A stretch of 64,000 nt of DNA from Mesorhizobium loti (GTDB lineage Bacteria; Pseudomonadota; Alphaproteobacteria; Rhizobiales; Rhizobiaceae), in NCBI RefSeq assembly GCF_001510895.1, contig NZ_LPWA01000112.1, positions 1 to 64,000 of the forward strand. The letters run 5' to 3'. The translations under genes were made by a program, and so were the position numbers. The notes beneath the pieces are model-generated. The model had not been told where the DNA came from. It saw only the letters and a list, made by a program, of their open reading frames with translations, and made no database searches. This document shows, piece by piece, positions 1 through 64,000 of this stretch. Position 1 is the stretch's first letter; every line of letters begins with the position of its first letter.

Positions 1-100
1 GACGAACCAAACTATGCCGACTGATTCCCTTAATATTACCATGGAAAGGAAGAACATGCGCACGCAACTCGGGATAGTCCACAGGGCGGCATATGATCTT

Positions 101-120
101 GTATTCCGCTAGCGGAATAC
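101..120. repeat. perfect 20-bp palindrome at the end of trbI
   Basis: The sequence GTATTCCGCTAGCGGAATAC is a perfect inverted repeat with no spacer, and the trbI stop codon lies inside it. It may be a protein-binding or recombination site, or a weak transcript hairpin; there is no T-run for a classical terminator. Upstream bases 1-100 hold no recognisable gene. Confidence 0.6.
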
Positions 121-1242
121 GAGATCGCGCGTGACGAGGACGCGTACGGGGAAACCCGGCCGTATCGTCAGTGTCGGCGCTATTTCGAGCTGGCGTTGGA
201 CGATCTGCTGACCGACCTGGCTGACGCTGTCGGAAGCGCCGCTTCGCAAGGCCCGCACGATGTCGCTCTCCTGGCCCGATGAGCCGGCCTCTGCCCCAAC
301 GCTGAGTATGGTCGAGAGCGCGGCCGCCTTGAACAGTTCGCCCCAGTGGTAGTCGACACCATCTTCGACGCCGGCATAGCCCTGCCCGTCCGCGCCAGGC
401 TGCCTCTCCAGAACAATGGATCGGCCGTCCGGGAAGATGAGCCTATTCCAAACAAGCAGCACGCGTCGTTGCCCGAACCCGATTCCGTTGTCGTATTGAC
501 CGATCACCCGGGTGCCCTGCGGGATCAGAAGCGCCCGTCCTGTCGGACTGTCGTAGACGTTCTCCGTCACTTGCGCCGCGATCTGACCAGGCAGATCGGA
601 GCGGATACCGGTGACGAGAGCGGCTGGTATGACGGCTCCGGCCTGTAGCACATAGACCGATGCCGGAGGCACGACGCGGTCGGGCGCCACAGTGCGTCGA
701 TCGGCGGCGGCATTGAGGAAGGCGAGCTGGCGATCCTGCGGTGTTTGACCGGCGGGACCGAGACCTGAGAAATCGGGCGGCACAGCAACACTAGCTGGAG
801 GTTCAGCGGCAGCCACTGTCACAGCCGCTGTCTGGAAGAAAACGCGCGACGTGCGGGCCGCCTCCTCTTCAGCCCGCCGGCGTTGTTCGGCCTCGTCGAC
901 TGTTGGCGTTGCCATTGTCGGCGGCACCACCGGCTGCCCCTTGTTCTGGGCATCAAGCAGCGGCCGGCCGAGATCGCCGGGCAGCGGCGGCCCAAGGACC
1001 GGACCGGTATAGTCGCGCGGCAGGCCAGCCAGGCCATCGGCGGGCTGTCGATTGGAGGTCGAATAGAGCTCCTTACTGTCAGTGCCGATATCGCGACCCT
1101 GAAGCGCATATATCAGTGCGCCTCCGATGCCGAGCGACGCGACGCAGCCTATGCCTGCGAGCACTTTGCGTGACAGCCGGGTCACACGCGACGGCTCGCC
1201 GCGCAGCCGCATCGGCTGAGCGGCGGTTTCGTTCTGGTTCAT
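109..1242 (-). CDS. trbI: TrbI/VirB10-type conjugal transfer protein
   Basis: This is the envelope-spanning scaffold of the Trb type IV secretion channel; it links inner-membrane ATPases to the outer-membrane TrbG pore. The 377-residue protein has a short cytoplasmic N-terminus, one membrane helix at about residues 26-47, a proline-rich periplasmic stretch, and the conserved C-terminal beta-barrel domain with VLQAGAVIPAALVTGI and the late IPQGTRVIGQYD motif. The ATG at 1242 is preferred over an in-frame start 69 bases upstream because AGGAG precedes it and it overlaps the trbG stop (ATGA). The C-terminus ends at RDLVFR, a few residues shorter than I recall for relatives, and the DUF2274 gene that usually follows is absent. 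Confidence 0.93.
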   Translation of the reverse strand: MNQNETAAQPMRLRGEPSRVTRLSRKVLAGIGCVASLGIGGALIYALQGRDIGTDSKELYSTSNRQPADGLAGLPRDYTGPVLGPPLPGDLGRPLLDAQNKGQPVVPPTMATPTVDEAEQRRRAEEEAARTSRVFFQTAAVTVAAAEPPASVAVPPDFSGLGPAGQTPQDRQLAFLNAAADRRTVAPDRVVPPASVYVLQAGAVIPAALVTGIRSDLPGQIAAQVTENVYDSPTGRALLIPQGTRVIGQYDNGIGFGQRRVLLVWNRLIFPDGRSIVLERQPGADGQGYAGVEDGVDYHWGELFKAAALSTILSVGAEAGSSGQESDIVRALRSGASDSVSQVGQQIVQRQLEIAPTLTIRPGFPVRVLVTRDLVFR

Positions 1243-2299
1243 GACTCCTGCCCTCCCCGCTGCCTCGGTACGTTCGTGACTTTCGGTGCTGCACCGAAGC
1301 CTGGCATCCACGGCAGTCGACGGGTTGCCGCGCCGTCACTACGCACGATCCTGACGGTCTGTTGCCGCTTGCTGCTGCCAAGGCGGAGTTCAGCAGCGCC
1401 GAAGAGGCGATCGACGATCAGGATATTTTGATAGACCCGGCCGTTGGCCATCTCAGCCTCACCGTCTGGACCAATGACAAAGATCGGCGGCATCTCGCCC
1501 TGCACGATCCCGCGCGGAAACTCGACGTAGACGCGCCTGCCATCGTCGTAGATGGCTACAGGCCTCCACGGCGGCGTATCGCCGGTGAGACGATAGCGGT
1601 AGTTGCGCGCAGCAACGTCCGGGATCATTGGCGTTGCGGGAATGGCTTGTCGCTGGCCGGCTGGTTTGGCCGGATATGCCCACGCCACGGCCGGCATGTA
1701 AGGCTTCTCATCCGCCCGCAACTCGATCATGTAGCTGCGCCGATCGGTGGTGATGACGAGATTGGTTGTGATGTCCGCGCGCGAGGGCTTGACCAGCACA
1801 TGGACGCGCCGGGTGATGCCCGACCCGCTTTCGGTATCGCCGATGATCCAGCGCGCGGTGTCGCCCGCCGCGATCGGGCCGGTGCCGGTCAGGCCCTCGC
1901 CCGGTTCAAGCGCGATGTCCGTTATCTGCCCGGGCGCGGCATAGACCTGGTAAAGCGCGCCTTCGCTCCAGGGATATATCTGGATGGCGTTATAGTAGCC
2001 TCGCGCCGAGGCTGGACGCGAGCGGCCGCGTTGGCGTTCTCGACTCGCGCTGTGGGCGTGTTGCCAACAGGCCCGCCTCGGGTCGCGGTCCAGCTCGGCG
2101 GGACATATAACGGTTTCGGCTTCTCATCAGTCGCGACAGCTGGGACCTTAGGCAACGGCGGCACGAAGGCATCGTAGGCGAACTGCGGCGGCTTTTGAGG
2201 TGTGGCACAGCCTCCGAGCAAGGCGCCAGAAATCAACATCGCCGCGCATGCATATCGATGAAAAGCATTAGTGGTCAAAATACGGAATGCCAGCTTCAT
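1239..2299 (-). CDS. trbG: TrbG/VirB9-type conjugal transfer protein, frameshifted
   Basis: TrbG is the outer-membrane-associated component that forms the channel core with TrbI. The N-terminal part has a lipoprotein signal ending in LLGGC (residues about 20-31). The C-terminal part, 1239 to about 2000, carries the VirB9 domain (YRYRLTGD, PRGI, PIFVIGPDGE, YQNILIVDRLF). The two parts lie in different frames. Adding one base near 1999-2000, where GAGGCTAC should read GAGGGCTAC, restores Arg-Glu-Gly-Tyr-Tyr-Asn-Ala and gives an uninterrupted 353-residue protein. It overlaps trbF and trbI by 4 bases on each side. The frameshift is a real mutation or a consensus error; I favour the latter. Confidence 0.88.
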
Positions 2300-2985
2300 T
2301 GGGTCATCTCCCGCGACCAGTTAATGGCGTTGACGTAGATGCCGAGCGGATTTACCCGAAGCCGTTCGGCGTCGCGCGGCGGCTGGACCACGATTGTCAG
2401 GATGGCGGTCCAGTGCTCGGTGGTGGAGAGCTGACCGTTTTCGTAATGACGCTCGGTCCAGGCGACGCGGAAGGAATCCGCAGATGCGCGGATGACCGAA
2501 GAGACTTCGACCGCGACCTGCTGTTTGCCGATCTTGGAGAAGGGTTCGTTGGCGCGGGCATAGTCGTTGAGCGCCGCCGCGCCCTGGTCGGTCGTCCATT
2601 CATAGGCGCGCAGCCAGTCCTGGCGCACGATGATCGGATCGGCCGGGATCGATCGGACCTGCTCGATGAAGCGGGCAAGGTGCCAGGCTATTTGTGGATC
2701 CGTCGGTTTATAGTCGGCGGCCGCGGGCGCGACCGCCTGCGCCTGCCCAAGAGCATCGACCTGCACGACCCAGGGCACGACTGAGCCCTTTGCCGACTGC
2801 CAGACAAGCGAGCCGGCGAGGCCAACCGACAGGATCAGCGATCCGAAGGCCATGTAGCGCCAGTTCCTGGCCTGCTCGCGCGCAGAGCCTATGCGCTCGT
2901 CCCAAACCTGCGCTGCCTTTTGGTAAGGCGTCTCCGGTTGAGGTGTCTTGCCGTAGTGAACGGCAGGTCGTCGGAAGATGTTCAT
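2296..2985 (-). CDS. trbF: TrbF/VirB8-type conjugal transfer protein
   Basis: TrbF is the bitopic inner-membrane assembly factor of the secretion channel. The 229-residue protein has a cytoplasmic N-terminus rich in aromatic and charged residues, one membrane helix at about 43-63, and a periplasmic NTF2-like domain with VPWVVQVDALG and the conserved ending NPLGIYVNAINWSREM. The stop overlaps the trbG start (ATGA). Length and features match the family, and no break is seen. Confidence 0.93.
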   Translation of the reverse strand: MNIFRRPAVHYGKTPQPETPYQKAAQVWDERIGSAREQARNWRYMAFGSLILSVGLAGSLVWQSAKGSVVPWVVQVDALGQAQAVAPAAADYKPTDPQIAWHLARFIEQVRSIPADPIIVRQDWLRAYEWTTDQGAAALNDYARANEPFSKIGKQQVAVEVSSVIRASADSFRVAWTERHYENGQLSTTEHWTAILTIVVQPPRDAERLRVNPLGIYVNAINWSREMTQ

Positions 2986-2988
2986 GGA

Positions 2989-4365
2989 TCACTTGCCTTC
3001 TGAGAGGGAAATGGAGGTTCCGTTGCCGTGGGCCTCGCCGGAGCGCACGGCGTGGGCCGCGGTCTGGATGCCGTGGGAGAGGCGCTGGGATCGCTGCATG
3101 CGTTTGGCCCAGTCAGGCGGGCCTTGTGCTGCGCCGCTGACTTGGCCAGCGCGACCAGGCGATGGATCGTTGGCAGGCTCGGCCGCGCCTCCGACCGTCC
3201 CCAGTGTCGATGAACCACCCGTCACTTCGACTGCAGAACTGAGGCCCGAGGCGAAGCTCGACTTCACTGATTGACTGGCGCGCGCCGCAGCACGCTTGAG
3301 TGGCGAGGCTGCGCCGGAGAGAGCGGCGCCTGCGACGCCGCCTAGACCGGAGGCAACCCCGGCAGCGCCCGTCTGACCGGCCGACCCGAGGGAATAGGCA
3401 GTTGACGCCCCGCCCGCCAGGAACGCGCTGCTTCGCGCCGCGGAAGCCGCTCCGGAGAAAGCGGCTCCCCCGCCCCGCATTGCAACGCCGGCAGCGCCGC
3501 CGGCGACGAGCGTCATGCCGCCAGCGGCGAGGCCCGCGCCAACTGCGGCGCCTGCGCCAAGCTGTGGTCCGCCGGAGACGAGGCCATTGGCAATGCCAGG
3601 GCCGAAGATGCCGAGACCAAGCAGCGACAGTGCCGCCAGCACGATCGCCATGGCTTGGTCGATGGTGGGATTCTCGCCACCGAAACCTTGGGTGAATTCG
3701 CTGAAGAGCGTCGAGCCGATGCCGATGACCACGGCAAGAACAAGGACCTTGATACCGGACGAAATGACGTTGCCGAGCACGCGTTCAGCCATGAAGGCCG
3801 TCTTGCCGAAGAGGCCGAACGGGATCAGGACGAAGCCTGCCAGCGTCGACAGCTTGAATTCGATCAGCGTGACGAAAAGCTGCACAGCCAGGATGAAGAA
3901 GGCAAGCAGGACAAGCGCCCAGGCGAAAAGCAAGCAAGCGATCTGGATGAAATTTTCGAAGAAGGACACATAGCCCATCAGTCCGGAAATGGCCTCGAGC
4001 AAGGGACGTCCCGCGTCAAGCCCGGTCTGCGCAACCTTGCCGGGGCGCAGCAGGTCCTGAATCGAGAAGCCGGTGCCGCTTGCCTTGAGGCCGAGGCCGG
4101 AGAAGCTTTCGAAGACGATCCGGGCAAGACCGTTCCAGTTGGAAATCAGGTAGGCAAAGACGCCCACGAACAGCGTCTTCTTGACGAGCCGCGCGAGGAT
4201 GTCGTCATCGGCGCCCCAACTCCAAAAGAGGGCCGCGAGCGTCACATCGATGACGATCAGGGTAGTAGCGACGAAAGCGACTTCGCCGCCGAGCAGGCCG
4301 AAGCCGCTGTCTATGTAACGCGTAAACGTGCCGAGGAATTGGTCAATAATGCCGGTGCTGCCCAT
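2989..4365 (-). CDS. trbL: TrbL/VirB6-type polytopic conjugal transfer protein
   Basis: TrbL is the polytopic inner-membrane protein of the Trb channel. The start is placed at 4365 (MGSTGIIDQFLGTF), where the family begins; an in-frame start 114 bases upstream adds a non-homologous leader that overlaps trbK. The 458-residue protein has several hydrophobic segments between residues 20 and 290, then a long low-complexity Gly/Ala/Ser tail ending in a basic stretch, as usual for TrbL. It follows trbK with 2 bases between them and precedes trbF by 3 bases. Confidence 0.92.
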   Translation of the reverse strand: MGSTGIIDQFLGTFTRYIDSGFGLLGGEVAFVATTLIVIDVTLAALFWSWGADDDILARLVKKTLFVGVFAYLISNWNGLARIVFESFSGLGLKASGTGFSIQDLLRPGKVAQTGLDAGRPLLEAISGLMGYVSFFENFIQIACLLFAWALVLLAFFILAVQLFVTLIEFKLSTLAGFVLIPFGLFGKTAFMAERVLGNVISSGIKVLVLAVVIGIGSTLFSEFTQGFGGENPTIDQAMAIVLAALSLLGLGIFGPGIANGLVSGGPQLGAGAAVGAGLAAGGMTLVAGGAAGVAMRGGGAAFSGAASAARSSAFLAGGASTAYSLGSAGQTGAAGVASGLGGVAGAALSGAASPLKRAAARASQSVKSSFASGLSSAVEVTGGSSTLGTVGGAAEPANDPSPGRAGQVSGAAQGPPDWAKRMQRSQRLSHGIQTAAHAVRSGEAHGNGTSISLSEGK

Positions 4366-4367
4366 GC

Positions 4368-4691
4368 CTATCGCGCCCCCGGCGCGTTCGCATCCGGCGA
4401 CAGCGGGGGGAGCGGCTGTGAAGTCGAGCTCACAAATGGCGCTTTGGAACCGAGGAAACGGTCGCGCTGCTCGGTCCACAGGCGCAGACAGCCGCTGTCG
4501 CGCAACGCACCCTCACCGAGCAACTGGCAACGGCGAAGACCGTCGCGAAGCGGGCCGTGCGAGGGCGCCGGCGCCTCGAGCACTGCTGCGCCCGGCTTGT
4601 CCTGCTTCCGGGTCATCTCGACAACTGTCGCGGTCACTGCGAGGGCGATGAAGATCACGGCGACGATGCGGGCAAGTGTCTTGCCGTCCAC
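4368..4691 (-). CDS. trbK: TrbK-like entry-exclusion protein
   Basis: A 107-residue small envelope protein starts at GTG (4691), preceded by GAGGA. Residues about 7-26 form one membrane segment; the rest is periplasmic with two cysteines. Position between trbJ and trbL and size match the alternative TrbK family of rhizobial elements, which is inferred to block redundant transfer into cells already carrying the element. Sequence conservation in this family is weak, so the name rests largely on position. Confidence 0.75.
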   Translation of the reverse strand: MDGKTLARIVAVIFIALAVTATVVEMTRKQDKPGAAVLEAPAPSHGPLRDGLRRCQLLGEGALRDSGCLRLWTEQRDRFLGSKAPFVSSTSQPLPPLSPDANAPGAR

Positions 4692-4702
4692 TGTCGTGAT
4701 CC

Positions 4703-5461
4703 TCAGCGGTTAAACATCGAGGCATTGCCGGCCTGGTAACCCGGACCGGGGGCGAGGAAGCGGCGGCGCTGCTCGCGACCCTGTTCGGCAGCAGCCGTCC
4801 GTTCGGCTTCTGTCAGCGCCTGGGCACGACCGTTGGCGGCGACGACGGCGGTGAGGTCGCTGAGTTGCTGGGCCTGGAGTGCGAGAAGCTGATTGCCGGC
4901 CTGCGTTGCCTGCAGCGCGCCGGTCGCGGATTGGCTGGCGCCGATCAGCGCCGACATTTGGGAGCGATTGGTCTCGATATTGCCGACGACACCGGCTTGT
5001 ACGCGCATGGCATCCTGGAGGCCGCCAACCGTGTTTTGCCAGCGCGAGCGGGCATCCGCGACGAGCTGCTGGTCCGAAGCGGAAAGCGAGCCGGCGCCGT
5101 ATCGCTGCTGAAAGATCCTGTCGACCTCTTGAACGTCGAAGGCGACGTTCTGCGCCTGGCTGAGGAGTTGCTGCGTTCGCTGTATCGACTGCTGCAATTG
5201 CTGGAGGGAGGAAAACGGCAGGCTTGCGAGGTTGCGGGCCTGGTTGATCAGCATCTGCGCTTCATTCTGAAGCGAGGTGATCTGGTTGGTGATCTGCTGA
5301 AGTGACCGTGCCGCAGTCAATACATTCTGCACGTAGTTCGACGGATCAAAGACGATGAACGCATGCGCCGGTGCAACCACTATAGGCGACACCAAGAGCG
5401 GCGGAGCGAGCATTGCCGTGGCCAGGACGAAGGCGCGCGAGCGGATGCGAAAGGCATTCAT
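4703..5461 (-). CDS. trbJ: TrbJ/VirB5-type conjugal transfer protein
   Basis: TrbJ is a secreted, largely helical protein thought to act at the pilus tip or in channel assembly. The 252-residue protein has a signal peptide ending near PAHA (about residue 33), the family motif FDPSNYVQNVLTAARSLQQITNQI, and long heptad-like helical stretches rich in Gln, Leu and Ala. Its ATG overlaps the corrected trbE stop (ATGA), indicating translational coupling. Confidence 0.93.
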   Translation of the reverse strand: MNAFRIRSRAFVLATAMLAPPLLVSPIVVAPAHAFIVFDPSNYVQNVLTAARSLQQITNQITSLQNEAQMLINQARNLASLPFSSLQQLQQSIQRTQQLLSQAQNVAFDVQEVDRIFQQRYGAGSLSASDQQLVADARSRWQNTVGGLQDAMRVQAGVVGNIETNRSQMSALIGASQSATGALQATQAGNQLLALQAQQLSDLTAVVAANGRAQALTEAERTAAAEQGREQRRRFLAPGPGYQAGNASMFNR

Positions 5462-7913
5462 GATTGGGTCTCCTTTTCGGCTTGGGGGATGAGGGTGGGA
5501 ACGTCACGGATGAGGTCGGCCGCCCAGCCGGCGTTTCGCGCACGCAGCCAGGCGGCGAGGAAATCGTCGCGGCCATGCTCGGCAGCGATCCTGGCAATGA
5601 GAGCCTGATCGGTCTTGGAGGATGCTGCACACAGCGCGAGACCGATCTCCGACAGGCCGAGTTCAAAGAGACGATTGCCGCGCCGCGACTGGCAGTAATA
5701 GTCGCGCTTTGGGGTCGCGCGCGCAGGATTTCCACCTGGCGGTCATTGAGGCCGAAGCGACGATAGATCGCCGTGATCTGCGGCTCGATCGCACGCTCGT
5801 TCGGTAACAGCAGCCGGGTCGGGCAGCTTTCGATGATCGCTGGCGCGATCTTCGAGTTGTCGATGTCGGAGAGAGACTGCGTGGCGAATATGACGCTGGC
5901 GTTTTTCTTGCGCAGCGTCTTCAGCCATTCGCGAAGCTGGGCCTCAAAGCCCTCGTCCTCGAGCGCAAGCCAGCCCTCGTCGATGATCAGCAATGTCGGC
6001 CGCCCGTCGAGCCGGTCACCGACGCGATGGAAAAGGTAGGACAGAACGGCTGGCGCTGCCCCGGTCCCAACGAGGCCCTCGATCTCGAACGCCTGCACGG
6101 ATGCCGAGCCAATGTGCTCGGCTTCTGCGTCAAGCAATCGGCCGTATGGACCACCGATGCAATAAGATCCCAGAGCCTGCTTCAGATCGTTCGATTGCAG
6201 CAGCACATTCAGGCCGGTGATGGTGCGCTCCTCGACCGGCGCCGAGGCGAGCGATGTCAGCGCGGTCCAGATGTGCTCCTTGACATCGGGGGTGATGGGG
6301 ATGCCTTCGCGCGCAAGGATCGCCACGATCCAGTCGACCGCCCAGGCGCGCTCGTAGGTGTCGTGGACGCGTTGGAGAGGCTGCAGCGAGACGGAAGCCT
6401 GGCTCCCCTCGGTGAGCCCGCCCCCGAGATCGTGCCAGTCACCGCCCATGGCCAGTGCTGCGGCGCGGATCGAGCCGCCGAAGTCGAAGGCGAAGACCTG
6501 CGCGCCGGTGTAGCGGCGAAACTGCAGGGCCATCAGCGCGAGCAGCACAGACTTGCCCGCACCGGTAGGGCCGACAACAAGCGTGTGACCGACGTCGCCG
6601 ACATGCAAGGACAACCGGAACGGGGTCGAGCCTTCGGTCTTGCCGTAAAGCAAGGGAGGACTACCCAAATGCTCGTCCCGTTCCGGCCCCGCCCACACGG
6701 CAGAGAGGGGGATCATGTGGGCGAGATTGAGCGTCGAGATGGGCGGCTGGCGGACATTGGCGTAGGCATGCCCTGGCAACGAGCCGAGCCAGGCGTCGAC
6801 GGCATTGACGGTTTCGACTATTGCCGTGAAATCGCGCCCCTGGACGACTTTCTCGACCAGGCGCAGTTTCTCATCCGCAAGACGCGGGTCGGCATCCCAG
6901 ACCGCGATGGTCGCGGTGACAAAGGCCAGCCCCGAGGCGTCAGCGCCGAGTTCCTGTAATGCCAAGTCGGTGTCGGCCGCCTTGTTCGCGGCGTCCGTGT
7001 CCACAAGCACGGACGCCTCGTTCGTCATGACCTCCTTCAGGATTGCGGCGACGCTCTTGCGCTTGGCAAACCATTGCCGCCGGATTTTGGTCAGCAGCTT
7101 CGCAGCGTCAGTCTTGTCGAGAAGGATTGCGCGCGTCGCCCAGCGATAGGCAAAGGCGAGCCGGTTGAGGTCGTCGAGCAGCCCTGGCGTGGTCGCGGTC
7201 GGAAACCCGACGATGGTGAGCACGCGTAGATGCTGATCGCCAAGGCATGGCTCGAGCCCACCGGTCAGTGGCTGGTCCGCCAGCAGCGCATCGAGATAGA
7301 TCGGCGTCTCCGGAACACGCACCGTATGGCGCTCGGTGGAAACAGTCGAATGCAGATAGGTCAGTGTCTCGCTGTCATCGAGCCACTGGCATTCCGGCAT
7401 GAAGCCGTCGAGCAGGGAGAGCACGCGCTCCGTGCGGTCGACAAAGGCGCGCATGGCTTCGTGGGGATCCAAGTCCGAATGCTCGCGGCCCTCGTAAAGC
7501 CACCTCTCCGCGCGAGCGACGTTCTCGGCCGGCGGCAGATAGACGAATGTGAGGAAGTAGGTCGACACGAAGTGGATCCCCTCCTCCTCGAAGTCGGCTT
7601 TGCGCTCGGCATCGACCAAGCCTGAGGCAGGGTCGGGAAACTGGCTCTCGGGATATGTCGCCGCCTCGTGCCGCTGCGCCTCGACGAAGATTATCCAACC
7701 CGAGCCGAGGCGGCGAAAGGCATTGTTGATGCGAGAGGCCACCGCAACCGGTTCGGCCGCGACGGCGGAATCGAGATCGGGACCGCGAAACTTCGCGGTG
7801 CGCTGAAAGCTCCCGTCCTTGTTGAGGACGACGCCGGGCGCGACGAGGGCAACCCAGGGCAGATAATCGGCGAGGCGGCTGGCAGTGCGGCGGAATTCGG
7901 CAAGGTTCATCAT
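5458..7913 (-). CDS. trbE: TrbE/VirB4-type ATPase, frameshifted near the C-terminus
   Basis: TrbE is the large ATPase that powers assembly and transfer. The start is at 7913 (MMNLAEFRRTASRL); a longer reading frame upstream adds 46 non-homologous residues. The CagE/VirB4 domain covers about residues 1-430, Walker A GPTGAGKS is at 448-455 and Walker B LLIIDE is at about 641-646. Near 5724 one G is missing (CTGCGC for CTGGCGC). Restoring it replaces a spurious tail with RATPKRDYYCQSRRGN and an ending of about 80 residues that stops in ATGA with trbJ; total 818 residues. I see no slippery heptamer or other sign of programmed frameshifting. Confidence 0.9.
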
Positions 7914-7924
7914 GGCCGCGTCCC

Positions 7925-8200
7925 TCAAACCGACAGATGACCGGGGATGCGCAGATGCCGGCGGCCGACTTCCACGAACAGCGGATCGCGTTTGGCTGCC
8001 CACACCGCCGTGAAATGGCCGAGCGCCCACAGGAGGAGACCGACCAGCCACAGGCGTAACCCGAGGCCGACCGCGCCGGCGAGCGTGCCGTTCATGATCG
8101 CGATGGAGCGAGGTGCGCCTGCGAGCAGGATATGCTCGGTCAATGCTTTGTGGACGGGAGCGGTGAACCCCGGCACCACATCGAGCTGCTCGAGAGACAT
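7925..8200 (-). CDS. trbD: TrbD/VirB3-type conjugal transfer protein
   Basis: A 91-residue inner-membrane protein that anchors the channel next to the TrbE ATPase. It has the family pattern GFTAPVHKALTEHILLAGAPR, then a double hydrophobic stretch (about residues 36-67) and a short basic C-terminus ending HLRIPGHLSV. The ATG at 8200 overlaps the trbC stop (TGATG). A longer in-frame start only runs back through trbC and trbB and is not credible. Confidence 0.92.
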   Translation of the reverse strand: MSLEQLDVVPGFTAPVHKALTEHILLAGAPRSIAIMNGTLAGAVGLGLRLWLVGLLLWALGHFTAVWAAKRDPLFVEVGRRHLRIPGHLSV

Positions 8201-8532
8201 CAGATGAGTGCTCCGCCGCCGAATGAGAAGAACGACAGGAAGAAGCTCGACGCCGCGAAGGCGATCGACAGGCCGAAGACGATCTGGATCAGCCGCCGGA
8301 AGCCTCCGGAGGTATCGCCGAAGGCAAGTGTCAGACCGGTCACGATGATGATGATGACGGCAATGATCTTGGAGACCGGGCCTTCGATCGACTGAAGGAT
8401 CTTCTCCAGCGGCTGCTCCCAAGGCATCGACGAGCCGGCCGCGAAGGCGGCAGGGGCAACCGTGAGACCGAGAACCAGGCTCGAGGCTGCAGCAGCGATA
8501 TGATTTTGGGCTCGCGAGAATGCGCTCATCAT
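8200..8532 (-). CDS. trbC: TrbC/VirB2-type conjugative pilin
   Basis: This is the major pilin subunit precursor. The 110-residue protein has a long signal peptide cleaved near AAFAAGS (about residue 32) and two hydrophobic helices at about 55-75 and 85-105, separated by a short basic loop (GGFRRL). This is the VirB2 fold. It lies directly after trbB, whose stop overlaps its start. Two consecutive ATG codons (8532 and 8529) leave the exact start open. Confidence 0.93.
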   Translation of the reverse strand: MMSAFSRAQNHIAAAASSLVLGLTVAPAAFAAGSSMPWEQPLEKILQSIEGPVSKIIAVIIIIVTGLTLAFGDTSGGFRRLIQIVFGLSIAFAASSFFLSFFSFGGGALI

Positions 8533-9512
8533 GAATTATCTCCATTGTTGTTCGGGGTAGCTTGGGAGGTGCGATAATCGCCGTTGGGACCAAGCCCTTC
8601 GACGCGGGTGAGTTCGGTGAGCCGGCGCGCGGAACCGCGTCCGGAAAGAACAGCGACGAGGTCGATGGTTTCTGCAATCAGCGCGCGCGGAACGGTGACA
8701 ACGGCTTCCTGGATGAGCTGCTCGAGACGGCGCATGGCGCCAATCCCGGAGCCAGCGTGGATGGTGCCGATGCCGCCTGGGTGTCCGGTGCCCCATGCCT
8801 TGAGAAGATCGAGTGCTTCGGAGCCGCGCACCTCGCCGATAGGGATGCGATCGGGTCGCAGGCGCAATGAGGACCGGACCAGGTCTGCAAGCGTGGCGAT
8901 ACCGTCCTTCGTTCGCATGGCGACAAGGTTGGGGGTGGCGCACTGCAATTCGCGTGTGTCCTCGATGATGACGACACGGTCGGCGCTTCTTGCCACCTCG
9001 GCGAGCAGGGCATTGGTCAGCGTTGTCTTGCCGGTGGATGTGCCGCCGGCGACCAGGATGTTGGCGCGGGCGGTGATGGCGGCACGCAGCGTCGCCGCCT
9101 GATTGAAGGTCATTATGCCTGCCGTGACGTAGTCATCGAGCGTGAACACGGCGACGGCGGGTTTGCGGATGGCGAAGGCTGGCGCAGCGACAACGGGCGG
9201 CAGCAAGCCCTCGAAGCGTTCTCCGGTTTCTGGCAACTCCGCCGAGACGCGCGGGGAGCGCGAATGGACCTCTGAGCCTACATGATGCGCGACCAAGCGA
9301 ATGATGCGCTCGCCATCGGCGGCCGTCATCACCTCACCTGTATCAACCAGACCTTCTGACAGCCGGTCCACCCAGATACGACCGTCTGGATTCAGCATCA
9401 CTTCGACGATGGCGGCATCGTCAAGGAACCGGGCGATGGCAGCTCCAAGTGCTGTCCGCAGCATGCGCGAAGAGCGCAAGCGTCTTTCTGTGTTGTTGTG
9501 AGAAACTGCCAT
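8529..9512 (-). CDS. trbB: TrbB/VirB11-type conjugative transfer ATPase
   Basis: TrbB is the hexameric traffic ATPase that energises pilus biogenesis and DNA transfer. The 327-residue protein has the N-terminal domain (residues 1-125), Walker [10 protein letters not shown] at 156-164, the acidic box IIEDTRELQ near 182-190, and the His box GIGTIHAGS near 247-255. It is the first gene of the minus-strand trb run. In typical rhizobial elements it follows traG and a CopG-like gene; here those lie 21 kb away on the other strand. Confidence 0.95.
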
Positions 9513-9513
9513 C

Positions 9514-9538
9514 TTGTCCCCGTTTCGGTCGGGGACAA
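9514..9538 (-). promoter_or_regulatory. hairpin covering the trbB ribosome-binding site
   Basis: On the trbB strand an 8-bp perfect stem (TTGTCCCC paired with GGGGACAA, 9-base loop) ends two bases before the trbB ATG. The only Shine-Dalgarno-like run, GGGGAC, lies inside the 3' arm, so a folded leader would hide it. Control of trb operon translation is inferred, not shown. Confidence 0.5.
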
Positions 9539-9749
9539 ATCAGGCGGCCCCGAGGTTGGGGATGATTAAAAGAGCCGGATTCCGGATCGCTTCAACCAGT
9601 ATCTCGAGGCGTAGTAGCGTGGCGTGCAAATACAGGAGAAAGGCGGTGCCGATGTCGCCTTGCTTCGGCCGGGAACGGCACGGTCGCGCTTACAGCCTTC
9701 CATTGGATTGGGATTTCAGTGTGCGCGTTGAGGTACGTTATGAGCGTCA

Positions 9750-9844
9750 TACGCGATCGCGTATTTTATTTCTTCATACGCATTCGCGTATATTACTAAT
9801 TTATACGCGCTCGCGTATATTGACAGATTATACGCGAATCCGTA
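9750..9844. promoter_or_regulatory. four 14-bp operator palindromes spaced exactly 27 bp
   Basis: Copies start at 9750, 9777, 9804 and 9831 with consensus TACGCGNTCGCGTA. The first and third are perfect palindromes in the outer six bases; the second and fourth have one changed base each. They lie immediately upstream of hipB, which encodes a HTH protein, so they are the likely HipB autoregulatory operators. The 27-bp period is about 2.6 helical turns. Confidence 0.85.
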
Positions 9845-9848
9845 TATA
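9820..9848 (+). promoter_or_regulatory. probable hipBA promoter
   Basis: TTGACA at 9820-9825 and TATATA at 9843-9848 are 17 bp apart, a near-consensus housekeeping promoter. The fourth operator palindrome (9831-9844) occupies the spacer, so repressor bound there would block RNA polymerase. CGGAGA about 8 bases before the hipB ATG serves as ribosome-binding site. Confidence 0.75.
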
Positions 9849-9867
9849 GAACTCCGGAGACATCGTC

Positions 9868-10122
9868 ATGACCGACCAGATCGCTCGCAACGAGAAGCAA
9901 CTCGGCGCCATCCTGCGTCGCGCCCGCAGGCAGGCCGACCTCACGCAAGAAACGCTTGGCAACCAAATCCACCTGCGCCAGGCAACGGTGTCTCGCCTTG
10001 AAGCTGGCGAACCAGCAGTACAGCTCAGCACCTTGATGGCTGCTCTATCCGCCCTCGACCTCGAGCTCGTCGTTCGCCCACGCAGCAAAGGCAGCGCCGC
10101 TGAGATCGAGGATCTGTTCTGA
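9868..10122 (+). CDS. hipB: HipB-like HTH antitoxin/repressor
   Basis: An 84-residue helix-turn-helix protein. Residues about 11-64 form a Cro/C1-type HTH (LGAILRRARRQADLTQ, NQIHLRQATVSRLEAG). The C-terminal tail (EIEDLF) is short and acidic, as in HipB-type antitoxins. Its stop overlaps the hipA start (TGATGG), the usual antitoxin-then-toxin order. It is expected to bind the four upstream palindromes and to neutralise HipA. Confidence 0.88.
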   Translation: MTDQIARNEKQLGAILRRARRQADLTQETLGNQIHLRQATVSRLEAGEPAVQLSTLMAALSALDLELVVRPRSKGSAAEIEDLF

Positions 10123-11432
10123 TGGCGCGGCGACCGGCTCACACGCCGCTAAATGTCTTCCTAAACGGGCGCCTAGTGGGCGTACTGCGCAGGGAATCCA
10201 CGGGCGCCGTAGACTTCCAATACGCCCGCCAATGGCTGGACTGGCGCAGTACTTTCCCGGTCTCGCTCTCGCTTCCCTTGCGGGAGGACCGCTATATCGG
10301 CGCGCCTGTGATCAACGTCTTCGACAACCTGCTTCCTGACAATGACGCTATCCGCAAACGCGTTGCCGAACGCGTCGGCGCGGCTGGCACGGACGCCTAC
10401 AGCATGCTCGCAATACTCGGCCATGACTGCGTCGGCGCACTGCAATTCCTCCCCGATGGCATCGACCCCGGCAATCCCGGTAGCAGCGACGGCAAGCCGG
10501 TCAGCGACAAGGACATTGCCGGGATGATCAAGAACCTTGCGGCCGCTCCTTTGGGCCTCGGCGAGGACGAGGATTTCCGAATCTCGATTGCGGGCGCCCA
10601 AGAAAAGACGGCGTTGCTTCGCAAGGGCAGGCGCTGGTTCAAGCCGGTCGGCACGGCGGCGACCACCCACATCCTGAAACCACAGATTGGTAGACTGCCG
10701 AACGGCATCGACCTTTCCCATAGTGTTGAGAACGAATATTTGTGCCTTAGGCTGCTCAAGGCGTTCGGCGTCCCTGCCGCCCATGCAAGGATGACCGATT
10801 TCGGGGAGCGCCGAACGCTTATCGTCGAGCGCTTCGACCGGCTGTGGGCTCGCGACGGTCGCCTTCTGCGCCTGCCGCAGGAGGATATCTGTCAAGCGCT
10901 GTCGGTGCCGTCGACGCGCAAATATCAGTCCGATGGCGGTCCCGGCATCGCTGAGATCGTCGAGCTTTTGAAGGGTAGTGACACGCCCGAAGAAGACGTC
11001 GCGATCTTTCTGCGCGCCTGCATCATATTCTGGCTGATCGGCGCGACCGACGGCCATGCAAAGAATTTCAGCGTCTTTCTTGGCCCCGGCGGGAGGTTCC
11101 GCATAACCCCCCTCTATGACGTAATGACCGCGCAGCCGAGCCTTGATGCTGGACAAATTCCCCGCAAGAAATTCAAGTTGGCAATGTCGGTCGGCAAAAG
11201 CCGGCACTATTCGGTGCATGAGATTATGCCCCGCCACTTCATGCAGACAGCTGACATTGCTGGCGTAGGCATCCCTGTCATGCGCCGAATTTTCGAAGAC
11301 ATTGCCAGAAACGCGGAGAAGCAGGCTGACACCGTGATCTCCTCACTGCCGCATGGCTTTCCTGGACAGCTTGTCGACTCAGTCAGGTCGGCCATAGGCA
11401 GGCGTGCGATGCTTCTTGCCGATGCAAATTGA
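10122..11432 (+). CDS. hipA: HipA-family serine/threonine kinase toxin
   Basis: HipA-type kinases phosphorylate a translation-related target (GltX in E. coli) and cause growth arrest; the target here is unknown. The 436-residue protein has the HipA N-terminal domain (LNVFLNGRLVGVLRR, then FDNLLPDND near residue 70), the nucleotide-binding GAQEKTALL at 158-166, a lysine strand near ILKPQIG, and the catalytic loop GATDGHAKNFS with Asp310, followed by the metal-binding YDVMTAQP. All key residues are present and the frame is intact, so the toxin is probably active. Confidence 0.9.
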   Translation: MARRPAHTPLNVFLNGRLVGVLRRESTGAVDFQYARQWLDWRSTFPVSLSLPLREDRYIGAPVINVFDNLLPDNDAIRKRVAERVGAAGTDAYSMLAILGHDCVGALQFLPDGIDPGNPGSSDGKPVSDKDIAGMIKNLAAAPLGLGEDEDFRISIAGAQEKTALLRKGRRWFKPVGTAATTHILKPQIGRLPNGIDLSHSVENEYLCLRLLKAFGVPAAHARMTDFGERRTLIVERFDRLWARDGRLLRLPQEDICQALSVPSTRKYQSDGGPGIAEIVELLKGSDTPEEDVAIFLRACIIFWLIGATDGHAKNFSVFLGPGGRFRITPLYDVMTAQPSLDAGQIPRKKFKLAMSVGKSRHYSVHEIMPRHFMQTADIAGVGIPVMRRIFEDIARNAEKQADTVISSLPHGFPGQLVDSVRSAIGRRAMLLADAN

Positions 11433-11949
11433 TCCGAGATCAAGAGACAGAAGAGGCGTTCCAGGTCATCGATCGCCTACATGAACATCGATGGTTCGGC
11501 CGGTAGCAATCGGATGGAGGCGGGGCGGCGCTGGCGAAGGGTGTGCATCGGCCAGGATCATGCGCACCTTGGCAATGTCGATCGCTCCAGCACCGCGGCG
11601 GCGGGTGTAGAATCCAAGTGGTCATGGTCGGTCTCTCCGGAATGGGCTGTGAACATTCGCACTCTAGAGAAACTTTGACTGGTCATGGCCGCCTCGACCG
11701 CTGCACGCCTGCAGCGAAAAGCTGCGCGCACCGCTGTCTCGGCTGCCGCGCTGCTTCGTTCCGTAGGTGCTGCGGCTCCTGCTACCGCTCAAGGGGTTCC
11801 GGGCATTCTGCAACGTGTGGGTCTACGCCAGATCTTCACCAGGCCACACATGACCAGGGCCGGCAGAAACGGGTTTCTAGTGGCAACCTCACACCCTAAA
11901 TACTGCGGAGGACGTCCGAATTTCGCCGCTCCACTGTTTCAGATAAGGC
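11433..11949. other. 517-bp region without a recognised gene
   Basis: Several short overlapping open frames exist on both strands, but none has a family I recognise, a convincing ribosome-binding site or consistent codon bias. It may hold decayed remnants between the hipBA module and the integrase region. Confidence 0.5.
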
Positions 11950-12147
11950 CTATTCCGTCTTAGGCGGCGTTTGTTTCTTGATCTGCTGCGCGTCAGTCGT
12001 CTTCGCCAAGTCGGATTTCTCAACGCTGGCCGTTTTGGTCGTGTCGGCCTGTGCTGCAGACGCCATTGATTGGTGATACGCGCATTCTGCGGCTGCGCCC
12101 GATATCGACAGGCCCAATGCTGCGACTGTTGCAAGGAAGCCTTTCAT
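11950..12147 (-). CDS. small exported protein of unknown function
   Basis: A 65-residue protein with a clear signal peptide (KGFLATVAALGLSISGAAA, cleavage near residue 20), then a hydrophilic, Lys/Thr/Ala/Gln-rich mature part with a single cysteine just after cleavage. AAAGGAGG lies 6 bases before the ATG, the strongest ribosome-binding site in this area. I recognise no domain; short exported proteins of this style are frequent in rhizobia. Confidence 0.6.
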   Translation of the reverse strand: MKGFLATVAALGLSISGAAAECAYHQSMASAAQADTTKTASVEKSDLAKTTDAQQIKKQTPPKTE

Positions 12148-12307
12148 TCGATCCTCCTTTATTCGTTGAGACGGATGGTAACCCGCCAGGCACCGACCGC
12201 AAAATCACTTTTCGGCCGCCGCGTCCGCCGCAAGGATATTGAAGGGAATTCGGACGACCCGGCCCGATAGGATTATATTTGAGGTTGAGGTTCGCCAGAC
12301 TTCTTTC

Positions 12308-12345
12308 ACAGGATTTGAACCTGCGACCCCATCGTCCCGAACGAG
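12308..12345 (-). other. tRNA-Pro(CGG) 3'-half fragment, probable att site
   Basis: On the minus strand the block reads from a proline anticodon loop with CGG (CGTTCGGGACGA), through GGGGTCG, to the T-arm AGGTTCAAATCCT. It matches the layout of bacterial tRNA-Pro(CGG). The 5' half and the acceptor stem with its 3' end are both missing, so it is not a functional tRNA. It lies 67 bp from the 3' end of the integrase gene, as expected of an integrase attachment core. Confidence 0.6.
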
Positions 12346-12411
12346 CGGGTTGGCCAGCAAAAGTCCGGATTTCCGCCACTTCTTGTGACGCCAGACAGCC
12401 TTTGTTCACGT

Positions 12412-13719
12412 TTATTTCCGGCGATTCTGTGGGGTAACTGTGGGGTAGCCGGAAATGTTCTCTTTCTGTACCAAGAGCATCCTGACGGTGTTTTTGGGCA
12501 CGTTTCGCAAACGTGGCTTGGAGACGATCGCCCGGGTGGCTTCGGCCTGAAAATCGGGGTGATGGTGCCCATAGGTCTCAATCAGCATTTCAACCGTCAT
12601 GCCGAGAAAGCCGGCGGCCTCCCACCGGTCGGTACCCTGCTGCATCAGCCAGGTCGCGGCTGTGTGGCGGAAGACGTGCGGCGTGATGTCAGTGCGGAAT
12701 ACGCGCCGAATGCTACCGTCTGGTGCTGCCACGTTGTCATACCAGCCGAGCCCGGCCGCCTCGACCACCGAGCGGAAGGCTTTCTTGATCGACTGCACTG
12801 GTTTGCCGTTCCACTCTACGACGTGGTCATGCGCGATCATGCGGCCAATGTTTGCGCTCTTCCCGCGGCCCTTGGTCTTGATCTCCAACGGCGTTACCGC
12901 CCAGCGACGCACATGTGCAAGCAGCCGGTCAGGCAACCTGACCGGCGGTTGGCGCTTGTTCGTCTCGCGGCGGGCGGTGCGGCGGTAGAAAATGCCGTGT
13001 TCGAGGTCGATATGTCCGGCGCCCTCTGTTGGTCGGATGGCCGCTCTGCAGATCGCCGCCGACCGGGTGCCGGTGTATAGAGCAACCAGGATGAATCGCG
13101 CGACGTGGTGTGCGGTGCGGCGGTCGCTTGGCTTACCCTTCCATGACTGGCGCATGCGCCATGCGGCGCGAAGCAACGCTGCGGCCTCATTGCGGGTCAG
13201 CCAGCGGTCGCGCGGCAGCGGCTTCGCTGGCAGCACGATCGCAGGCGTCGAGGTTACATAGCCCTCTCGATGATAGTGGTTCAGCGCTGCGCGCAGATCC
13301 TCCAACTGACGTCTGGCAGCGGTGCCATTGCCGTTCACCTTTGCGTAGTCGCGACAGACCTTGCCATTGATGTCGCCGATTTTCGTGTTGCCGAACCACT
13401 TTAGCACAGCGATCAACCGTTCGGCGGTTTCCTTTGGCTTGGCGTGTAAGGGCGCTACCTCGGTAAGATAAGCGCTAACGGCGTCGGCTACCGGGACGGT
13501 GGCCGGATCGCGGCCGCGCTCGCGGGCTGGCCAGTATTTTTCGACGATGTATTGGGCGAGCCGTTTCTCAGCGCGTTCGCGGTCGCCAGTGCTACCGCAA
13601 GCGCTGATGAAGGTTGCGCCATCGCGGATGTACCAGCCGGCTCCGTTACGCAGGCTGCCGTCCGCCTTTCTGCTTTCAGCGCGCCAGACCAGGCGCGCCC
13701 CTTTCGACGTCCGCGGCAT
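12412..13719 (-). CDS. int: tyrosine site-specific integrase
   Basis: A 435-residue phage/ICE-type tyrosine recombinase. The N-terminal arm-binding region and SAM-like core-binding domain cover about residues 20-165. The catalytic domain has Arg219 (LYTGTRSAA), the box HVFRHTAATW with His348 and Arg351, and nucleophile Tyr383 in ETYGHHHPD. It probably integrates and, with the overlapping excisionase-type protein, excises the element; the adjacent tRNA-Pro fragment suggests its target. The frame is intact. Confidence 0.93.
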   Translation of the reverse strand: MPRTSKGARLVWRAESRKADGSLRNGAGWYIRDGATFISACGSTGDRERAEKRLAQYIVEKYWPARERGRDPATVPVADAVSAYLTEVAPLHAKPKETAERLIAVLKWFGNTKIGDINGKVCRDYAKVNGNGTAARRQLEDLRAALNHYHREGYVTSTPAIVLPAKPLPRDRWLTRNEAAALLRAAWRMRQSWKGKPSDRRTAHHVARFILVALYTGTRSAAICRAAIRPTEGAGHIDLEHGIFYRRTARRETNKRQPPVRLPDRLLAHVRRWAVTPLEIKTKGRGKSANIGRMIAHDHVVEWNGKPVQSIKKAFRSVVEAAGLGWYDNVAAPDGSIRRVFRTDITPHVFRHTAATWLMQQGTDRWEAAGFLGMTVEMLIETYGHHHPDFQAEATRAIVSKPRLRNVPKNTVRMLLVQKENISGYPTVTPQNRRK

Positions 13720-13910
13720 AGCTCTCTCATCTTAGCGATCGCTGCCAAAGTCACGTATTCCTTGCCTGCAATCAGCTCTGTCTGAAGGCGGCCAGCATCT
13801 CGCTCTTTTCGCAACCCTGCCGCGCCCATAGAGCCGTCCGGGAACGCGATCTCGGCAGCAACGTTGAGGCGGAGCGGGATATTGTCGTGCAACTGCTCTG
13901 GAATGCTCAT
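13488..13910 (-). CDS. excisionase-type small DNA-binding protein overlapping int
   Basis: A 140-residue protein whose N-terminal half (HDNIPLRLNVAAEIAFPDGSMGAAGLRKERDAGRL, then AGKEYVTLAAIAKMREL) matches the helix-turn-helix excisionase-like proteins that precede integrases in rhizobial islands. The C-terminal half is Ser/Thr/Pro/Ala-rich, probably disordered, and overlaps the first 232 bases of the integrase in another frame. It is likely the recombination directionality factor or an int regulator. The exact C-terminus is uncertain. Confidence 0.65.
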   Translation of the reverse strand: MSIPEQLHDNIPLRLNVAAEIAFPDGSMGAAGLRKERDAGRLQTELIAGKEYVTLAAIAKMRELCRGRRKGRAWSGALKAERRTAACVTEPAGTSAMAQPSSALAVALATANALRNGSPNTSSKNTGQPASAAAIRPPSR

Positions 13911-14799
13911 TGCATGCTTCTCGTTTGAATCCGGAGGAACAATCTCGTCATCGCTTAGTGTTTGAGCCTCTGAGATGATCCGACACTGGCCAGACAGTTG
14001 CCCGATGTGACCGAAATTTTTCGCCGGTAAGCACAGGATCCATCGGCATCAAATAGCTGAAGCATAGCTGGCACTATCCCGAGGTCATTTCTCACCACCA
14101 GGTATTTATGCGTTTGAAAAGTACGCATCTAAGAACCGTATGTGAACGGCACTAGGCCTCTTATGCGGTGATTAGGACGCTCTCGCGTAAAAAACGGCGG
14201 TGTATAGGGAAGGAAGAACTTATGAAAATCGCGCTGCCGTTCGATCCTGGGACCGTTTGAACCCGTCTGGAACGATGGTGAAACGATCTCTTTGGACCTC
14301 GCTTGCCGCATCTTGGGTGAAGCGAGGGAGGCGAGCCTAAAGCCCATTAGGGCTGTCTGGGCCGCGTTGAGATGGCGCTCGATCGCTTCGATACTTGCCA
14401 TGACCTCTTCGAAGGCAGGCGGCGCCCCAAAAATCATTGCGGACGTTGGGATCCAGCACAGTTCTGCCTTAGACTGTCCGAAGACTATATAATAAAAAAT
14501 TGGTCATCAGCGGCGTTCTGACCAGAGTTTATATTCAAAAATTGGTCAGTAGCCAGCCAAGACGCGAGGCGGCAAAAATATCCGCCTTCGAACATCATCA
14601 CTTGGTAACTTCGACGACGTCCTGAACGCCCAACAAGACGGTTCACGAAGGTATCGCCAATGAGTTGCTCGCGCGGTGCCGGCCAAGGCCGCGATCTTGC
14701 GGCGACGTCACCGCGATAGAGTGAGAGTGTGGATTGGCTTTTCCACGACGGGTCGAAAGCTGGGGAGAGCCCCCCAGCGCCTGTCGCGGAGAAATCACG
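13911..14799. other. 889-bp region without a confident gene
   Basis: I see no convincing gene. A minus-strand frame at 14129-14437 has a helical stretch (VMASIEAIERHLNAAQTALMGF) but no family. Two copies of AAAAATTGGTCA (14495-14506 and 14537-14548) lie 42 bp apart in an AT-rich patch that contains TATAAT at 14488-14493, so a regulated promoter is possible. Confidence 0.45.
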
Positions 14800-15759
14800 A
14801 TGTCCAATCACCATCACCGACGCGAAGCCGCTGCCGGCCGGGCGAGCCTCTATGACGAGATAACCGACAAGATCATCTCGCAGTTGGAGGCAGGTCGGCT
14901 TCCTTGGGTTCAGCCCTGGGGGAGCGCGGCGGCCAAGGCGCCGCTATCGCTGCCCCGGAACGCCAGCACCGGCAGAGCATATAGCGGCATCAATGTGCTT
15001 ATCCTGTGGGGCGCTGTCGTCGAGCAGGGCTATACGGCCCAAAGCTGGCTGACTTTCCGCCAGGCCCTTGCGCTCGGCGCAAACGTTCGGAAGGGCGAGC
15101 ATGGCACAACCGTCGTGTACGCCGATCGCTTTGTTCCCGACGATGAGAAGAAACGCGCCAGAGATACCGGCGAAGATGCCCGGCCGGTTCCGTTTCTCAA
15201 GAAGTTCACCGTGTTCAATGCCGACCAATGTGAAGGTTTGCCGCAAGACATGGCAGCTTCCCCGCTACCGGACCCGGCCCTGATCGAGCCGCGCGTTGAG
15301 GCCCTGATCAAGGCCACAGGCATCGAATTCCGCATCGGCGGCGATCGAGCCTATTACTTGCCAACCCAGGACCGCATTCAAGTACCGCCGCCTCAAGCCT
15401 TCTTCGAGCCTATCAACTGGCATCGCACGGCGCTGCATGAACTTGGCCATGCCACGGGCCATCCCTCACGTCTTGCGCGCGACTTCTCCGGCTCCTTCGG
15501 AACCAGAAAGTATGCGTTCGAGGAACTCGTGGCAGAGATCAGCGCCGCCTTCTCGTGCGCTGCTTTGGGCATCGTTCCGACCGTGCGGCATGCCGACTAC
15601 ATCGGATCATGGCTGGAGGTGCTGCGGCAGGACAATCGCGCTGTCGTGCGTGCTGCCAGCCTGGCCGGCAAGGCGGCCAACTGGCTCCTCGGCCATCTGC
15701 CAGAGGAAGTCGCGCTGCCCATCGAGGTGGATGTCGACCAGAACAGGAGGGCAGCCTGA
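14800..15759 (+). CDS. ArdC-like antirestriction protein / zincin metallopeptidase
   Basis: ArdC proteins combine an N-terminal single-stranded DNA-binding domain with a C-terminal zincin-like peptidase and protect incoming conjugative DNA from restriction. The start at 14800 (MSNHHHRREAAAG) is chosen over one 66 bases upstream. In the 319-residue protein the N-terminal domain spans about 15-150 (LPWVQPWG, GINVLILW, VRKGEHGTTVVY). The zinc motif HELGHATGHPSRL has His213, Glu214 and His217. It heads an operon with the two following genes (stop overlaps next ATG). Confidence 0.9.
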   Translation: MSNHHHRREAAAGRASLYDEITDKIISQLEAGRLPWVQPWGSAAAKAPLSLPRNASTGRAYSGINVLILWGAVVEQGYTAQSWLTFRQALALGANVRKGEHGTTVVYADRFVPDDEKKRARDTGEDARPVPFLKKFTVFNADQCEGLPQDMAASPLPDPALIEPRVEALIKATGIEFRIGGDRAYYLPTQDRIQVPPPQAFFEPINWHRTALHELGHATGHPSRLARDFSGSFGTRKYAFEELVAEISAAFSCAALGIVPTVRHADYIGSWLEVLRQDNRAVVRAASLAGKAANWLLGHLPEEVALPIEVDVDQNRRAA

Positions 15760-16064
15760 TGTCGCGGCGCTATATCTCCGACTTGGCGTGCTGTCTTGGC
15801 CGACAGGCCGAGGCGGTGTGCCGACGCTATCTTTCCAATGGTCGTCGCGTGGGGCGGTATTGGGTGGTTGGCGATGCTCGCAATTCCTCGGGGCGCTCCA
15901 TGTTTGTGCGCCTCAGGGGACCGGATTTCGGCAAGGGCGCGGCAGGCAAGTGGGCCGAATATGTTGCGCCGTGGGTTATGTTGCAGCGCCGCGATTGGGC
16001 GCTGTCCCGCAGGCGATCGACGGCTTTTGCGCAACATAATGTCAGCGCGCGGGAGGTGTCGTGA
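15759..16064 (+). CDS. truncated N-terminal duplicate of the toprim/DUF7146 protein
   Basis: A 101-residue product whose first 66 or so residues (RQAEAVCRRYLSNGRRVGRYWVVGD, then GRSMFVRL) closely parallel the start of the next gene. After GKW the similarity stops and a short unrelated tail runs to a TGATG overlap with the next gene. AGGAGG precedes the ATG. It looks like a partial tandem duplication that kept only the N-terminal domain and lost the toprim core; whether it works is unknown. Confidence 0.65.
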   Translation: MSRRYISDLACCLGRQAEAVCRRYLSNGRRVGRYWVVGDARNSSGRSMFVRLRGPDFGKGAAGKWAEYVAPWVMLQRRDWALSRRRSTAFAQHNVSAREVS

Positions 16065-17131
16065 TGCCGCGCGACGCTTCCGAACTGTCTCGCCGCCTGT
16101 CTCGCCATGCCGAGGCGGTCTGCCGGCACTATCTGTCCAATGGTCGACGCCGAGGCCGCTACTGGACGGTGGGTGATGTGCGCAACACGCCGGGCCGGTC
16201 GATGTTCGTCCGGCTCAGCGGGCCGGAATCCGGTCCCGGTGCGGCCGGGCATTGGACCGATGCCGCCTCGGCCGAATATGGCGATCTCCTCGACGTCATC
16301 CGCGAGAGCTGCGGTCTCGTCGATTTCCGCGATGTTGCCGCTGAGGCACGGCGCTTTCTGAGCCTGCCGCGCGCCGAACCACACGGCACCCCAAAGCCTG
16401 TTCGCACACCCGTTCCAGCCGGGTCGCCGGAAGCGGCGCGGCGTCTCTTCGCGATGTCGCAGCCGATCCGCCGGACGCTCGTCGAGACCTACCTGCGCAA
16501 CCGCGGCATCAGGAACGTCCGCGACGCGGGCAGCCTGCGATTCCATCCGCGCTGCTACTATCGGCCTGAGGGCGACGGCCCGACCGAGACCTGGCCGGCG
16601 ATGATCGCCTCGGTCACCGATCTCGACGGGCGGCTGACCGGCGCGCACCGTACATGGCTCGATCCCAACGGCTTCGATGCCGTCCGGCTCGGCAAGGCGC
16701 CGGTCGACACGCCGCGCCGGGCGATGGGTGGTCTCCTCGGCCATGCCGTCCGCTTTGGCGCTGCCGACGACGTCCTTGCGGTCGGCGAAGGCATCGAGAC
16801 GATGCTGTCTCTGCGCTGTGCGCTGCCGGCCATGCCGATGGCGGCCGCGCTCTCGGCCAACCACCTTGCCGCCCTTCTGCTCCCGCCGGCGCTGCGTCGG
16901 CTCTACATCGCCCGCGACGCCGATGCCGCGGGCGACACAGCGCTCGCGGCATTGACCGAACGTGCCGAAGCAGCGGGCATTGAGGCGCTTGCCCTGTCGC
17001 CGCGGAGGGGCGACTTCAACGAGGACCTGCGCACATTCGGCCTCCGCGCGCTCCGGCGAACATTGCGCATCCAGCTCGCACCCCAGGATGTCGCGCGCTT
17101 CATGCGCCGAGGAAAGGCCAGGAAAGGGTGA
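16064..17131 (+). CDS. DUF7146/toprim-domain protein
   Basis: A 355-residue protein of conjugative elements with a primase-related layout. An N-terminal DUF7146 domain (residues about 5-110) precedes a middle region (RRTLVETYLRNRGI) and a C-terminal toprim-like domain with VLAVGEGIETMLSL and IARDADAAGDTAL, whose acidic residues bind metal. It probably takes part in DNA processing or replication of the transferred strand. GGGAGG precedes the ATG at 16064, which overlaps the preceding stop. Confidence 0.85.
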   Translation: MPRDASELSRRLSRHAEAVCRHYLSNGRRRGRYWTVGDVRNTPGRSMFVRLSGPESGPGAAGHWTDAASAEYGDLLDVIRESCGLVDFRDVAAEARRFLSLPRAEPHGTPKPVRTPVPAGSPEAARRLFAMSQPIRRTLVETYLRNRGIRNVRDAGSLRFHPRCYYRPEGDGPTETWPAMIASVTDLDGRLTGAHRTWLDPNGFDAVRLGKAPVDTPRRAMGGLLGHAVRFGAADDVLAVGEGIETMLSLRCALPAMPMAAALSANHLAALLLPPALRRLYIARDADAAGDTALAALTERAEAAGIEALALSPRRGDFNEDLRTFGLRALRRTLRIQLAPQDVARFMRRGKARKG

Positions 17132-17417
17132 CAGGTGGCGATTTTGGACCGTCCTGGTCGATCCAACGAGGCCTATGCCGGACAAAGCCGTGCCGACCTT
17201 CTAAAAATCTGGCTTTTGGTACCGCATTCGACCCGAGAAGCGGAAGCTCGCTTGCGCCGGGTCAATTCACGGCCATGACCCTTCCGTTCCCGTCCGTCGG
17301 ACAATTTGAAGGGGAGGTCATGACCCAGCGCAGCCCTTCTCAGCGCAAGGGGGCAATGTCCGGCTAGGTGCGACATTTGACTTGCATTGGTTTAGTTTGA
17401 AGCGGTGAGCGATCCAA
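17132..17417. other. 286-bp region between toprim gene and cargo genes
   Basis: It separates two converging genes. I see no gene, RNA or clear terminator here. Confidence 0.4.
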
Positions 17418-18143
17418 TCAGCGGGGTCCGCCGTGTCGCGATCCCTCGCCCTCCTGCGCTGCGTGTTCCAACTCGGAGAGCCGGAAGCGTTGATAGAAAT
17501 AGAACAGTAGTAGAAGTGCAGCGGCACACACCACACCAACCAGCAATGCCACGGCGATCCTGACGCCGAGCATGTGATGTGCGAGCAGGACCACGCCGGC
17601 CGCCCCTACCATTGCATTGACGGATGCTATGACGGTGGCCGAGGAGGTAACATAGCCAATCAGGTGTCCCATCCGAAGTGACGGTGCCGACCCAGTTGCC
17701 TCCGGCCATCGTCCCGTGCTTGCGGCGAAGTACACCTGCGCATCGTCGCCAAGGGTCCGGTAGTAAGCTCTGATCCTGGCGATCCCGATGTACGCCTGTA
17801 GGCTTTCTGCCGAGATGTCGACCATCCTCAGAATGGTGAGCACGCCCAACAAGAATAGCGCGGGTAGGACGGCCGCAACGAAGGGAACGAAAGCCTCGGA
17901 CGACTGGACAGCGAATCCCATGGCCACCAGGGTGCTCGACAAAGCGAACACGTACATGGAAGCACGTGCCGACATTTCGCCGTTTGTTGTGCCGATCGCG
18001 CTTTGCAGAACGAGGTGTTCGGTGGTCATGGCCGACATAAAGGCCGTCCAACGTTCCGGCGAGCCGGTCGAGGAAACTGGCATAGATGGTCTGTCCTGAC
18101 TGTGGCCTGGCAGGTCGCTAAGGGTTTCAAGTCGCTCTGACAT
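17418..18143 (-). CDS. four-helix membrane protein of unknown function
   Basis: The start is placed at 18143 (MSERLETLSDLPGH), where GGGAGG lies 8 bases upstream; a longer frame adds 39 unlikely residues. The 241-residue protein has a hydrophilic N-terminus with EHLVLQSAIGTTNGEMSARASMYV, a first pair of membrane helices (about residues 60-110), a soluble loop with ARIRAYYRTLGDDAQ, and a second pair (about 160-215) before a charged tail. I recognise no named family. It begins the cargo block. Confidence 0.65.
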   Translation of the reverse strand: MSERLETLSDLPGHSQDRPSMPVSSTGSPERWTAFMSAMTTEHLVLQSAIGTTNGEMSARASMYVFALSSTLVAMGFAVQSSEAFVPFVAAVLPALFLLGVLTILRMVDISAESLQAYIGIARIRAYYRTLGDDAQVYFAASTGRWPEATGSAPSLRMGHLIGYVTSSATVIASVNAMVGAAGVVLLAHHMLGVRIAVALLVGVVCAAALLLLFYFYQRFRLSELEHAAQEGEGSRHGGPR

Positions 18144-18327
18144 CTCAGCCTCCCAAGGATTTTGGTGGCGCCTCGCGTGGTCTCGCGACACGTCGACGGA
18201 CGACCTAGTGCGGTGGGTGCCGCTCTCGCCGTTGCGAGGGCGACAACTATAGGCGAGCACGGGCAGATGGTCGATGTTGCTGCGCGAGGACGGAAATCGG
18301 CGCGCGCAAGGCGCGCGCCGAACTCTC

Positions 18328-19527
18328 TTAGGCAGCCAAATTGCGAAGCGACCGGAACCCGACCCGAAGCTCTTCCGTGAGGAACTTCGGCTGCTCCCAG
18401 GCAGCGAAATGACCGCCCTTTGGCAGCTTGTTGTAGTGGATGAGATTGGGATAGGCGCGCTCCGCCCAGTTCCGCGGAGTATCGTAGAGCTCGTCCGGGA
18501 AGACGCTCACTGCTGCCGGGACCTGGACGCCCTTGGGGCTAAAGAAGGGCAGCTTGTTCTCCCAATAGAGCCGCGACGAAGAGACGCCCGTGTTGGTCAG
18601 CCAGAACAAAGTGACGTTGTCGAGGACATCGTTCGGCGTCAGGCCTTCCTTCACGCCGTCGAACGCGCGGGCGATGAGCTCCAGGCTGCTCGCGTCGTGG
18701 TCGATCAGGAAGGTCGCAAGGCCGATCGGCGAGTCTGCAAATGCGGCGCCGGTCTGCGGGCGCGAAGCCATCCAGAAGGCGTAGTAGACGTGCTTGTAGA
18801 AGAAAACGAGCTGGTCGTAGGTGCTCTTCTCTTCTGCCGAGAGCCCCGCCGGCGCCGGCGCGCCGCCGAAGGCGGCCCCATCGATTTCGGCCGGGATCGC
18901 GCCGGGCATGTTGGTGTGGATGCCTAGCAGCTCGGGTGGCGCCTGAACGCCGATCAGATCTGTGATCACCGCCCCCCAATCGCCGCCTTGGGCGACGAAG
19001 TGCTTGTAGCCAAGGCGGCGCATCAACGTGGTCCAGGCACGCGCGATCCGTTCGGGGCCCCAGCCGGTCGTGCTCGGCTTGCCGGAGAACCCGTAGCCGG
19101 GCATCGACGGGATCACCACGTGGAAGGCGTCGGCCGCGCTGCCGCCATGGGCGGTGGGGTCGGTGAGCGGCTCGATGATCTTCAGCTGCTCGACCACCGA
19201 GCCCGGCCAGCCGTGCGTCACGATGAGCGGCAACGCGTTTTCATGCTTGGAGCGGACGTGGATGAAATGGATGTCCAGCCCGTCGATTTCGGTGATGAAG
19301 TTCGGGACGGCGTTGAGGCGCGCCTCGACCTTTCGCCAGTCGTAGTCGGTCTGCCAGTATTCGAGCATCTGCTTGATCGTCTTCAGCGGAACGCCCTGAG
19401 AGAAGTCGGAGACGGTCTCCCGGTCGGGCAGCCGGGTCTGCGCCAGGCGCCGTCGCAGGTCGGCAAGGTCGGCGTCCGCTATGTTGATCAGGAAGGGACG
19501 GATGGATTCGGATGTCTTGGTGGTCAT
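18328..19527 (-). CDS. epoxide hydrolase family alpha/beta hydrolase
   Basis: A 399-residue member of the microsomal-type epoxide hydrolase group. An N-terminal EHN-type lid region (residues 8-115) precedes the oxyanion motif HGWPGS at 105-110, nucleophile Asp183 in GGDWGA and catalytic His at about 373 in KGGHFAAWE. It converts epoxides to diols; the substrate is unknown. The start at 19527 has GAGGAGAAC upstream; an in-frame start 69 bases earlier is less likely. It is divergent from the large regulator at 19709, with 181 bp between, so that regulator probably controls it. No secretion signal is seen. Confidence 0.9.
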   Translation of the reverse strand: MTTKTSESIRPFLINIADADLADLRRRLAQTRLPDRETVSDFSQGVPLKTIKQMLEYWQTDYDWRKVEARLNAVPNFITEIDGLDIHFIHVRSKHENALPLIVTHGWPGSVVEQLKIIEPLTDPTAHGGSAADAFHVVIPSMPGYGFSGKPSTTGWGPERIARAWTTLMRRLGYKHFVAQGGDWGAVITDLIGVQAPPELLGIHTNMPGAIPAEIDGAAFGGAPAPAGLSAEEKSTYDQLVFFYKHVYYAFWMASRPQTGAAFADSPIGLATFLIDHDASSLELIARAFDGVKEGLTPNDVLDNVTLFWLTNTGVSSSRLYWENKLPFFSPKGVQVPAAVSVFPDELYDTPRNWAERAYPNLIHYNKLPKGGHFAAWEQPKFLTEELRVGFRSLRNLAA

Positions 19528-19708
19528 TGGTGTTCTCCTCGAGATTTGGTTGGTTTGCGTGGGTGCACTTTCGTGCTGGAAAGGACCTACGCTCATGGCG
19601 CCGAGAACACCCGTTAGGCGCCGTTAGCCGGTGTTAGCTGCTCATAATGCCGGCTCTCGCGGCAGGCATTTGACGCATCGCGGTGCTGCGCTATTAATAG
19701 CCTGCGCC

Positions 19709-22556
19709 ATGGCAACAGCCGTCGATCAGAGCAAGGACCGGTTGTCGTTCGGTCCTTTCCAGCTGCTGGTGAGCGAAAGGCTCCTCACCAGGGAGGGCAC
19801 TCCGATCGACCTCGGTGCGCGCGCTCTCGACCTCTTGATTGCGCTGGTGTCCTCCCCGAACGAAGTTCTCAGCAAAAGGGACCTGATGGCGCGCGTCTGG
19901 CCCGACGTCATCGTCGAGGAAGGCAGCCTGCGCTTTCACATGAACGGCCTGCGCAAGGCGCTGGGCGATGGCAAGGAAGGCGCGCGCTACATCGCCACGC
20001 TCGCCGGCCGGGGTTATTGCTTTGTGGCACCGGTCTCACGGGCGGCGGGACCCGCTGAAGCCAGGCCCGCCGCTCCCCACGGTTTTGCGCATGCCAACCT
20101 TCCCAATCGTCTGAGCCGCATGGTCGGCAGGGAAGACGACATCCTCAGGCTGTCGGCCCAGCTGACCGCGTCGCGCCTCGTCACCATCGTCGGCTCCGGT
20201 GGCGTCGGCAAAACCACCGTCGCGATCGCGGTGGCGCATCATCTGCGCGAGAGCTTTGATGGCGCCGTTCTGTTCGTCGATTTCGGGATGGTGAGCGATG
20301 CCGATCTGGTGGCGCCCGGCGTTGCCTCTATGCTGGGGCTGACGGTCGGCTCCGGCGACGTTCGGCCGAGCCTGATGGCGTATCTTCGCGACAAGCGGAT
20401 CCTGCTGATCCTCGATACGTGCGAGCATCTGGTCGAGGCCGTCGCCGTTCTGGCCGCGGGCATCGTCGAGGCAGCACCAGAGGTCCGCATACTGGCCACC
20501 AGCCGCGAGGCTTTGCGCGCGGACGGCGAGCGCGTCTACAGGCTGCCGGCCCTGCGTTGTCCGCCGGACGATCCGGACATTACGGCCGCAGCCGTCCTGT
20601 CGTTTCCGGCTGCCCAGCTGTTCGTGGAGCGCGCGGCGGCGAGCGGCGCCAACCTGGACATCGGCGCGGCCGAGGCGCGCATCGTCGCCGGCATTTGCCG
20701 CAAGCTCGACGGCGTCGCGCTCGCCGTGGAGCTGGCGGCGCGGCGCGTCGAGACGTGCGGCCTGCCGCAGACCGCGACGTTGCTCGACCAGCATCTCAAG
20801 TTGGAATGGCAGGGTTCGCGCACGGCGCCGCCCCGCCAGAAGACACTGCAAGCCACGCTCGACTGGAGCTTTGGCCTGCTCAGCGAAGCCGAACGCACGG
20901 TGCTGCGCCGGCTCGCGATATTCGTCGGCTATTTCAGCTCGATGCGGCGCTCTATGTCGCAGCCGGCCCGCCGCTCGACCGATCGGCGGTGTTCGCCGCG
21001 ATCGACAGCCTCGTCGCCAAGTCGATGCTGGCGACCGATCCCGCCGGCGCCTCGATGCGCTACCGGCTCCTCGACACGACACGTGATTACGCGCTCGAAC
21101 TGGAGGCTGCGGACGGTGAACGCGCCGAACTGGTCGCCCGCCACGCCACCTGCTACCGGCGCTGGCTGGAGCAGTTCGGGGCTCATTGGCCGGCCTTGTC
21201 CGGCGCGGAACGCGTGCCGCATTTCGTTGCGCTCAACAATGTCCGCGCGGCGCTGGAACGGTGCTTCGGTCCGGCCAGCGATATCGAAATCGGCGTCGCG
21301 CTCGCCGCAGCCGCCGCGCCGGTCTTCCTGTCGATGTCGCTGCTGTCAGAGTGTCATCGCTGGTCGGAGCGCGCCTTGTCCGCGCTCGGCGAGGCTGCTC
21401 GCGGCGGAGCGATCGAGATGCAGCTGCAGGCGGCCCTCGGAGTCTCTTCGATGTATATGCACGGCGGCCAGCAACAGGCGCGCGGGGCCCTGAGCCGAAG
21501 CTTCGAGATCGCCGAGAGCCGCGGCCAGGCCCTCGAACAGCTCAGGATATTGGGCCCCATGACCATGTTCCACCTGCATACCGGTGAGTTCAGAACCTCG
21601 CTTCACTACGCGAGACGCTTTTCGGCCGTTGCCGCAACGGTGCAGGACCCCGCCGTGGTCACATCCGCTTGCTCGATGTTGGGCGATACCTTGTACTTCT
21701 GTGGCGAGCTCGGCAGTGCCCGTGTGGAGCTCGAGGCAGCACTGGCGAGCGGACGGCGGCACAAGCGGACCATGGAAAGCTATCTCGGCGTCGAAGGGAA
21801 AGACCTGGCCGGCGGGATGCTGGCGATGAATTTGTGGTTGCTTGGCCATCCGGCACAAGCCGCCGACCGCGCGCGCCAGACAATCGTCGAAGCCGCGGAG
21901 ATGGATCATTCCTTGACGCTGTGCATCGCATTGTTCTGCGGCGTCGCCGTGTTCCTGTGGAGCGGTGATCTCGCCGGCGTGAAGAACACATTGAATGGCT
22001 GGTCTCGTTTGCGGAGTCTCACTCGCTGACACCTTATGCCGTTGTCGGACGCGGCCTCGCAGGCGAGGTCGCCCTGCGCCGGGGCGAGGTGAAGGCCGGC
22101 GTCGAAACCTTGCAGCAATGTCGCGAAACGCTCCATGCGGCTAGGCACGAGGTGTTCACGACCACACTTGATCTCTCGCTCGTTTCGGGGCTGGCGGCCG
22201 TCGGTCGGTTTGACGAAGCCATTGCATGCGTCGACAGGACCATCGAGCGGGTGGAGGCGAACGGTAGCCTTTGCTGGATGCCGGAGCTGCTGCGCATCCG
22301 GGGAGAGATCCTGGAGAAGATCACGGATGAGAGGGGGGCCGAAGCAGCGTACTGTCGCTCGATCGAAATAGCCGACCAGCAGTCGGCGTTGTCCTGGCGG
22401 CTGCGCGCTTCGATGAGCCTCGCCCGGCTGCAAGCTCGACAAGATCGGAGCGATGAAGCTCGGCAAGGGCTTGCTGAAACCTATGCTCGATTCAGCGAGG
22501 GGTTCGAAACGACAGATTTGAAGGCTGCCCGACTTCTGTTGGCAACGATCGGCTAA
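19709..22556 (+). CDS. winged-helix/NB-ARC-type transcriptional regulator, two frameshifts
   Basis: A large regulator. An OmpR-type winged helix (residues about 10-108, FGPFQLLVSERLL to GRGYCFVAPV) precedes a STAND/NB-ARC-like ATPase with Walker A VGSGGVGKTT and Walker B ILLILDTCEHL, then a helical TPR-like C-terminal half. The frame shifts near 20932 (TATTTCAG, one T short) and near 21988. Adding one base at each restores a continuous 949-residue protein ending AARLLLATIG. Such proteins usually sense a ligand through the C-terminal part. It is divergent from the epoxide hydrolase gene. Confidence 0.82.
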
Positions 22557-22822
22557 CCTGCCATCAGTTCGGTGTCGCGCTGGCTCTGTCAACTTCTATC
22601 GAATTTGGACGAGCGCTATTGCGCCTCCGAGGCGGCCGCTCGCTGCGGAAGATCTGCATGTCCTCCGTTGGTCGCTTGGCAGCTTTCAGGCTTATTTCAA
22701 TTGTTCGACGATAGTCGTCACGATGGCCGCTTTTGGCGTTACTTGCTCGTTCTGATGAGCGACCGCGTCCTCCACTCAGAGCAGGAGCTCTCGGCGGAGG
22801 ACGCCTCAGCATAACTCCTGAC

Positions 22823-23461
22823 TCACAACGATCTCAGAAAGGCCATGAGATCCTTGTCCTCCTTCCATGAGCGAGGGGGTCGTGGCTGACCGACTTCGCA
22901 AAGAGCCACGGCGTTGGCTTTCAGCGTGAGGTCAATTTCGGCATAGATGTTGGTGGTGCTGATCGAGACGTGGCCGAGCCAGGCGCGGATGGTATTGATG
23001 TCCACGCCAGCGAGAACGAGGTGGCAGGCTGTCGTATGGCGGATCACATGCGGGGTTATCGTTCTGTCAGCCAGTTCCGACACCCGGGCCGCGCAACGCT
23101 CGATCATGCGATAGACCCCGAAGCGGGTAAAAGGCGTTCCGAGCCTGCTGACAAATACGGCGTCATCGAACGAGCGACCAAGGATCTCGACTGCCAGAAC
23201 TCGTTCGGTTTCCGGCCACAGTGGGCACTGGCGCGTCTTGCCGCCCTTCCCGTGCAGGGTGGCAAGATCGTGACCGCTATTCCCGCTCCCGATCTGCAGG
23301 TCGCGCACCTTCAACTGCGTGGCCTCGGAGACACGCGCCCCGGTGTTGTAGAGAAAGAGCAGAAGGGCGTATTCGGTGCGGCCGCGCTTGGTCTTGCGGT
23401 CGGGCACGGCGAGCATCGCCTCAATTTCCGCCCTGGTCAGCCATCCGATCGGTGGCGACAT
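22823..23461 (-). pseudogene. truncated tyrosine recombinase (catalytic domain only)
   Basis: A 212-residue frame contains a complete catalytic domain of XerC/D-like recombinases: FLYNTGARVSEATQLKV with the first Arg, then HVIRHTTACHL and AWLGHVSISTTNIYAEID with the Tyr. The N-terminal core-binding domain of about 110 residues that this family carries is missing, and upstream DNA does not encode it. It is a likely remnant of a transposon or island recombinase and marks the boundary between cargo and the mobilisation block. Confidence 0.7.
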
Positions 23462-23547
23462 GGCATGCCGCTGTCCTTGTGCTCATGGTGTTTCCTTCGT
23501 CGGGAAAGGACCGGCCCACGGCCTTCCAGAGGGCGATCGGGCGACGG

Positions 23548-23730
23548 CCGGTCCGGACCGGCAATGGCTTCGCCCGGCTATTTTCCGGCGGCCCTTTTCC
23601 ACCCCATGCGGCGAGCCGCATGGGACCCCGTCTTCGGGCCTTTCCATCGCCAAGCAAAATAGCCGGGCTTCGCCATCCTCCACTCCGTTCCGGCCCTGCG
23701 CTGATGCTGCGGGTGCAAGTCCGGACCGGC
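23548..23730. repeat. composite of inverted and direct repeats upstream of the mobilisation genes
   Basis: Three nested elements are visible. A 13-bp inverted repeat, GCCCGGCTATTTT (23572-23584) with AAAATAGCCGGGC (23656-23668), encloses a 10-bp hairpin CCCATGCGGC/GCCGCATGGG (23603-23624, 2-base loop). GTCCGGACCGGC occurs directly repeated at 23551 and 23719. No gene is seen in 23462-23791. A structured RNA, leader or origin function is possible. Confidence 0.55.
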
Positions 23731-23791
23731 TGTCGCCTTCGTCGCCATGAAGGCCGCGATGGGCGCGGCCAATCCGCCGAAGGAAGCCGCC

Positions 23792-24352
23792 ATGAGCAAC
23801 CAGCACGACACCGACTTCGGACCGCAACACGCATCGTCCCCAACTGATCACGTCCTCCAGGAACTGCAGCTCTACGGTTACCGTCCGTTCGAAGACGAAC
23901 CAGATCCGCGACCGCTTCCGGAGGGTCACGTAATTGCAGCCAGCATCGCCGACATTTTCGATGCCCTGGTAGTGGCGCTGTCCGACACGCGCCTCGAGCC
24001 CGACCTCGAGGAACTGCTTTGGGGCACGGTAAACCTCTTCCATCGCGCAACCGATCGGATCGAACGCGAACTCGATGACAACGAACTCGCTCAGCGGCGC
24101 CTGCAACGCGAACAGGACGGCTCCGAGGTCAAATCCGTGGAGCTGGTGCGCCGGCGATCGCCTTCGGCCTGTCGATCACCATCGAGACCGCAATGGTGCG
24201 GGCTCGAGACAGACAGGATCAAGGAGAACCACAATGGCTTCCATCGGCACCTTCAAGAAGTCCGGCAACAACGAGTTCACTGGCGAAATCGTCACGCTCA
24301 GCGTCCAGGCCCGCGGCGTCCGCATCGTCCCCGAAAACCGAGCCAACGGTGA
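23792..24352 (+). pseudogene. truncated DUF2493-type ICE protein
   Basis: From MSNQHDTDFGPQ to GSEVKSVEL (about 119 residues, to roughly 24146) this matches the N-terminal part of the DUF2493 proteins common in rhizobial elements, which are about 300 residues long. After that the frame reads unrelated Arg-rich sequence and overlaps the DUF736 gene, so the DUF2493 (Rossmann-like, GGSPKGAE) part is lost by deletion. AAGGAAG precedes the ATG. Another frame in the scar reads AFGLSITIETAMVRARD, perhaps the end of a different lost gene. Confidence 0.6.
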
Positions 24353-24560
24353 GAACGCCCCCAGTCACCGGGTCTTCGTCGGCCGAGTAGAGATCGGCGC
24401 CGCCTGGGCCAAGCAATCCAACGAGGGCCGCAACTATCTGGGTCTCAAGCTCGACGATCCGAGCTTCACCGCCCCGATCTTCGCAAACCTGTTCGACGAC
24501 GAAGACGGTGAGGGCCACAGCCTGATCTGGTCCCGCCCGAGCCGCCGCAACAAAGAATAG
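24234..24560 (+). CDS. DUF736 protein, copy 1
   Basis: A 108-residue DUF736 protein (MASIGTFKKSGNNEFTGEI, then RIVPENRANGENAPSHRVF and EIGAAWAKQSNEGRNYLGLKLDDPSF). The family is abundant in rhizobial plasmids and ICEs; its function is not established. AAGGAG lies 7 bases before the ATG at 24234; a longer frame upstream is not homologous. A strong stem-loop follows directly. Confidence 0.9.
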   Translation: MASIGTFKKSGNNEFTGEIVTLSVQARGVRIVPENRANGENAPSHRVFVGRVEIGAAWAKQSNEGRNYLGLKLDDPSFTAPIFANLFDDEDGEGHSLIWSRPSRRNKE

Positions 24561-24573
24561 GAGGCAAATAAAA

Positions 24574-24601
24574 GGCTCCGCCCGGCCAACCGGGCGGAGC
24601 C
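24574..24601. terminator. 12-bp perfect stem-loop after DUF736
   Basis: GGCTCCGCCCGG and CCGGGCGGAGCC pair around a 4-base loop, 13 bases after the DUF736 stop. The T-run follows only when read on the minus strand (TTTTATTTG), so termination may work best in that direction, but the stem is strong both ways. Confidence 0.7.
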
Positions 24602-24745
24602 TCAAGTGACCCGCTGCAGTGGTAGCGCGGGCAGCCGGAGCGATGCCAGCACAGCATCGCGCAATGCTCATTGATCTCCTCCACCGCTGGGGTGACATCT
24701 GTAAGGATCGTGTTTTAGGTCTCGCATGTTGGGGAAGTGCAAATC

Positions 24746-25000
24746 ATGATCGAGCCGTTCGACGACACCGCTCCCACGGGGGACGAACTCACAGACTATG
24801 ACCGCAGCCACATCAAGCTCTACATGCGCTTGTTCGACGCCGATGCCGACGGTGCTGATTGGCGTGAGGTGGTCAAAGTTCTGTTCGGGATCGACCCGGC
24901 AAAGGAGCCGCAGCGCGCTCGACATGTCCACGATACCCACTTGGCGCGGGCGCGCTGGATGACGCGCACTGGCTACCGCCACCTTCTGCGCCAAAAATGA
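24746..25000 (+). CDS. small DUF2285-family protein
   Basis: An 84-residue protein (DELTDYDRSHIKLYMRLFDADADGADWREV, then LFGIDPAKEPQRARHVHDTHLARARWM) matching the short DUF2285-domain proteins of rhizobial elements. These resemble DNA-binding proteins of conjugation modules. The ATG at 24746 with GGGGAAG upstream is preferred over GTG at 24737. Confidence 0.8.
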   Translation: MIEPFDDTAPTGDELTDYDRSHIKLYMRLFDADADGADWREVVKVLFGIDPAKEPQRARHVHDTHLARARWMTRTGYRHLLRQK

Positions 25001-25130
25001 CACCCTCGCGAATATTTCCAGGAGTGATGCTTTTTCAGCATTACGCGATGCGTCTTAGGGGCCTTCCGCCAGTCGCCAGAGTCGGGAATCGATTCGTGCA
25101 CAACTTGCAGTTTTAGCGAGGAGCTGCACG

Positions 25131-25896
25131 ATGAAGCCCGACACGTCGCATTGGCGAGACAACAGCAGCTACGACTTCTTCGACGACTTGCCGGTCGAAG
25201 GCCTGGCTTGGGAGTGTCTGCGCCGCTCAGACTCCTACCAACGGCACTATCTGACCCTTGTGCGCGAGGGGATTGAAAGAGATCCCTTCCCAACCGAAGC
25301 ACAGAAACGCTGGGGGTTGCGATTTCGCGGCCCGACCCGACTTGTCCGCATTGATGCAAGACGTTTTGTGGTCACCTCTGGCCAACCCTGCGGTGATGAC
25401 CCTCATGGCATCGCCAGATTTCCTGTCAGGCGAATCTTCCACATCGCCCGTTGAGGTTGGCAAACAGCACGAGAGCCCACAGGGATTTCATGCCATCCGC
25501 GATAGTGGGATCGCGACACAGCTGCTTCTCCTTCCCGGGAGCGCGGCGAGCCGTTCCCTCACGGCCTTGATCCCGCTCGATTCCCAGGCGCTCGGACGGG
25601 TCGAGGCCCTCGTCCGTTTCTGGCGCTCCTGTCACGGCCGGCCCGTGCCGCCGGATACACGAATGACCAATCAGCAAAGGCGCCGCCTGCGCCTCATGAT
25701 GCAGGCCGCCGATGGCCGCAAGAACGGCGCCAGCTACCGTGAAATCGCGACCGCTTTCTATGGGACAGGGCGTGTTGCCTCCAATCCGTGGAAAACATCG
25801 TCCCTTCGCGACACCGTGATCGGTCTCGTCAAGGGCGGCGGTGCCATGATTTCCGGTGGTTATCTGCAACTCTTGCGCCACCGCAAGCGGGCTTAG
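25131..25896 (+). CDS. DUF6499/DUF2285 transcriptional-regulator-type protein, frameshifted
   Basis: The N-terminal part (HWRDNSSYDFFDDLPVEGLAWECLRRS to AQKRWGLRFRG) is the DUF6499 type. The C-terminal part (RPDLSALMQDVLWSP to DTVIGLVKGGGAMISGGYLQLLRHR) is the DUF2285 type. They are in different frames, and removal of one base in the C-run near 25330-25333 joins them into a 254-residue protein, the usual length. It is probably a DNA-binding regulator of the transfer module. This is the only one-base gain among the frame errors in the window. Confidence 0.8.
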
Positions 25897-26024
25897 CGCC
25901 CTGGGGTGGCAATATCAGGCCCCCCAATCTTCCCCATCCCTCACGAAGCCTCCTTTCCGCCACCGTGATCGCCGTCCGCCGCTGAGCGCCAGCGGTTCAC
26001 CGAAGCCCCACGGAGGCCCGACAA

Positions 26025-26306
26025 ATGCGACCTGATCTAGCCGTTTTGCCGCCGCGCTTTCTGCGCACCAAGGAAGCTGCCGAGTTCCTCAGCCTGTCAT
26101 CGCGCACGCTCGAAAAACACCGCACTTACGGCACGGGTCCCGCCTACCGCAAACTTGGCGGCCGCGTCGTCTATGCCGTTGACGACCTCCAGGCCTGGGC
26201 TCAGCGCGGCGCGGTGACTTCGACTTCCGACCCTCGTGGTTCCGTGCTTCCCGCCAAGCGCCATCCGCCGGCGGCTTCCACACCGACCGGGCGCTACGTG
26301 CGCTGA
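26025..26306 (+). CDS. AlpA/excisionase-like HTH protein
   Basis: A 93-residue protein with a MerR/excisionase-type helix-turn-helix at about residues 10-58: FLRTKEAAEFLSLSSRTLEKH, then GPAYRKLGGRVVYAVDDLQAW. The C-terminus is a Pro/Ser-rich tail. CGGAGG lies 8 bases before the ATG. It precedes DUF2840 and traF, its standard place in rhizobial elements. It is likely a regulator of excision or transfer genes. Confidence 0.85.
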   Translation: MRPDLAVLPPRFLRTKEAAEFLSLSSRTLEKHRTYGTGPAYRKLGGRVVYAVDDLQAWAQRGAVTSTSDPRGSVLPAKRHPPAASTPTGRYVR

Positions 26307-26406
26307 GCTTCGAGAGTGATGCAAAGGCGCCTCTCATGCTCACGCAGGCGCATCCACCACCAACCACGCATCGCAGTTGCTTTCCGCAAGATCAGGAGAC
26401 AGGCCA

Positions 26407-26925
26407 ATGGGCACTGTCGTTGACTTCCCTTCAGGCCGATCGGCACCAGGCGCTATTGCCGGCGAAGGCTTAACTCATGTCGAACTGACTTGGGTCGAGA
26501 AAAAGATCGAGTACTGGATCCGCTTCGGTTCGGTCGCTCGGGAGAAGGTGATCGATCGCCGCCGACGCATTGTCTCCTTTCGTCCCGGTGACATCTTCGC
26601 CTTTGTCCGATGGGCAGCAAATGACTTCGACACGATCATCTCCCGCGTTGATATCGTGCGCGCGGTCGCCGAGGGCGAAGCCCATCAGACGCTGCCTTTC
26701 GTGCGGCCCGGCGGTGCCATTTTGCTCACGGCTCAAGACCGGCCCAAGGTCGAGCACGTGCTGCAGACGATCGATGGCATCGAGCAACTCGGCATCGATC
26801 CGGCAACAGTCTCGCCCGATCACTGGCGACACGTCCACAACCGAATGACGGTTGGGCAGGCGCCTCGTACTTATACGCTGGATCTTCACCGAGCCTACCT
26901 CCTGCGTCGGCGGATCCAGCCATGA
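26407..26925 (+). CDS. DUF2840 protein
   Basis: A 172-residue DUF2840 protein (LTHVELTWVEKKIEYWIRFG, RPGDIFAFVRWAANDF, DHWRHVHNRMTVG). Function is unknown, but it is almost always next to traF in alphaproteobacterial conjugative elements. The ATG at 26407 has CAGGAGA upstream. Its stop overlaps the traF start. A ParA-like gene often found nearby in relatives is absent. Confidence 0.85.
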   Translation: MGTVVDFPSGRSAPGAIAGEGLTHVELTWVEKKIEYWIRFGSVAREKVIDRRRRIVSFRPGDIFAFVRWAANDFDTIISRVDIVRAVAEGEAHQTLPFVRPGGAILLTAQDRPKVEHVLQTIDGIEQLGIDPATVSPDHWRHVHNRMTVGQAPRTYTLDLHRAYLLRRRIQP

Positions 26926-27467
26926 TGCGGTCACCGATTGTCCTCGTGGCAGCATTGGCGGCAATGGGAGCGCTCTACCCAGTCCTCAAGCCAGTGCCGT
27001 CGAAGTTTGTCTGGAACGCGTCGGCCAGCGCACCGATCGGCCTCTATCGGATCGATGCCAAGGGACCGTTCGGAGCCGACGACCTCGTCGCCGTCGAGCC
27101 GCCTGAAACGCTTACAACGTTCCTGGCTGACCGCGGCTACCTGCCGAAGGGCGTGCTGCTTTTGAAGCATATCCTTGCAGCCTCCGGTCAAACCGTTTGC
27201 CGGAACAAGCTCACGATTTCGGTCGATGGCGGTGCCGTAGGCGTTGCGCTTGAGCACGATCGCGTCGGCCGCGGCCTGCCGACCTGGCAGGGCTGTCTAC
27301 GCATTCCGGTCGGCGCCGTTTTCCTCATGAACCGCCGGGTCCGCGACAGCCTCGATGGCCGCTACTTCGGCCTCATCTCCACCGATCACATCATTGGCCG
27401 CGCGGTCTCGCTGTGGACCGACGAGCAGGGCGACGGCCGCTTCCAGTGGCGCGCACGAACGCGGTGA
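26922..27467 (+). CDS. traF: S26-family signal peptidase TraF
   Basis: TraF peptidases mature and cyclise the TrbC pilin. The 181-residue protein has an N-terminal membrane helix (about residues 4-22), the catalytic Ser box NASASAPIGLYRI, and the Lys box GVLLLKHILAASGQTVC. The C-terminal boxes are PVGAVFLMN and SLDGRYFGLIS. The ATG overlaps the DUF2840 stop by four bases. Its substrate trbC lies in the separated trb operon, so both blocks are needed for one pilus. Confidence 0.92.
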   Translation: MMRSPIVLVAALAAMGALYPVLKPVPSKFVWNASASAPIGLYRIDAKGPFGADDLVAVEPPETLTTFLADRGYLPKGVLLLKHILAASGQTVCRNKLTISVDGGAVGVALEHDRVGRGLPTWQGCLRIPVGAVFLMNRRVRDSLDGRYFGLISTDHIIGRAVSLWTDEQGDGRFQWRARTR

Positions 27468-27535
27468 GCGCACCACCGGCGGCGCCTTCTCGTGCCGCCC
27501 GATCGTCACCGCGCATCAAAGACAGGAGAAAGCAC

Positions 27536-27871
27536 ATGCCACAGATCGGAGAATTCATCCGCCATCAGACCGGTTATTCTGGACGAATCCAGACGCTCAA
27601 TCTCAACCTTGAGGTCGCGATCGTCGCGACCGAGGCGAGCGATGCGGACAATGCACCCGACTATCGGGTGCATGCCGACAGCGAAGACGGCAGCACGATC
27701 GGGGCCGGTTGGAAACACTCCAGCGAGAAGGCCGGCGAGTTCGTATCACTGCAGATAGACGACCCGACTTTCGCGCAGCCGATCCGCGCTTATCTGTTTC
27801 AGAACGGCGACGACAAGAAGTCCTGGTCATTGCAATGGTCGCGCCAGCGCGACCGCGCCGAGAAGGACTGA
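27536..27871 (+). CDS. DUF736 protein, copy 2
   Basis: A 111-residue DUF736 protein (IGEFIRHQTGYSGRIQTLNLNLE, then ADNAPDYRVHADSEDGSTIGAGWKHSSEKAGEFVSLQIDDP). It is diverged from copy 1 at 24234 and is therefore an old paralogue, not a recent duplication. GGAGAAAG precedes the ATG. It sits between traF and the lytic transglycosylase gene with only 3 bases to the latter. Confidence 0.9.
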   Translation: MPQIGEFIRHQTGYSGRIQTLNLNLEVAIVATEASDADNAPDYRVHADSEDGSTIGAGWKHSSEKAGEFVSLQIDDPTFAQPIRAYLFQNGDDKKSWSLQWSRQRDRAEKD

Positions 27872-27874
27872 GCG

Positions 27875-28647
27875 ATGTCGGCGCGCCGTCGGCCGGCGAG
27901 CCAAGCGGGAACGCGCGCGTTGCCTCGCGCGATCCGGCGCTCGGCCCTCATTGTGCTTGGCGGGCTTTGCATCACTTGCGTGGTTCCCGCCGCCGCATTG
28001 GCGCAGAGCCCGCCTGCCGTCATGCCGCCGGCGCGCAGTCGTTACGACACTCACATCGCGGAAGCCGCGAAGCGCTTCCGCCTTCCGCCGACCTGGATCC
28101 GCGCCGTCCTTGGCGCCGAAAGCGCAGGCGACCAACGAGCCACATCTCGCAAGGGCGCCATGGGGCTGATGCAGATCGTGCCCAACACCTGGTCCGACCT
28201 GCGGGTTCGGTACCGACTCGGCGCGATCCCTACGACGCGCACGATAATATCATCGCGGGCTCGGCCTATATCCGCGAGTTGGTTGATCGCTACGGATCGC
28301 CCGGCTGGATTGCCGCCTACAATGCTGGCCCTGGGCGCTACGAAGCGTCGCTGCAAGGCAGGCGGCTGCCTCGGGAAACGCTTGCCTATGTCGCGATCGT
28401 TGCGTCCGCCATCGGCAACGCTGGTACGACGAAAGCCAACAACCGGGCATTCTCCAAACGGTATGGCTGGAAGAGCGCTCCGCTGTTCGCCGCACAGCCG
28501 AGCGACAGCCCGGGCGAACATTCCATGCAACCGGAGAGCTCCCGCGATGACGCTTCAAACGCTGTGCCCAAGGAAAGGCTGGCCGACGCCGCACTTCGAT
28601 CGACCGGTCTTTTCGTTCCCCAAGCGAGCGAGAAGTCCGCGCCATGA
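27875..28647 (+). CDS. lytic transglycosylase, frameshifted
   Basis: A VirB1-like peptidoglycan hydrolase that opens the cell wall for the transfer channel. It has an N-terminal signal segment (residues about 22-43) and an SLT domain starting YDTHIAEAAKRFRLPPTWIRAVLGAESAGD with catalytic Glu, then GAMGLMQIVPNTW. Near 28218-28224 one base is missing. Restoring it gives RYRLG-x-DPYDAHDNIIAGSAYIRELVDRYG and AAYNAGPGRYE, and a 257-residue protein that ends at 28647. Confidence 0.85.
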
Positions 28648-28750
28648 GCCGCCCTGATGCTCTTCGCCCCATCTCGTGCTCTTGCGTGCCATGGCGTACG
28701 GTCGGGGCAGGCCAAGGCAACCCGACTGAGCGATGGCAGGATAAAAGGCC

Positions 28751-28834
28751 GCACATTGCGCGCCGATCGGACGATGGGATTTGCAAGGTTCTCAGGCCCG
28801 CGTCGCACATTGCAGCCCCTATGGGCAATGTGCG
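28751..28834. other. candidate oriT with 10-bp hairpin
   Basis: CGCACATTGC (28804-28813) and GCAATGTGCG (28825-28834) form a perfect 10-bp stem with an 11-base loop, 57 bp before the relaxase start. A further direct copy of GCACATTGC lies at 28751 and a partial one (CACATTGCAG) near 28871. The inverted repeat next to the relaxase gene is the classical layout of an origin of transfer; the nick site is not identifiable from sequence alone. Confidence 0.55.
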
Positions 28835-28890
28835 CCAAACGTCGGAAGCCTTGTATGCGCGTCGTCTTTTCCACATTGCAGGACAGCGCC

Positions 28891-30630
28891 ATGGCCGATG
28901 AGCGCGCGTTTCGCATTCGGCCAGGTCGCATCCGCTCGACCCGCGCTCAAGCTGCACGGCCCTTCATCGCCCAGGCGCTGGCGGCGGCGAAAAAAGCTGG
29001 CGGTGGCGTCTCGCGCTCGGGAAAAGTCGTTTGCGGCAACCGCTCCAGGTTTGGTCACGGACAGCGCGCCAGCATCCAGGCCAATCGCCTTATCACCTCA
29101 CGATCGCGCGGCGCGGTCGTAAAGGCTCGCGTTGTCCGTCGTACCGCGAGCGCTGCCTCACTGGCCCCACATCTCAGTTATCTGCGTCGGGAGGGCGTGA
29201 CCCGGGACGGAGAGAAGGCAGGGTTGTTCGGGCCGCAGACGGGGGATGCCGATGGCACGGCCTTCGCCGCGCGCGCCAAGGATGATCGGCACCATTTCCG
29301 TTTCATCGTCTCTCCCGACGACGCCCTCGAGATGGCGGACCTCAAATCCTTCAGCCGCGATCTGGTGGGGCAGATGGAGAAGGACCTCGGCACTGGGCTC
29401 GACTGGGTCGCTGTCGATCACTGGAACACCGAGCATCCGCACGTTCATCTGATCGTGCGCGGCGTGCGCGACGACGGCCAGGATCTGGTCATTGCGCGCG
29501 ATTACATCAAGGAAGGCATGCGGGACCGGGCTCGCGACCTGATCACTCAGGAGCTGGGGCCGCGAATCGATCTCGACATCCGCCGCTCACTCGAAAGCCA
29601 GATCCAGTCCGAACGCTGGACCCAGCTTGATCGCCAGTTACTTCGCGACAGCTGCGACACCGGGGTCATCGATTTGGCCCAACGCCCGCATTATCAGCCC
29701 GACGAATATCATGCGCTCAAGATCGGCCGTCTGCGGAAGCTCGAAGCGCTTGCTCTCGCCGACCAGGTCGGCCCGGGCCAATGGGTCCTCGACGACCAGG
29801 CCGAAGCGAGGTTGCGCGAGTTGGGCGAGCGTGGCGACATCATAAAGCGCATGCATCGCGCACTGACCGAGCGAGGGATCGAGCGGGGTTCGGCCAGTTA
29901 TGTGTTGGCCGCCGAAAGTCTCGATACTCCCATTGTCGGCCGGCTGGTCGATCGCGGACCCGATGATGAACTGAGCGGTGCGGCCTACGCGGTTGTCGAC
30001 GGCATTGACGGACGTATCCATCACATCAGATTTTGCACTCTGGATGCCGCCGGCGACGGCCCGCCGGGATCGATTGTCGAGCTGCGCAAGTTCGATGATG
30101 GGCGCGGCCAGCGTCGGGTCACGCTTGCGGTATGCTCCGATCTGACTGTGGATGAACAGGTTACGGCACCGGGCGCGACCTGGCTCGACCGCCAGGCAAT
30201 TGCTGGCGAACCTGCCGCATTGGCGAAGGGGGGCTTCGGCGCCGAGGTCGGCGACGCCTTGGACCGCCGGGCCGAACATCTGGTCAATCAGGGACTCGCT
30301 GAGAGGCAAGGCAACCGCATCATCTTCAGCGCAAACCTGCTCGATACGCTGTGCCGCCGCGAACTGGAGATCGTTGGCGACAAGCTCGCGACCGACAGCG
30401 GACGGCCCTTCAACCGTGCTGCCAGCGGTGACTACGTTGCCGGCGCCTATGGTCAACGCCTGTCTCTCGCCTCCGGCCGTTTCGCCATGATCGACGACGG
30501 ATTTGGCTTCCAACTCGTACCCTGGACGCCCTCTCTCGAAAAACATCTCGGCCAGCATGTGTGCGGTGTCGCTCGTGGTGACGGCGTCGTTGACTGGAGC
30601 TTTGCCCGCAAGCGCGGGCTCGGTCTCTGA
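28891..30630 (+). CDS. relaxase/mobilisation nuclease with DUF3363
   Basis: This is the probable relaxase that nicks oriT and leads the DNA strand into the recipient. The start at 28891 (MADERAFRIRPGRIR) is the family start; the frame is open upstream but not homologous. In the 579-residue protein the N-terminal nuclease half carries the histidine motif HPHVH at 182-186 (TEHPHVHLIVRG) and the strand RFIVSPDDA. The C-terminal DUF3363 half spans about residues 250-575. The frame is intact. It is followed after 23 bases by traG. Confidence 0.9.
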   Translation: MADERAFRIRPGRIRSTRAQAARPFIAQALAAAKKAGGGVSRSGKVVCGNRSRFGHGQRASIQANRLITSRSRGAVVKARVVRRTASAASLAPHLSYLRREGVTRDGEKAGLFGPQTGDADGTAFAARAKDDRHHFRFIVSPDDALEMADLKSFSRDLVGQMEKDLGTGLDWVAVDHWNTEHPHVHLIVRGVRDDGQDLVIARDYIKEGMRDRARDLITQELGPRIDLDIRRSLESQIQSERWTQLDRQLLRDSCDTGVIDLAQRPHYQPDEYHALKIGRLRKLEALALADQVGPGQWVLDDQAEARLRELGERGDIIKRMHRALTERGIERGSASYVLAAESLDTPIVGRLVDRGPDDELSGAAYAVVDGIDGRIHHIRFCTLDAAGDGPPGSIVELRKFDDGRGQRRVTLAVCSDLTVDEQVTAPGATWLDRQAIAGEPAALAKGGFGAEVGDALDRRAEHLVNQGLAERQGNRIIFSANLLDTLCRRELEIVGDKLATDSGRPFNRAASGDYVAGAYGQRLSLASGRFAMIDDGFGFQLVPWTPSLEKHLGQHVCGVARGDGVVDWSFARKRGLGL

Positions 30631-30653
30631 CAGCTAAAAGAAAGGATGAGGCC

Positions 30654-32633
30654 ATGTCCGCAACGAAAATCCTCTGGGGTCAGATCCTCACCGTCTTCCT
30701 GATCGTCCTGTTGACGACCTGGACGGCGACGCAATGGACCGCATGGCGGCTTGGGTTCCAGGCGCAACTCGGACCAAGCTGGTTCGAAGTCGCCGGCCTG
30801 CCTGTCTACTATCCACCTGCCCTGTTCTGGTGGTGGTACTTCTACGACGCTTATGCCCCTACCATTTTCATGGAAGGCGGACTGATCGCCGTGTCGGGCG
30901 GCTTCCTGTCGATCATTGTTGCAATCGGCATGTCGGTGTGGCGCGCACGTGAAGCCAAGAACGTCGTGACTTACGGTTCGGCGCGATGGGCCAATAGGAG
31001 AGAGGTAGCGGCTGCCGGGCTGCTCGGCGCCGACGGTGTGGTGCTAGGGCGCTATCAGCATCATTACCTTCGCCATGATGGGCCTGAGCATGTGCTGTGC
31101 TTCGCCCCGACCCGTTCGGGCAAGGGCGTCGGCCTGGTGGTGCCTTCGCTGTTGACCTGGCCGGGTTCAGCGATTGTCCACGACATCAAGGGCGAGAATT
31201 GGCAAATCACCGCCGGGTTCCGTGCTCTGCACGGTCGTGTGCTGCTCTTCGACCCCACCAATTCGAAGTCGTCGGCCTACAATCCTTTGCTGGAGGTCCG
31301 CCGTGGTGAATGGGAGGTGCGCGACGTCCAGAACATCGCCGACATCCTGGTCGATCCGGAAGGAAGCCTCGAGAAGCGCAACCATTGGGAAAAGACCAGT
31401 CACGCACTGCTGGTCGGCGCGATCCTTCACGTCCTCTATGCCGAGAAGGACAAGACGCTCGCCGGCGTCGCCGCCTTCCTTTCGGATCCGAAGCGCCCGA
31501 TCGAGTCCACGCTGGCGGCAATGATGAAGATCGCCCACTTGGGAGAAGCAGGCCCGCACCCGGTGATCGCCAGTGCGGCGCGCGAACTACTCAACAAATC
31601 TGACAATGAGCGGTCGGGCGTGCTCTCCACGGCGATGTCCTTCCTCGGCCTCTATCGCGACCCCGTCGTCGCCGAGGTGACGAGGCGCTGCGATTGGCAG
31701 ATCAGCGACATCGTCGGCGGCATCAAACCAGCGACACTCTACCTGGTCGTGCCGCCCTCGGACATCAATCGGACCAAGCCGCTCATTCGCCTTATCCTTA
31801 ACCAGATTGGGCGTCGGCTGACCGAGGACCTTCAGGCGAAGAGCCATCGGCATCGACTTCTGCTCATGCTCGACGAATTTCCGGCACTGGGCCGCCTCGA
31901 CTTCTTCGAAACTGCATTGGCTTTCATGGCCGGCTATGGGCTGAAGAGTTTCCTGATCGCACAATCGCTTAACCAGATCGAGAAGGCCTACGGCCCGAAC
32001 AACTCCATCCTCGACAATTGTCATGTGCGCGTGAGCTTCGCAACGAATGATGAAAGGACCGCCAAACGTGTGTCTGACGCACTCGGCACTGCAACCGAGA
32101 TGCGGGCGATGAAGAACTATGCCGGCCACCGGCTTTCGCCCTGGCTCGGACATTTGATGGTGTCGCGGCAAGAGACCGCCCGCCAGTTGCTGACGCCTGG
32201 AGAGATCATGCAGCTTCCGCCGACCGACGAGATCGTCATGGTGGCGGGCACCCCACCGATCAGGGCGAATAAGGCACGCTATTACGAGGATGTCCGCTTG
32301 CGGGAACGCGTCCTGTCGCCGCCCGAGCTGACCCGATCCGAGAAGAATCCTCCTTGTGATTGGAGCAGCCCACCGATCCTGAGAAGGCCCGAGGTCGACG
32401 AAGCCCCCGGCACGCGGGGCGATGAAGATCCGACCGGGTCCGAACGGCGCCAACAACCCGAACTGAACAGCGTGCGGCCGACCGAGAAGAGGGTTCCGAT
32501 CGAAAATGAGTTCGAACTCGACGCGGCCGACGACGCTGATGACGATGCAGTCCGCAATCGACGCCTGGCACGGCTCATGCAGGGCGTGGCTCGGCAGGTC
32601 TCGCTCGACCCCGATGACGGCATGGGTGTGTAG
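30654..32633 (+). CDS. traG: TraG/VirD4 type IV coupling protein
   Basis: TraG brings the relaxase-DNA complex to the Trb channel. The 659-residue protein has N-terminal membrane helices at about residues 10-30 and 75-100, Walker A APTRSGKGVG at 151-160, and Walker B LLLMLDEFPALG near 403-414, followed by the conserved GLKSFLIAQSLNQI. The C-terminal 90 residues are acidic and low-complexity. AAAGGATGAGG precedes the ATG. It is complete and ends 5 bases before the CopG-like gene. Confidence 0.95.
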   Translation: MSATKILWGQILTVFLIVLLTTWTATQWTAWRLGFQAQLGPSWFEVAGLPVYYPPALFWWWYFYDAYAPTIFMEGGLIAVSGGFLSIIVAIGMSVWRAREAKNVVTYGSARWANRREVAAAGLLGADGVVLGRYQHHYLRHDGPEHVLCFAPTRSGKGVGLVVPSLLTWPGSAIVHDIKGENWQITAGFRALHGRVLLFDPTNSKSSAYNPLLEVRRGEWEVRDVQNIADILVDPEGSLEKRNHWEKTSHALLVGAILHVLYAEKDKTLAGVAAFLSDPKRPIESTLAAMMKIAHLGEAGPHPVIASAARELLNKSDNERSGVLSTAMSFLGLYRDPVVAEVTRRCDWQISDIVGGIKPATLYLVVPPSDINRTKPLIRLILNQIGRRLTEDLQAKSHRHRLLLMLDEFPALGRLDFFETALAFMAGYGLKSFLIAQSLNQIEKAYGPNNSILDNCHVRVSFATNDERTAKRVSDALGTATEMRAMKNYAGHRLSPWLGHLMVSRQETARQLLTPGEIMQLPPTDEIVMVAGTPPIRANKARYYEDVRLRERVLSPPELTRSEKNPPCDWSSPPILRRPEVDEAPGTRGDEDPTGSERRQQPELNSVRPTEKRVPIENEFELDAADDADDDAVRNRRLARLMQGVARQVSLDPDDGMGV

Positions 32634-32638
32634 CCGCC

Positions 32639-33093
32639 ATGATCAGCCGCAAGAAGAAAGCGCAAATCTCCGTCTATCTCGATGCAGCGATCATGAAGAT
32701 GCTAGCCGACTATGCGGCCCGGCGCGACCAGCCCCAATCCATGATCGCAGAGGCCGCGATCGCGTCGTTTTTGTCACCCGATGCGACGAACGTCGCGAGG
32801 CTGCTCTCGCCAAACGCCTCGATCAAGTTGATCGCCGCCTCGCCCGGCAGGAGCGCGATATCGGCATCGCGGTCGAAACCCTGGCGGTGTTTGTGCGCTT
32901 CTGGCTCGCGACCACGCCCGCCTTGCCGGAACCTGCGGCTCAGGCAGCTCGCGCCAAGGCGGCCGAACGCTATGAGGCTTTCGTCGCAGCCTTGGGCAGG
33001 CGTTTGGCCAAGGGACCGAAACTGCGGCAAGAGATATCGGAGGATATCGATCCAGTTGACGACAAGGGAATGCCGTCGCCAGGCGGAATGTAG
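32639..33093 (+). CDS. CopG-like protein of the transfer module, frameshifted
   Basis: The protein starts with a ribbon-helix-helix segment (KKKAQISVYLDAAIMKMLADYAARRDQPQSMIAEAAIASFLSPD). Near 32784 one G is lacking (GATGCGACG for GATGCGGACG). With it restored, the frame continues DERREAALAKRLDQVDRRLARQERDIGIAVETLAVFVRFWL to GMPSPGGM, 151 residues. In relatives this gene lies between traG and trbB. Here trbB is missing downstream, and unrelated remnants follow. Confidence 0.8.
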
Positions 33094-33208
33094 GCTCTTG
33101 TTCGCGCCAGCTGCCAATCCGCCTGATGGCGAGCCTAGGTGCCAGACATTTTCCTCTGCCGTTTGCCCGCCAATGGTACCCAACCGGCGGGAGTGTCGCG
33201 GTTGTCGT

Positions 33209-33316
33209 CCCCGACATGCCTCGAACTGCCAATTCCCCGAGAAAGCGACTGAACGGCACGATATCTTGGTGGACATTGGCCCGCTCGAGGGCGGGCATGA
33301 AGTCGGCGCGGCGTTG
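33209..33316 (-). pseudogene. possible Fic-protein C-terminal remnant
   Basis: About 36 residues (QRRADFMPALERANVHQDI, PFSRFLGEL) resemble the C-terminal helix of Fic-domain proteins. No HPFxxGNGR core is found upstream. It lies in 33094-33568, where I see no intact gene. Similarity is judged by eye only. Confidence 0.35.
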
Positions 33317-33568
33317 CACCTCAATGACGGCCCGGGATGGCCACCGGCCGCCATCAAGAAGCCTGACGTTCGATATGGACCACTGCGACCAGAAAAACAA
33401 ACACTTGGGCGCTTGTCACTCCCGCCTTGCGTTAACGTCCAGCACCGAACAATAAGCTTGAAGAGCTGTTGCCGATCATTGTGCTCGACGGGGAGCCCTT
33501 ATCTTGGCCTAATGGCGTCCTACCTTGCTGAAAAAGGACGATTGGGGGCGGCGAGACCAGGTGAGAAA

Positions 33569-33904
33569 ATGAAGTTCACGCTGACGGCCATTTTGCCTGT
33601 AATCGCGACGCTGCTTTTCGCCGCCGGCTGCTCGTCGACCGCCGCATCTCTCGATCCGGCGAAATACGACAGGATGAGTTGCGCCGAGCTCAACAGCGCG
33701 CTCGGCGACACCGCCACCGATATTTCGCGGACTGCCATCAGCCGCGGCAAAGTCGCCAACACCAGTGTGCCGAGCTGGCTGCTTGGCGGCGAGCGCGTCA
33801 AGAGCGTGGTGGCCAATCGCGATACGGCCAGGATCGAGAAGCTGCAGCAACAGCAGCAGGCAATTGTCGCAGCGAGGAAGCAAAGGTGCCCGTCCTCGCA
33901 ATGA
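33569..33904 (+). CDS. small lipoprotein of unknown function
   Basis: A 111-residue protein with a type II signal sequence: positively charged start, hydrophobic core and lipobox FAAGC (Cys about residue 19). The mature part is helical, with YDRMSCAELNSALGDTATDISRTAISRGK and a C-terminal Gln-rich coiled region ending in RCPSSQ. Two further cysteines could pair. I recognise no named family. The ATG at 33569 is favoured because the signal sequence starts there; GTGAGAAA is a weak ribosome-binding site. Confidence 0.7.
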   Translation: MKFTLTAILPVIATLLFAAGCSSTAASLDPAKYDRMSCAELNSALGDTATDISRTAISRGKVANTSVPSWLLGGERVKSVVANRDTARIEKLQQQQQAIVAARKQRCPSSQ

Positions 33905-33909
33905 ACTAG

Positions 33910-34332
33910 AAACATCTGGCTGCCCTGCCCGACGCACACGACACGATCAACGAATTGACGATGCGTAGATGCGTTGCGTCAAGCAGCCCTTCCACACGAC
34001 TGCGTTGGAAACTGCAGCATACTGGTCTGTTCGACCTCTTCGATCCTCACATCTTCTCTTCTGACATGGTCACGAACAGCAAACCAGCACCCGATCTCTT
34101 TCTCCATGCTGCCGCCTCTGTGGACGTTCGTCCCGACGAATGTGTGGCTGTTGAGGATAGCGTCAATGGCGTCATTGCTGGCAAGGCGGCTGGTATGCAT
34201 GTTGTCGGTTTCACTGCCGGAAATCACTGTGTCGGCGATCATGAGGAGATCTTGTTGCGATCAGGTGCAGATATTGTCGTGCGGAAGTATCGAGATCTTG
34301 CCACCCTTCTAGGCAGGCTGAAATCGCACTAA
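33910..34332 (+). pseudogene. HAD-family hydrolase, 5'-truncated
   Basis: The frame from 33910 reads KHLAALPDAHDTINELTMRRCVASSSP, then KPAPDLFLHAA and CVAVEDSVNGVIAGKAAGM. These are HAD motifs II, III and IV of beta-phosphoglucomutase-like phosphatases. Motif I (DxD) and the cap, about 80 residues, are missing and a stop precedes the frame. It is a remnant cut at the island edge. Confidence 0.75.
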
Positions 34333-34353
34333 CGGGCTACCGGTGGGAAGTCG

Positions 34354-34560
34354 CTAGGGGGCGGAAATTTCCCATTCGTCGACCGTATTGTAGCGAGCGC
34401 ACTCGCTACAGTATTCCCTGCGGCCACAAACCGCGCGGGCGCACGGCAAGTGTGTCACGCGCAAGGCGACGCTGTTGGGGCGGTTTTGACGGAGTTTCCG
34501 GCATATTTTGCAACGGTCGCTGACGAACTCCGTACGACGTAGCTGCCGGCATCGAACCAC
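34354..34560 (-). CDS. doubtful small cysteine-rich ORF
   Basis: A 68-residue frame with a spaced cysteine pattern (CKIC, then CARAVCGRREYCSEC) that could bind zinc. No family, start site or ribosome-binding site supports it; it may be chance or a remnant. Confidence 0.2.
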   Translation of the reverse strand: MVRCRQLRRTEFVSDRCKICRKLRQNRPNSVALRVTHLPCARAVCGRREYCSECARYNTVDEWEISAP

Positions 34561-34599
34561 CCGCGAAGCCCAACGTGGCTCGAGGCATAGAAATTATGG

Positions 34600-34653
34600 C
34601 TATAACTCACGAACCATGATACAGTGAGCTATAGAAAGGCATTCTATAACTCA
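34600..34653. promoter_or_regulatory. three operator-like repeats before fic
   Basis: CTATAACTCA occurs at 34600-34609 and 34644-34653, with the near-exact inverted form TGAGCTATAG at 34625-34634. The last copy includes the A of the fic start codon. The Fic protein ends in a winged-helix-like domain, so autoregulation at these repeats is plausible. Confidence 0.6.
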
Positions 34654-35768
34654 TGAAGTGGAATTGGGAACGCGCCGACTGGCCACATCTCTCCTACGAC
34701 AAAAGCCCGCTTGAACCGCTAGAGCGCGAGTTTTTGTTACGTTCGGGAGAGTTTCTGGGCGTTTTTCGGCATATCGACCGGGACGAGCGCGATGAACTGC
34801 GTATTGAGTTGATCAGCGAAGAAGCCCTCAAAACTTCCGCGATCGAAGGCGAATTTCTCGACCGGAACAGCGTCCAGTCCTCGATACGCCAGCAGCTCGG
34901 GTTGGCTGGTGATGCCAAGCGTGTTTCGCCGGCGGAGCGCGGTATCGCCGAGATGATGGCGGACGTCTATCTGCGCTACGCCGATACGCTCAGCGAGCGA
35001 ACTCTGTTTGCCTGGCACAAGATGGTTATGGCGGGCGACCGTCGCATCGAAGGGATCGGGCGTTACCGTGAGCATGCCGAAGCGATGCAGATCGTTTCCA
35101 ATCGCCTCGATGAACCGGAAGTGCATTTCGAGGCGCCGCCCTCGGCGCGAGTCAAAGTCGAAATGGACGCATTCATCGCGTGGTTCAACGACACGTCGCC
35201 GAAAGGCAAGTCAACACTTCCCGCGTTGACACGGGCTGGCATCGCGCATCTCTATTTTGAGAGCATTCACCCCTTCGAAGACGGCAACGGCCGGATCGGC
35301 CGCGCTCTTTCAGAAAAGGCACTCGCGCAGAATCTCGGCGAGCCCAGCCTGATCGCCCTCGCCTACACGATCGAGCGGCACCGCAAGACATACTATGGGA
35401 TGCTGGAAACCAGTAGCCGAAACAACCAGATTACCGACTGGCTCGTCTACTTCGCGAACGCTATCTTGGAGGCACAGCGCGTCACACTGATGCGTGTCGA
35501 ATTTACGGTCAGTAAGGCCAAGTTCTACGAGCGTTTTCGCGGCCAGCTCAACGAGCGCCAGGAAAAAGCGATCGCACGCGTGTTTCGCGAAGGCATTGAC
35601 GGCTTCAAGGGCGGCCTTAGCGCAGAGAACTATATTGCCGTTACGAAGACCTCACGCGCGACGGCAACGAGAGATTTGCATGACTTGGTTGCCAAGGGGG
35701 CGCTCAGCAGATCCGGGGAGCGAAGGCACACTCGTTACACGCTGAATCTTCAAGATGGCCGCACGTAA
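34653..35768 (+). CDS. Fic-family protein AMPylase with N-terminal DUF4172
   Basis: A 371-residue Fic enzyme; these transfer AMP from ATP to target hydroxyls. The N-terminal DUF4172 (WNWERADWPHLSYD) carries the inhibitory helix motif TSAIEGE at about residues 62-68, the S/TxxxE(G/N) type, so activity is self-restrained. The Fic core HPFEDGNGRIGR lies near residues 207-218 with all key residues. A C-terminal winged-helix-like region (AENYIAVTKTSRATATRDLHDLVAKGALSR) follows. The start overlaps the third operator repeat. Confidence 0.92.
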   Translation: MKWNWERADWPHLSYDKSPLEPLEREFLLRSGEFLGVFRHIDRDERDELRIELISEEALKTSAIEGEFLDRNSVQSSIRQQLGLAGDAKRVSPAERGIAEMMADVYLRYADTLSERTLFAWHKMVMAGDRRIEGIGRYREHAEAMQIVSNRLDEPEVHFEAPPSARVKVEMDAFIAWFNDTSPKGKSTLPALTRAGIAHLYFESIHPFEDGNGRIGRALSEKALAQNLGEPSLIALAYTIERHRKTYYGMLETSSRNNQITDWLVYFANAILEAQRVTLMRVEFTVSKAKFYERFRGQLNERQEKAIARVFREGIDGFKGGLSAENYIAVTKTSRATATRDLHDLVAKGALSRSGERRHTRYTLNLQDGRT

Positions 35769-35830
35769 CCCACGCGAAAGAAGCCCCCGAGTTCCGCGAG
35801 ACCCAGCTTGCCTGGACATTGCGGCATGGC

Positions 35831-35870
35831 GGGTGAACCACTCGCCAAGAGGTAGTCGAGTGGTTCACCC
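35831..35870. terminator. 14-bp perfect inverted repeat after fic
   Basis: GGGTGAACCACTCG (35831-35844) and CGAGTGGTTCACCC (35857-35870) flank a 12-base loop, 62 bp after the fic stop. No T-run follows in either direction. It could end transcription from both sides or bind a protein. Confidence 0.5.
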
Positions 35871-35905
35871 CAGATCGGAAATCTAAGAGAGCCTCGCGCA
35901 AGCGG

Positions 35906-36264
35906 ATGTTGATCGTCCGCTCGAAGCTAAAGCCCGTAGACATATACTGCTACCTGAAGGCTCGCTTCGGAGAGCCAAACGGGTTTCAGAATTTTCTGCG
36001 TAAGAATGACAGCGACAATTGGATACATTGGGACTACAGCCTTGAAGCTGGCGAGTCCGACGTATACTTCGCCGGAACATCCCGTGAGATCCACACATCG
36101 TCGGAGAGCCGCTGAGTGATCAACAATGGCGAAATCTGATCGTTGGGGTTAAAAGCGACTTTGCGCGCATTGGGACCTGGAAGTCCGAAGTCCTCCAGAG
36201 CCTTGAAAAGTATGTTGTCTTTCAGAACAAGTACACGGAAGGCCGGTACCCAACCCAAGGATGA
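35906..36264 (+). CDS. hypothetical protein, frameshifted
   Basis: The frame reads KPVDIYCYLKARFGEPNGFQNFLRKNDSDNWIHWDY to AGTSREIH, then stops. One extra base near 36094 continues it as IVGEPLSDQQWRNLIVGVKSDFARIG to LEKYVVFQNKYTEGR, 119 residues, ending at 36264. Both halves have consistent codon use and read like one soluble domain. The family is one I recognise from proteobacteria but cannot name; function unknown. Confidence 0.55.
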
Positions 36265-36415
36265 GAGTCTGATCAACCGTCGTCTCTGAGCTCCACCCCC
36301 AGCCCTGTGCAGCTTCAGCCGATCCGACTGCATGGCAAACCTGCCAAGCAGGCGAGCCTTCTTACCTTCAACCTTGACAGGGAACAGGAGAGACTAGCAG
36401 CCGCCGGTGGCGGTC

Positions 36416-38032
36416 TTATGCGCTGATCCGGAACCTGGTCGAATCGATCGCCGCGTTCATCAGCGTCTGTGTGTAGGCCTCGCGCGGATTGCCGAAAATC
36501 TCCTCGGTCGGTCCCTCCTCGACGATCTTTCCCTGCTTCATGACGATGATGTAGTCGGCCATGGCGCGCACCACCGCCAGATCGTGGCTGATGAAGAGAT
36601 AAGACAATCCGTGGTCGGCCTGTAGCTTGCGCAGGAGCTCGACGATCTGCTTCTGCACCGATCGGTCGAGCGCCGAGGTCGGCTCGTCCAGCACCACCAC
36701 TTTCGGCTTCAGGATCATGGCGCGGGCGATCGCGACACGCTGGCGCTGGCCGCCGGAGAACTCGTGGGGATAGCGGTTGCGCGCATTGGGATCGAGGCCG
36801 ACTTCGCGCAGCGCCTCGACAGCGCGATGGTCGCGCTGTTTGCCGGTCAGCGACGGCTCGTGCACCAAAAGTCCCTCGGTGATGACTTGGCCGACTGTCA
36901 TGCGCGGCGACAGCGAGCCGAACGGATCCTGGAAGACGAGCTGCAATTCGCGCCTGAGCGGCCGCATCGCCTGGCGGTCCGCCTCGGAGATATCGCGGTC
37001 GCCGAAGCGGATGACGCCGTCGCTGGGCAGCAGCCTCAGCAGCGCGCGGCCGAGCGTCGACTTGCCGGAGCCGGACTCGCCGACGATGCCGATGGTCTGG
37101 TTTCGCCTCAGCCGAACCGAGATCTTGTCCACCGCGCGCAGCATCAGCGGCTCGCCGCCGAGGAAGCCGCCGCCGATCTTGAAGACGACTTCGACATTGC
37201 GGCCTTCGAGCAGCACGGGCGAATTGGCAGGCGGCGCCGCCTTGGTGCCGGTCGGCTCGGCCGCAAGCAGCATCTTGGTATAGGCATGCTGCGGGTTGGC
37301 GAAGAGCGCCTCGGCATCGCCCTCCTCCACCACCTCACCCTGGCGCATGACATAGACGCGGTCGGCGAAGCGCCGCACGATGCCAAGGTCGTGGGTGATG
37401 AAGACGATCGCCATGCCGAGCTTGCGCTGCAGCTCGGCTAGCAGCATCAGGATCTGCGCCTGGATGGTGACGTCGAGCGCCGTCGTCGGCTCGTCGGCGA
37501 TCAGGATGTCGGGATCGTTGGCCAAGGCCATTGCGATCATGACGCGCTGGCGCTGACCGCCTGACATTTCGTGCGGATAGGACTTCATCCGCCGCTCGGG
37601 ATCGGGGATGTGCACCAGGCGCAAGAGCTTCAGCGCCTCCTCGCGCGCCGCCTGGGCATTCAGGCCGCGATGTCGGCGGATCGGTTCGATCAGCTGGTTG
37701 CCGATGGTGTAGAGCGGATCGAGCGAGGTCATCGGCTCCTGGAAGATCATGCTGATCTTGCGGCCGCGCACCTTGTTGAGCTCGCTCTTGGTCATCTCCA
37801 AAAGATTGCGGCCGCGATAGTCGACCTGGCCGGTGGCCTCGCCATTGGAGGCGAGCAGGCTCATCGCCGCCATCATCGTCTGGCTCTTGCCGGAGCCGGA
37901 CTCCCCGACGACGGCGACAGTCTCGCCGGCATTGACGTTGATGTTGATGCCTTTGACTGCCTCGACCGTGCCGTCGAGGGTCTGGAAGCGGACGCGCAGG
38001 TCCTTGACGCTGAGGATCGTTTCGGAAGTCAT
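36416..38032 (-). CDS. oligopeptide ABC importer, fused double ATPase
   Basis: A 538-residue protein combines two ABC ATPase domains, equivalent to OppD and OppF (YejF-like layout). Each has Walker A GESGSGKS, signature SGGQRQR, and Walker B ([12 protein letters not shown] and [11 protein letters not shown]). It energises uptake through the OppB/OppC channel. It is the last gene of the opp operon, one base after oppC. Confidence 0.93.
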
Positions 38033-38033
38033 G

Positions 38034-39158
38034 TCAGCGATCTTTCGGGTCGAGCGCGTCGCGCAGGCCGTCGCCGACGAAGTTCAGCGCGAACAGCGTC
38101 GAGACGAGGAAGAAGGCCGGGAACAACAGCAGCCAGTTGGCATAGCCGATGTTCTTGGCGCCGACCGAGATCAGCACGCCCCAGCTGGTCATCGGCTCCT
38201 GCACGCCAAGGCCGAGGAAGGAGAGAAAACTCTCCAGGATGATGACCTGCGGCACCAGCAGCGTCATGTAGATCACCACCGGCCCGAGCAGGTTCGGGAT
38301 GACGTGGCGCACGAGGATGCCGCGCTGGCCGACGCCCATCGCCTCAGCTGCCTGGACATATTCCTGCCTGCGGATCGACAGCGCCTGGCCGCGCACGATG
38401 CGCGCCATGTCGAGCCAAAGCACCGCGCCCACCGCCAGGAACATCAGCACGAAGTTGCGGCCGAAGAACACCACCAGCATGATGACGAAGAAGATGAAGG
38501 GCAGCGAATAGAGCACGTCGACGATGCGCATCATCACCTCGTCGACCCGGCCACCGGCAAAGCCGGCCGTCGCGCCGTAGATCACCCCGATGACGCCGGC
38601 GACGACGCCGGCAAGCAGGCCGATGGCTAAAGAAATGCGCCCGGCCATCAGCGTGCGCGAAAGCAAGTCGCGCCCGGTGTTGTCGGTGCCGAAGAAGAAA
38701 TATTGCTGCTTGACGGCGGAACTCATCGTCACTTCGAGCCCGTCGGACGACTTGCTCTCGATCCTGGTGTCGTCGAAGGCATCGGAGCGGTCGAGATAGC
38801 GGATGTTGCGGTCGTCGACCGGCTTCTTGGACGTGACCGTCACAATGACGCGGCTGCCGTCCTGATGCCATTCCTTGATATCGACGCGCATGCGCTTGAT
38901 GGCGTCGGTCAGCGCGGTCTGGATCATGTCGGGCTTCGGATATGCAGAGAGACTCGGCGGCGTTCGCACATAGTCGCCATAGATGGTCGTGTATTCGTGC
39001 GGCACGGCCATCGGACCGAAAACGCTGATGACGGCAATGAATGCCAGATAGTAGAGACTGAACATGGCGGCGCGGTTACGCTTCAGCCGTGTCCAGGCAT
39101 TGCCCCAGAGCGAGCGGCCGACGATCGGCTCGGGAACGGCGACGGCAAGCTCAGTCAT
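38034..39158 (-). CDS. oppC: oligopeptide ABC importer permease OppC
   Basis: A 374-residue inner-membrane permease. A first helix (about residues 31-55) is followed by a periplasmic insertion of about 120 residues, then the typical DppC/OppC core with FGTDNTGRDLLSRTLMAGR and the ATPase-coupling EAMGVGQRGILVRHVIPN. The start overlaps the oppB stop by 8 bases. Confidence 0.93.
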   Translation of the reverse strand: MTELAVAVPEPIVGRSLWGNAWTRLKRNRAAMFSLYYLAFIAVISVFGPMAVPHEYTTIYGDYVRTPPSLSAYPKPDMIQTALTDAIKRMRVDIKEWHQDGSRVIVTVTSKKPVDDRNIRYLDRSDAFDDTRIESKSSDGLEVTMSSAVKQQYFFFGTDNTGRDLLSRTLMAGRISLAIGLLAGVVAGVIGVIYGATAGFAGGRVDEVMMRIVDVLYSLPFIFFVIMLVVFFGRNFVLMFLAVGAVLWLDMARIVRGQALSIRRQEYVQAAEAMGVGQRGILVRHVIPNLLGPVVIYMTLLVPQVIILESFLSFLGLGVQEPMTSWGVLISVGAKNIGYANWLLLFPAFFLVSTLFALNFVGDGLRDALDPKDR

Positions 39159-40074
39159 AGCGCACCCTCGGATCGACCACCGCGTAGAGCAGATCGACGA
39201 TCAGGTTGAAGACGATGGTGAAGAGCGCGATCACCACCACGGTCCCCATGACCAGCGTGTAGTCGCGGTTGAGGGCTGCATCGACGAAATAGCGGCCGAC
39301 GCCCGGGATGGAGAAGATTGTCTCGACGATGATCGAGCCGGTGAGCAGCGCAGCCGCCGCCGGACCGGTGAAGGAGACGATCGGCAGGACCGCGCCGCGC
39401 AGCGCGTGCTTGACCACCACTGACCAGTCGGAGAGGCCGAGCGCGCGGGCGGTGCGGATATGGTGCGAGCGCAGGCTCTCGATCATCGAACCGCGCATCA
39501 GGCGGGCGACGATGGCGATCTGCGGCAAGGCGAGCGTCAGCACCGGCCCGACCTTGTTGATTAAGGCGCCGTCACCCCAGCCGCCGATCGGCAACAGCTT
39601 CCAGGAAAGCCCGAAGACGAGTTGGATCACCGGCGCGGTGACGAAGGTGGGGATGGTGCTGCCGGCGGTGGCTAAAGCGATCACCGAATAGTCGGCTATT
39701 TTATTCTGGTTGAGCGCCGCGATGGTGCCGAGGATCGAACCCAACAGCAGCGCCAGCACCAGTGCCGAGGTACCGATCTGCACCGAGATCGGCAGCCCCT
39801 TTGCGAAGAGTTCGGTGACGGTGAAATCCGGCAGGTTGTAGCTCGGGCCGAAACTGCCGCGCAAAAGATTGCCGAGATAGTGGACATATTGCAGCCAGAG
39901 CGGATCGTTGAGGCCGAACTGGGCTTCGAGATTGGCCCTGATCTCGGGGCTCAAGCCCCGCTCCTGGTTGAACGGGCCGCCTGGCGCGACGCGGATCAGG
40001 AAGAACGCCACCGTCACGATGACGAATAGCGTCGGGATGGCGGTCAATAGCCGCCGGAAGACATAACGCAGCAT
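39151..40074 (-). CDS. oppB: oligopeptide ABC importer permease OppB
   Basis: A 307-residue permease with six membrane segments: the first at residues 9-29, the PGGPF motif after it, and the coupling loop RALGLSDWSVVVKHALRGAVLPIV. Together with OppC it forms the membrane channel for peptides. It follows oppA after a 174-bp gap that contains a stable hairpin. Confidence 0.94.
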   Translation of the reverse strand: MLRYVFRRLLTAIPTLFVIVTVAFFLIRVAPGGPFNQERGLSPEIRANLEAQFGLNDPLWLQYVHYLGNLLRGSFGPSYNLPDFTVTELFAKGLPISVQIGTSALVLALLLGSILGTIAALNQNKIADYSVIALATAGSTIPTFVTAPVIQLVFGLSWKLLPIGGWGDGALINKVGPVLTLALPQIAIVARLMRGSMIESLRSHHIRTARALGLSDWSVVVKHALRGAVLPIVSFTGPAAAALLTGSIIVETIFSIPGVGRYFVDAALNRDYTLVMGTVVVIALFTIVFNLIVDLLYAVVDPRVRYD

Positions 40075-40203
40075 CGGCGCCCCGCTTCAGCCAGGGCGAC
40101 AGCTCTCCAGACGAGACCGTGGCGCGCTGGCATCTCTGATCTTCGCACCGGCGTTGCCGAAAATCCAATCCGACTTTCGGCCCGGCACGACGACAGACCG
40201 CGA

Positions 40204-40230
40204 CCGCCGCTCCCAAAAAGAGAGCGGCGG
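40204..40230 (-). terminator. intercistronic hairpin between oppA and oppB
   Basis: CCGCCGCTC and GAGCGGCGG form a 9-bp perfect stem with a 9-base loop, 18 bp after the oppA stop. On the transcript strand the loop is TCTTTTTGG. No T-run follows; it is likely a partial terminator or a block to 3' decay that keeps binding-protein mRNA in excess. Confidence 0.55.
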
Positions 40231-40248
40231 CACGGCCAAGGTTTCTTG

Positions 40249-41840
40249 TCAGTCCTTGGAGATGAAGCGGGACGGATGAATGTCCATCACATTGTCGTCG
40301 AAGCCATGCAGCTTCGAGGAAACGATGTCGTGGTAGCTGTAGTAGAGGAGCGGTATCTCGCCGACGTCGTCGACGAGGATGCGCTCGGCCTCGGCGAGGT
40401 CCTTCATGCGCTCCTCCGGCTTGCCGCCGGCGGCTGCCGCCTTGTCCATCGCGGCCTCGTAGGCCTTGCTGTCGTAGTTCGAGTAGTTGTTGCCGCTCGC
40501 CTTGCGCGAGATGCCGAGGAAGGTCTCCGGATCCTTGTAGTCGGCGATCCAGGCGGCGCGGGCAAGTCGTAGTTGCCCTTCTGCTCGAGGAAGCTGTAGT
40601 GGGTCTTGGTGTCGGTGTTGAGCAGCGTGATCTCGACGCCGAGCGGCTTCAGCTGTTCCTGGATAGCGACCGCCGTGTTCTTATGGTTCTCCGAGGTGTT
40701 GTAGCGGATCTCCATCTTCAACGGATGCTCGGGTGTATAGCCTAGCTTTTCCAGGATCTTCTTGGCCGCATCCTCGCGGTCGATCTGCGACATGTCGGCA
40801 TATTTGGCCAAAGCCGGCGTGTAGCCCTCGATGCCCGGAGGCACCATCGAATAGCCGGGCAGCATCGAGTTCTGCCAGACCTTCTCGGCTAGGAAGTCGC
40901 GATCGATCGCCATGGAGATGGCGTTGCGCAGCTCGACATTGTCCCAAGGCGCCTTGTCGGTCTTGATCGCATAATAATAGGTGCCGAGATATGGCCCCAC
41001 ACGGACCTGGTCACCGAATTTGGTTTTGAGATCGGCGAGCTGTTCGGTCGGCAGGTCACCATAGCTGTCGAGTTCGCCGGCCTCGAAGCGCTTCATCGCC
41101 GACGAGCGATCCTCGGTCGGGATGTAGTTGACCACGTCGAGCTTGACGCTGGCGGCGTCCCAGAACTTCGGGTTCTTGACCAATTTCATATGGTCGTTGG
41201 GAACCCACTCCGCCAGCGTATAGGCGCCGTTGGAGACCAGCTTGCCCGGCTTGATCCAGTCGGCGCCGAGCTTGTCAATGGAAGCCTTGTTGACCGGATA
41301 GGTCGCCTGGTGGGTCAGCATCTCCAGGAAGTAGGGCGTCGGCGCCTTCAGCGTGACTTGCAGCGTGTTGGCGTCAATTGCCTTCACGCCCATATCCTCG
41401 GCCTTGCCTTTCTTGGTGTTGAAGTCCTCGGCGCCCTTCACCGGGTAGAGCATCGAGGCGTATTCTGCAGCGGTGGCCGGATCTTCCAACCGGTGGAACG
41501 AATAGACGAAGTCGTCCGCCGTCACCGGGCTACCATCCGACCAGAGGCCGTCCTTGCGCAGCTTGAAGGTGTAGACAGTGCCGTCGTCGGACACCGTCCA
41601 GCTTTCGGCGGCGCCCGGAATGAGATTCGTCTTCTGGTCATGCATGACGAGGCCCTGGAACAGGTCGCGTATGATATCGGCTTCGTAGACCGTCGACGTC
41701 TTGTGCGGATCGACCGTCTCCGCCTCGGCGGCGGCCCCGCGGTTGTAGACGGTCTCGGCGAAGGCCGGCGTGTAGAAGGTGCCGGTGGCCAAGGCCATGG
41801 TGGCGGCGAACACGGTCGCCTTCAGCAGGTTTTTCAGCAT
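40249..41840 (-). CDS. oppA: peptide ABC importer substrate-binding protein, frameshifted
   Basis: The periplasmic binding protein that delivers peptides to OppBC. A signal peptide (about residues 1-28, ending PAFA) precedes the SBP_bac_5 fold: VDPHKTSTVYEADIIRDLFQGLV, and YTFKLRKDGLWSDGSPVTADDFVYSF. Near 40564 one base is missing. Restoring it gives GNYDFARAAWIADYKDP and the normal ending SKLHGFDDNVMDIHPSRFISKD, 530 residues in all. It is the promoter-proximal gene of the operon. Confidence 0.9.
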
Positions 41841-42130
41841 GAAGTTTCTCCCTTTGGACGCGGCCCCTCAACCACGCCTTGAGTGTTGACGCCCCGGAAC
41901 CGTTCAACGAGTTCCTTTTGAGCGCGCCGCCGGTCCCTTCCGGTGGCTGGTGGCGGGAGACTAGACAGAGGAATATCTTATTTCAACTACCCGCTGCTTG
42001 ACGTTAAGTGAGCGGCACCCTGCTAAAACAGCGAAATCTAAAACTAAAACCCGCCATTCAACTTGGTGCACCTTTCGGTTGTTCCAGCCGTTTTCTGTTT
42101 TTGCAGGCAGGTTTTGGCATTCTCCGGACC

Positions 42131-42577
42131 ATGCTGAAGAACCGAAAATTCCTCGCTCCTTGGTTCCGTTTCCGGGCTGACGCCGCGGGGACGTCGGCGG
42201 TCGAATTCGCCATGCTGGCGCCGATTTTCATCCTGCTATTGCTCGGCATGGTTGCATACGGAATCTATTTCGGCGCCAGCCATTCGGTCCAGCAGATCGC
42301 CGCCGACGCGGCGCGAACGGCCATCGCCGGCCTCAACCAGACGGAGCGCCGGGCGCTGGTCACCGATTTCATCACCCACGACGTCTCGGGCTATGCCTTT
42401 GTCGACCCGAAGAAGCTGACGGTCGACGCCAAGGACAGTGCCGTCGACGGCAGCCAGTTCGTCGTCTCGGTCAGCTATGATGCGCGCAACCTGCCGATCT
42501 GGAGCCTGTTCCGGACGCTGCCGTTGCCGGGCACCACGATCCAGCGTCAGTCGACGATCCGGGTCGGAGGCATATAA
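42131..42577 (+). CDS. TadE-like pilus assembly protein
   Basis: A 148-residue pseudopilin-like protein with the TadE motif AAGTSAVEFAMLAPIFILLLLGMVAYG: Glu five residues into the helix after a Gly-containing cleavage region. The rest is extracytoplasmic. The start at 42131 (MLKNRKFLAPW) is preferred to one 123 bases upstream. It is coupled to the following TadG-like gene (overlap of one base). No other tad genes are visible here. Confidence 0.88.
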   Translation: MLKNRKFLAPWFRFRADAAGTSAVEFAMLAPIFILLLLGMVAYGIYFGASHSVQQIAADAARTAIAGLNQTERRALVTDFITHDVSGYAFVDPKKLTVDAKDSAVDGSQFVVSVSYDARNLPIWSLFRTLPLPGTTIQRQSTIRVGGI

Positions 42578-44331
42578 TGCGCAATTCCGCGGGGGGACTG
42601 ATGGGCGCGACCCGGCGGCTGATTGCCGACCGGCGCGCCAATTTCGCGGTCATGACCGCGCTCTGCACGCCGGTGGCGCTGGCGTTGACCGCGTTCGCGG
42701 TCGACGAAGGCTCGCTCTACAACGAACGCCGCGCCGCGCAGTCGATCGTCGACCTCGCCGCGATCACGGCCGCCGCCCACATCAACAATGCCGAGCAAGC
42801 GGTGCTGACGACGCTGAAGGACAACGGAATCACATCGGTCGCCGTGCAGCAAGAAGGCACGACCGTTGCGCCAACCGCCACCAAAGCCGTCGTGCAGGTC
42901 ATGCCCGGGCGCTATTCCGGGGTCAGTTCGATTGCGGCAGGCAGCCGTTTCGAGGCAGGCAAGCTGCCCTACAATGCCGTCCAGGTGTCGCTGAAGAAGC
43001 AGGGAACGCTCTATTTCGCCGCCTCTATGATGGCCCCGCCGGTGATCGGCACGACAGCCACCGCCAGCGCCCAGCCCGAAGCGGCATTCTCGGTCGGGTC
43101 GCGGCTCGCCAGCATCAATGGCGGCATTCTCAACGCCTTGCTCGGCGGACTTCTCGGCGGCAACATCTCGCTCAGCGTGATGGACTACAATTCGCTGATC
43201 TCGGCCGATGTCGACGTGCTTTCGTTCACCGATGCGCTGGCGACGCAACTGCATCTGAGCGGCGTCACCTATTCGGACGTGCTCGCCTCGAAGGCAACGG
43301 TCGGCCAGATCGCCACCGCCATGGCCAATGTGCCCGGGCTCGACCACACCGCCAAGCTCGCGCTACAGACCATGGCCTCGAGCGCCACCAACTCGGTCAA
43401 GATCCCGCTCGGCCATCTGATCGACCTCGGCTCGGTCGGCAACCTCGGCCTCGGACAGAAGCCCGCCGGCCTTTCTGTCGGCGCCAGCGCCATGGGCATG
43501 CTGACCGCAGCCGCAGCCCTCGCCAACGGAACGAACCAGGTCGCGGTCGATCTCGGGGCCACCATACCGGGGCTGACATCGACGACGCTTTCAATCGCCA
43601 TTGGCGAGCCGATGCAGTCCTCGCCCTGGCTGGCCGTGGGAGAATTGGGCACGGTGGTGCGCACCGCGCAGACGCGCATCAAGCTCAATGCCAGCGTCAC
43701 GGTCGGCACTCCCAATCTTGGCGGCGGCATCAAGCTGCTTGCCGTCAACCTTCCGCTCAATGTCGAAGTGGCCTATGCCGAGGCCAAACTGACCGACATA
43801 AGCTGCCCGACCGGCCCATCCAGCATCAAGGTTACCATCGCCGCGCAACCCGGCGTCGTTGCCGCTCATCTCGCCGACAGCAATGCCAGCGGCTTCGCCG
43901 ACTTCACCAAGCCGCAATCCTTCAGCGACGCCGACATCGCGGACCTAAAGCTGTTGCTAACTCCGCTGCTGCAGGTGAAAGGCTCGTCGGCCTTTTCGGT
44001 CACCAATATGGCGCCGACGAACCTGAGCTTCAGCGCCACCGATATCGCCAGCAAGGCAACCAAAACCGTGTCGACGAAGAACCTGACGCAGTCGCTCACC
44101 ACCTCGCTGGTGAACAACCTGTCGCTGACGGTCAACGCGCTCGGCCTCGGTCTCGACGTGACCGCCTTGCTCGGCACGGTTAAGCCGGCGGTGACGAGCC
44201 TGCTCAACGGCGTGACCGCGCCGGTCGACGATCTCGTCTACAACGTGCTTGCGACGCTCGGCGTGCATGTCGGCGAAGCCGACGTGCGGGTCACCGGAGC
44301 GACCTGCGGACGCTCGGTGCTTGTCCAGTAG
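42577..44331 (+). CDS. TadG-like / DUF2134 pilus-associated protein
   Basis: A 584-residue protein with an N-terminal TadG-type helix (RRANFAVMTALCTPVALALTAFAVDEGSLYNERRAAQSIVDLAA). A long Ala/Thr/Leu-rich extracellular part follows. I see no von Willebrand MIDAS (DxSxS) motif, which separates it from the TadG proteins with a VWA domain. It most likely works with the TadE-like protein at the cell surface. Confidence 0.82.
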   Translation: MRNSAGGLMGATRRLIADRRANFAVMTALCTPVALALTAFAVDEGSLYNERRAAQSIVDLAAITAAAHINNAEQAVLTTLKDNGITSVAVQQEGTTVAPTATKAVVQVMPGRYSGVSSIAAGSRFEAGKLPYNAVQVSLKKQGTLYFAASMMAPPVIGTTATASAQPEAAFSVGSRLASINGGILNALLGGLLGGNISLSVMDYNSLISADVDVLSFTDALATQLHLSGVTYSDVLASKATVGQIATAMANVPGLDHTAKLALQTMASSATNSVKIPLGHLIDLGSVGNLGLGQKPAGLSVGASAMGMLTAAAALANGTNQVAVDLGATIPGLTSTTLSIAIGEPMQSSPWLAVGELGTVVRTAQTRIKLNASVTVGTPNLGGGIKLLAVNLPLNVEVAYAEAKLTDISCPTGPSSIKVTIAAQPGVVAAHLADSNASGFADFTKPQSFSDADIADLKLLLTPLLQVKGSSAFSVTNMAPTNLSFSATDIASKATKTVSTKNLTQSLTTSLVNNLSLTVNALGLGLDVTALLGTVKPAVTSLLNGVTAPVDDLVYNVLATLGVHVGEADVRVTGATCGRSVLVQ

Positions 44332-44339
44332 ACGGGCCG

Positions 44340-45983
44340 TCAGCCAATTCTGGCGACGAAGCAACCCACCGGCGGCAGTGCCAGCGCAATCTCTTCGAGA
44401 ACACCGCCAAGAACGCCGGCGACGTCAACGGCAAGAGCCGTTATCTCGACATCCCTGATCTCCGCCGGCAGCGTCCAGTTCGCCGGCTCACCGGCGAAGT
44501 TGAAGACGCATAACAATTTCTCGTCTTCGTGCTGGCGGATGAAAGCCAGCACATCGCCCTCGGCCTCGAGAAAGCGGATCGAGCCAGCGACCAGTGCCGG
44601 ATGGCGCTTGCGCAAGGCCAGGATCGAGCGATAAGCGGCAAGCACCGAACCATCTTCGCCATTCTGCACATCGACCGCGCGAGCGCGCTGGCTTGGCGGC
44701 ACCGGCAGCCAGGGCTTGGCCGTGGAGAAGCCGCCATTTTCGGCGCCAGCCTCCCAGACCATCGGCGTGCGGCAGCCGTCCCTGCCCTTCACGCCCGGCC
44801 AGAAGCGGATACCCAGCGGATCGCGCAGATCCTCATAGGCAAGCTCGGCCTCCTCAAGCCCAAGCTCCTCGCCCTGGTAGAGGCAGATCGAGCCGCGCAG
44901 GCAGGAAAGCAGCGCAATCGAAAATTTCGCCACCGCGTCCGGATACTCGCCCGGCCGCGTCCAGCGGCTGACATGGCGCATCACGTCGTGATTAGAGAAG
45001 GCCCAGCAGACCCAGCCGTCGGCAACCGCATTCTCGAAGGCCTCGACACAGCCGCGCACATGGGCGGCCGAGAATCGCGGCCCGAGCAGGTCGAAGGTGT
45101 AGCACATCTGCAATTTGTCGCCGCCGGACGTGTAGGCGGCGAGCGTCTGCAGCGAGCGTTCCTCATCGCCCACTTCGCCGACCGCGGCACGATCCGGGTA
45201 TTCGTCGAGCAGCGCGCGGAAGCGCTTCAGGAAATCGAGGTTTTCCGGCCGCGTCTTGTCGAAGAGATGCTCCTGGAAGGCGTAGGTGGTGGTCGCGCCG
45301 TTGGTGCCGGCGATGCTTGAGGCCAGCGGCGGGTTGTCGCGCAGCCAGCGGTCGTGGACATAGTAGTTGACGGTATCGAGCCGAAAACCGTCGACGCCGC
45401 GCTCCAGCCAGAAGCGGACGGTGTCGAGAACAGCGTCCTGCACCTGCGGTGTGTGGAAATTGAGGTCCGGCTGCGCGGCCAGGAAATTGTGCATGTAATA
45501 CTGCCGGCGGGTGGCGTCCCACTCCCAGGCGGGGCCGCCGAACAGCGATTGCCAATTGTTGGGCGCGCTGCCGTCCGGCTTGGCATCGGCCCAGACATAC
45601 CAGTCGGTCTTGGCATTGTCGCGGCTGGCGCGGCTCTCGACGAACCATTCATGCCTGTCGGACGAATGCGATATCACCTGATCGATGATGAGCTTCAGGC
45701 CGAGCCGGTGCGCTTCGGCGACCAGCGCATCGAAATCCTCGAGCGTGCCGAACATCGGGTCGACGTCGCGATAGTCCGACACGTCATAGCCCATGTCGGC
45801 CATCGGCGACTTGAAGAAAGGTGAGAGCCAGACGGCATCGACGCCGAGCGAGGCGACATGAGCGAGCCGCGCGGTGATGCCCTTCAGATCGCCGCTGCCG
45901 TCACCGGTCGTGTCCTGGAAGGAGCGCGGATAGATCTGATAGATCACGCAGCCGCGCCACCATTCAGCATTCTCGCCAGCCAT
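44340..45983 (-). CDS. GH13 alpha-glucosidase
   Basis: A 547-residue glycoside hydrolase family 13 enzyme of the alpha-glucosidase type. Conserved regions are VWLSPFFKSPMADMGYD, DQVISHSSDRHEWF, GFRLDTVNYY (nucleophile Asp), AVGEVGDEE (acid Glu) and FSNHDVMRH (stabilising Asp). It releases glucose from small alpha-glucans, consistent with its position after glgX (TGATG overlap). ATG at 45983 is chosen; GTG one codon upstream is possible. No signal peptide. Confidence 0.9.
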   Translation of the reverse strand: MAGENAEWWRGCVIYQIYPRSFQDTTGDGSGDLKGITARLAHVASLGVDAVWLSPFFKSPMADMGYDVSDYRDVDPMFGTLEDFDALVAEAHRLGLKLIIDQVISHSSDRHEWFVESRASRDNAKTDWYVWADAKPDGSAPNNWQSLFGGPAWEWDATRRQYYMHNFLAAQPDLNFHTPQVQDAVLDTVRFWLERGVDGFRLDTVNYYVHDRWLRDNPPLASSIAGTNGATTTYAFQEHLFDKTRPENLDFLKRFRALLDEYPDRAAVGEVGDEERSLQTLAAYTSGGDKLQMCYTFDLLGPRFSAAHVRGCVEAFENAVADGWVCWAFSNHDVMRHVSRWTRPGEYPDAVAKFSIALLSCLRGSICLYQGEELGLEEAELAYEDLRDPLGIRFWPGVKGRDGCRTPMVWEAGAENGGFSTAKPWLPVPPSQRARAVDVQNGEDGSVLAAYRSILALRKRHPALVAGSIRFLEAEGDVLAFIRQHEDEKLLCVFNFAGEPANWTLPAEIRDVEITALAVDVAGVLGGVLEEIALALPPVGCFVARIG

Positions 45984-47992
45984 CACGAACCCTTCCTGCT
46001 ACGCGCTTTGGCGGCACGCCGCTCGATCATGAAATTCACGCTGCGGCCGGGCAGTGGCCGCGCAAGGTCGACCGCCATCGCCTCGATAGCGGGCTGCCAC
46101 TCAAAGCCTTCCCGCGCGGGCAAGGTGAAGACGCATTGGCGGCGGTCGCCATTGACCATGACGGCAAGGCGACCGCCTCCGCTATCGCCGAGCATCATGA
46201 CGAGGCGATGTCGCCCGGGATCGTTCCAGTCCCCCTCTCCGAGCGGCGCGCCTGTCTCTGTCAGCCACTCGACGTCCGGAATGGCTGAGGCATCAGACGG
46301 CATTCCGGTCAGGAAATGCGTGTCTGACAACGCCGGGAAGGCACGGCGCATCGCAGAGAGCGATGAGGCGTATCGCTCCAGCGCCTGATCGCGGCCCGCC
46401 CAGTCGAGCCAGGTGATGGCGTTGTCCTGCGCATAGGCGTTGTTGTTGCCGTTCTGCGTGCGGCCGAATTCGTCGCCGGCGGTCAGCATGATGGTGCCGC
46501 GCGAGGCAAAGAGCGTGGCAAGCAACGCGCGTTGATCGCCGAAGCGAGCCTTGGCGACTTCCGCGTCATCCGTCTCACCCTCAACGCCGTTGTTCCACGA
46601 CAGATTGTCGTTGTGGCCATCGCGGTTCTGCTCGCCATTGGCCGTGTTGTGCTTGCGCTCGTATGCGACGAGATCGGCCAGCGTCATGCCGTCATGCGCT
46701 GCGATGAAATTGACGCTGCGGCTCGCCGGCTGGCCCGTCCTGCCGAACACATCGGATGAGCCTGCGAGCCGCGTGGCTAAAGCGCCGATCGCGCCCGCGT
46801 CGCCGCGCCAGAAGCGCCTGACGTCGTCGCGATAGCGATCGTTCCATTCGAGATAAGGCGGCCGGAAATTGCCGAGCTGATAGCCGTTCGGACCGATATC
46901 CCACGGCTCGGCGATCAACACCCGGTCGGCGAGCACGGGATCGCCAGCGACAGTCTCGAGCAGCGGCGCGTCCGGATCGAACACGCCATCGACCCGGCCG
47001 AGCACCGGCGCCAAATCGAAGCGGAAACCATCGACGCCGGCGTGGCGGACGAAATGGCGCAGCGTGTCGAGCACCATCTGCCGCACGACCGGATGGTCGC
47101 AGGCGACGGTGTTGCCGGTGCCGGTGTCGTTGGCCAGCCTGCCGTCCGGCAGATGGCTGTAATAGGCCTGCGCATCGAGGCCGCGCAGCGACAGCGTCGG
47201 CCCGAGCCGATCGCTCTCGCCGGTGTGGTTGAAGACGAGGTCGAGGATGGTGCCGATGCCCGCCTCGCGCAGCGCCGCCACGGTGTCGCGCAATTCCTTG
47301 AAACCGCCGGGCGCCAGGCGCGGGTCGAGCGCCATGAAGGTGACGGGATTGTAGCCCCAGGCGTTGCTTAAGCCCAGCGGCGGCAGATGGCGCTCGTCGA
47401 TCGACGCGGTCAACGGCATCAGCTCTACGGCGGAGACGCCGAGACGCTTCAGATGCTCGATGACGGCCGGATGCGCGAGCGCCGCGATGGTGCCGCGCTG
47501 CGCTTCGGGCACGTCCGGATGCAGCTTGGTGAAGGAGCGGACGTTGAGCTCGTAGATCAGGCCGCCGGGCTTGAACAGCGGCGGCTTCGCAGGCAACGGC
47601 CGCGGCAACGCGCGCGCCACTGTTTTCGGCATCAGCGAGGCCGTATCGGCGCCCTCGTTGCGTTTAACAGCGAGTCGCCAGTGGTATTGATATGGGCGGT
47701 CTATCTCGACGGCATAGGGGTCGATCAGAAGCTTATTCGGGTCGAACCACAGACCGCGTTCCGGCGCATAGTCGCCGTCGGCGCGAAAACCGTAGCGCGT
47801 GCCTGGAACGAGACCGGAGACAGAGAGCGCATGCACGCCCTCGCCTTCAGGCTTCAGCTCCAGCCGCTCAACTTCGCGCGCACCGCTGTCGTCGAAGATC
47901 GACACCCACAGACGTCTCGCCGATGACGACCAGACGGCGAAGCGAACACCGTCGTCGGTGGCGGTCGCGCCGAGCTGGTTCACGGGCGCCAC
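45983..47992 (-). CDS. glgX: glycogen debranching enzyme GlgX
   Basis: GlgX cleaves alpha-1,6 branches of glycogen chains trimmed by phosphorylase. The 669-residue protein has an N-terminal CBM48 (residues 1-90, FAVWSSSARRLWVSIFDDSG) and a GH13 domain with LDLVFNHTGE, GFRFDLAPVL (nucleophile), LIAEPWDIG (acid) and AAHDGMTL. The frame begins at GTG 47992, and a short interspersed repeat lies immediately upstream, so the natural start may have been displaced or shortened. Confidence 0.92.
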   Translation of the reverse strand: MAPVNQLGATATDDGVRFAVWSSSARRLWVSIFDDSGAREVERLELKPEGEGVHALSVSGLVPGTRYGFRADGDYAPERGLWFDPNKLLIDPYAVEIDRPYQYHWRLAVKRNEGADTASLMPKTVARALPRPLPAKPPLFKPGGLIYELNVRSFTKLHPDVPEAQRGTIAALAHPAVIEHLKRLGVSAVELMPLTASIDERHLPPLGLSNAWGYNPVTFMALDPRLAPGGFKELRDTVAALREAGIGTILDLVFNHTGESDRLGPTLSLRGLDAQAYYSHLPDGRLANDTGTGNTVACDHPVVRQMVLDTLRHFVRHAGVDGFRFDLAPVLGRVDGVFDPDAPLLETVAGDPVLADRVLIAEPWDIGPNGYQLGNFRPPYLEWNDRYRDDVRRFWRGDAGAIGALATRLAGSSDVFGRTGQPASRSVNFIAAHDGMTLADLVAYERKHNTANGEQNRDGHNDNLSWNNGVEGETDDAEVAKARFGDQRALLATLFASRGTIMLTAGDEFGRTQNGNNNAYAQDNAITWLDWAGRDQALERYASSLSAMRRAFPALSDTHFLTGMPSDASAIPDVEWLTETGAPLGEGDWNDPGRHRLVMMLGDSGGGRLAVMVNGDRRQCVFTLPAREGFEWQPAIEAMAVDLARPLPGRSVNFMIERRAAKARSRKGS

Positions 47993-48075
47993 CCATCCTT
48001 CCCTTCTCCCCTTGCCGGAGAAGCGGGATTGGCGTGCAGCGCCGTGACGGATGAGGGGTTTTGGGAGGAATGAGG
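47993..48075. repeat. short interspersed repeat upstream of glgX
   Basis: A GC-rich stretch with CCCTTCTCCCCTTGCCGGAG and CCGTGACGGATGAGGGGTT resembles the interspersed intergenic repeats I know from Mesorhizobium genomes. A related segment is at 49340-49440 on the other side of the nucleotidyltransferase gene pair. The assignment is from memory of the genus and has not been searched. Confidence 0.4.
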
Positions 48076-48164
48076 CATTAGCGATTTGAATGCAGGTCTG
48101 CCCAATTCTGTAGCAACCGCCAACACACGGCGAGGACGACCGAAAACAGCATTACCGGTCCATC

Positions 48165-48581
48165 TCAAAGAGCGAGTTGCTGCTCGGCCCATGCGGCGAA
48201 CTCTTCTAGGCGCTCCAACGCCTTTTCGGCATCATTTCGAGTCTTGGCCCTTGATCCGTACTGGACCTCGTCCTTCTGCTCCAGAAGTGCACGGAGACTC
48301 GCCTCCTGCTTCGCAGGAAGAGCCTTGCCGAGAGCCGCCCGCAAGAGCTTGACGACGGCCTGGTGGTCGTCCTGGTTGACTTCGCCGCGGAACTTGGCCG
48401 TCAAGGCATCGGAATAGGCTATCGCACAGTTGATCACCGTCGACATGGAAGGGTTTCCGATGTCACCTGGATCAGCAACGAGGTTGCTGTTTCGCGCGTC
48501 TTTAAGGAACCCGCGGGCGATCACGAGTCTGCCAGTGACATAAGCAGCGTCTTTCTTTTTGGTTGATCTGACCCTAGCCAT
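48165..48581 (-). CDS. HEPN-like partner of the nucleotidyltransferase
   Basis: A 138-residue all-helical protein starting MARVRSTKKKDAAYVTGRLVIARGFLKDA, with STVINCAIAYSDALTAKF and a C-terminal EQKDEVQYGSRAKTRNDAEKALERLEEFAAWAEQQL. The layout is that of HEPN proteins paired with minimal nucleotidyltransferases. The usual RX4-6H catalytic motif is not evident; KDEVQYG stands at the corresponding place. Its start overlaps the nucleotidyltransferase stop by 8 bases. Confidence 0.65.
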   Translation of the reverse strand: MARVRSTKKKDAAYVTGRLVIARGFLKDARNSNLVADPGDIGNPSMSTVINCAIAYSDALTAKFRGEVNQDDHQAVVKLLRAALGKALPAKQEASLRALLEQKDEVQYGSRAKTRNDAEKALERLEEFAAWAEQQLAL

Positions 48582-49239
48582 ACAACGCCTCTTGGAACGA
48601 CACTGCGTCTTCCGGGCGGCTTCCAGCAAGGACGATCGCGTCCTGCTTGACGTTTTCCCACCACGGATCCTTGTCCCTCGCGAGGCGTCGGACATCATCG
48701 AAGTCGAGGCCGACGACGTTGGGGAGGAAGACCAGCCTCTCCGCCGGATCCCTGAGCGCTTCCCGGAGGCCTTCCACTGTTTCGGCAAGATCATCCGCCC
48801 GGGCAACGAGGCCGATGTCGAGGTCGCTGTCTGGACCGTCATCCCCGCGAGCCGCGCTACCATAGACGAAAAGACTGAAGACGGGTCTTTGCGCCGCACT
48901 TTGGCGCACAGCGTCCAGGATCGCCGTAAAACGGTTGCTCTCGGCTTTGAAAAGGGCCGCCAACGTAGGGGCGAGATAGTGGTTGTCATCAAAGCGGTAC
49001 AGCCTCGAATGCCCCGATCCCGATACGGCTACAATCCCCAGAGATTCGAGCGCGAGAAGTCCGAGCCGAACGCTTTCCCGAGATAGCCGGCTCATGCGAA
49101 CGATCTCCGAGGCCGCAAGCAGGCCACCATGCTCCACCAGCGTGCGGAGAACCCTAAGGTTCGAGTCGACGCCGAGCATGGCAGTAAGTGGCCTTCGTAT
49201 CGCGCTTTCCCGTTCCGAACGAGCCAAGAGCGCCTCCAT
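48574..49239 (-). CDS. nucleotidyltransferase with N-terminal winged helix
   Basis: A 221-residue protein. Residues about 25-85 are a winged helix (LRVLRTLVEHGGLLAASEIVRMSRLSRESVRLGLLALESLGIV). Residues about 115-200 are a minimal polymerase-beta-type nucleotidyltransferase with FVYGSAARGDDGPDSDLDIGLV, where the GS and both Asp of the metal site are present. Related enzymes AMPylate a HEPN toxin partner as antitoxins. The ATG lies inside the third of three 20-bp-spaced repeats, suggesting autoregulation. Confidence 0.85.
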   Translation of the reverse strand: MEALLARSERESAIRRPLTAMLGVDSNLRVLRTLVEHGGLLAASEIVRMSRLSRESVRLGLLALESLGIVAVSGSGHSRLYRFDDNHYLAPTLAALFKAESNRFTAILDAVRQSAAQRPVFSLFVYGSAARGDDGPDSDLDIGLVARADDLAETVEGLREALRDPAERLVFLPNVVGLDFDDVRRLARDKDPWWENVKQDAIVLAGSRPEDAVSFQEALYG

Positions 49240-49285
49240 ATCTGGTCAATCGCCTTGATATCTAGCTAATTTACTTGATATCTGG
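49237..49285. promoter_or_regulatory. three repeats at exact 20-bp spacing before the nucleotidyltransferase gene
   Basis: On the gene strand the cores are CCAGATATC (49277-49285), CTAGATATC (49257-49265) and CCAGATATG (49237-49245); the last contains the start codon. A 20-bp period puts them on one face of the helix. They are probable binding sites for the winged-helix domain of the encoded protein. Confidence 0.65.
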
Positions 49286-49446
49286 GCATTTTGACGTTGT
49301 CAATGATGGCGCGTCCCTTCGAAATGCATCTGGTGGCAGTTGCTACTAGTTGCGCAGGTCTGTGCCAAGCTGGGGCACCCCCTTATCAGACGAACTGCGC
49401 TCGGCCTCTCCCACAAGGGGAAGAAGTGGAGCCTCCTGTTGCACCC

Positions 49447-51077
<1,631 letters not shown>

Positions 51078-52523
51078 TCAGGCACCCCTTTTCGAAAGCA
51101 GCAAGCGATAGAGTTCTACGTATTTCTCGGCGCTTTTGTCCCAGGAGACATCGGCCTTCATGCCCTGGCGCTGGATCGAGGCCCAGGCCGCGGGCCTGGC
51201 ATGCGCCTCGACCAGGCGGCGAATGGCGTGCAGCAGCGCGCCGCCATTGTTCGGCGCGAACTGGAAGCCGGTGGCCACACCGGCCGAAAGTGCCGCCTCG
51301 TTGGCATCGATGATGGTGTCGGCCAGCCCGCCGGTGCGGGCGACGACCGGCACGCAGCCATAGCGCAGGCCATAGAGCTGGGTCAGCCCGCAAGGCTCGA
51401 AGCGCGACGGGATGACGATGGCGTCGCAGCCGCCCTGCATGATGTGGGAAAGGGCTTCGTCATAGCCGATGACGACGCCGACGCGGCCGCGGTGCCGCGC
51501 TGCGGCGGCAAGCAGCGAGCCTTCGAGGCCGGCATCGCCCGAGCCGAGGATCGCCAGCCGCGCGCCGCGCTGAACGATGCCGTCGACGACCGCGGCCAAA
51601 ATGTCCATGCCCTTCTGCCAGGTCAGCCGGCTGACGACGCAGACGATCGGGCTGTCGTCATTCTCGAGATTGAAGCGGTCCTCGACGGCCTTGCGGTTGA
51701 GGCCGCGGGCTTCCAACGTCTCGGCCGAGTAGTTGGCAAGCAGATGCTTGTCGGTCGCCGGGTTCCAGATGTCGACATCGATGCCGTTGACGATGCCGTA
51801 GAGATCGGTGGCGCGCATGTTGATCAGGCCGTCGAGACCCATGCCGAATTCCGGCGATCGGATCTCCTGCGCATAGGTCGGGCTCACCGTGGTGATCGCC
51901 CAGGCGGCCTGCAGACCGGCCTTCAGAAAGCCGACGCCGCCATAGTATTCGACGCCGTCGAGCTGCATCGCCACGCCCGGCAGGCCGAGCTCACCGAAGA
52001 TGCCGGCGCCGAACTGGCCCTGGAAGGCGAGGTTGTGCACGGTGATCAGCGACGGCACGCCGACCGCCTTGCCGTAGCGCATATAGGCGAGCGTCATGGC
52101 CGACTGCCAGTCATGCGCATGCACGAGGTCGGGCTGGTAGCCGGAAATCGCGCCGCCGGCGATGTCGCCGCCGACCTGGCTCAGCGCCGCGAAACGCCGC
52201 CAGTTGTCGGGCCAGTCGGAGCCGGACGCGGTGCCGTAGGGCCCACCCTGGCGATCGAAGAGATGCGGCGCGTCGAGCACGAACAAGTCGAGCTCGCCGA
52301 TCTTGACGGCATGAACCGAAGCCTTGCCGCCCTGCAGCAGCGGGTACTGGTAGACAGCCTTCTTTTTCTTGAAGGCCTCCATCACCACCGGATAGCCGGG
52401 AACAAGCGTGCGCATCGCCACGCCCTTGCCCGCGAGCGCGATCGGCAGCGCGCCGGTCACGTCGGCAAGCCCGCCGGTCTTGATCAGCGGGAAGATTTCG
52501 GGCGTGACCGACAGAACCTGCAT
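51078..52523 (-). CDS. glgA: glycogen synthase (ADP-glucose)
   Basis: GlgA elongates alpha-1,4-glucan from ADP-glucose. The start at 52523 ([22 protein letters not shown]) is the family start; a GTG three codons upstream is possible. The 481-residue GT5 enzyme has the N-terminal KTGGLAD substrate-binding motif, the mid-region [13 protein letters not shown], and the C-terminal [33 protein letters not shown] with the catalytic Glu and nucleotide-binding residues. Confidence 0.95.
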
Positions 52524-52543
52524 GCGCACCACATTCCGAACCT

Positions 52544-52632
52544 AAAGTGACAGCTTGGTGATCAAAGCGACAACTTGTTGATCAACCTGGTCAGGTTGAC
52601 AACTTGCCGATCAGGTTGACAGCTTGTTGATC
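52544..52632. repeat. four imperfect 20-bp units at the glgC/glgA junction
   Basis: Units at 52544, 52564, 52593 and 52613 follow consensus ARGYTGACARCTTGNTGATC, with a 9-bp spacer between the second and third. The last unit contains the final codons of glgC (Ile-Asn-Lys-Leu-Ser), so the array appears to have grown from the glgC 3' end. It separates the glgC stop from the glgA start. Confidence 0.7.
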
Positions 52633-53875
52633 ATGTCCTGGGTGATCAGGCAGATGCCCTTTTCCGAAACGCGGAAGCGCTTGGCGTCGAGCGCGGGATC
52701 CTCGCCCACCACCAACCCCTCCGGGATATGGACGCCGTGATCGATGAGACGCGCTTGAGGTGCGCGTTGCGGCCGACCTGGACGTCGGGCAGCATCACCA
52801 CCTCCTCGAGCTTGGAATAGGAATTGATGCGAGCGCCGGTGAAGATCAGGCTGCGGCGCAGCGAGGCGCCGGAAACGATGCAGTCGCCCGAAACCAGCGA
52901 GGAGATCGCCTCACCGCGGCGGCCGTCCTCGTCATGCACGAACTTGGCCGGTGGCTTCAATTCGGCGTAGGTCCAGATCGGCCAGTCGCGATCGTAGAGG
53001 TCGAGCTCGGGCGTGACGTCGGTCAGGTCGATATTGGCTTCCCAATAGGCGTCCACCGTTCCGACATCGCGCCAGTAGGGCTCGGCCTCATGCGAGGAGC
53101 GCACGCAGGACTTGGCGAAACGGTGGGCGATCGCCTTACCGTGCTCGACGATGTAGGGGATGATGTCCTTACCGAAGTCGCGGCTGGAGCCGGGCTCGGC
53201 CGCGTCGCGGCGGAGCTGCTCCATCAGGAACTTCGTCTTGAACACATAGATGCCCATCGAGGCCAGCGCAAACTCCGGCTTGTCGGGAATGCCGGGCGGA
53301 TCGGCGGGCTTTTCGACGAAGGCGATGATGTTGTCCTTGCCATCGACATGCATGACGCCGAAGCCGGTCGCCTCCATGCGCGGCACTTCGAGACAGCCGA
53401 CCGTTACGTCGGCATTGGCGTCGACGTGCTGGCGCAGCATCAGCTCGTAGTCCATCTTGTAGATGTGGTCGCCGGCCAGGATCACCATGTATTCCGGGCC
53501 ATAGGCCTCGATGATGTCGATGTTCTGGTAGACGGCGTCCGCCGTGCCCTCGTACCACTGCGTCTCCGAGACGCGCTGCGAGGCAGGCAGGATGTCGAAG
53601 CTTTCGTTTCGCTCCGGCCGCAGGAAGTTCCAGCCCCGCTGGAGATGGCGGATCAGCGAGTGCGCCTTGTACTGGGTGGCGACGCCGAGGCGGCGGATGC
53701 CGGAATTGAGCGCATTGGACAGCGCAAAATCGATGATGCGCGTCTTGCCGCCGAAATAGACCGCAGGCTTGGCGCGCCGGTCGGTCAGCTCCTTGAGGCG
53801 GCTGCCGCGGCCGCCGGCCAGCACATAGGCCATGGCATCGCGCGCCAGCGGCTGGGTTCTCTTGATCTCTGCCAT
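52611..53875 (-). CDS. glgC: glucose-1-phosphate adenylyltransferase, frameshifted
   Basis: GlgC makes ADP-glucose and is the committed, allosterically controlled step of glycogen synthesis. It has [35 protein letters not shown] (nucleotide and regulatory sites), [23 protein letters not shown] and a C-terminal beta-helix. Near 52748 one G is missing (GTCTCATC for GTCGTCATC). Restored, the end reads [26 protein letters not shown] to [11 protein letters not shown], 421 residues. The last codons are part of a tandem repeat. Confidence 0.92.
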
Positions 53876-53934
53876 TGTTTGCCTCCCTCTAAGCTGTCCG
53901 GAACTTTGCTGGAGTCAGATAGATAACATCTGTT

Positions 53935-56148
53935 CTAGTCCGCGACGAATTCCAGCATGATCGTCGACAGCGGCGGCAACAGCACCGTCGCCGACACGCC
54001 GCCCCCTTCCCCGCTGGCTGCGACCATGCCGCTATTGCCCATGCCGGAGCCGCCATAATCGGCGGCGTCAGTGTTGACGATCTCGCGCCATTCTCCCGCC
54101 TTCGGCAGCGGCACGCGATAGTTCTCGCGCGGCACCGGCGTGAAATTGGAGATGACGGCGATCGGGTTGCCGTCCGGCGCGGTGCGCAACCAGGCGAAGA
54201 CCGAATTGTCGCGATCGTCGACGATCAGCCAGGAGAAGCCTTCCGGCTCGCAGTCGCGCGCATGCAGCGACGGGCGCGAGCGGTAGAGGTAGTTCAAATC
54301 CCGCACCACCTGCCAGACGCCGCGATGCGGCGGGAAGTCGAGCAGATTCCAGTCGAGCGCGCGTTCCTCGCTCCACTCGCGGCGCTGGGCGAATTCCTGG
54401 CCCATGAACAGAAGCTTCTTGCCGGGATAGCCCCACATGAAGGCGTAGTAGGCGCGCAGCGTGGCGAATTTCTGCCAGTCGTCGCCGGCCATCTTGTGAA
54501 GCAGCGTGCCCTTGCCGTGCACGACCTCGTCATGGGAGAGCGGCAACACGAAATTCTCGGAGAAGGCGTAGACCAGGCCGAAGGTGATGTCGTTGTGGTG
54601 GTGCTTACGGTAGATCGGCTCCTTGGAGAGATACTCCAGCGTGTCGTGCATGAAGCCCATGTTCCACTTGAAGCCGAAGCCGAGCCCGCCTTCATGCACC
54701 GGCCGCGAGACCTTCGGCCATGAGGTGGATTCCTCGGCGATCGTCATCACCCCGGGATGATGGCCGTAAAGCTCCTTGTTCATCTTCTGCAGGAAGCTGA
54801 CGGCCTGCAGGTTCTCGCGTCCGCCTTTCTCGTTGGGGATCCATTCGCCCGCCTTGCGCGAATAGTCGAGGTAGAGCATCGAGGCGACCGCGTCGACGCG
54901 CAGGCCGTCGACATGGTATTTTTCGGCCCAGAACAGCGCGTTGTTGACGAGGAACGACACCACCTCGCGGCGGCCGAAATTGTAGATCGCGGTGTTCCAG
55001 TCGGGATGGAAACCCTGGCGCGGATCGGCATGCTCGTAGAGCGCGGTGCCGTCGAATTGCACCAGCCCATGCTCGTCGACCGGGAAGTGCGCCGGCACCC
55101 AGTCGAGAATGACGCCGACGCCGGCGCGGTGCGCGCCGTCGACGAAGCGGGCAAAGCCGGCGGGGTCGCCGAAGCGAGCGGTCGGCGCGTAGAGGCCGGT
55201 CGTCTGGTAGCCCCAGGACGGGTCGTAGGGGTGCTCGGAAATCGGCAGGAACTCGATATGGGTGAAGCCGGTGTCGACGACGTAAGGGATCAGCCGCGCC
55301 GCGAGCTCGTCCCAGGTGAGGAACGTGCCATCGTCGCGGCGCTGCCACGAGCCGGCATGGACTTCATAGATCGAGATCGCCTCTCGCCTGGGGTCGGCCT
55401 TTTGCCAGAAGCCGCGATGCGCCTCGTCGCCCCATTCGTGCGCCATCGGCGGCGCCGTCACCGATGCGGTCGCTGGGCGCAATTCCGACTCGAAGGCGAA
55501 CGGGTCGGCCTTGAGCGGCAGCCGGACGCCGTCGGGACCGATGATCTCGAACTTGTAGGGCCGACCGGAGCCGAGGTCCGGAATGAACAGCTCCCAGATG
55601 CCGGTGTCCTTGCGGTCGCGCATGGTATGCCGGCGGCCGTCCCATTCGTTGAAGGCGCCAACCACCGAGACGCGCCGGGCGTTCGGCGCCCACACGGCGA
55701 AGTGCACGCCGGTGGCGCCCTCATGGTCGATGATATGGGCGCCGAGCTTGTCGAAGAGCCTCAGATGCGAGCCCTCGGCCATGTAGTAGTCGTCCATCGG
55801 CCCGAGCACCGGGCCGAAGGAATAGGGATCGGTCAGCCACCAGTCGCCGCCGGCATTTCTCGCGTGATAGCGCAGCGGCTGGCGCTTGCGGATCGAAAGC
55901 CTGCCCTCGAAAAAGCCGGCGTCATTGCTGCGGGCGAGGTCCCCGACTTCCTTGCCGGTCAGCGTGTAGGCGGTGACGAATTCGGCATTGGGCACGAAGC
56001 AGCGGGCGACGAAGCCTTTGCCGGCCTCATGCACGCCAAGAACGGCAAAGGAATCGCCATGCGTTCCGGCGACAATCGCCGCGACATCACCGGCTGGCGC
56101 CAGTCCGTCCGGCCCGCTTGTCGCAGCGGTCGCGCGCGGCTTCCTCAT
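53935..56148 (-). CDS. glgB: 1,4-alpha-glucan branching enzyme
   Basis: GlgB introduces alpha-1,6 branches. The 737-residue protein has two N-terminal CBM48-like modules (residues about 20-230) and a GH13 domain with [32 protein letters not shown] (nucleophile), [11 protein letters not shown] (acid) and [15 protein letters not shown]. The start is placed at 56148 ([12 protein letters not shown]). The frame stays open 180 bases further, but there it only translates the two 63-bp intergenic repeats, which argues against that start. Confidence 0.92.
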
Positions 56149-56177
56149 CAGGCGGTCGCCCTCCCCGGGCACCAGTC

Positions 56178-56303
56178 TTTGTTTTGATGCATGCCGTAAT
56201 CCCAAAACCGCTGTGCACTTTTGGGCGGCATGCACTGATCTTTGTTTTGGTGCATGCCGTAATCCCAAAACCGCTGTGCACTTTTGGGCGGCATGCACCG
56301 GAG
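56178..56303. repeat. 63-bp palindromic element, two tandem copies
   Basis: Copies at 56178-56240 and 56241-56303 are nearly identical. Each folds into a hairpin with outer arms TGCATGCCG/CGGCATGCA and inner arms CCCAAAA/TTTTGGG. It matches the palindromic intergenic element I know from rhizobial genomes. It lies between glgP and glgB, where it could slow transcription or protect mRNA. Confidence 0.75.
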
Positions 56304-56333
56304 CCACATCGTTCGTGACCTCATGCAATCACA

Positions 56334-58796
56334 TCAAGCAGGTACGTTCCAGATTTCTTTCGCATATTGGCGGATGGTGCGATCGGACGAGAACCAGCCG
56401 ACGCGGGCGACGTTGCGGATGGCGCGCGCGTACCAGTCGGGACTGTTGCGCCACACGGCGTCGACCTCGCGCTGGCAGGCGGCGTAGGCGTCGAAATCGG
56501 CCGCAACCATGAACCAGTCGGTCTGATAGAGGCCATTCATGAGATCGCGGTAGCGGTCGGGGTCGTCGGGCGAGAAGACGCCGGACGAGATCGCGGCCAC
56601 GGCTTGCGCCAGCTCCGGCGAAGCCTCGATCACGCCGCGCGGGTTGTAGCCATTGTTGCGCCGGTCGGCGACCTCGGCGGTGGTGAGGCCGAAGATGAAG
56701 ATGTTGTCGTCGCCGACATGCTCCTTGATCTCGACATTGGCGCCGTCGAGCGTGCCGATGGTCAAGGCGCCGTTCAGTGCGAACTTCATGTTGCCGGTGC
56801 CGGAGGCTTCCATGCCGGCGGTCGAGATCTGCTCGGAAAGGTCGGCGGCCGGCATCATCAGCTCGGCCAGGCTGACATTGTAGTTCGGCACGAACACCAC
56901 TTTCAGCAAGCCGCGCACCGCCGGATCGCGGTTGATGACCCTGGCGACATCGTTGGCCAGTTTGATGATCAGCTTGGCGTTGTGGTAGCTCGGCGCCGCC
57001 TTGCCGCCGAAGAATTTTACCCGCGGCATCCAGTCCCGTTCGGGATGCGAGCGGATCTGGTCGTAAAGCGCGATCGCCTCGAGGATGTTGAGCAGTTGGC
57101 GCTTGTATTCGTGGATGCGCTTGACCTGGATGTCGAACAGCGCCGACGGGTCGAGCTTGATGCCGAGCCGGTCGGCGACGAGGTTCGCAAGCCTCGCCTT
57201 GTTCTGCCGCTTCACGGCGGCGAACTTCTCGCGGAAGGCGGCATCGCCGGCGAGGGGATCGAGATCCTTGATCGCCTCGATGTCGTCCATGAAGCGGCCG
57301 CCGATCGCCTCGCGGGCAAGCGCGGTGAGACCGGGATTGCACTGGATCAGCCAGCGCCGCGGCGTGATGCCGTTGGTCTTGTTGTTGATGCGGTCCGGAT
57401 AGAGCTTGTGGAGATCGGCGAACACCGTCTCCTTCATCAGTTCCGTGTGCAGCGCCGAGACGCCATTGATCGAGTGCGAGCCGACGAAGGCGAGATTGCC
57501 CATGCGCACGCGGCGGTCGCCGTTTTCCTGGATCAGCGAGATGCGGGCGATCTGCTCGCCGGAGAACTGGTTGGTCGAACGCGCCTCGAGCAGCACCTGG
57601 GCGTTGATGGCGTAGACGATCTGCATATGGCGCGGCAGCAGGCGCTCGAACAGCGGCACCGGCCAGCTTTCCAGCGCCTCGGGGAGAAGCGTGTGGTTGG
57701 TGTAGGCGAAGGTGCGCTTGGTAATGTCCCAGGCGAGGTCGAAATCCATGCCGTGGACATCCATCAAGAGCCGCATAAGCTCCGGCACAGCGGCTGCGGG
57801 ATGGGTGTCGTTGAGATGGATCGCTGCCTTGTCGGGCAGCGACTTCAGGTCGCCATATTGGCTGAGATGGCGCTGGACGATGTCCTGCAGCGAGGCGGTC
57901 GAGAAGAAATATTCCTGCCTCAGCCGGAGCTCCTGCCCAGCCATGTGCGAATCCGCCGGATAGAGCACGCGCGACAGCGCGTCGGCCTTGTTGCTTTCGG
58001 CGAGCGCGCCGATGTGGTCGCCGGCATTGAACTTGTCGAGCAGGATCGGGTCGATCGGCATGCCGGACCACAGCCGCAGCGTGTTGACGCGCCTGGCGCG
58101 CCAGCCGGCCACAGGCGTGTCGTAGGCGACGGCCAGCACATGTTCGGTCGGCTTCCAGACGTGGCGCTCCAGCCTGCCGTCCTTGGAGGTGATCGATTCC
58201 ACCGAGCCGCCGAAGCCGACCTCGAAGGAACGCTCGCGCCGCTCGAACTCCCACGGATTGCCGTGGTCGAGCCAGGTCTCCGGCAGTTCGACCTGCCAGC
58301 CGTCATGGATCTCCTGGCGGAACATGCCGTTGGCGTAGCGGATGCCATAGCCATGGGCGGGGATGTCGACGGTCGCCATGCTTTCCATGAAGCAGGCGGC
58401 GAGCCGGCCGAGGCCGCCATTGCCGAGGGCGGCGTCCGGCTCGAGGCCGGCGATCAGGTCGAGGTCGACGCCGAGCGAGGCCAGCGCCTCGCGCATGTTC
58501 TCCATCAGGCCGAGATTGGAGAAGGCGTCGCGCATCAGGCGGCCGATCAGGAATTCGAGCGAAAGATAATAGACGCGCTTTTCCTGCTGGTCGTAGGCTT
58601 CCTTGGTCGCCTGCATCCAGTGATCGACGACGCGGTCGCGCACCACCTTGATCGAGGCGGTCAGCCAGTCATAGGGCGTGGCGACCGTGGTGTCCTTGCC
58701 GACCCTGTATTTGAGCGACAGCAAGACTTCCTCGGCGAGCGTCTTGGGGTCGGGATTGTCGAGAGCGGGGGCTTCGGTTGTCATCGTGCGCGTCAT
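56334..58796 (-). CDS. glgP: glycogen phosphorylase
   Basis: GlgP releases glucose-1-phosphate from glycogen ends. The start at 58796 (MTRTMTTEAPALDNP) has AGAGGCAG upstream. The 820-residue GT35 enzyme has the N-terminal LGNGGLGRLAACFMES, substrate-site THPAAAVPELMR, and the pyridoxal-phosphate region EASGTGNMKFALNGALTIGTLDGANVEI, whose Lys binds the cofactor. It is the first gene of the glycogen cluster. Confidence 0.95.
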   Translation of the reverse strand: MTRTMTTEAPALDNPDPKTLAEEVLLSLKYRVGKDTTVATPYDWLTASIKVVRDRVVDHWMQATKEAYDQQEKRVYYLSLEFLIGRLMRDAFSNLGLMENMREALASLGVDLDLIAGLEPDAALGNGGLGRLAACFMESMATVDIPAHGYGIRYANGMFRQEIHDGWQVELPETWLDHGNPWEFERRERSFEVGFGGSVESITSKDGRLERHVWKPTEHVLAVAYDTPVAGWRARRVNTLRLWSGMPIDPILLDKFNAGDHIGALAESNKADALSRVLYPADSHMAGQELRLRQEYFFSTASLQDIVQRHLSQYGDLKSLPDKAAIHLNDTHPAAAVPELMRLLMDVHGMDFDLAWDITKRTFAYTNHTLLPEALESWPVPLFERLLPRHMQIVYAINAQVLLEARSTNQFSGEQIARISLIQENGDRRVRMGNLAFVGSHSINGVSALHTELMKETVFADLHKLYPDRINNKTNGITPRRWLIQCNPGLTALAREAIGGRFMDDIEAIKDLDPLAGDAAFREKFAAVKRQNKARLANLVADRLGIKLDPSALFDIQVKRIHEYKRQLLNILEAIALYDQIRSHPERDWMPRVKFFGGKAAPSYHNAKLIIKLANDVARVINRDPAVRGLLKVVFVPNYNVSLAELMMPAADLSEQISTAGMEASGTGNMKFALNGALTIGTLDGANVEIKEHVGDDNIFIFGLTTAEVADRRNNGYNPRGVIEASPELAQAVAAISSGVFSPDDPDRYRDLMNGLYQTDWFMVAADFDAYAACQREVDAVWRNSPDWYARAIRNVARVGWFSSDRTIRQYAKEIWNVPA

Positions 58797-58938
58797 GCTG
58801 CCTCTCGTGATAGTGCCACGATAATACCGGCTTTCACCGTTGCTCCTACCCCACCTTACTGCATTGCAGCATATATTCAATCGATTTAGGCAGGCTTCCC
58901 ACCTGGTTCTCCCGCGGCAATTTACGAGTGGACGGAGA

Positions 58939-59721
58939 TCAGGCCGCCAGCGCGTCCTCCGGCGGCTTCTTGGCGCCGGTCATCAGGGCGACGGCATCCG
59001 ACATCGAAATCTGCTTGGGATCGACCACGCAGAGGCGCCGTCCAAGCCGGTGGATGTGGATGCGATCGGCCACCTCGAAGACATGCGGCATGTTGTGCGA
59101 GATGAGCACGATGGGCAGACCGCGCTTCTTGACGTCGAGGATCAGCTCCAGCACGCGGCGGCTCTCCTTGACGCCGAGCGCGGCGGTCGGCTCGTCCATG
59201 ATCACCACCTTCGAGCCGAAGGCGGCGGCGCGCGCCACCGCGACGCCCTGGCGCTGGCCGCCCGAGAGCGTCTCCACCGCTTGGCTGATGTTCTGGATGG
59301 TCATCAGGCCGAGCTCGGTCAGCTTGTCGCGGGCGCGCTTCTCCATCGCGGGGCGGTCGAGCATGCGAAACCAGCTGCCCAGCGGGCCGGGCTTGCGGAT
59401 CTCGCGGCCGAGAAACATGTTGTCGGCGATCGACAGCGCCGGCGACAAAGCGAGGTTCTGGTAGACGGTCTCGATGCCGGCCTCGCGCGCCTCGATGGGC
59501 GATTTGAACAGCACCTGCTTGCCGTCCAACTCGATGGTTCCGTCGTCGGGATGCACGGCACCGGAGATCGCCTTGATGAGCGTCGACTTGCCGGCGCCGT
59601 TGTCGCCGATCACCGCCAGGATTTCGCCGGGATAGAGATCGAAGTCGCAGTTGTTGAGCGCCGTCACGCGGCCATAGCGCTTGGTAAGACCGCGCGCGGT
59701 GAGAACGGGCTGCTGGGTCAT
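58939..59721 (-). CDS. frcA: sugar (fructose-type) ABC importer ATPase FrcA
   Basis: A single-domain ATPase of 260 residues with Walker A GDNGAGKSTL, signature LSGGQRQGVAVARA, Walker B VVIMDEPTAALG and the H-loop LISHN. Its size and order after frcB and frcC match the Sinorhizobium fructose/mannose/ribose importer. The start at 59721 (MTQQPVLTARG) lies 2 bases after the frcC stop; a longer frame reads into frcC. Confidence 0.92.
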   Translation of the reverse strand: MTQQPVLTARGLTKRYGRVTALNNCDFDLYPGEILAVIGDNGAGKSTLIKAISGAVHPDDGTIELDGKQVLFKSPIEAREAGIETVYQNLALSPALSIADNMFLGREIRKPGPLGSWFRMLDRPAMEKRARDKLTELGLMTIQNISQAVETLSGGQRQGVAVARAAAFGSKVVIMDEPTAALGVKESRRVLELILDVKKRGLPIVLISHNMPHVFEVADRIHIHRLGRRLCVVDPKQISMSDAVALMTGAKKPPEDALAA

Positions 59722-59723
59722 GG

Positions 59724-60788
59724 TCACACCGAAACCTTTCTGATCCACTGGTCGATCGCCACGGCGCCGATGATCAGCACGCCGGTGAGCAGCACCTTCC
59801 ATTGCGGATCGGCGCCCAGCATGTTGAGGCCCATCGAGACGACGCCGACGATCATGGCGCCGAACAGCGTGCCGAGGATCGAGCCGCGGCCGCCAAAGAG
59901 CGAGATGCCGCCGATCACCGTCGCGGTGATCGCCTGCAGATTGTAGTCGGTGACGGCGGCGGACGGCGAAATCGAGCCGTTGCGGCCGATCGAGACCCAG
60001 GCCGCGAAGGCGGCGATCAGGCCGGCAAGCGTGTAGACCGCCATCAGCACCTTCTTGGTCTGGATGCCCGAGAGCTTGGCTGCCTCGGGGTCGTCGCCGA
60101 CGGCATAGACATGGCGGCCCCAGGCGGTGTGATTGAGCACATACCAGAGGAGAAGCACGAGCAGGACCATGGCGATGACGCCGGCCGTCAACACGGCGGA
60201 ACCGACCCTGAAGCTCAGTGCGAAGAGATGCAGCAGCGGCGCCTGGGCGTCGACGTCGGCGTCGCGGAGCGTCTCATTGGCCGAATAGATGAAATTGGTG
60301 GCCATGACGATGTTCCAGGTGCCGAGCGTGACGATGAAGGGCGGCAATTTCATATAGGCGACCAGCAAGCCGTTGAGCAGGCCGCAAGCCGCACCCGCGG
60401 CAAGGCCTACGACTACCGCAAGAAGGGTCGGCATGCCGTAGGTGATGGCGCAGTTGCCCATGATCACGGCCGAAATCACCATGATCACGCCGATCGAGAG
60501 ATCGATGCCGGCGGTCAGGATGACCAGCGTCTGGGCGGCGCCCAGAATGCCGACGATGGCGATCTGCTGCAGGATCAGCGTCAGCGTGTAGGACGAGAAG
60601 AAACGTCCGCCGATGGCAATGCCGAAGATGATGGTCGACAGCACCAGCACGATCAGCGGCACCGCCGCCGGCGTGGAATGCAGGAAGTGCTGGGCGCGCT
60701 TGACGAACGACTTGCCGTGCTCCTCGAAGGCGGCGACGTTCGTGTCGCTGCCCGAGAGTACTTTCTCGAATTCCTGAATCTGAGACAT
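59724..60788 (-). CDS. frcC: sugar ABC importer permease FrcC
   Basis: A 354-residue CUT2-family permease. After a cytoplasmic N-terminus of about 45 residues come roughly eight to ten membrane helices, with GIDLSIGVIMVISAVIMG and GLLNGLLVAYMKLPPFIVTLGT. The C-terminal GRGSILGTLFGAMIVGV is typical for ribose/fructose permeases. It is separated from frcB by 163 bp that hold a stable hairpin. Confidence 0.93.
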   Translation of the reverse strand: MSQIQEFEKVLSGSDTNVAAFEEHGKSFVKRAQHFLHSTPAAVPLIVLVLSTIIFGIAIGGRFFSSYTLTLILQQIAIVGILGAAQTLVILTAGIDLSIGVIMVISAVIMGNCAITYGMPTLLAVVVGLAAGAACGLLNGLLVAYMKLPPFIVTLGTWNIVMATNFIYSANETLRDADVDAQAPLLHLFALSFRVGSAVLTAGVIAMVLLVLLLWYVLNHTAWGRHVYAVGDDPEAAKLSGIQTKKVLMAVYTLAGLIAAFAAWVSIGRNGSISPSAAVTDYNLQAITATVIGGISLFGGRGSILGTLFGAMIVGVVSMGLNMLGADPQWKVLLTGVLIIGAVAIDQWIRKVSV

Positions 60789-60896
60789 GTCTCCTCCCGT
60801 CTGCGCGGAGCTTGCTCACTGCCCCACACGCCGTCGACGCCATCCGGTCTGTTGCCAGGATTATTAGCGCTTATGAAAGCGCATCGTCCACCCGAT

Positions 60897-60924
60897 GCGG
60901 CCGGGGATCAAGCCCCCCGGCCGC
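60897..60924 (-). terminator. intercistronic hairpin between frcB and frcC
   Basis: GCGGCCGGGG and CCCCGGCCGC form a 10-bp perfect stem with an 8-base loop, 27 bp after the frcB stop. There is no T-run on the transcript strand. It probably acts as a partial terminator or decay barrier that raises FrcB over FrcC and FrcA. A second small stem (GCGCTT/AAGCGC, about 60867-60882) follows. Confidence 0.6.
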
Positions 60925-60951
60925 AAGGTTTGTCAGCCGGTCAGGCCAGCA

Positions 60952-61986
60952 TCAGCCCCAGCACTTGGCGAGGCCTTCCTTGGTGTCGATCGACTTCACG
61001 CCTTTGGCCGGCTTGTCGGTGACGAGATTGACGCCGGTGTCGAAGAAGTTCTTGCCTTCGGTCGGCTTCGGCTTCGTGCCGTCCTTGGCGAAGGCCGCAA
61101 TCGCCTCGATGCCGAGCGCTGCCATCTGCAGCGGATATTGCTGCGAGGTGGCGCCGATCACGCCTTCGGTCACCGACTTCACGCCCGGGCAGCCGCCGTC
61201 GACGGAGACGATCAGCACCTGCTTCTCGAGGCCGACGGCCTTGAGCGCCTGGTAGGCGCCGACAGCGGCGGGCTCGTTGATGGTGTGGATGACGTTGATG
61301 GTGTTGTCCTTCTGCAGAAGGTTCTCCATCGCCTTGCGGCCACCTTCTTCGTTGCCGTTGGTGACGTCGTGACCAACGATGCGCGGATCGTCCTCGTCGC
61401 CGATCTTGTTCGGATCCTTCACGTCGATGCCGTAGCCCATCATGAAGCCCTGGTCGCGCAGCACGTCGACCGTCGGCTGCGACGGCGTCAGATCGAGGAA
61501 GCCGATCTTGGCGTCCTTGGCCTTGTCACCGAGCGTGGCAGCCGCCCAGGCGCCGATCAGCTTGCCGGCTTCCAGATTGTCGGTGGCGAAGGTCGCATCG
61601 GCAGCGTCGATCGGATCGAGCGGGGTGTCGAGCGCGATCACCAGCAGGCCGGCGTCGCGCGCCTTCTTCACCGTCGGCACGATGCCCTTGGTGTCGGAGG
61701 CGGTGATCAGGATGCCCTTGGCACCGTCGGCGATGCAGCTTTCGATCGCCGCGACCTGGCTCTCGCTGTCACCGTCGATCTTGCCGGCATAGGTCTTGAG
61801 GTCAACGCCGAGTTCCTTGGCCTTGGCGGTCGCGCCCTCTTTCATCTTGACGAAGAAGGGATTGGTGTCGGTCTTGGTGATCAGGCAGGCGCCGACGCCG
61901 GCGGCCGATGCGGACGAGGCGAATGCGAGCAGGCCCAGTCCGGCCGCCGCGAACACGGTGGACTTCAGCAGCGATTTCTTGGTCAC
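60952..61986 (-). CDS. frcB: sugar ABC importer binding protein FrcB
   Basis: A 344-residue periplasmic binding protein of the ribose/fructose type. GTG at 61986 is chosen because GGGAGGAAAA precedes it. The signal peptide ([25 protein letters not shown]) ends near residue 29. The mature part has [39 protein letters not shown] and [20 protein letters not shown]. It captures fructose and related sugars, judged by family and gene context. Confidence 0.93.
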
Positions 61987-62098
61987 GATTTTCCTCCCAA
62001 TGGAACCATTGCGGACGCCGGCCAACCCGGCGCCTCAAGCGCATCCAACCATTCTCCCAGCGTGGACGCCACCTCAAAAGACACCAGTCAGAGGCATC

Positions 62099-62134
62099 TG
62101 TCAATAATTAAATCACTCTTATTTATTATTGACA
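62099..62134. promoter_or_regulatory. divergent frcB/frcR promoter region with shared palindrome
   Basis: TGTCAATAAT (62099-62108) and ATTATTGACA (62125-62134) form a perfect 10-bp inverted repeat with a 16-bp centre. Each arm contains TTGACA facing outward, so the operator arms double as the -35 boxes of the two divergent promoters. A CATTCT at 62152-62157 is 17 bp from the rightward box; TCTTTT is correspondingly placed leftward. ROK repressors bind AT-rich palindromes of this sort. Confidence 0.7.
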
Positions 62135-62196
62135 GACTTGCGCTGTTCACTCATTCTGAACGAAAAGCAGTGTGGGGAAACCGACGGAGGAACAGG

Positions 62197-63423
62197 GTGG
62201 AGACCGGCATTGCGAGGCACGGTTCGCCCGAGGCTTTGGAGAGCCGCCTGCACCGCGGCACCAACCAGAGCGGCATGCGCGACCACAATGAACGGCTCGT
62301 GCTGTCGCTGGTGCGTCAGCATGGCAGCCTGGCCAAATCCGATATTGCGCGCATGACCGGGCTGTCGGCGCAGACGGTGTCTGTCATCATGCGGGAACTC
62401 GAGGAAGACAGGCTGCTCGTCCGCCAGGCGCCGCTGCGCGGCAAGATCGGCCAGCCGTCGATCCCGATGGCGCTCAACCCGGAAGGCGCCTTCTTCATCG
62501 GCCTCAAGATCGGCCGCCGCAGCGCCGAGCTGGTGCTGATCGACTTCCTCGGCAATGTGCGCGCGATGCTGCAGAATTCCTATCGCTATCCGGCGCCGCG
62601 CGAGACGGTCGAGTTCGTCACCGCGGGGATCAGCAAGATGCGCGGCGAACTGACGCCGGCGCAGGACAAGCGCATCGCCGGGCTCGGCATCGCCATGCCG
62701 TTCGAGCTTTGGAGCTGGGCCGACACTGCCGGCGCGCCGCGCGAGATCATGGACGAATGGCGCCACCGCGACATCCGCGCCGATATCCAGGCGCAGTGCG
62801 AGTTTCCGGTCTATCTGCAGAACGACGCCACTTCCGCTTGCGGGGCGGAGCTCGTCTTCGGCCAGGCGGGAGCCGCGCGCGACTTCGTCTATTTCTATAT
62901 CGGCGCCTTTGCCGGCGGCGGCATCGTGCTCAACGGCCGCCTGTTCGGCGGGCCGACCGGAAACGCCGGCGCGCTGGGCTCGATGCCGGTGCCCGGGCCG
63001 GACGGCAAGCCGACGCAGCTCATCGACGTCGCCTCGATCGCGATACTGGAAAAGGCGCTCAGCGCGAAGGGCATCGACGGCTCATATCTTTGGACCTCGC
63101 CGCAGGAATGGGGCGATATCGGCGCCGAGCTCGACGACTGGATCGCCAGCGCTTCGCAGGCGCTGGCCTATGCGATCGTCGCCGCCTCCTCGGTCATCGA
63201 TTTCGAAGCAGCGGTGATCGACGGCTGGATGCCGCTCGAAGTGCGGCGGCGGCTCGTCGATGCGGTCACGGATGCCATCGCCGGCATCGACGCCGAGGGA
63301 TTGAAGCTGCCCATCGTGCGCGAAGGATCAGTCGGCATCCATGCGAGGGCGCTGGGCGGCGCCAGCCTGCCGCTTTCCGAGCGCTTCCTGATCGGACCGA
63401 CTACGATTTCCAGGAGCGCCTGA
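62197..63423 (+). CDS. frcR: ROK-family transcriptional regulator FrcR
   Basis: A 408-residue ROK repressor. The winged helix lies at about residues 28-85 (HNERLVLSLVRQHGSLAKSDIARMTGLSAQTVSVIMREL). The sugar-kinase-like effector domain includes LGIAMPFELWSW, VYLQNDATSACGAEL and YIGAFAGGGIVLNGRLFGGPTGNAGALG. GTG at 62197 is used because GGAGG lies 6 bases upstream. It is divergent from frcB and presumably represses it until sugar binds. Confidence 0.88.
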   Translation: METGIARHGSPEALESRLHRGTNQSGMRDHNERLVLSLVRQHGSLAKSDIARMTGLSAQTVSVIMRELEEDRLLVRQAPLRGKIGQPSIPMALNPEGAFFIGLKIGRRSAELVLIDFLGNVRAMLQNSYRYPAPRETVEFVTAGISKMRGELTPAQDKRIAGLGIAMPFELWSWADTAGAPREIMDEWRHRDIRADIQAQCEFPVYLQNDATSACGAELVFGQAGAARDFVYFYIGAFAGGGIVLNGRLFGGPTGNAGALGSMPVPGPDGKPTQLIDVASIAILEKALSAKGIDGSYLWTSPQEWGDIGAELDDWIASASQALAYAIVAASSVIDFEAAVIDGWMPLEVRRRLVDAVTDAIAGIDAEGLKLPIVREGSVGIHARALGGASLPLSERFLIGPTTISRSA

Positions 63424-63425
63424 CC

Positions 63426-63872
63426 ATGCTGATCGGCATCCCGCCGCTGCTCGGCCCGCAGCTTCTGGCGACGCTGCGGGCGATGGGCCATGGCGACGAG
63501 ATCGCCATCGTCGACGGCAATTATCCCGCCGAGGAACAGGCGCGCAGGCTGATCCGCGCCGACGGCCATCCTATCATTCCGGTGCTCGACGCCGTTTTGA
63601 GCGTGCTGCCGGTGGACGAGACGGCGCCGGAGGCTTTGTTTCGCGCCTCGGTCAAAGGCGATCCGGCGCTCGCCGATCCGGTGCATCACGAGATGGATGC
63701 GGTCTGCGCGAGGCGCGCGCCGGGCCACAAGGTGATTGCGCTGGCCGGCGCCGACTTCTATGCACGCGTCAAGGCCGCGCACGCGATCGTGGCAACCAGC
63801 GAACCCAGGCTCTATGCCAACATCATCATCCGCAAGGGCGTGATCCATCCGCCGGAGACCGACAAGAAATGA
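63426..63872 (+). CDS. RbsD/FucU-family sugar mutarotase
   Basis: A 148-residue RbsD/FucU-type protein (GPQLLATLRAMGHGDEIAIVDGNYP, with the catalytic-type HGDE and the C-terminal YANIIIRKGVI). These enzymes interconvert sugar anomers after uptake. It follows frcR by 2 bases and overlaps the next kinase gene by 4 bases. Confidence 0.9.
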   Translation: MLIGIPPLLGPQLLATLRAMGHGDEIAIVDGNYPAEEQARRLIRADGHPIIPVLDAVLSVLPVDETAPEALFRASVKGDPALADPVHHEMDAVCARRAPGHKVIALAGADFYARVKAAHAIVATSEPRLYANIIIRKGVIHPPETDKK

Positions 63873-64000
63873 TCCTCTGCTGTGGCGAAGCCCTGATCGA
63901 CATGCTGCCGCGCACGACGACGGAAGGCGAAGCGGCCTTCGCGCCTTATGTCGGCGGCGCGGTGTTCAACAGCGCGATCGCGCTTGGGCGGCTCGGCGCC
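63869..64000 (+). CDS. frcK: PfkB-family sugar kinase, cut by the window end
   Basis: The first 44 residues (ILCCGEALIDMLPRT, YVGGAVFNSAIALGRLGA) are the N-terminal GGxxxN pattern of PfkB kinases. Position in the frc cluster suggests the fructokinase FrcK. The gene continues beyond the window. Confidence 0.8.
   Translation, partial: MILCCGEALIDMLPRTTTEGEAAFAPYVGGAVFNSAIALGRLGA

Follow-up and report, generated by a model that had tools for sequence, protein, structure and literature searches.

A tRNA-Pro(CGG) fragment beside a tyrosine integrase gene in the window (the whole 64,000-nucleotide stretch of Mesorhizobium loti DNA analyzed here, which begins contig C112) is the displaced half of an attR site, inverted relative to its attL. 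We consider it most probable, at roughly 80%, that this core-P' half belongs to an ICEMlSymR7A-type ICE at tRNA-Pro(CGG) and was displaced by an inversion that would leave the ICE trapped. The present layout is established by comparison with related genomes, and from these sequences we infer an inversion in its history. The parts are ordinary, and their unusual order is common to several relatives.

The tRNA-Pro(CGG) core and the surrounding ICE

Positions 12309-12344 match the intact tRNA-Pro(CGG) gene on another contig of the same genome (C142:31496-31569, called tRNA-Pro cgg by ARAGORN) in 36 of 36 bp, and both flanks diverge. The assignment of the block to the host tRNA-Pro(CGG) gene in the original prediction is thus borne out, lack of identity having been tested for and not found; its extent of 12308-12345 gave the right location with one extra base at either end. 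The tRNA sense of the core is on the minus strand. As judged by eye, the core covers the anticodon loop, the 3' anticodon stem, the variable region, and the T-arm. Locally it lacks the 5' half as well as the acceptor strand, just as had been predicted. It is the sole match in the window at up to three mismatches, where 100 shuffles gave an expectation of 0, and a pattern search with one mismatch allowed found two cores in the genome. Neither ARAGORN nor Rfam at gathering scores detected a tRNA in the window, and no repeats were found inside 12200-12450. Across 30 loci among the genome's 48 tRNA matches, ARAGORN called one tRNA-Pro cgg and one tRNA-Pro tgg.

The window carries an ICE of the ICEMlSymR7A type, whose integrase family uses the tRNA-Pro(CGG) gene. 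The backbone of this type is present (trb T4SS, TraG, RlxS, RdfS, TraF, and DUF736), with RlxS and TrbI scoring below their cut-offs (Table 1). Within the trb operon, TrbF, TrbL, TrbJ, TrbE, and TrbB pass the NCBIfam cut-offs and TrbI fails, and domain matches were obtained for VirB3-like, the TrbI/VirB10 family, and CagX. The plus strand from 24 to 32.6 kb encodes DUF736, the RdfS-like protein, DUF2840, a signal peptidase (Peptidase_S26), a transglycosylase (SLT), the RlxS-like relaxase, and TraG. On the window strand, a gap of 67 bp lies between the core and the integrase ORF to its right. The integrase residues R216, H348-x-x-R, and Y383 are presumably catalytic. The closest relatives of this integrase in the genome scan (the best 24 loci, 58-89% identical) are all from Mesorhizobium, and the lower-ranked matches come from other Hyphomicrobiales, mostly Bradyrhizobium.

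About 6.3 kb (17105-23461) without alignment to genomes G103, G046, or G076 holds an epoxide hydrolase gene, an NB-ARC-type regulator gene, and a truncated XerD-like integrase gene (22823-23461), and looks like an insertion into the ICE. At 78-83 kb of C112, the G+C content drops from about 60-66% to 50-53%, which suggests another acquired region. In the window, the small gene that follows traG is broken up into two reading frames, compared with ORFs of ~158 codons in relatives.

Table 1. Coordinates of the core, the two joints, and the neighboring genes in the window
Feature	Position	Strand	Basis
trb operon (TrbI, TrbG/CagX, TrbF, TrbL, TrbJ, TrbE, VirB3-like, TrbB), acceptor side of core	109..9512	-	profile matches
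HipA-like gene between trbB and core	10122..11432	+	HipA_C, Couple_hipA; adjoins trbB in G103, G076, G046
Left joint: ICE-side sequence in place of acceptor stem	12217..12308	.	homology to G046 to about 12291; to G076 ends at 12216
tRNA-Pro(CGG) core, integrase-side half of ICE attR, facing inward	12309..12344	-	36/36 identity; same core adjoins integrase in relatives
Tyrosine integrase, 435 aa	12412..13719	-	PF00589; R216, H348-x-x-R, Y383 present
Two CTGTGGGG repeats, proposed integrase arm sites, P' side	12427..12434, 12438..12445	+	putative role
ArdC-like gene	14734..15759	+	ArdcN, MPTase-PolyVal
RdfS-like recombination directionality factor	26025..26306	+	phmmer to PDB 8dgl RdfS, E 5.3e-10; HTH_17
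RlxS-like relaxase	28657..30630	+	DUF3363, Relaxase; NCBIfam RlxS 570.6 bits, below cut-off 850
TraG coupling protein	30654..32633	+	1224.9 bits vs cut-off 674
Small gene after traG	32639..33090	+	ribbon-helix-helix-like by eye; no Pfam match; homology to G103 ends at 33073
Remnant, C-terminal end of Fic-family gene	33188..33376	-	tblastn with Fic proteins of G139, G088: E 9e-19, 5e-17
Acceptor strand CCACTGCGACCAG of tRNA-Pro(CGG), one mismatch	33380..33392	+	native tRNA 3' flank on to about 33426
Lipoprotein-like gene (by eye), chromosomal side of right joint	33569..33904	+	same gene between tRNA-Pro and opp in G003, G001
Oligopeptide (opp) transporter genes, chromosomal	36416..41840	-	adjoin tRNA-Pro in genomes without ICE there

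Orientation of the ICE and its right joint

The integrase was found at E <= 1e-60 in 34 of 146 genomes of the genus, this genome included, and the normal layout can be read from relatives. In eight rows of the comparison (G103, G093, G052, G007, G058, G125, G068, and G069), a full acceptor comes after the integrase-side core, which points toward the chromosome; the lipoprotein gene and then opp come next, except in G058, where opp follows immediately. At the other end, 8 of the 14 tRNA sites shown have an attL in which core and acceptor precede a TCTGTGGGG repeat pair; of the remaining sites, one carries a single repeat plus a variant, one is truncated by the end of its contig, and four have no repeats (all by eye). 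At the tRNA-Pro locus of G040 (C31, L226), two direct cores are 616 bp apart.

The window departs from this layout. G103 has the order trb-hipA-[small gene-traG-rlx...ardC-int-P'-core-acceptor]-lipoprotein-opp-glg with direct repeats, whereas the window, G046, and G076 have trb-hipA-...-[core-P'-int-ardC...rlx-traG-small gene]-...-opp, in which the bracketed part is reversed and its neighbors are the same. As a result of this order, in the window and the single-contig relatives G046 and G076 alike, the core points toward the trb genes of the ICE itself. By hand count, 9 of the 11 pairs on two-core contigs among the genomes listed as far as G121 are direct repeats and those of G046 and G076 are inverted, a count that includes G026, G031, G048, and G099, which lack a close relative of this integrase or any relative at all. 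Direct attL/attR repeats are not what we find: the cores have opposite orientation in G046 and G076 and also in the present genome, where the order rests on synteny. Nor is the site a normal attR with core, acceptor, and chromosome in succession, for its flank is ICE DNA and the acceptor is 21 kb away. ICE genes flank the core and integrase on both sides, in agreement with the earlier proposal that they are not at a live chromosomal border. The final 92 bp before the core match well to G046 only.

The partner attL is on C142. In G103 and G046, sequence corresponding to C142 in reverse abuts that of C112, with C142:94 and C112:119 or 122 at most 10 bp apart, and this synteny, which is not proof, points to a join of the two contigs. 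If they join as in these relatives, attL is ~44 kb from the core and inverted to it. The ends of C142 and C112 do not overlap. The facing contig ends carry a 42-bp inverted repeat (95%; C142 about 57-98, window 58-99), perhaps the cause of the assembly break, and a circular contig was rejected because its ends share no exact overlap of 15-399 bp. C142 also encodes a second integrase (82% identical) 2.2 kb downstream of tRNA-Pro (L033 5940-7304), with its own core decayed to about 8 bp as judged by eye; in total, the ICE parts of C112 and C142 hold two related integrases and one truncated one.

The acceptor that the core lacks is found at 33380-33392, ~21 kb from the core and at the present right border of the ICE. 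The 13-base acceptor match is not strong alone (mean of 0.05 expected; 5 of 100 shuffles had one), so the weight is carried by a 48-bp alignment of this region to G003, which spans the acceptor and the native 3' flank (85%, E 1e-8 in a small set). The ICE breaks beyond the small gene after traG, and the Fic remnant that follows, identified with two query proteins that both belong to PF02661, stops three bases before the acceptor. The two joints jointly keep the 3' part of the tRNA without loss (...CCTG on the left, CCACT... on the right), and from these joint sequences the break point would fall between the T-arm and the acceptor. The same right joint is present in G076 and G090. The prediction had also offered a decayed junction, which holds insofar as the site is the integrase-side half of attR; the acceptor was split off by rearrangement and survives at the right joint. 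Two other readings of this region were discarded: a T-loop-like string just before 33380 is not a decayed second core, for Fic homology reaches 33376 and covers it, and a 421-aa ORF (32639-33904) is not a single gene, as its frame runs on from the small gene across the Fic remnant into the chromosomal lipoprotein gene.

To the right of this joint is chromosome, with opp and glg genes extending rightwards from 36.4 kb. In G003, G011, G054, and G082, opp adjoins tRNA-Pro with no ICE at that place, and glg follows too in G003; G054 and G082 have the ICE elsewhere in the genome. A Fic/DUF4172 gene (34653-35768, within 33905-36415) is located between the lipoprotein gene and opp in the window; in G046, G076, and G088, about 200 bp or less separates the lipoprotein gene from opp.

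In the inversion model, one break would have hit a fic gene of the ICE, past the small gene that follows traG, and the other the tRNA copy of attR, between the T-arm and the acceptor. The segment core-int-ardC-...-rdfS-...-rlxS-traG would then have been turned around, leaving the core facing the trb operon, and the acceptor would have stayed with the chromosome at 33380.

Inward-facing cores in relatives and alternative origins

Further inward-facing cores were found in G047, G088, and G056, and a more distant inward group comprises G087, G014, G096 (where rlx adjoins opp), G142 (with about 3 kb between), G131, G054, G051, and G040, among which G131, G051, G054, and G040 were counted as inward-facing though opp was not seen beside the ICE. 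The comparison of outward- and inward-facing cores covers 22 rows. It leaves out G082, whose core is 2.4 kb distant from int, and G039, where int has no core nearby, as well as G139, G095, and the C70 locus of G142 (near contig ends or with unclear neighbors) and the remnant in G090, whose int2 lacks a core of its own. Second integrase copies in G000, G046, G056, and G095 and integrase matches of <=47% identity (G145, G031, G009, G050, G026, G017, and G124) are likewise excluded. All 8 outward-facing cores retain the sequence CGGAGTGG, compared with 6 of the 14 inward-facing ones (Fisher p 0.018, a value that ignores shared ancestry). In-frame stops interrupt the integrase in three of the 14 inward rows (G056, G088, and G096) and in none of the eight outward ones.

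Within the window's group of six rows, the 36-bp core has nine variable columns and a mean distance of 0.094, against 0.096 for the integrase, and the next 75 bp have a distance of 0.147 with 27 of 75 columns variable. As judged by eye, seven of the nine variable core columns are at the left edge, which is eroded in G046 and G088, and the other 28 core columns show two changes, in G047 and G088. This distribution hints that the inner core may be under constraint.

The joints of the relatives are not uniform. G076 has the acceptor at both joints and an 8-kb segment, here called segment X, at its left joint; segment X is located between the lipoprotein gene and the core in G068 and G069, and part of it is at the right joint of G047. 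Given the joint structures of G076 and G047, one inversion does not explain every relative. Segment X was considered as the cause of acceptor loss through a single deletion and was rejected, since the right-joint acceptor of G076 indicates a more complex history.

This variety bears on how the inverted structure arose. Instead of an unrelated double break, the cause could have been the integrase, or homologous recombination between inverted copies of the fic and small-gene sequences, an explanation that overlaps with our preferred one and that we regard as possible without favoring it. The break points differ in G047 and in G087, G014, G096, and G142; in the latter four, chromosomal homology starts ~45 bp past the tRNA 3' end as seen by eye, and at both joints of G088 the small-gene tail and the fic 3' end are present as inverted copies. 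Against this explanation, the break in the window falls between the T-arm and the acceptor and not at the end of the anticodon loop, where attP/attB identity stops, and the edges differ among genomes. In addition, no inverted copy of the right joint was found near the window's left joint, with only one weak match elsewhere in the genome.

The repeats around the core address another origin, an intact attP that went unused while the ICE integrated elsewhere through another integrase. TGTGGGG occurs at +119 and +130 from the core start in the window, G076, G047, G056, G046, G088, G014, G103, G093, G052, and G007; the pair is shifted by one or two bases in G058, G096, and G142 (C20), a single copy is on the P' side in G087, G131, and G051, and none was found on that side in G054, G040, G125, G068, and G069. 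The attL on C142 carries TGTGGGG at -67 and -55. To the left of the window core, none was found within 400 bp, and a single distant copy is on the left side in G076, G056, and G014. The repeats are presumably integrase arm sites. The core in the window therefore has a P' pair on one side, and its other side shows neither an acceptor nor, within 400 bp, a P pair. The attP-type core of the original prediction is rejected by this arm-repeat test: the window flank lacks both the acceptor stem and the TGTGGGG pair that the attL arm has on C142 and in relatives at -67/-55. An unused attP would explain why the core has ICE genes to either side, and it could draw on the truncated XerD-like integrase and on G040, G051, G054, and G082, where opp is within about 5 kb of tRNA-Pro and the core-int ICE is on another contig. 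Nevertheless, with the P arm at attL, neither acceptor nor arm repeats on the left of the core, and a tRNA acceptor at the right ICE-chromosome joint, this origin is quite improbable.

Equally improbable is plain decay, in which a normal attR at a live chromosomal border lost its acceptor to point mutation or deletion. Flank trimming does occur, as seen from the differing edges of inward-facing cores in other genomes, but what lies beyond the core is trb genes and not chromosome, and the acceptor persisting at 33380 rules against this reading. An assembly artifact or collapsed repeat is the least credible explanation, for although the genome is a draft of 185 contigs with 5.37% contamination, the identical layout occurs in the single-contig chromosomes of G046 and G076.

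Predicted behavior of the inverted site and relation to known ICEs

If C142 and C112 join as in the relatives, attL and the core are inverted repeats, and Int with RdfS would turn around the ~44-kb segment between them without releasing a circle. In that event tRNA-Pro(CGG) would be damaged, since the flank has no acceptor stem to supply and the gene would be left lacking one. Judging from the sequence layout, the ICE is expected to be trapped, barring some other way out. The perfect retention of the core in the window is unexpected for a long-dead site and counts against the model. A bolder proposal, which we hold to be doubtful, is that Int remains active at the inward-facing attR and that, in the inverted ICEs of this family, Int/RdfS inverts the tRNA-Pro-to-core segment in place of excision; this would be a trapped state and a possible source of multipartite ICEs, in which acceptor loss would make inversion costly by breaking tRNA-Pro(CGG).

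Non-symbiotic ICEs at tRNA-Pro in Mesorhizobium are listed, and the same backbone is described, in sections of Colombi et al. 2021 (PMC8627217). As far as those sections describe ICEMlSymR7A-type ICEs, the element shares with them trb, traG, rlxS-like and rdfS-like genes, DUF736, DUF2840, a TraF-like signal peptidase, and a transglycosylase (PMC8627217). It differs from this type in that attL and attR are inverted and the integrase segment is flipped, which places traG apart from trb. In sections of Haskett et al. 2018 (PMC5882170), it is suggested that the prototype ICE3 may have formed after two chromosomal inversions. As in the tripartite ICE3 ICEMcSym1271 described there, the att sites are displaced within one chromosome (PMC5882170); unlike that element as described in those sections, three matched integrase/att pairs were not seen among the integrases and core sites covered here, and one att half lost its acceptor. 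For polypartite Bradyrhizobium symICEs, parts of a further paper (PMC9174649) report head-to-head att sites whose recombination inverts DNA and mention 'locked-in' elements; in that account the inversions belong to regular integration, whereas here the break cut the att site itself (PMC9174649). No paper describing an inverted attR without its acceptor turned up in a limited search of one open library.

The window thus offers a visible case in which an inversion probably broke into an ICE and divided its att site. With the layout visible and common to several relatives, its predicted consequences, namely absence of the circle, inversion, and the fate of the tRNA, are directly testable. Tripartite ICEs have been suggested, in the sections cited above, to arise by inversions between ICEs (PMC5882170). 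More generally, acceptor-less tRNA scraps beside an integrase gene can signal rearranged ICEs and not attP.
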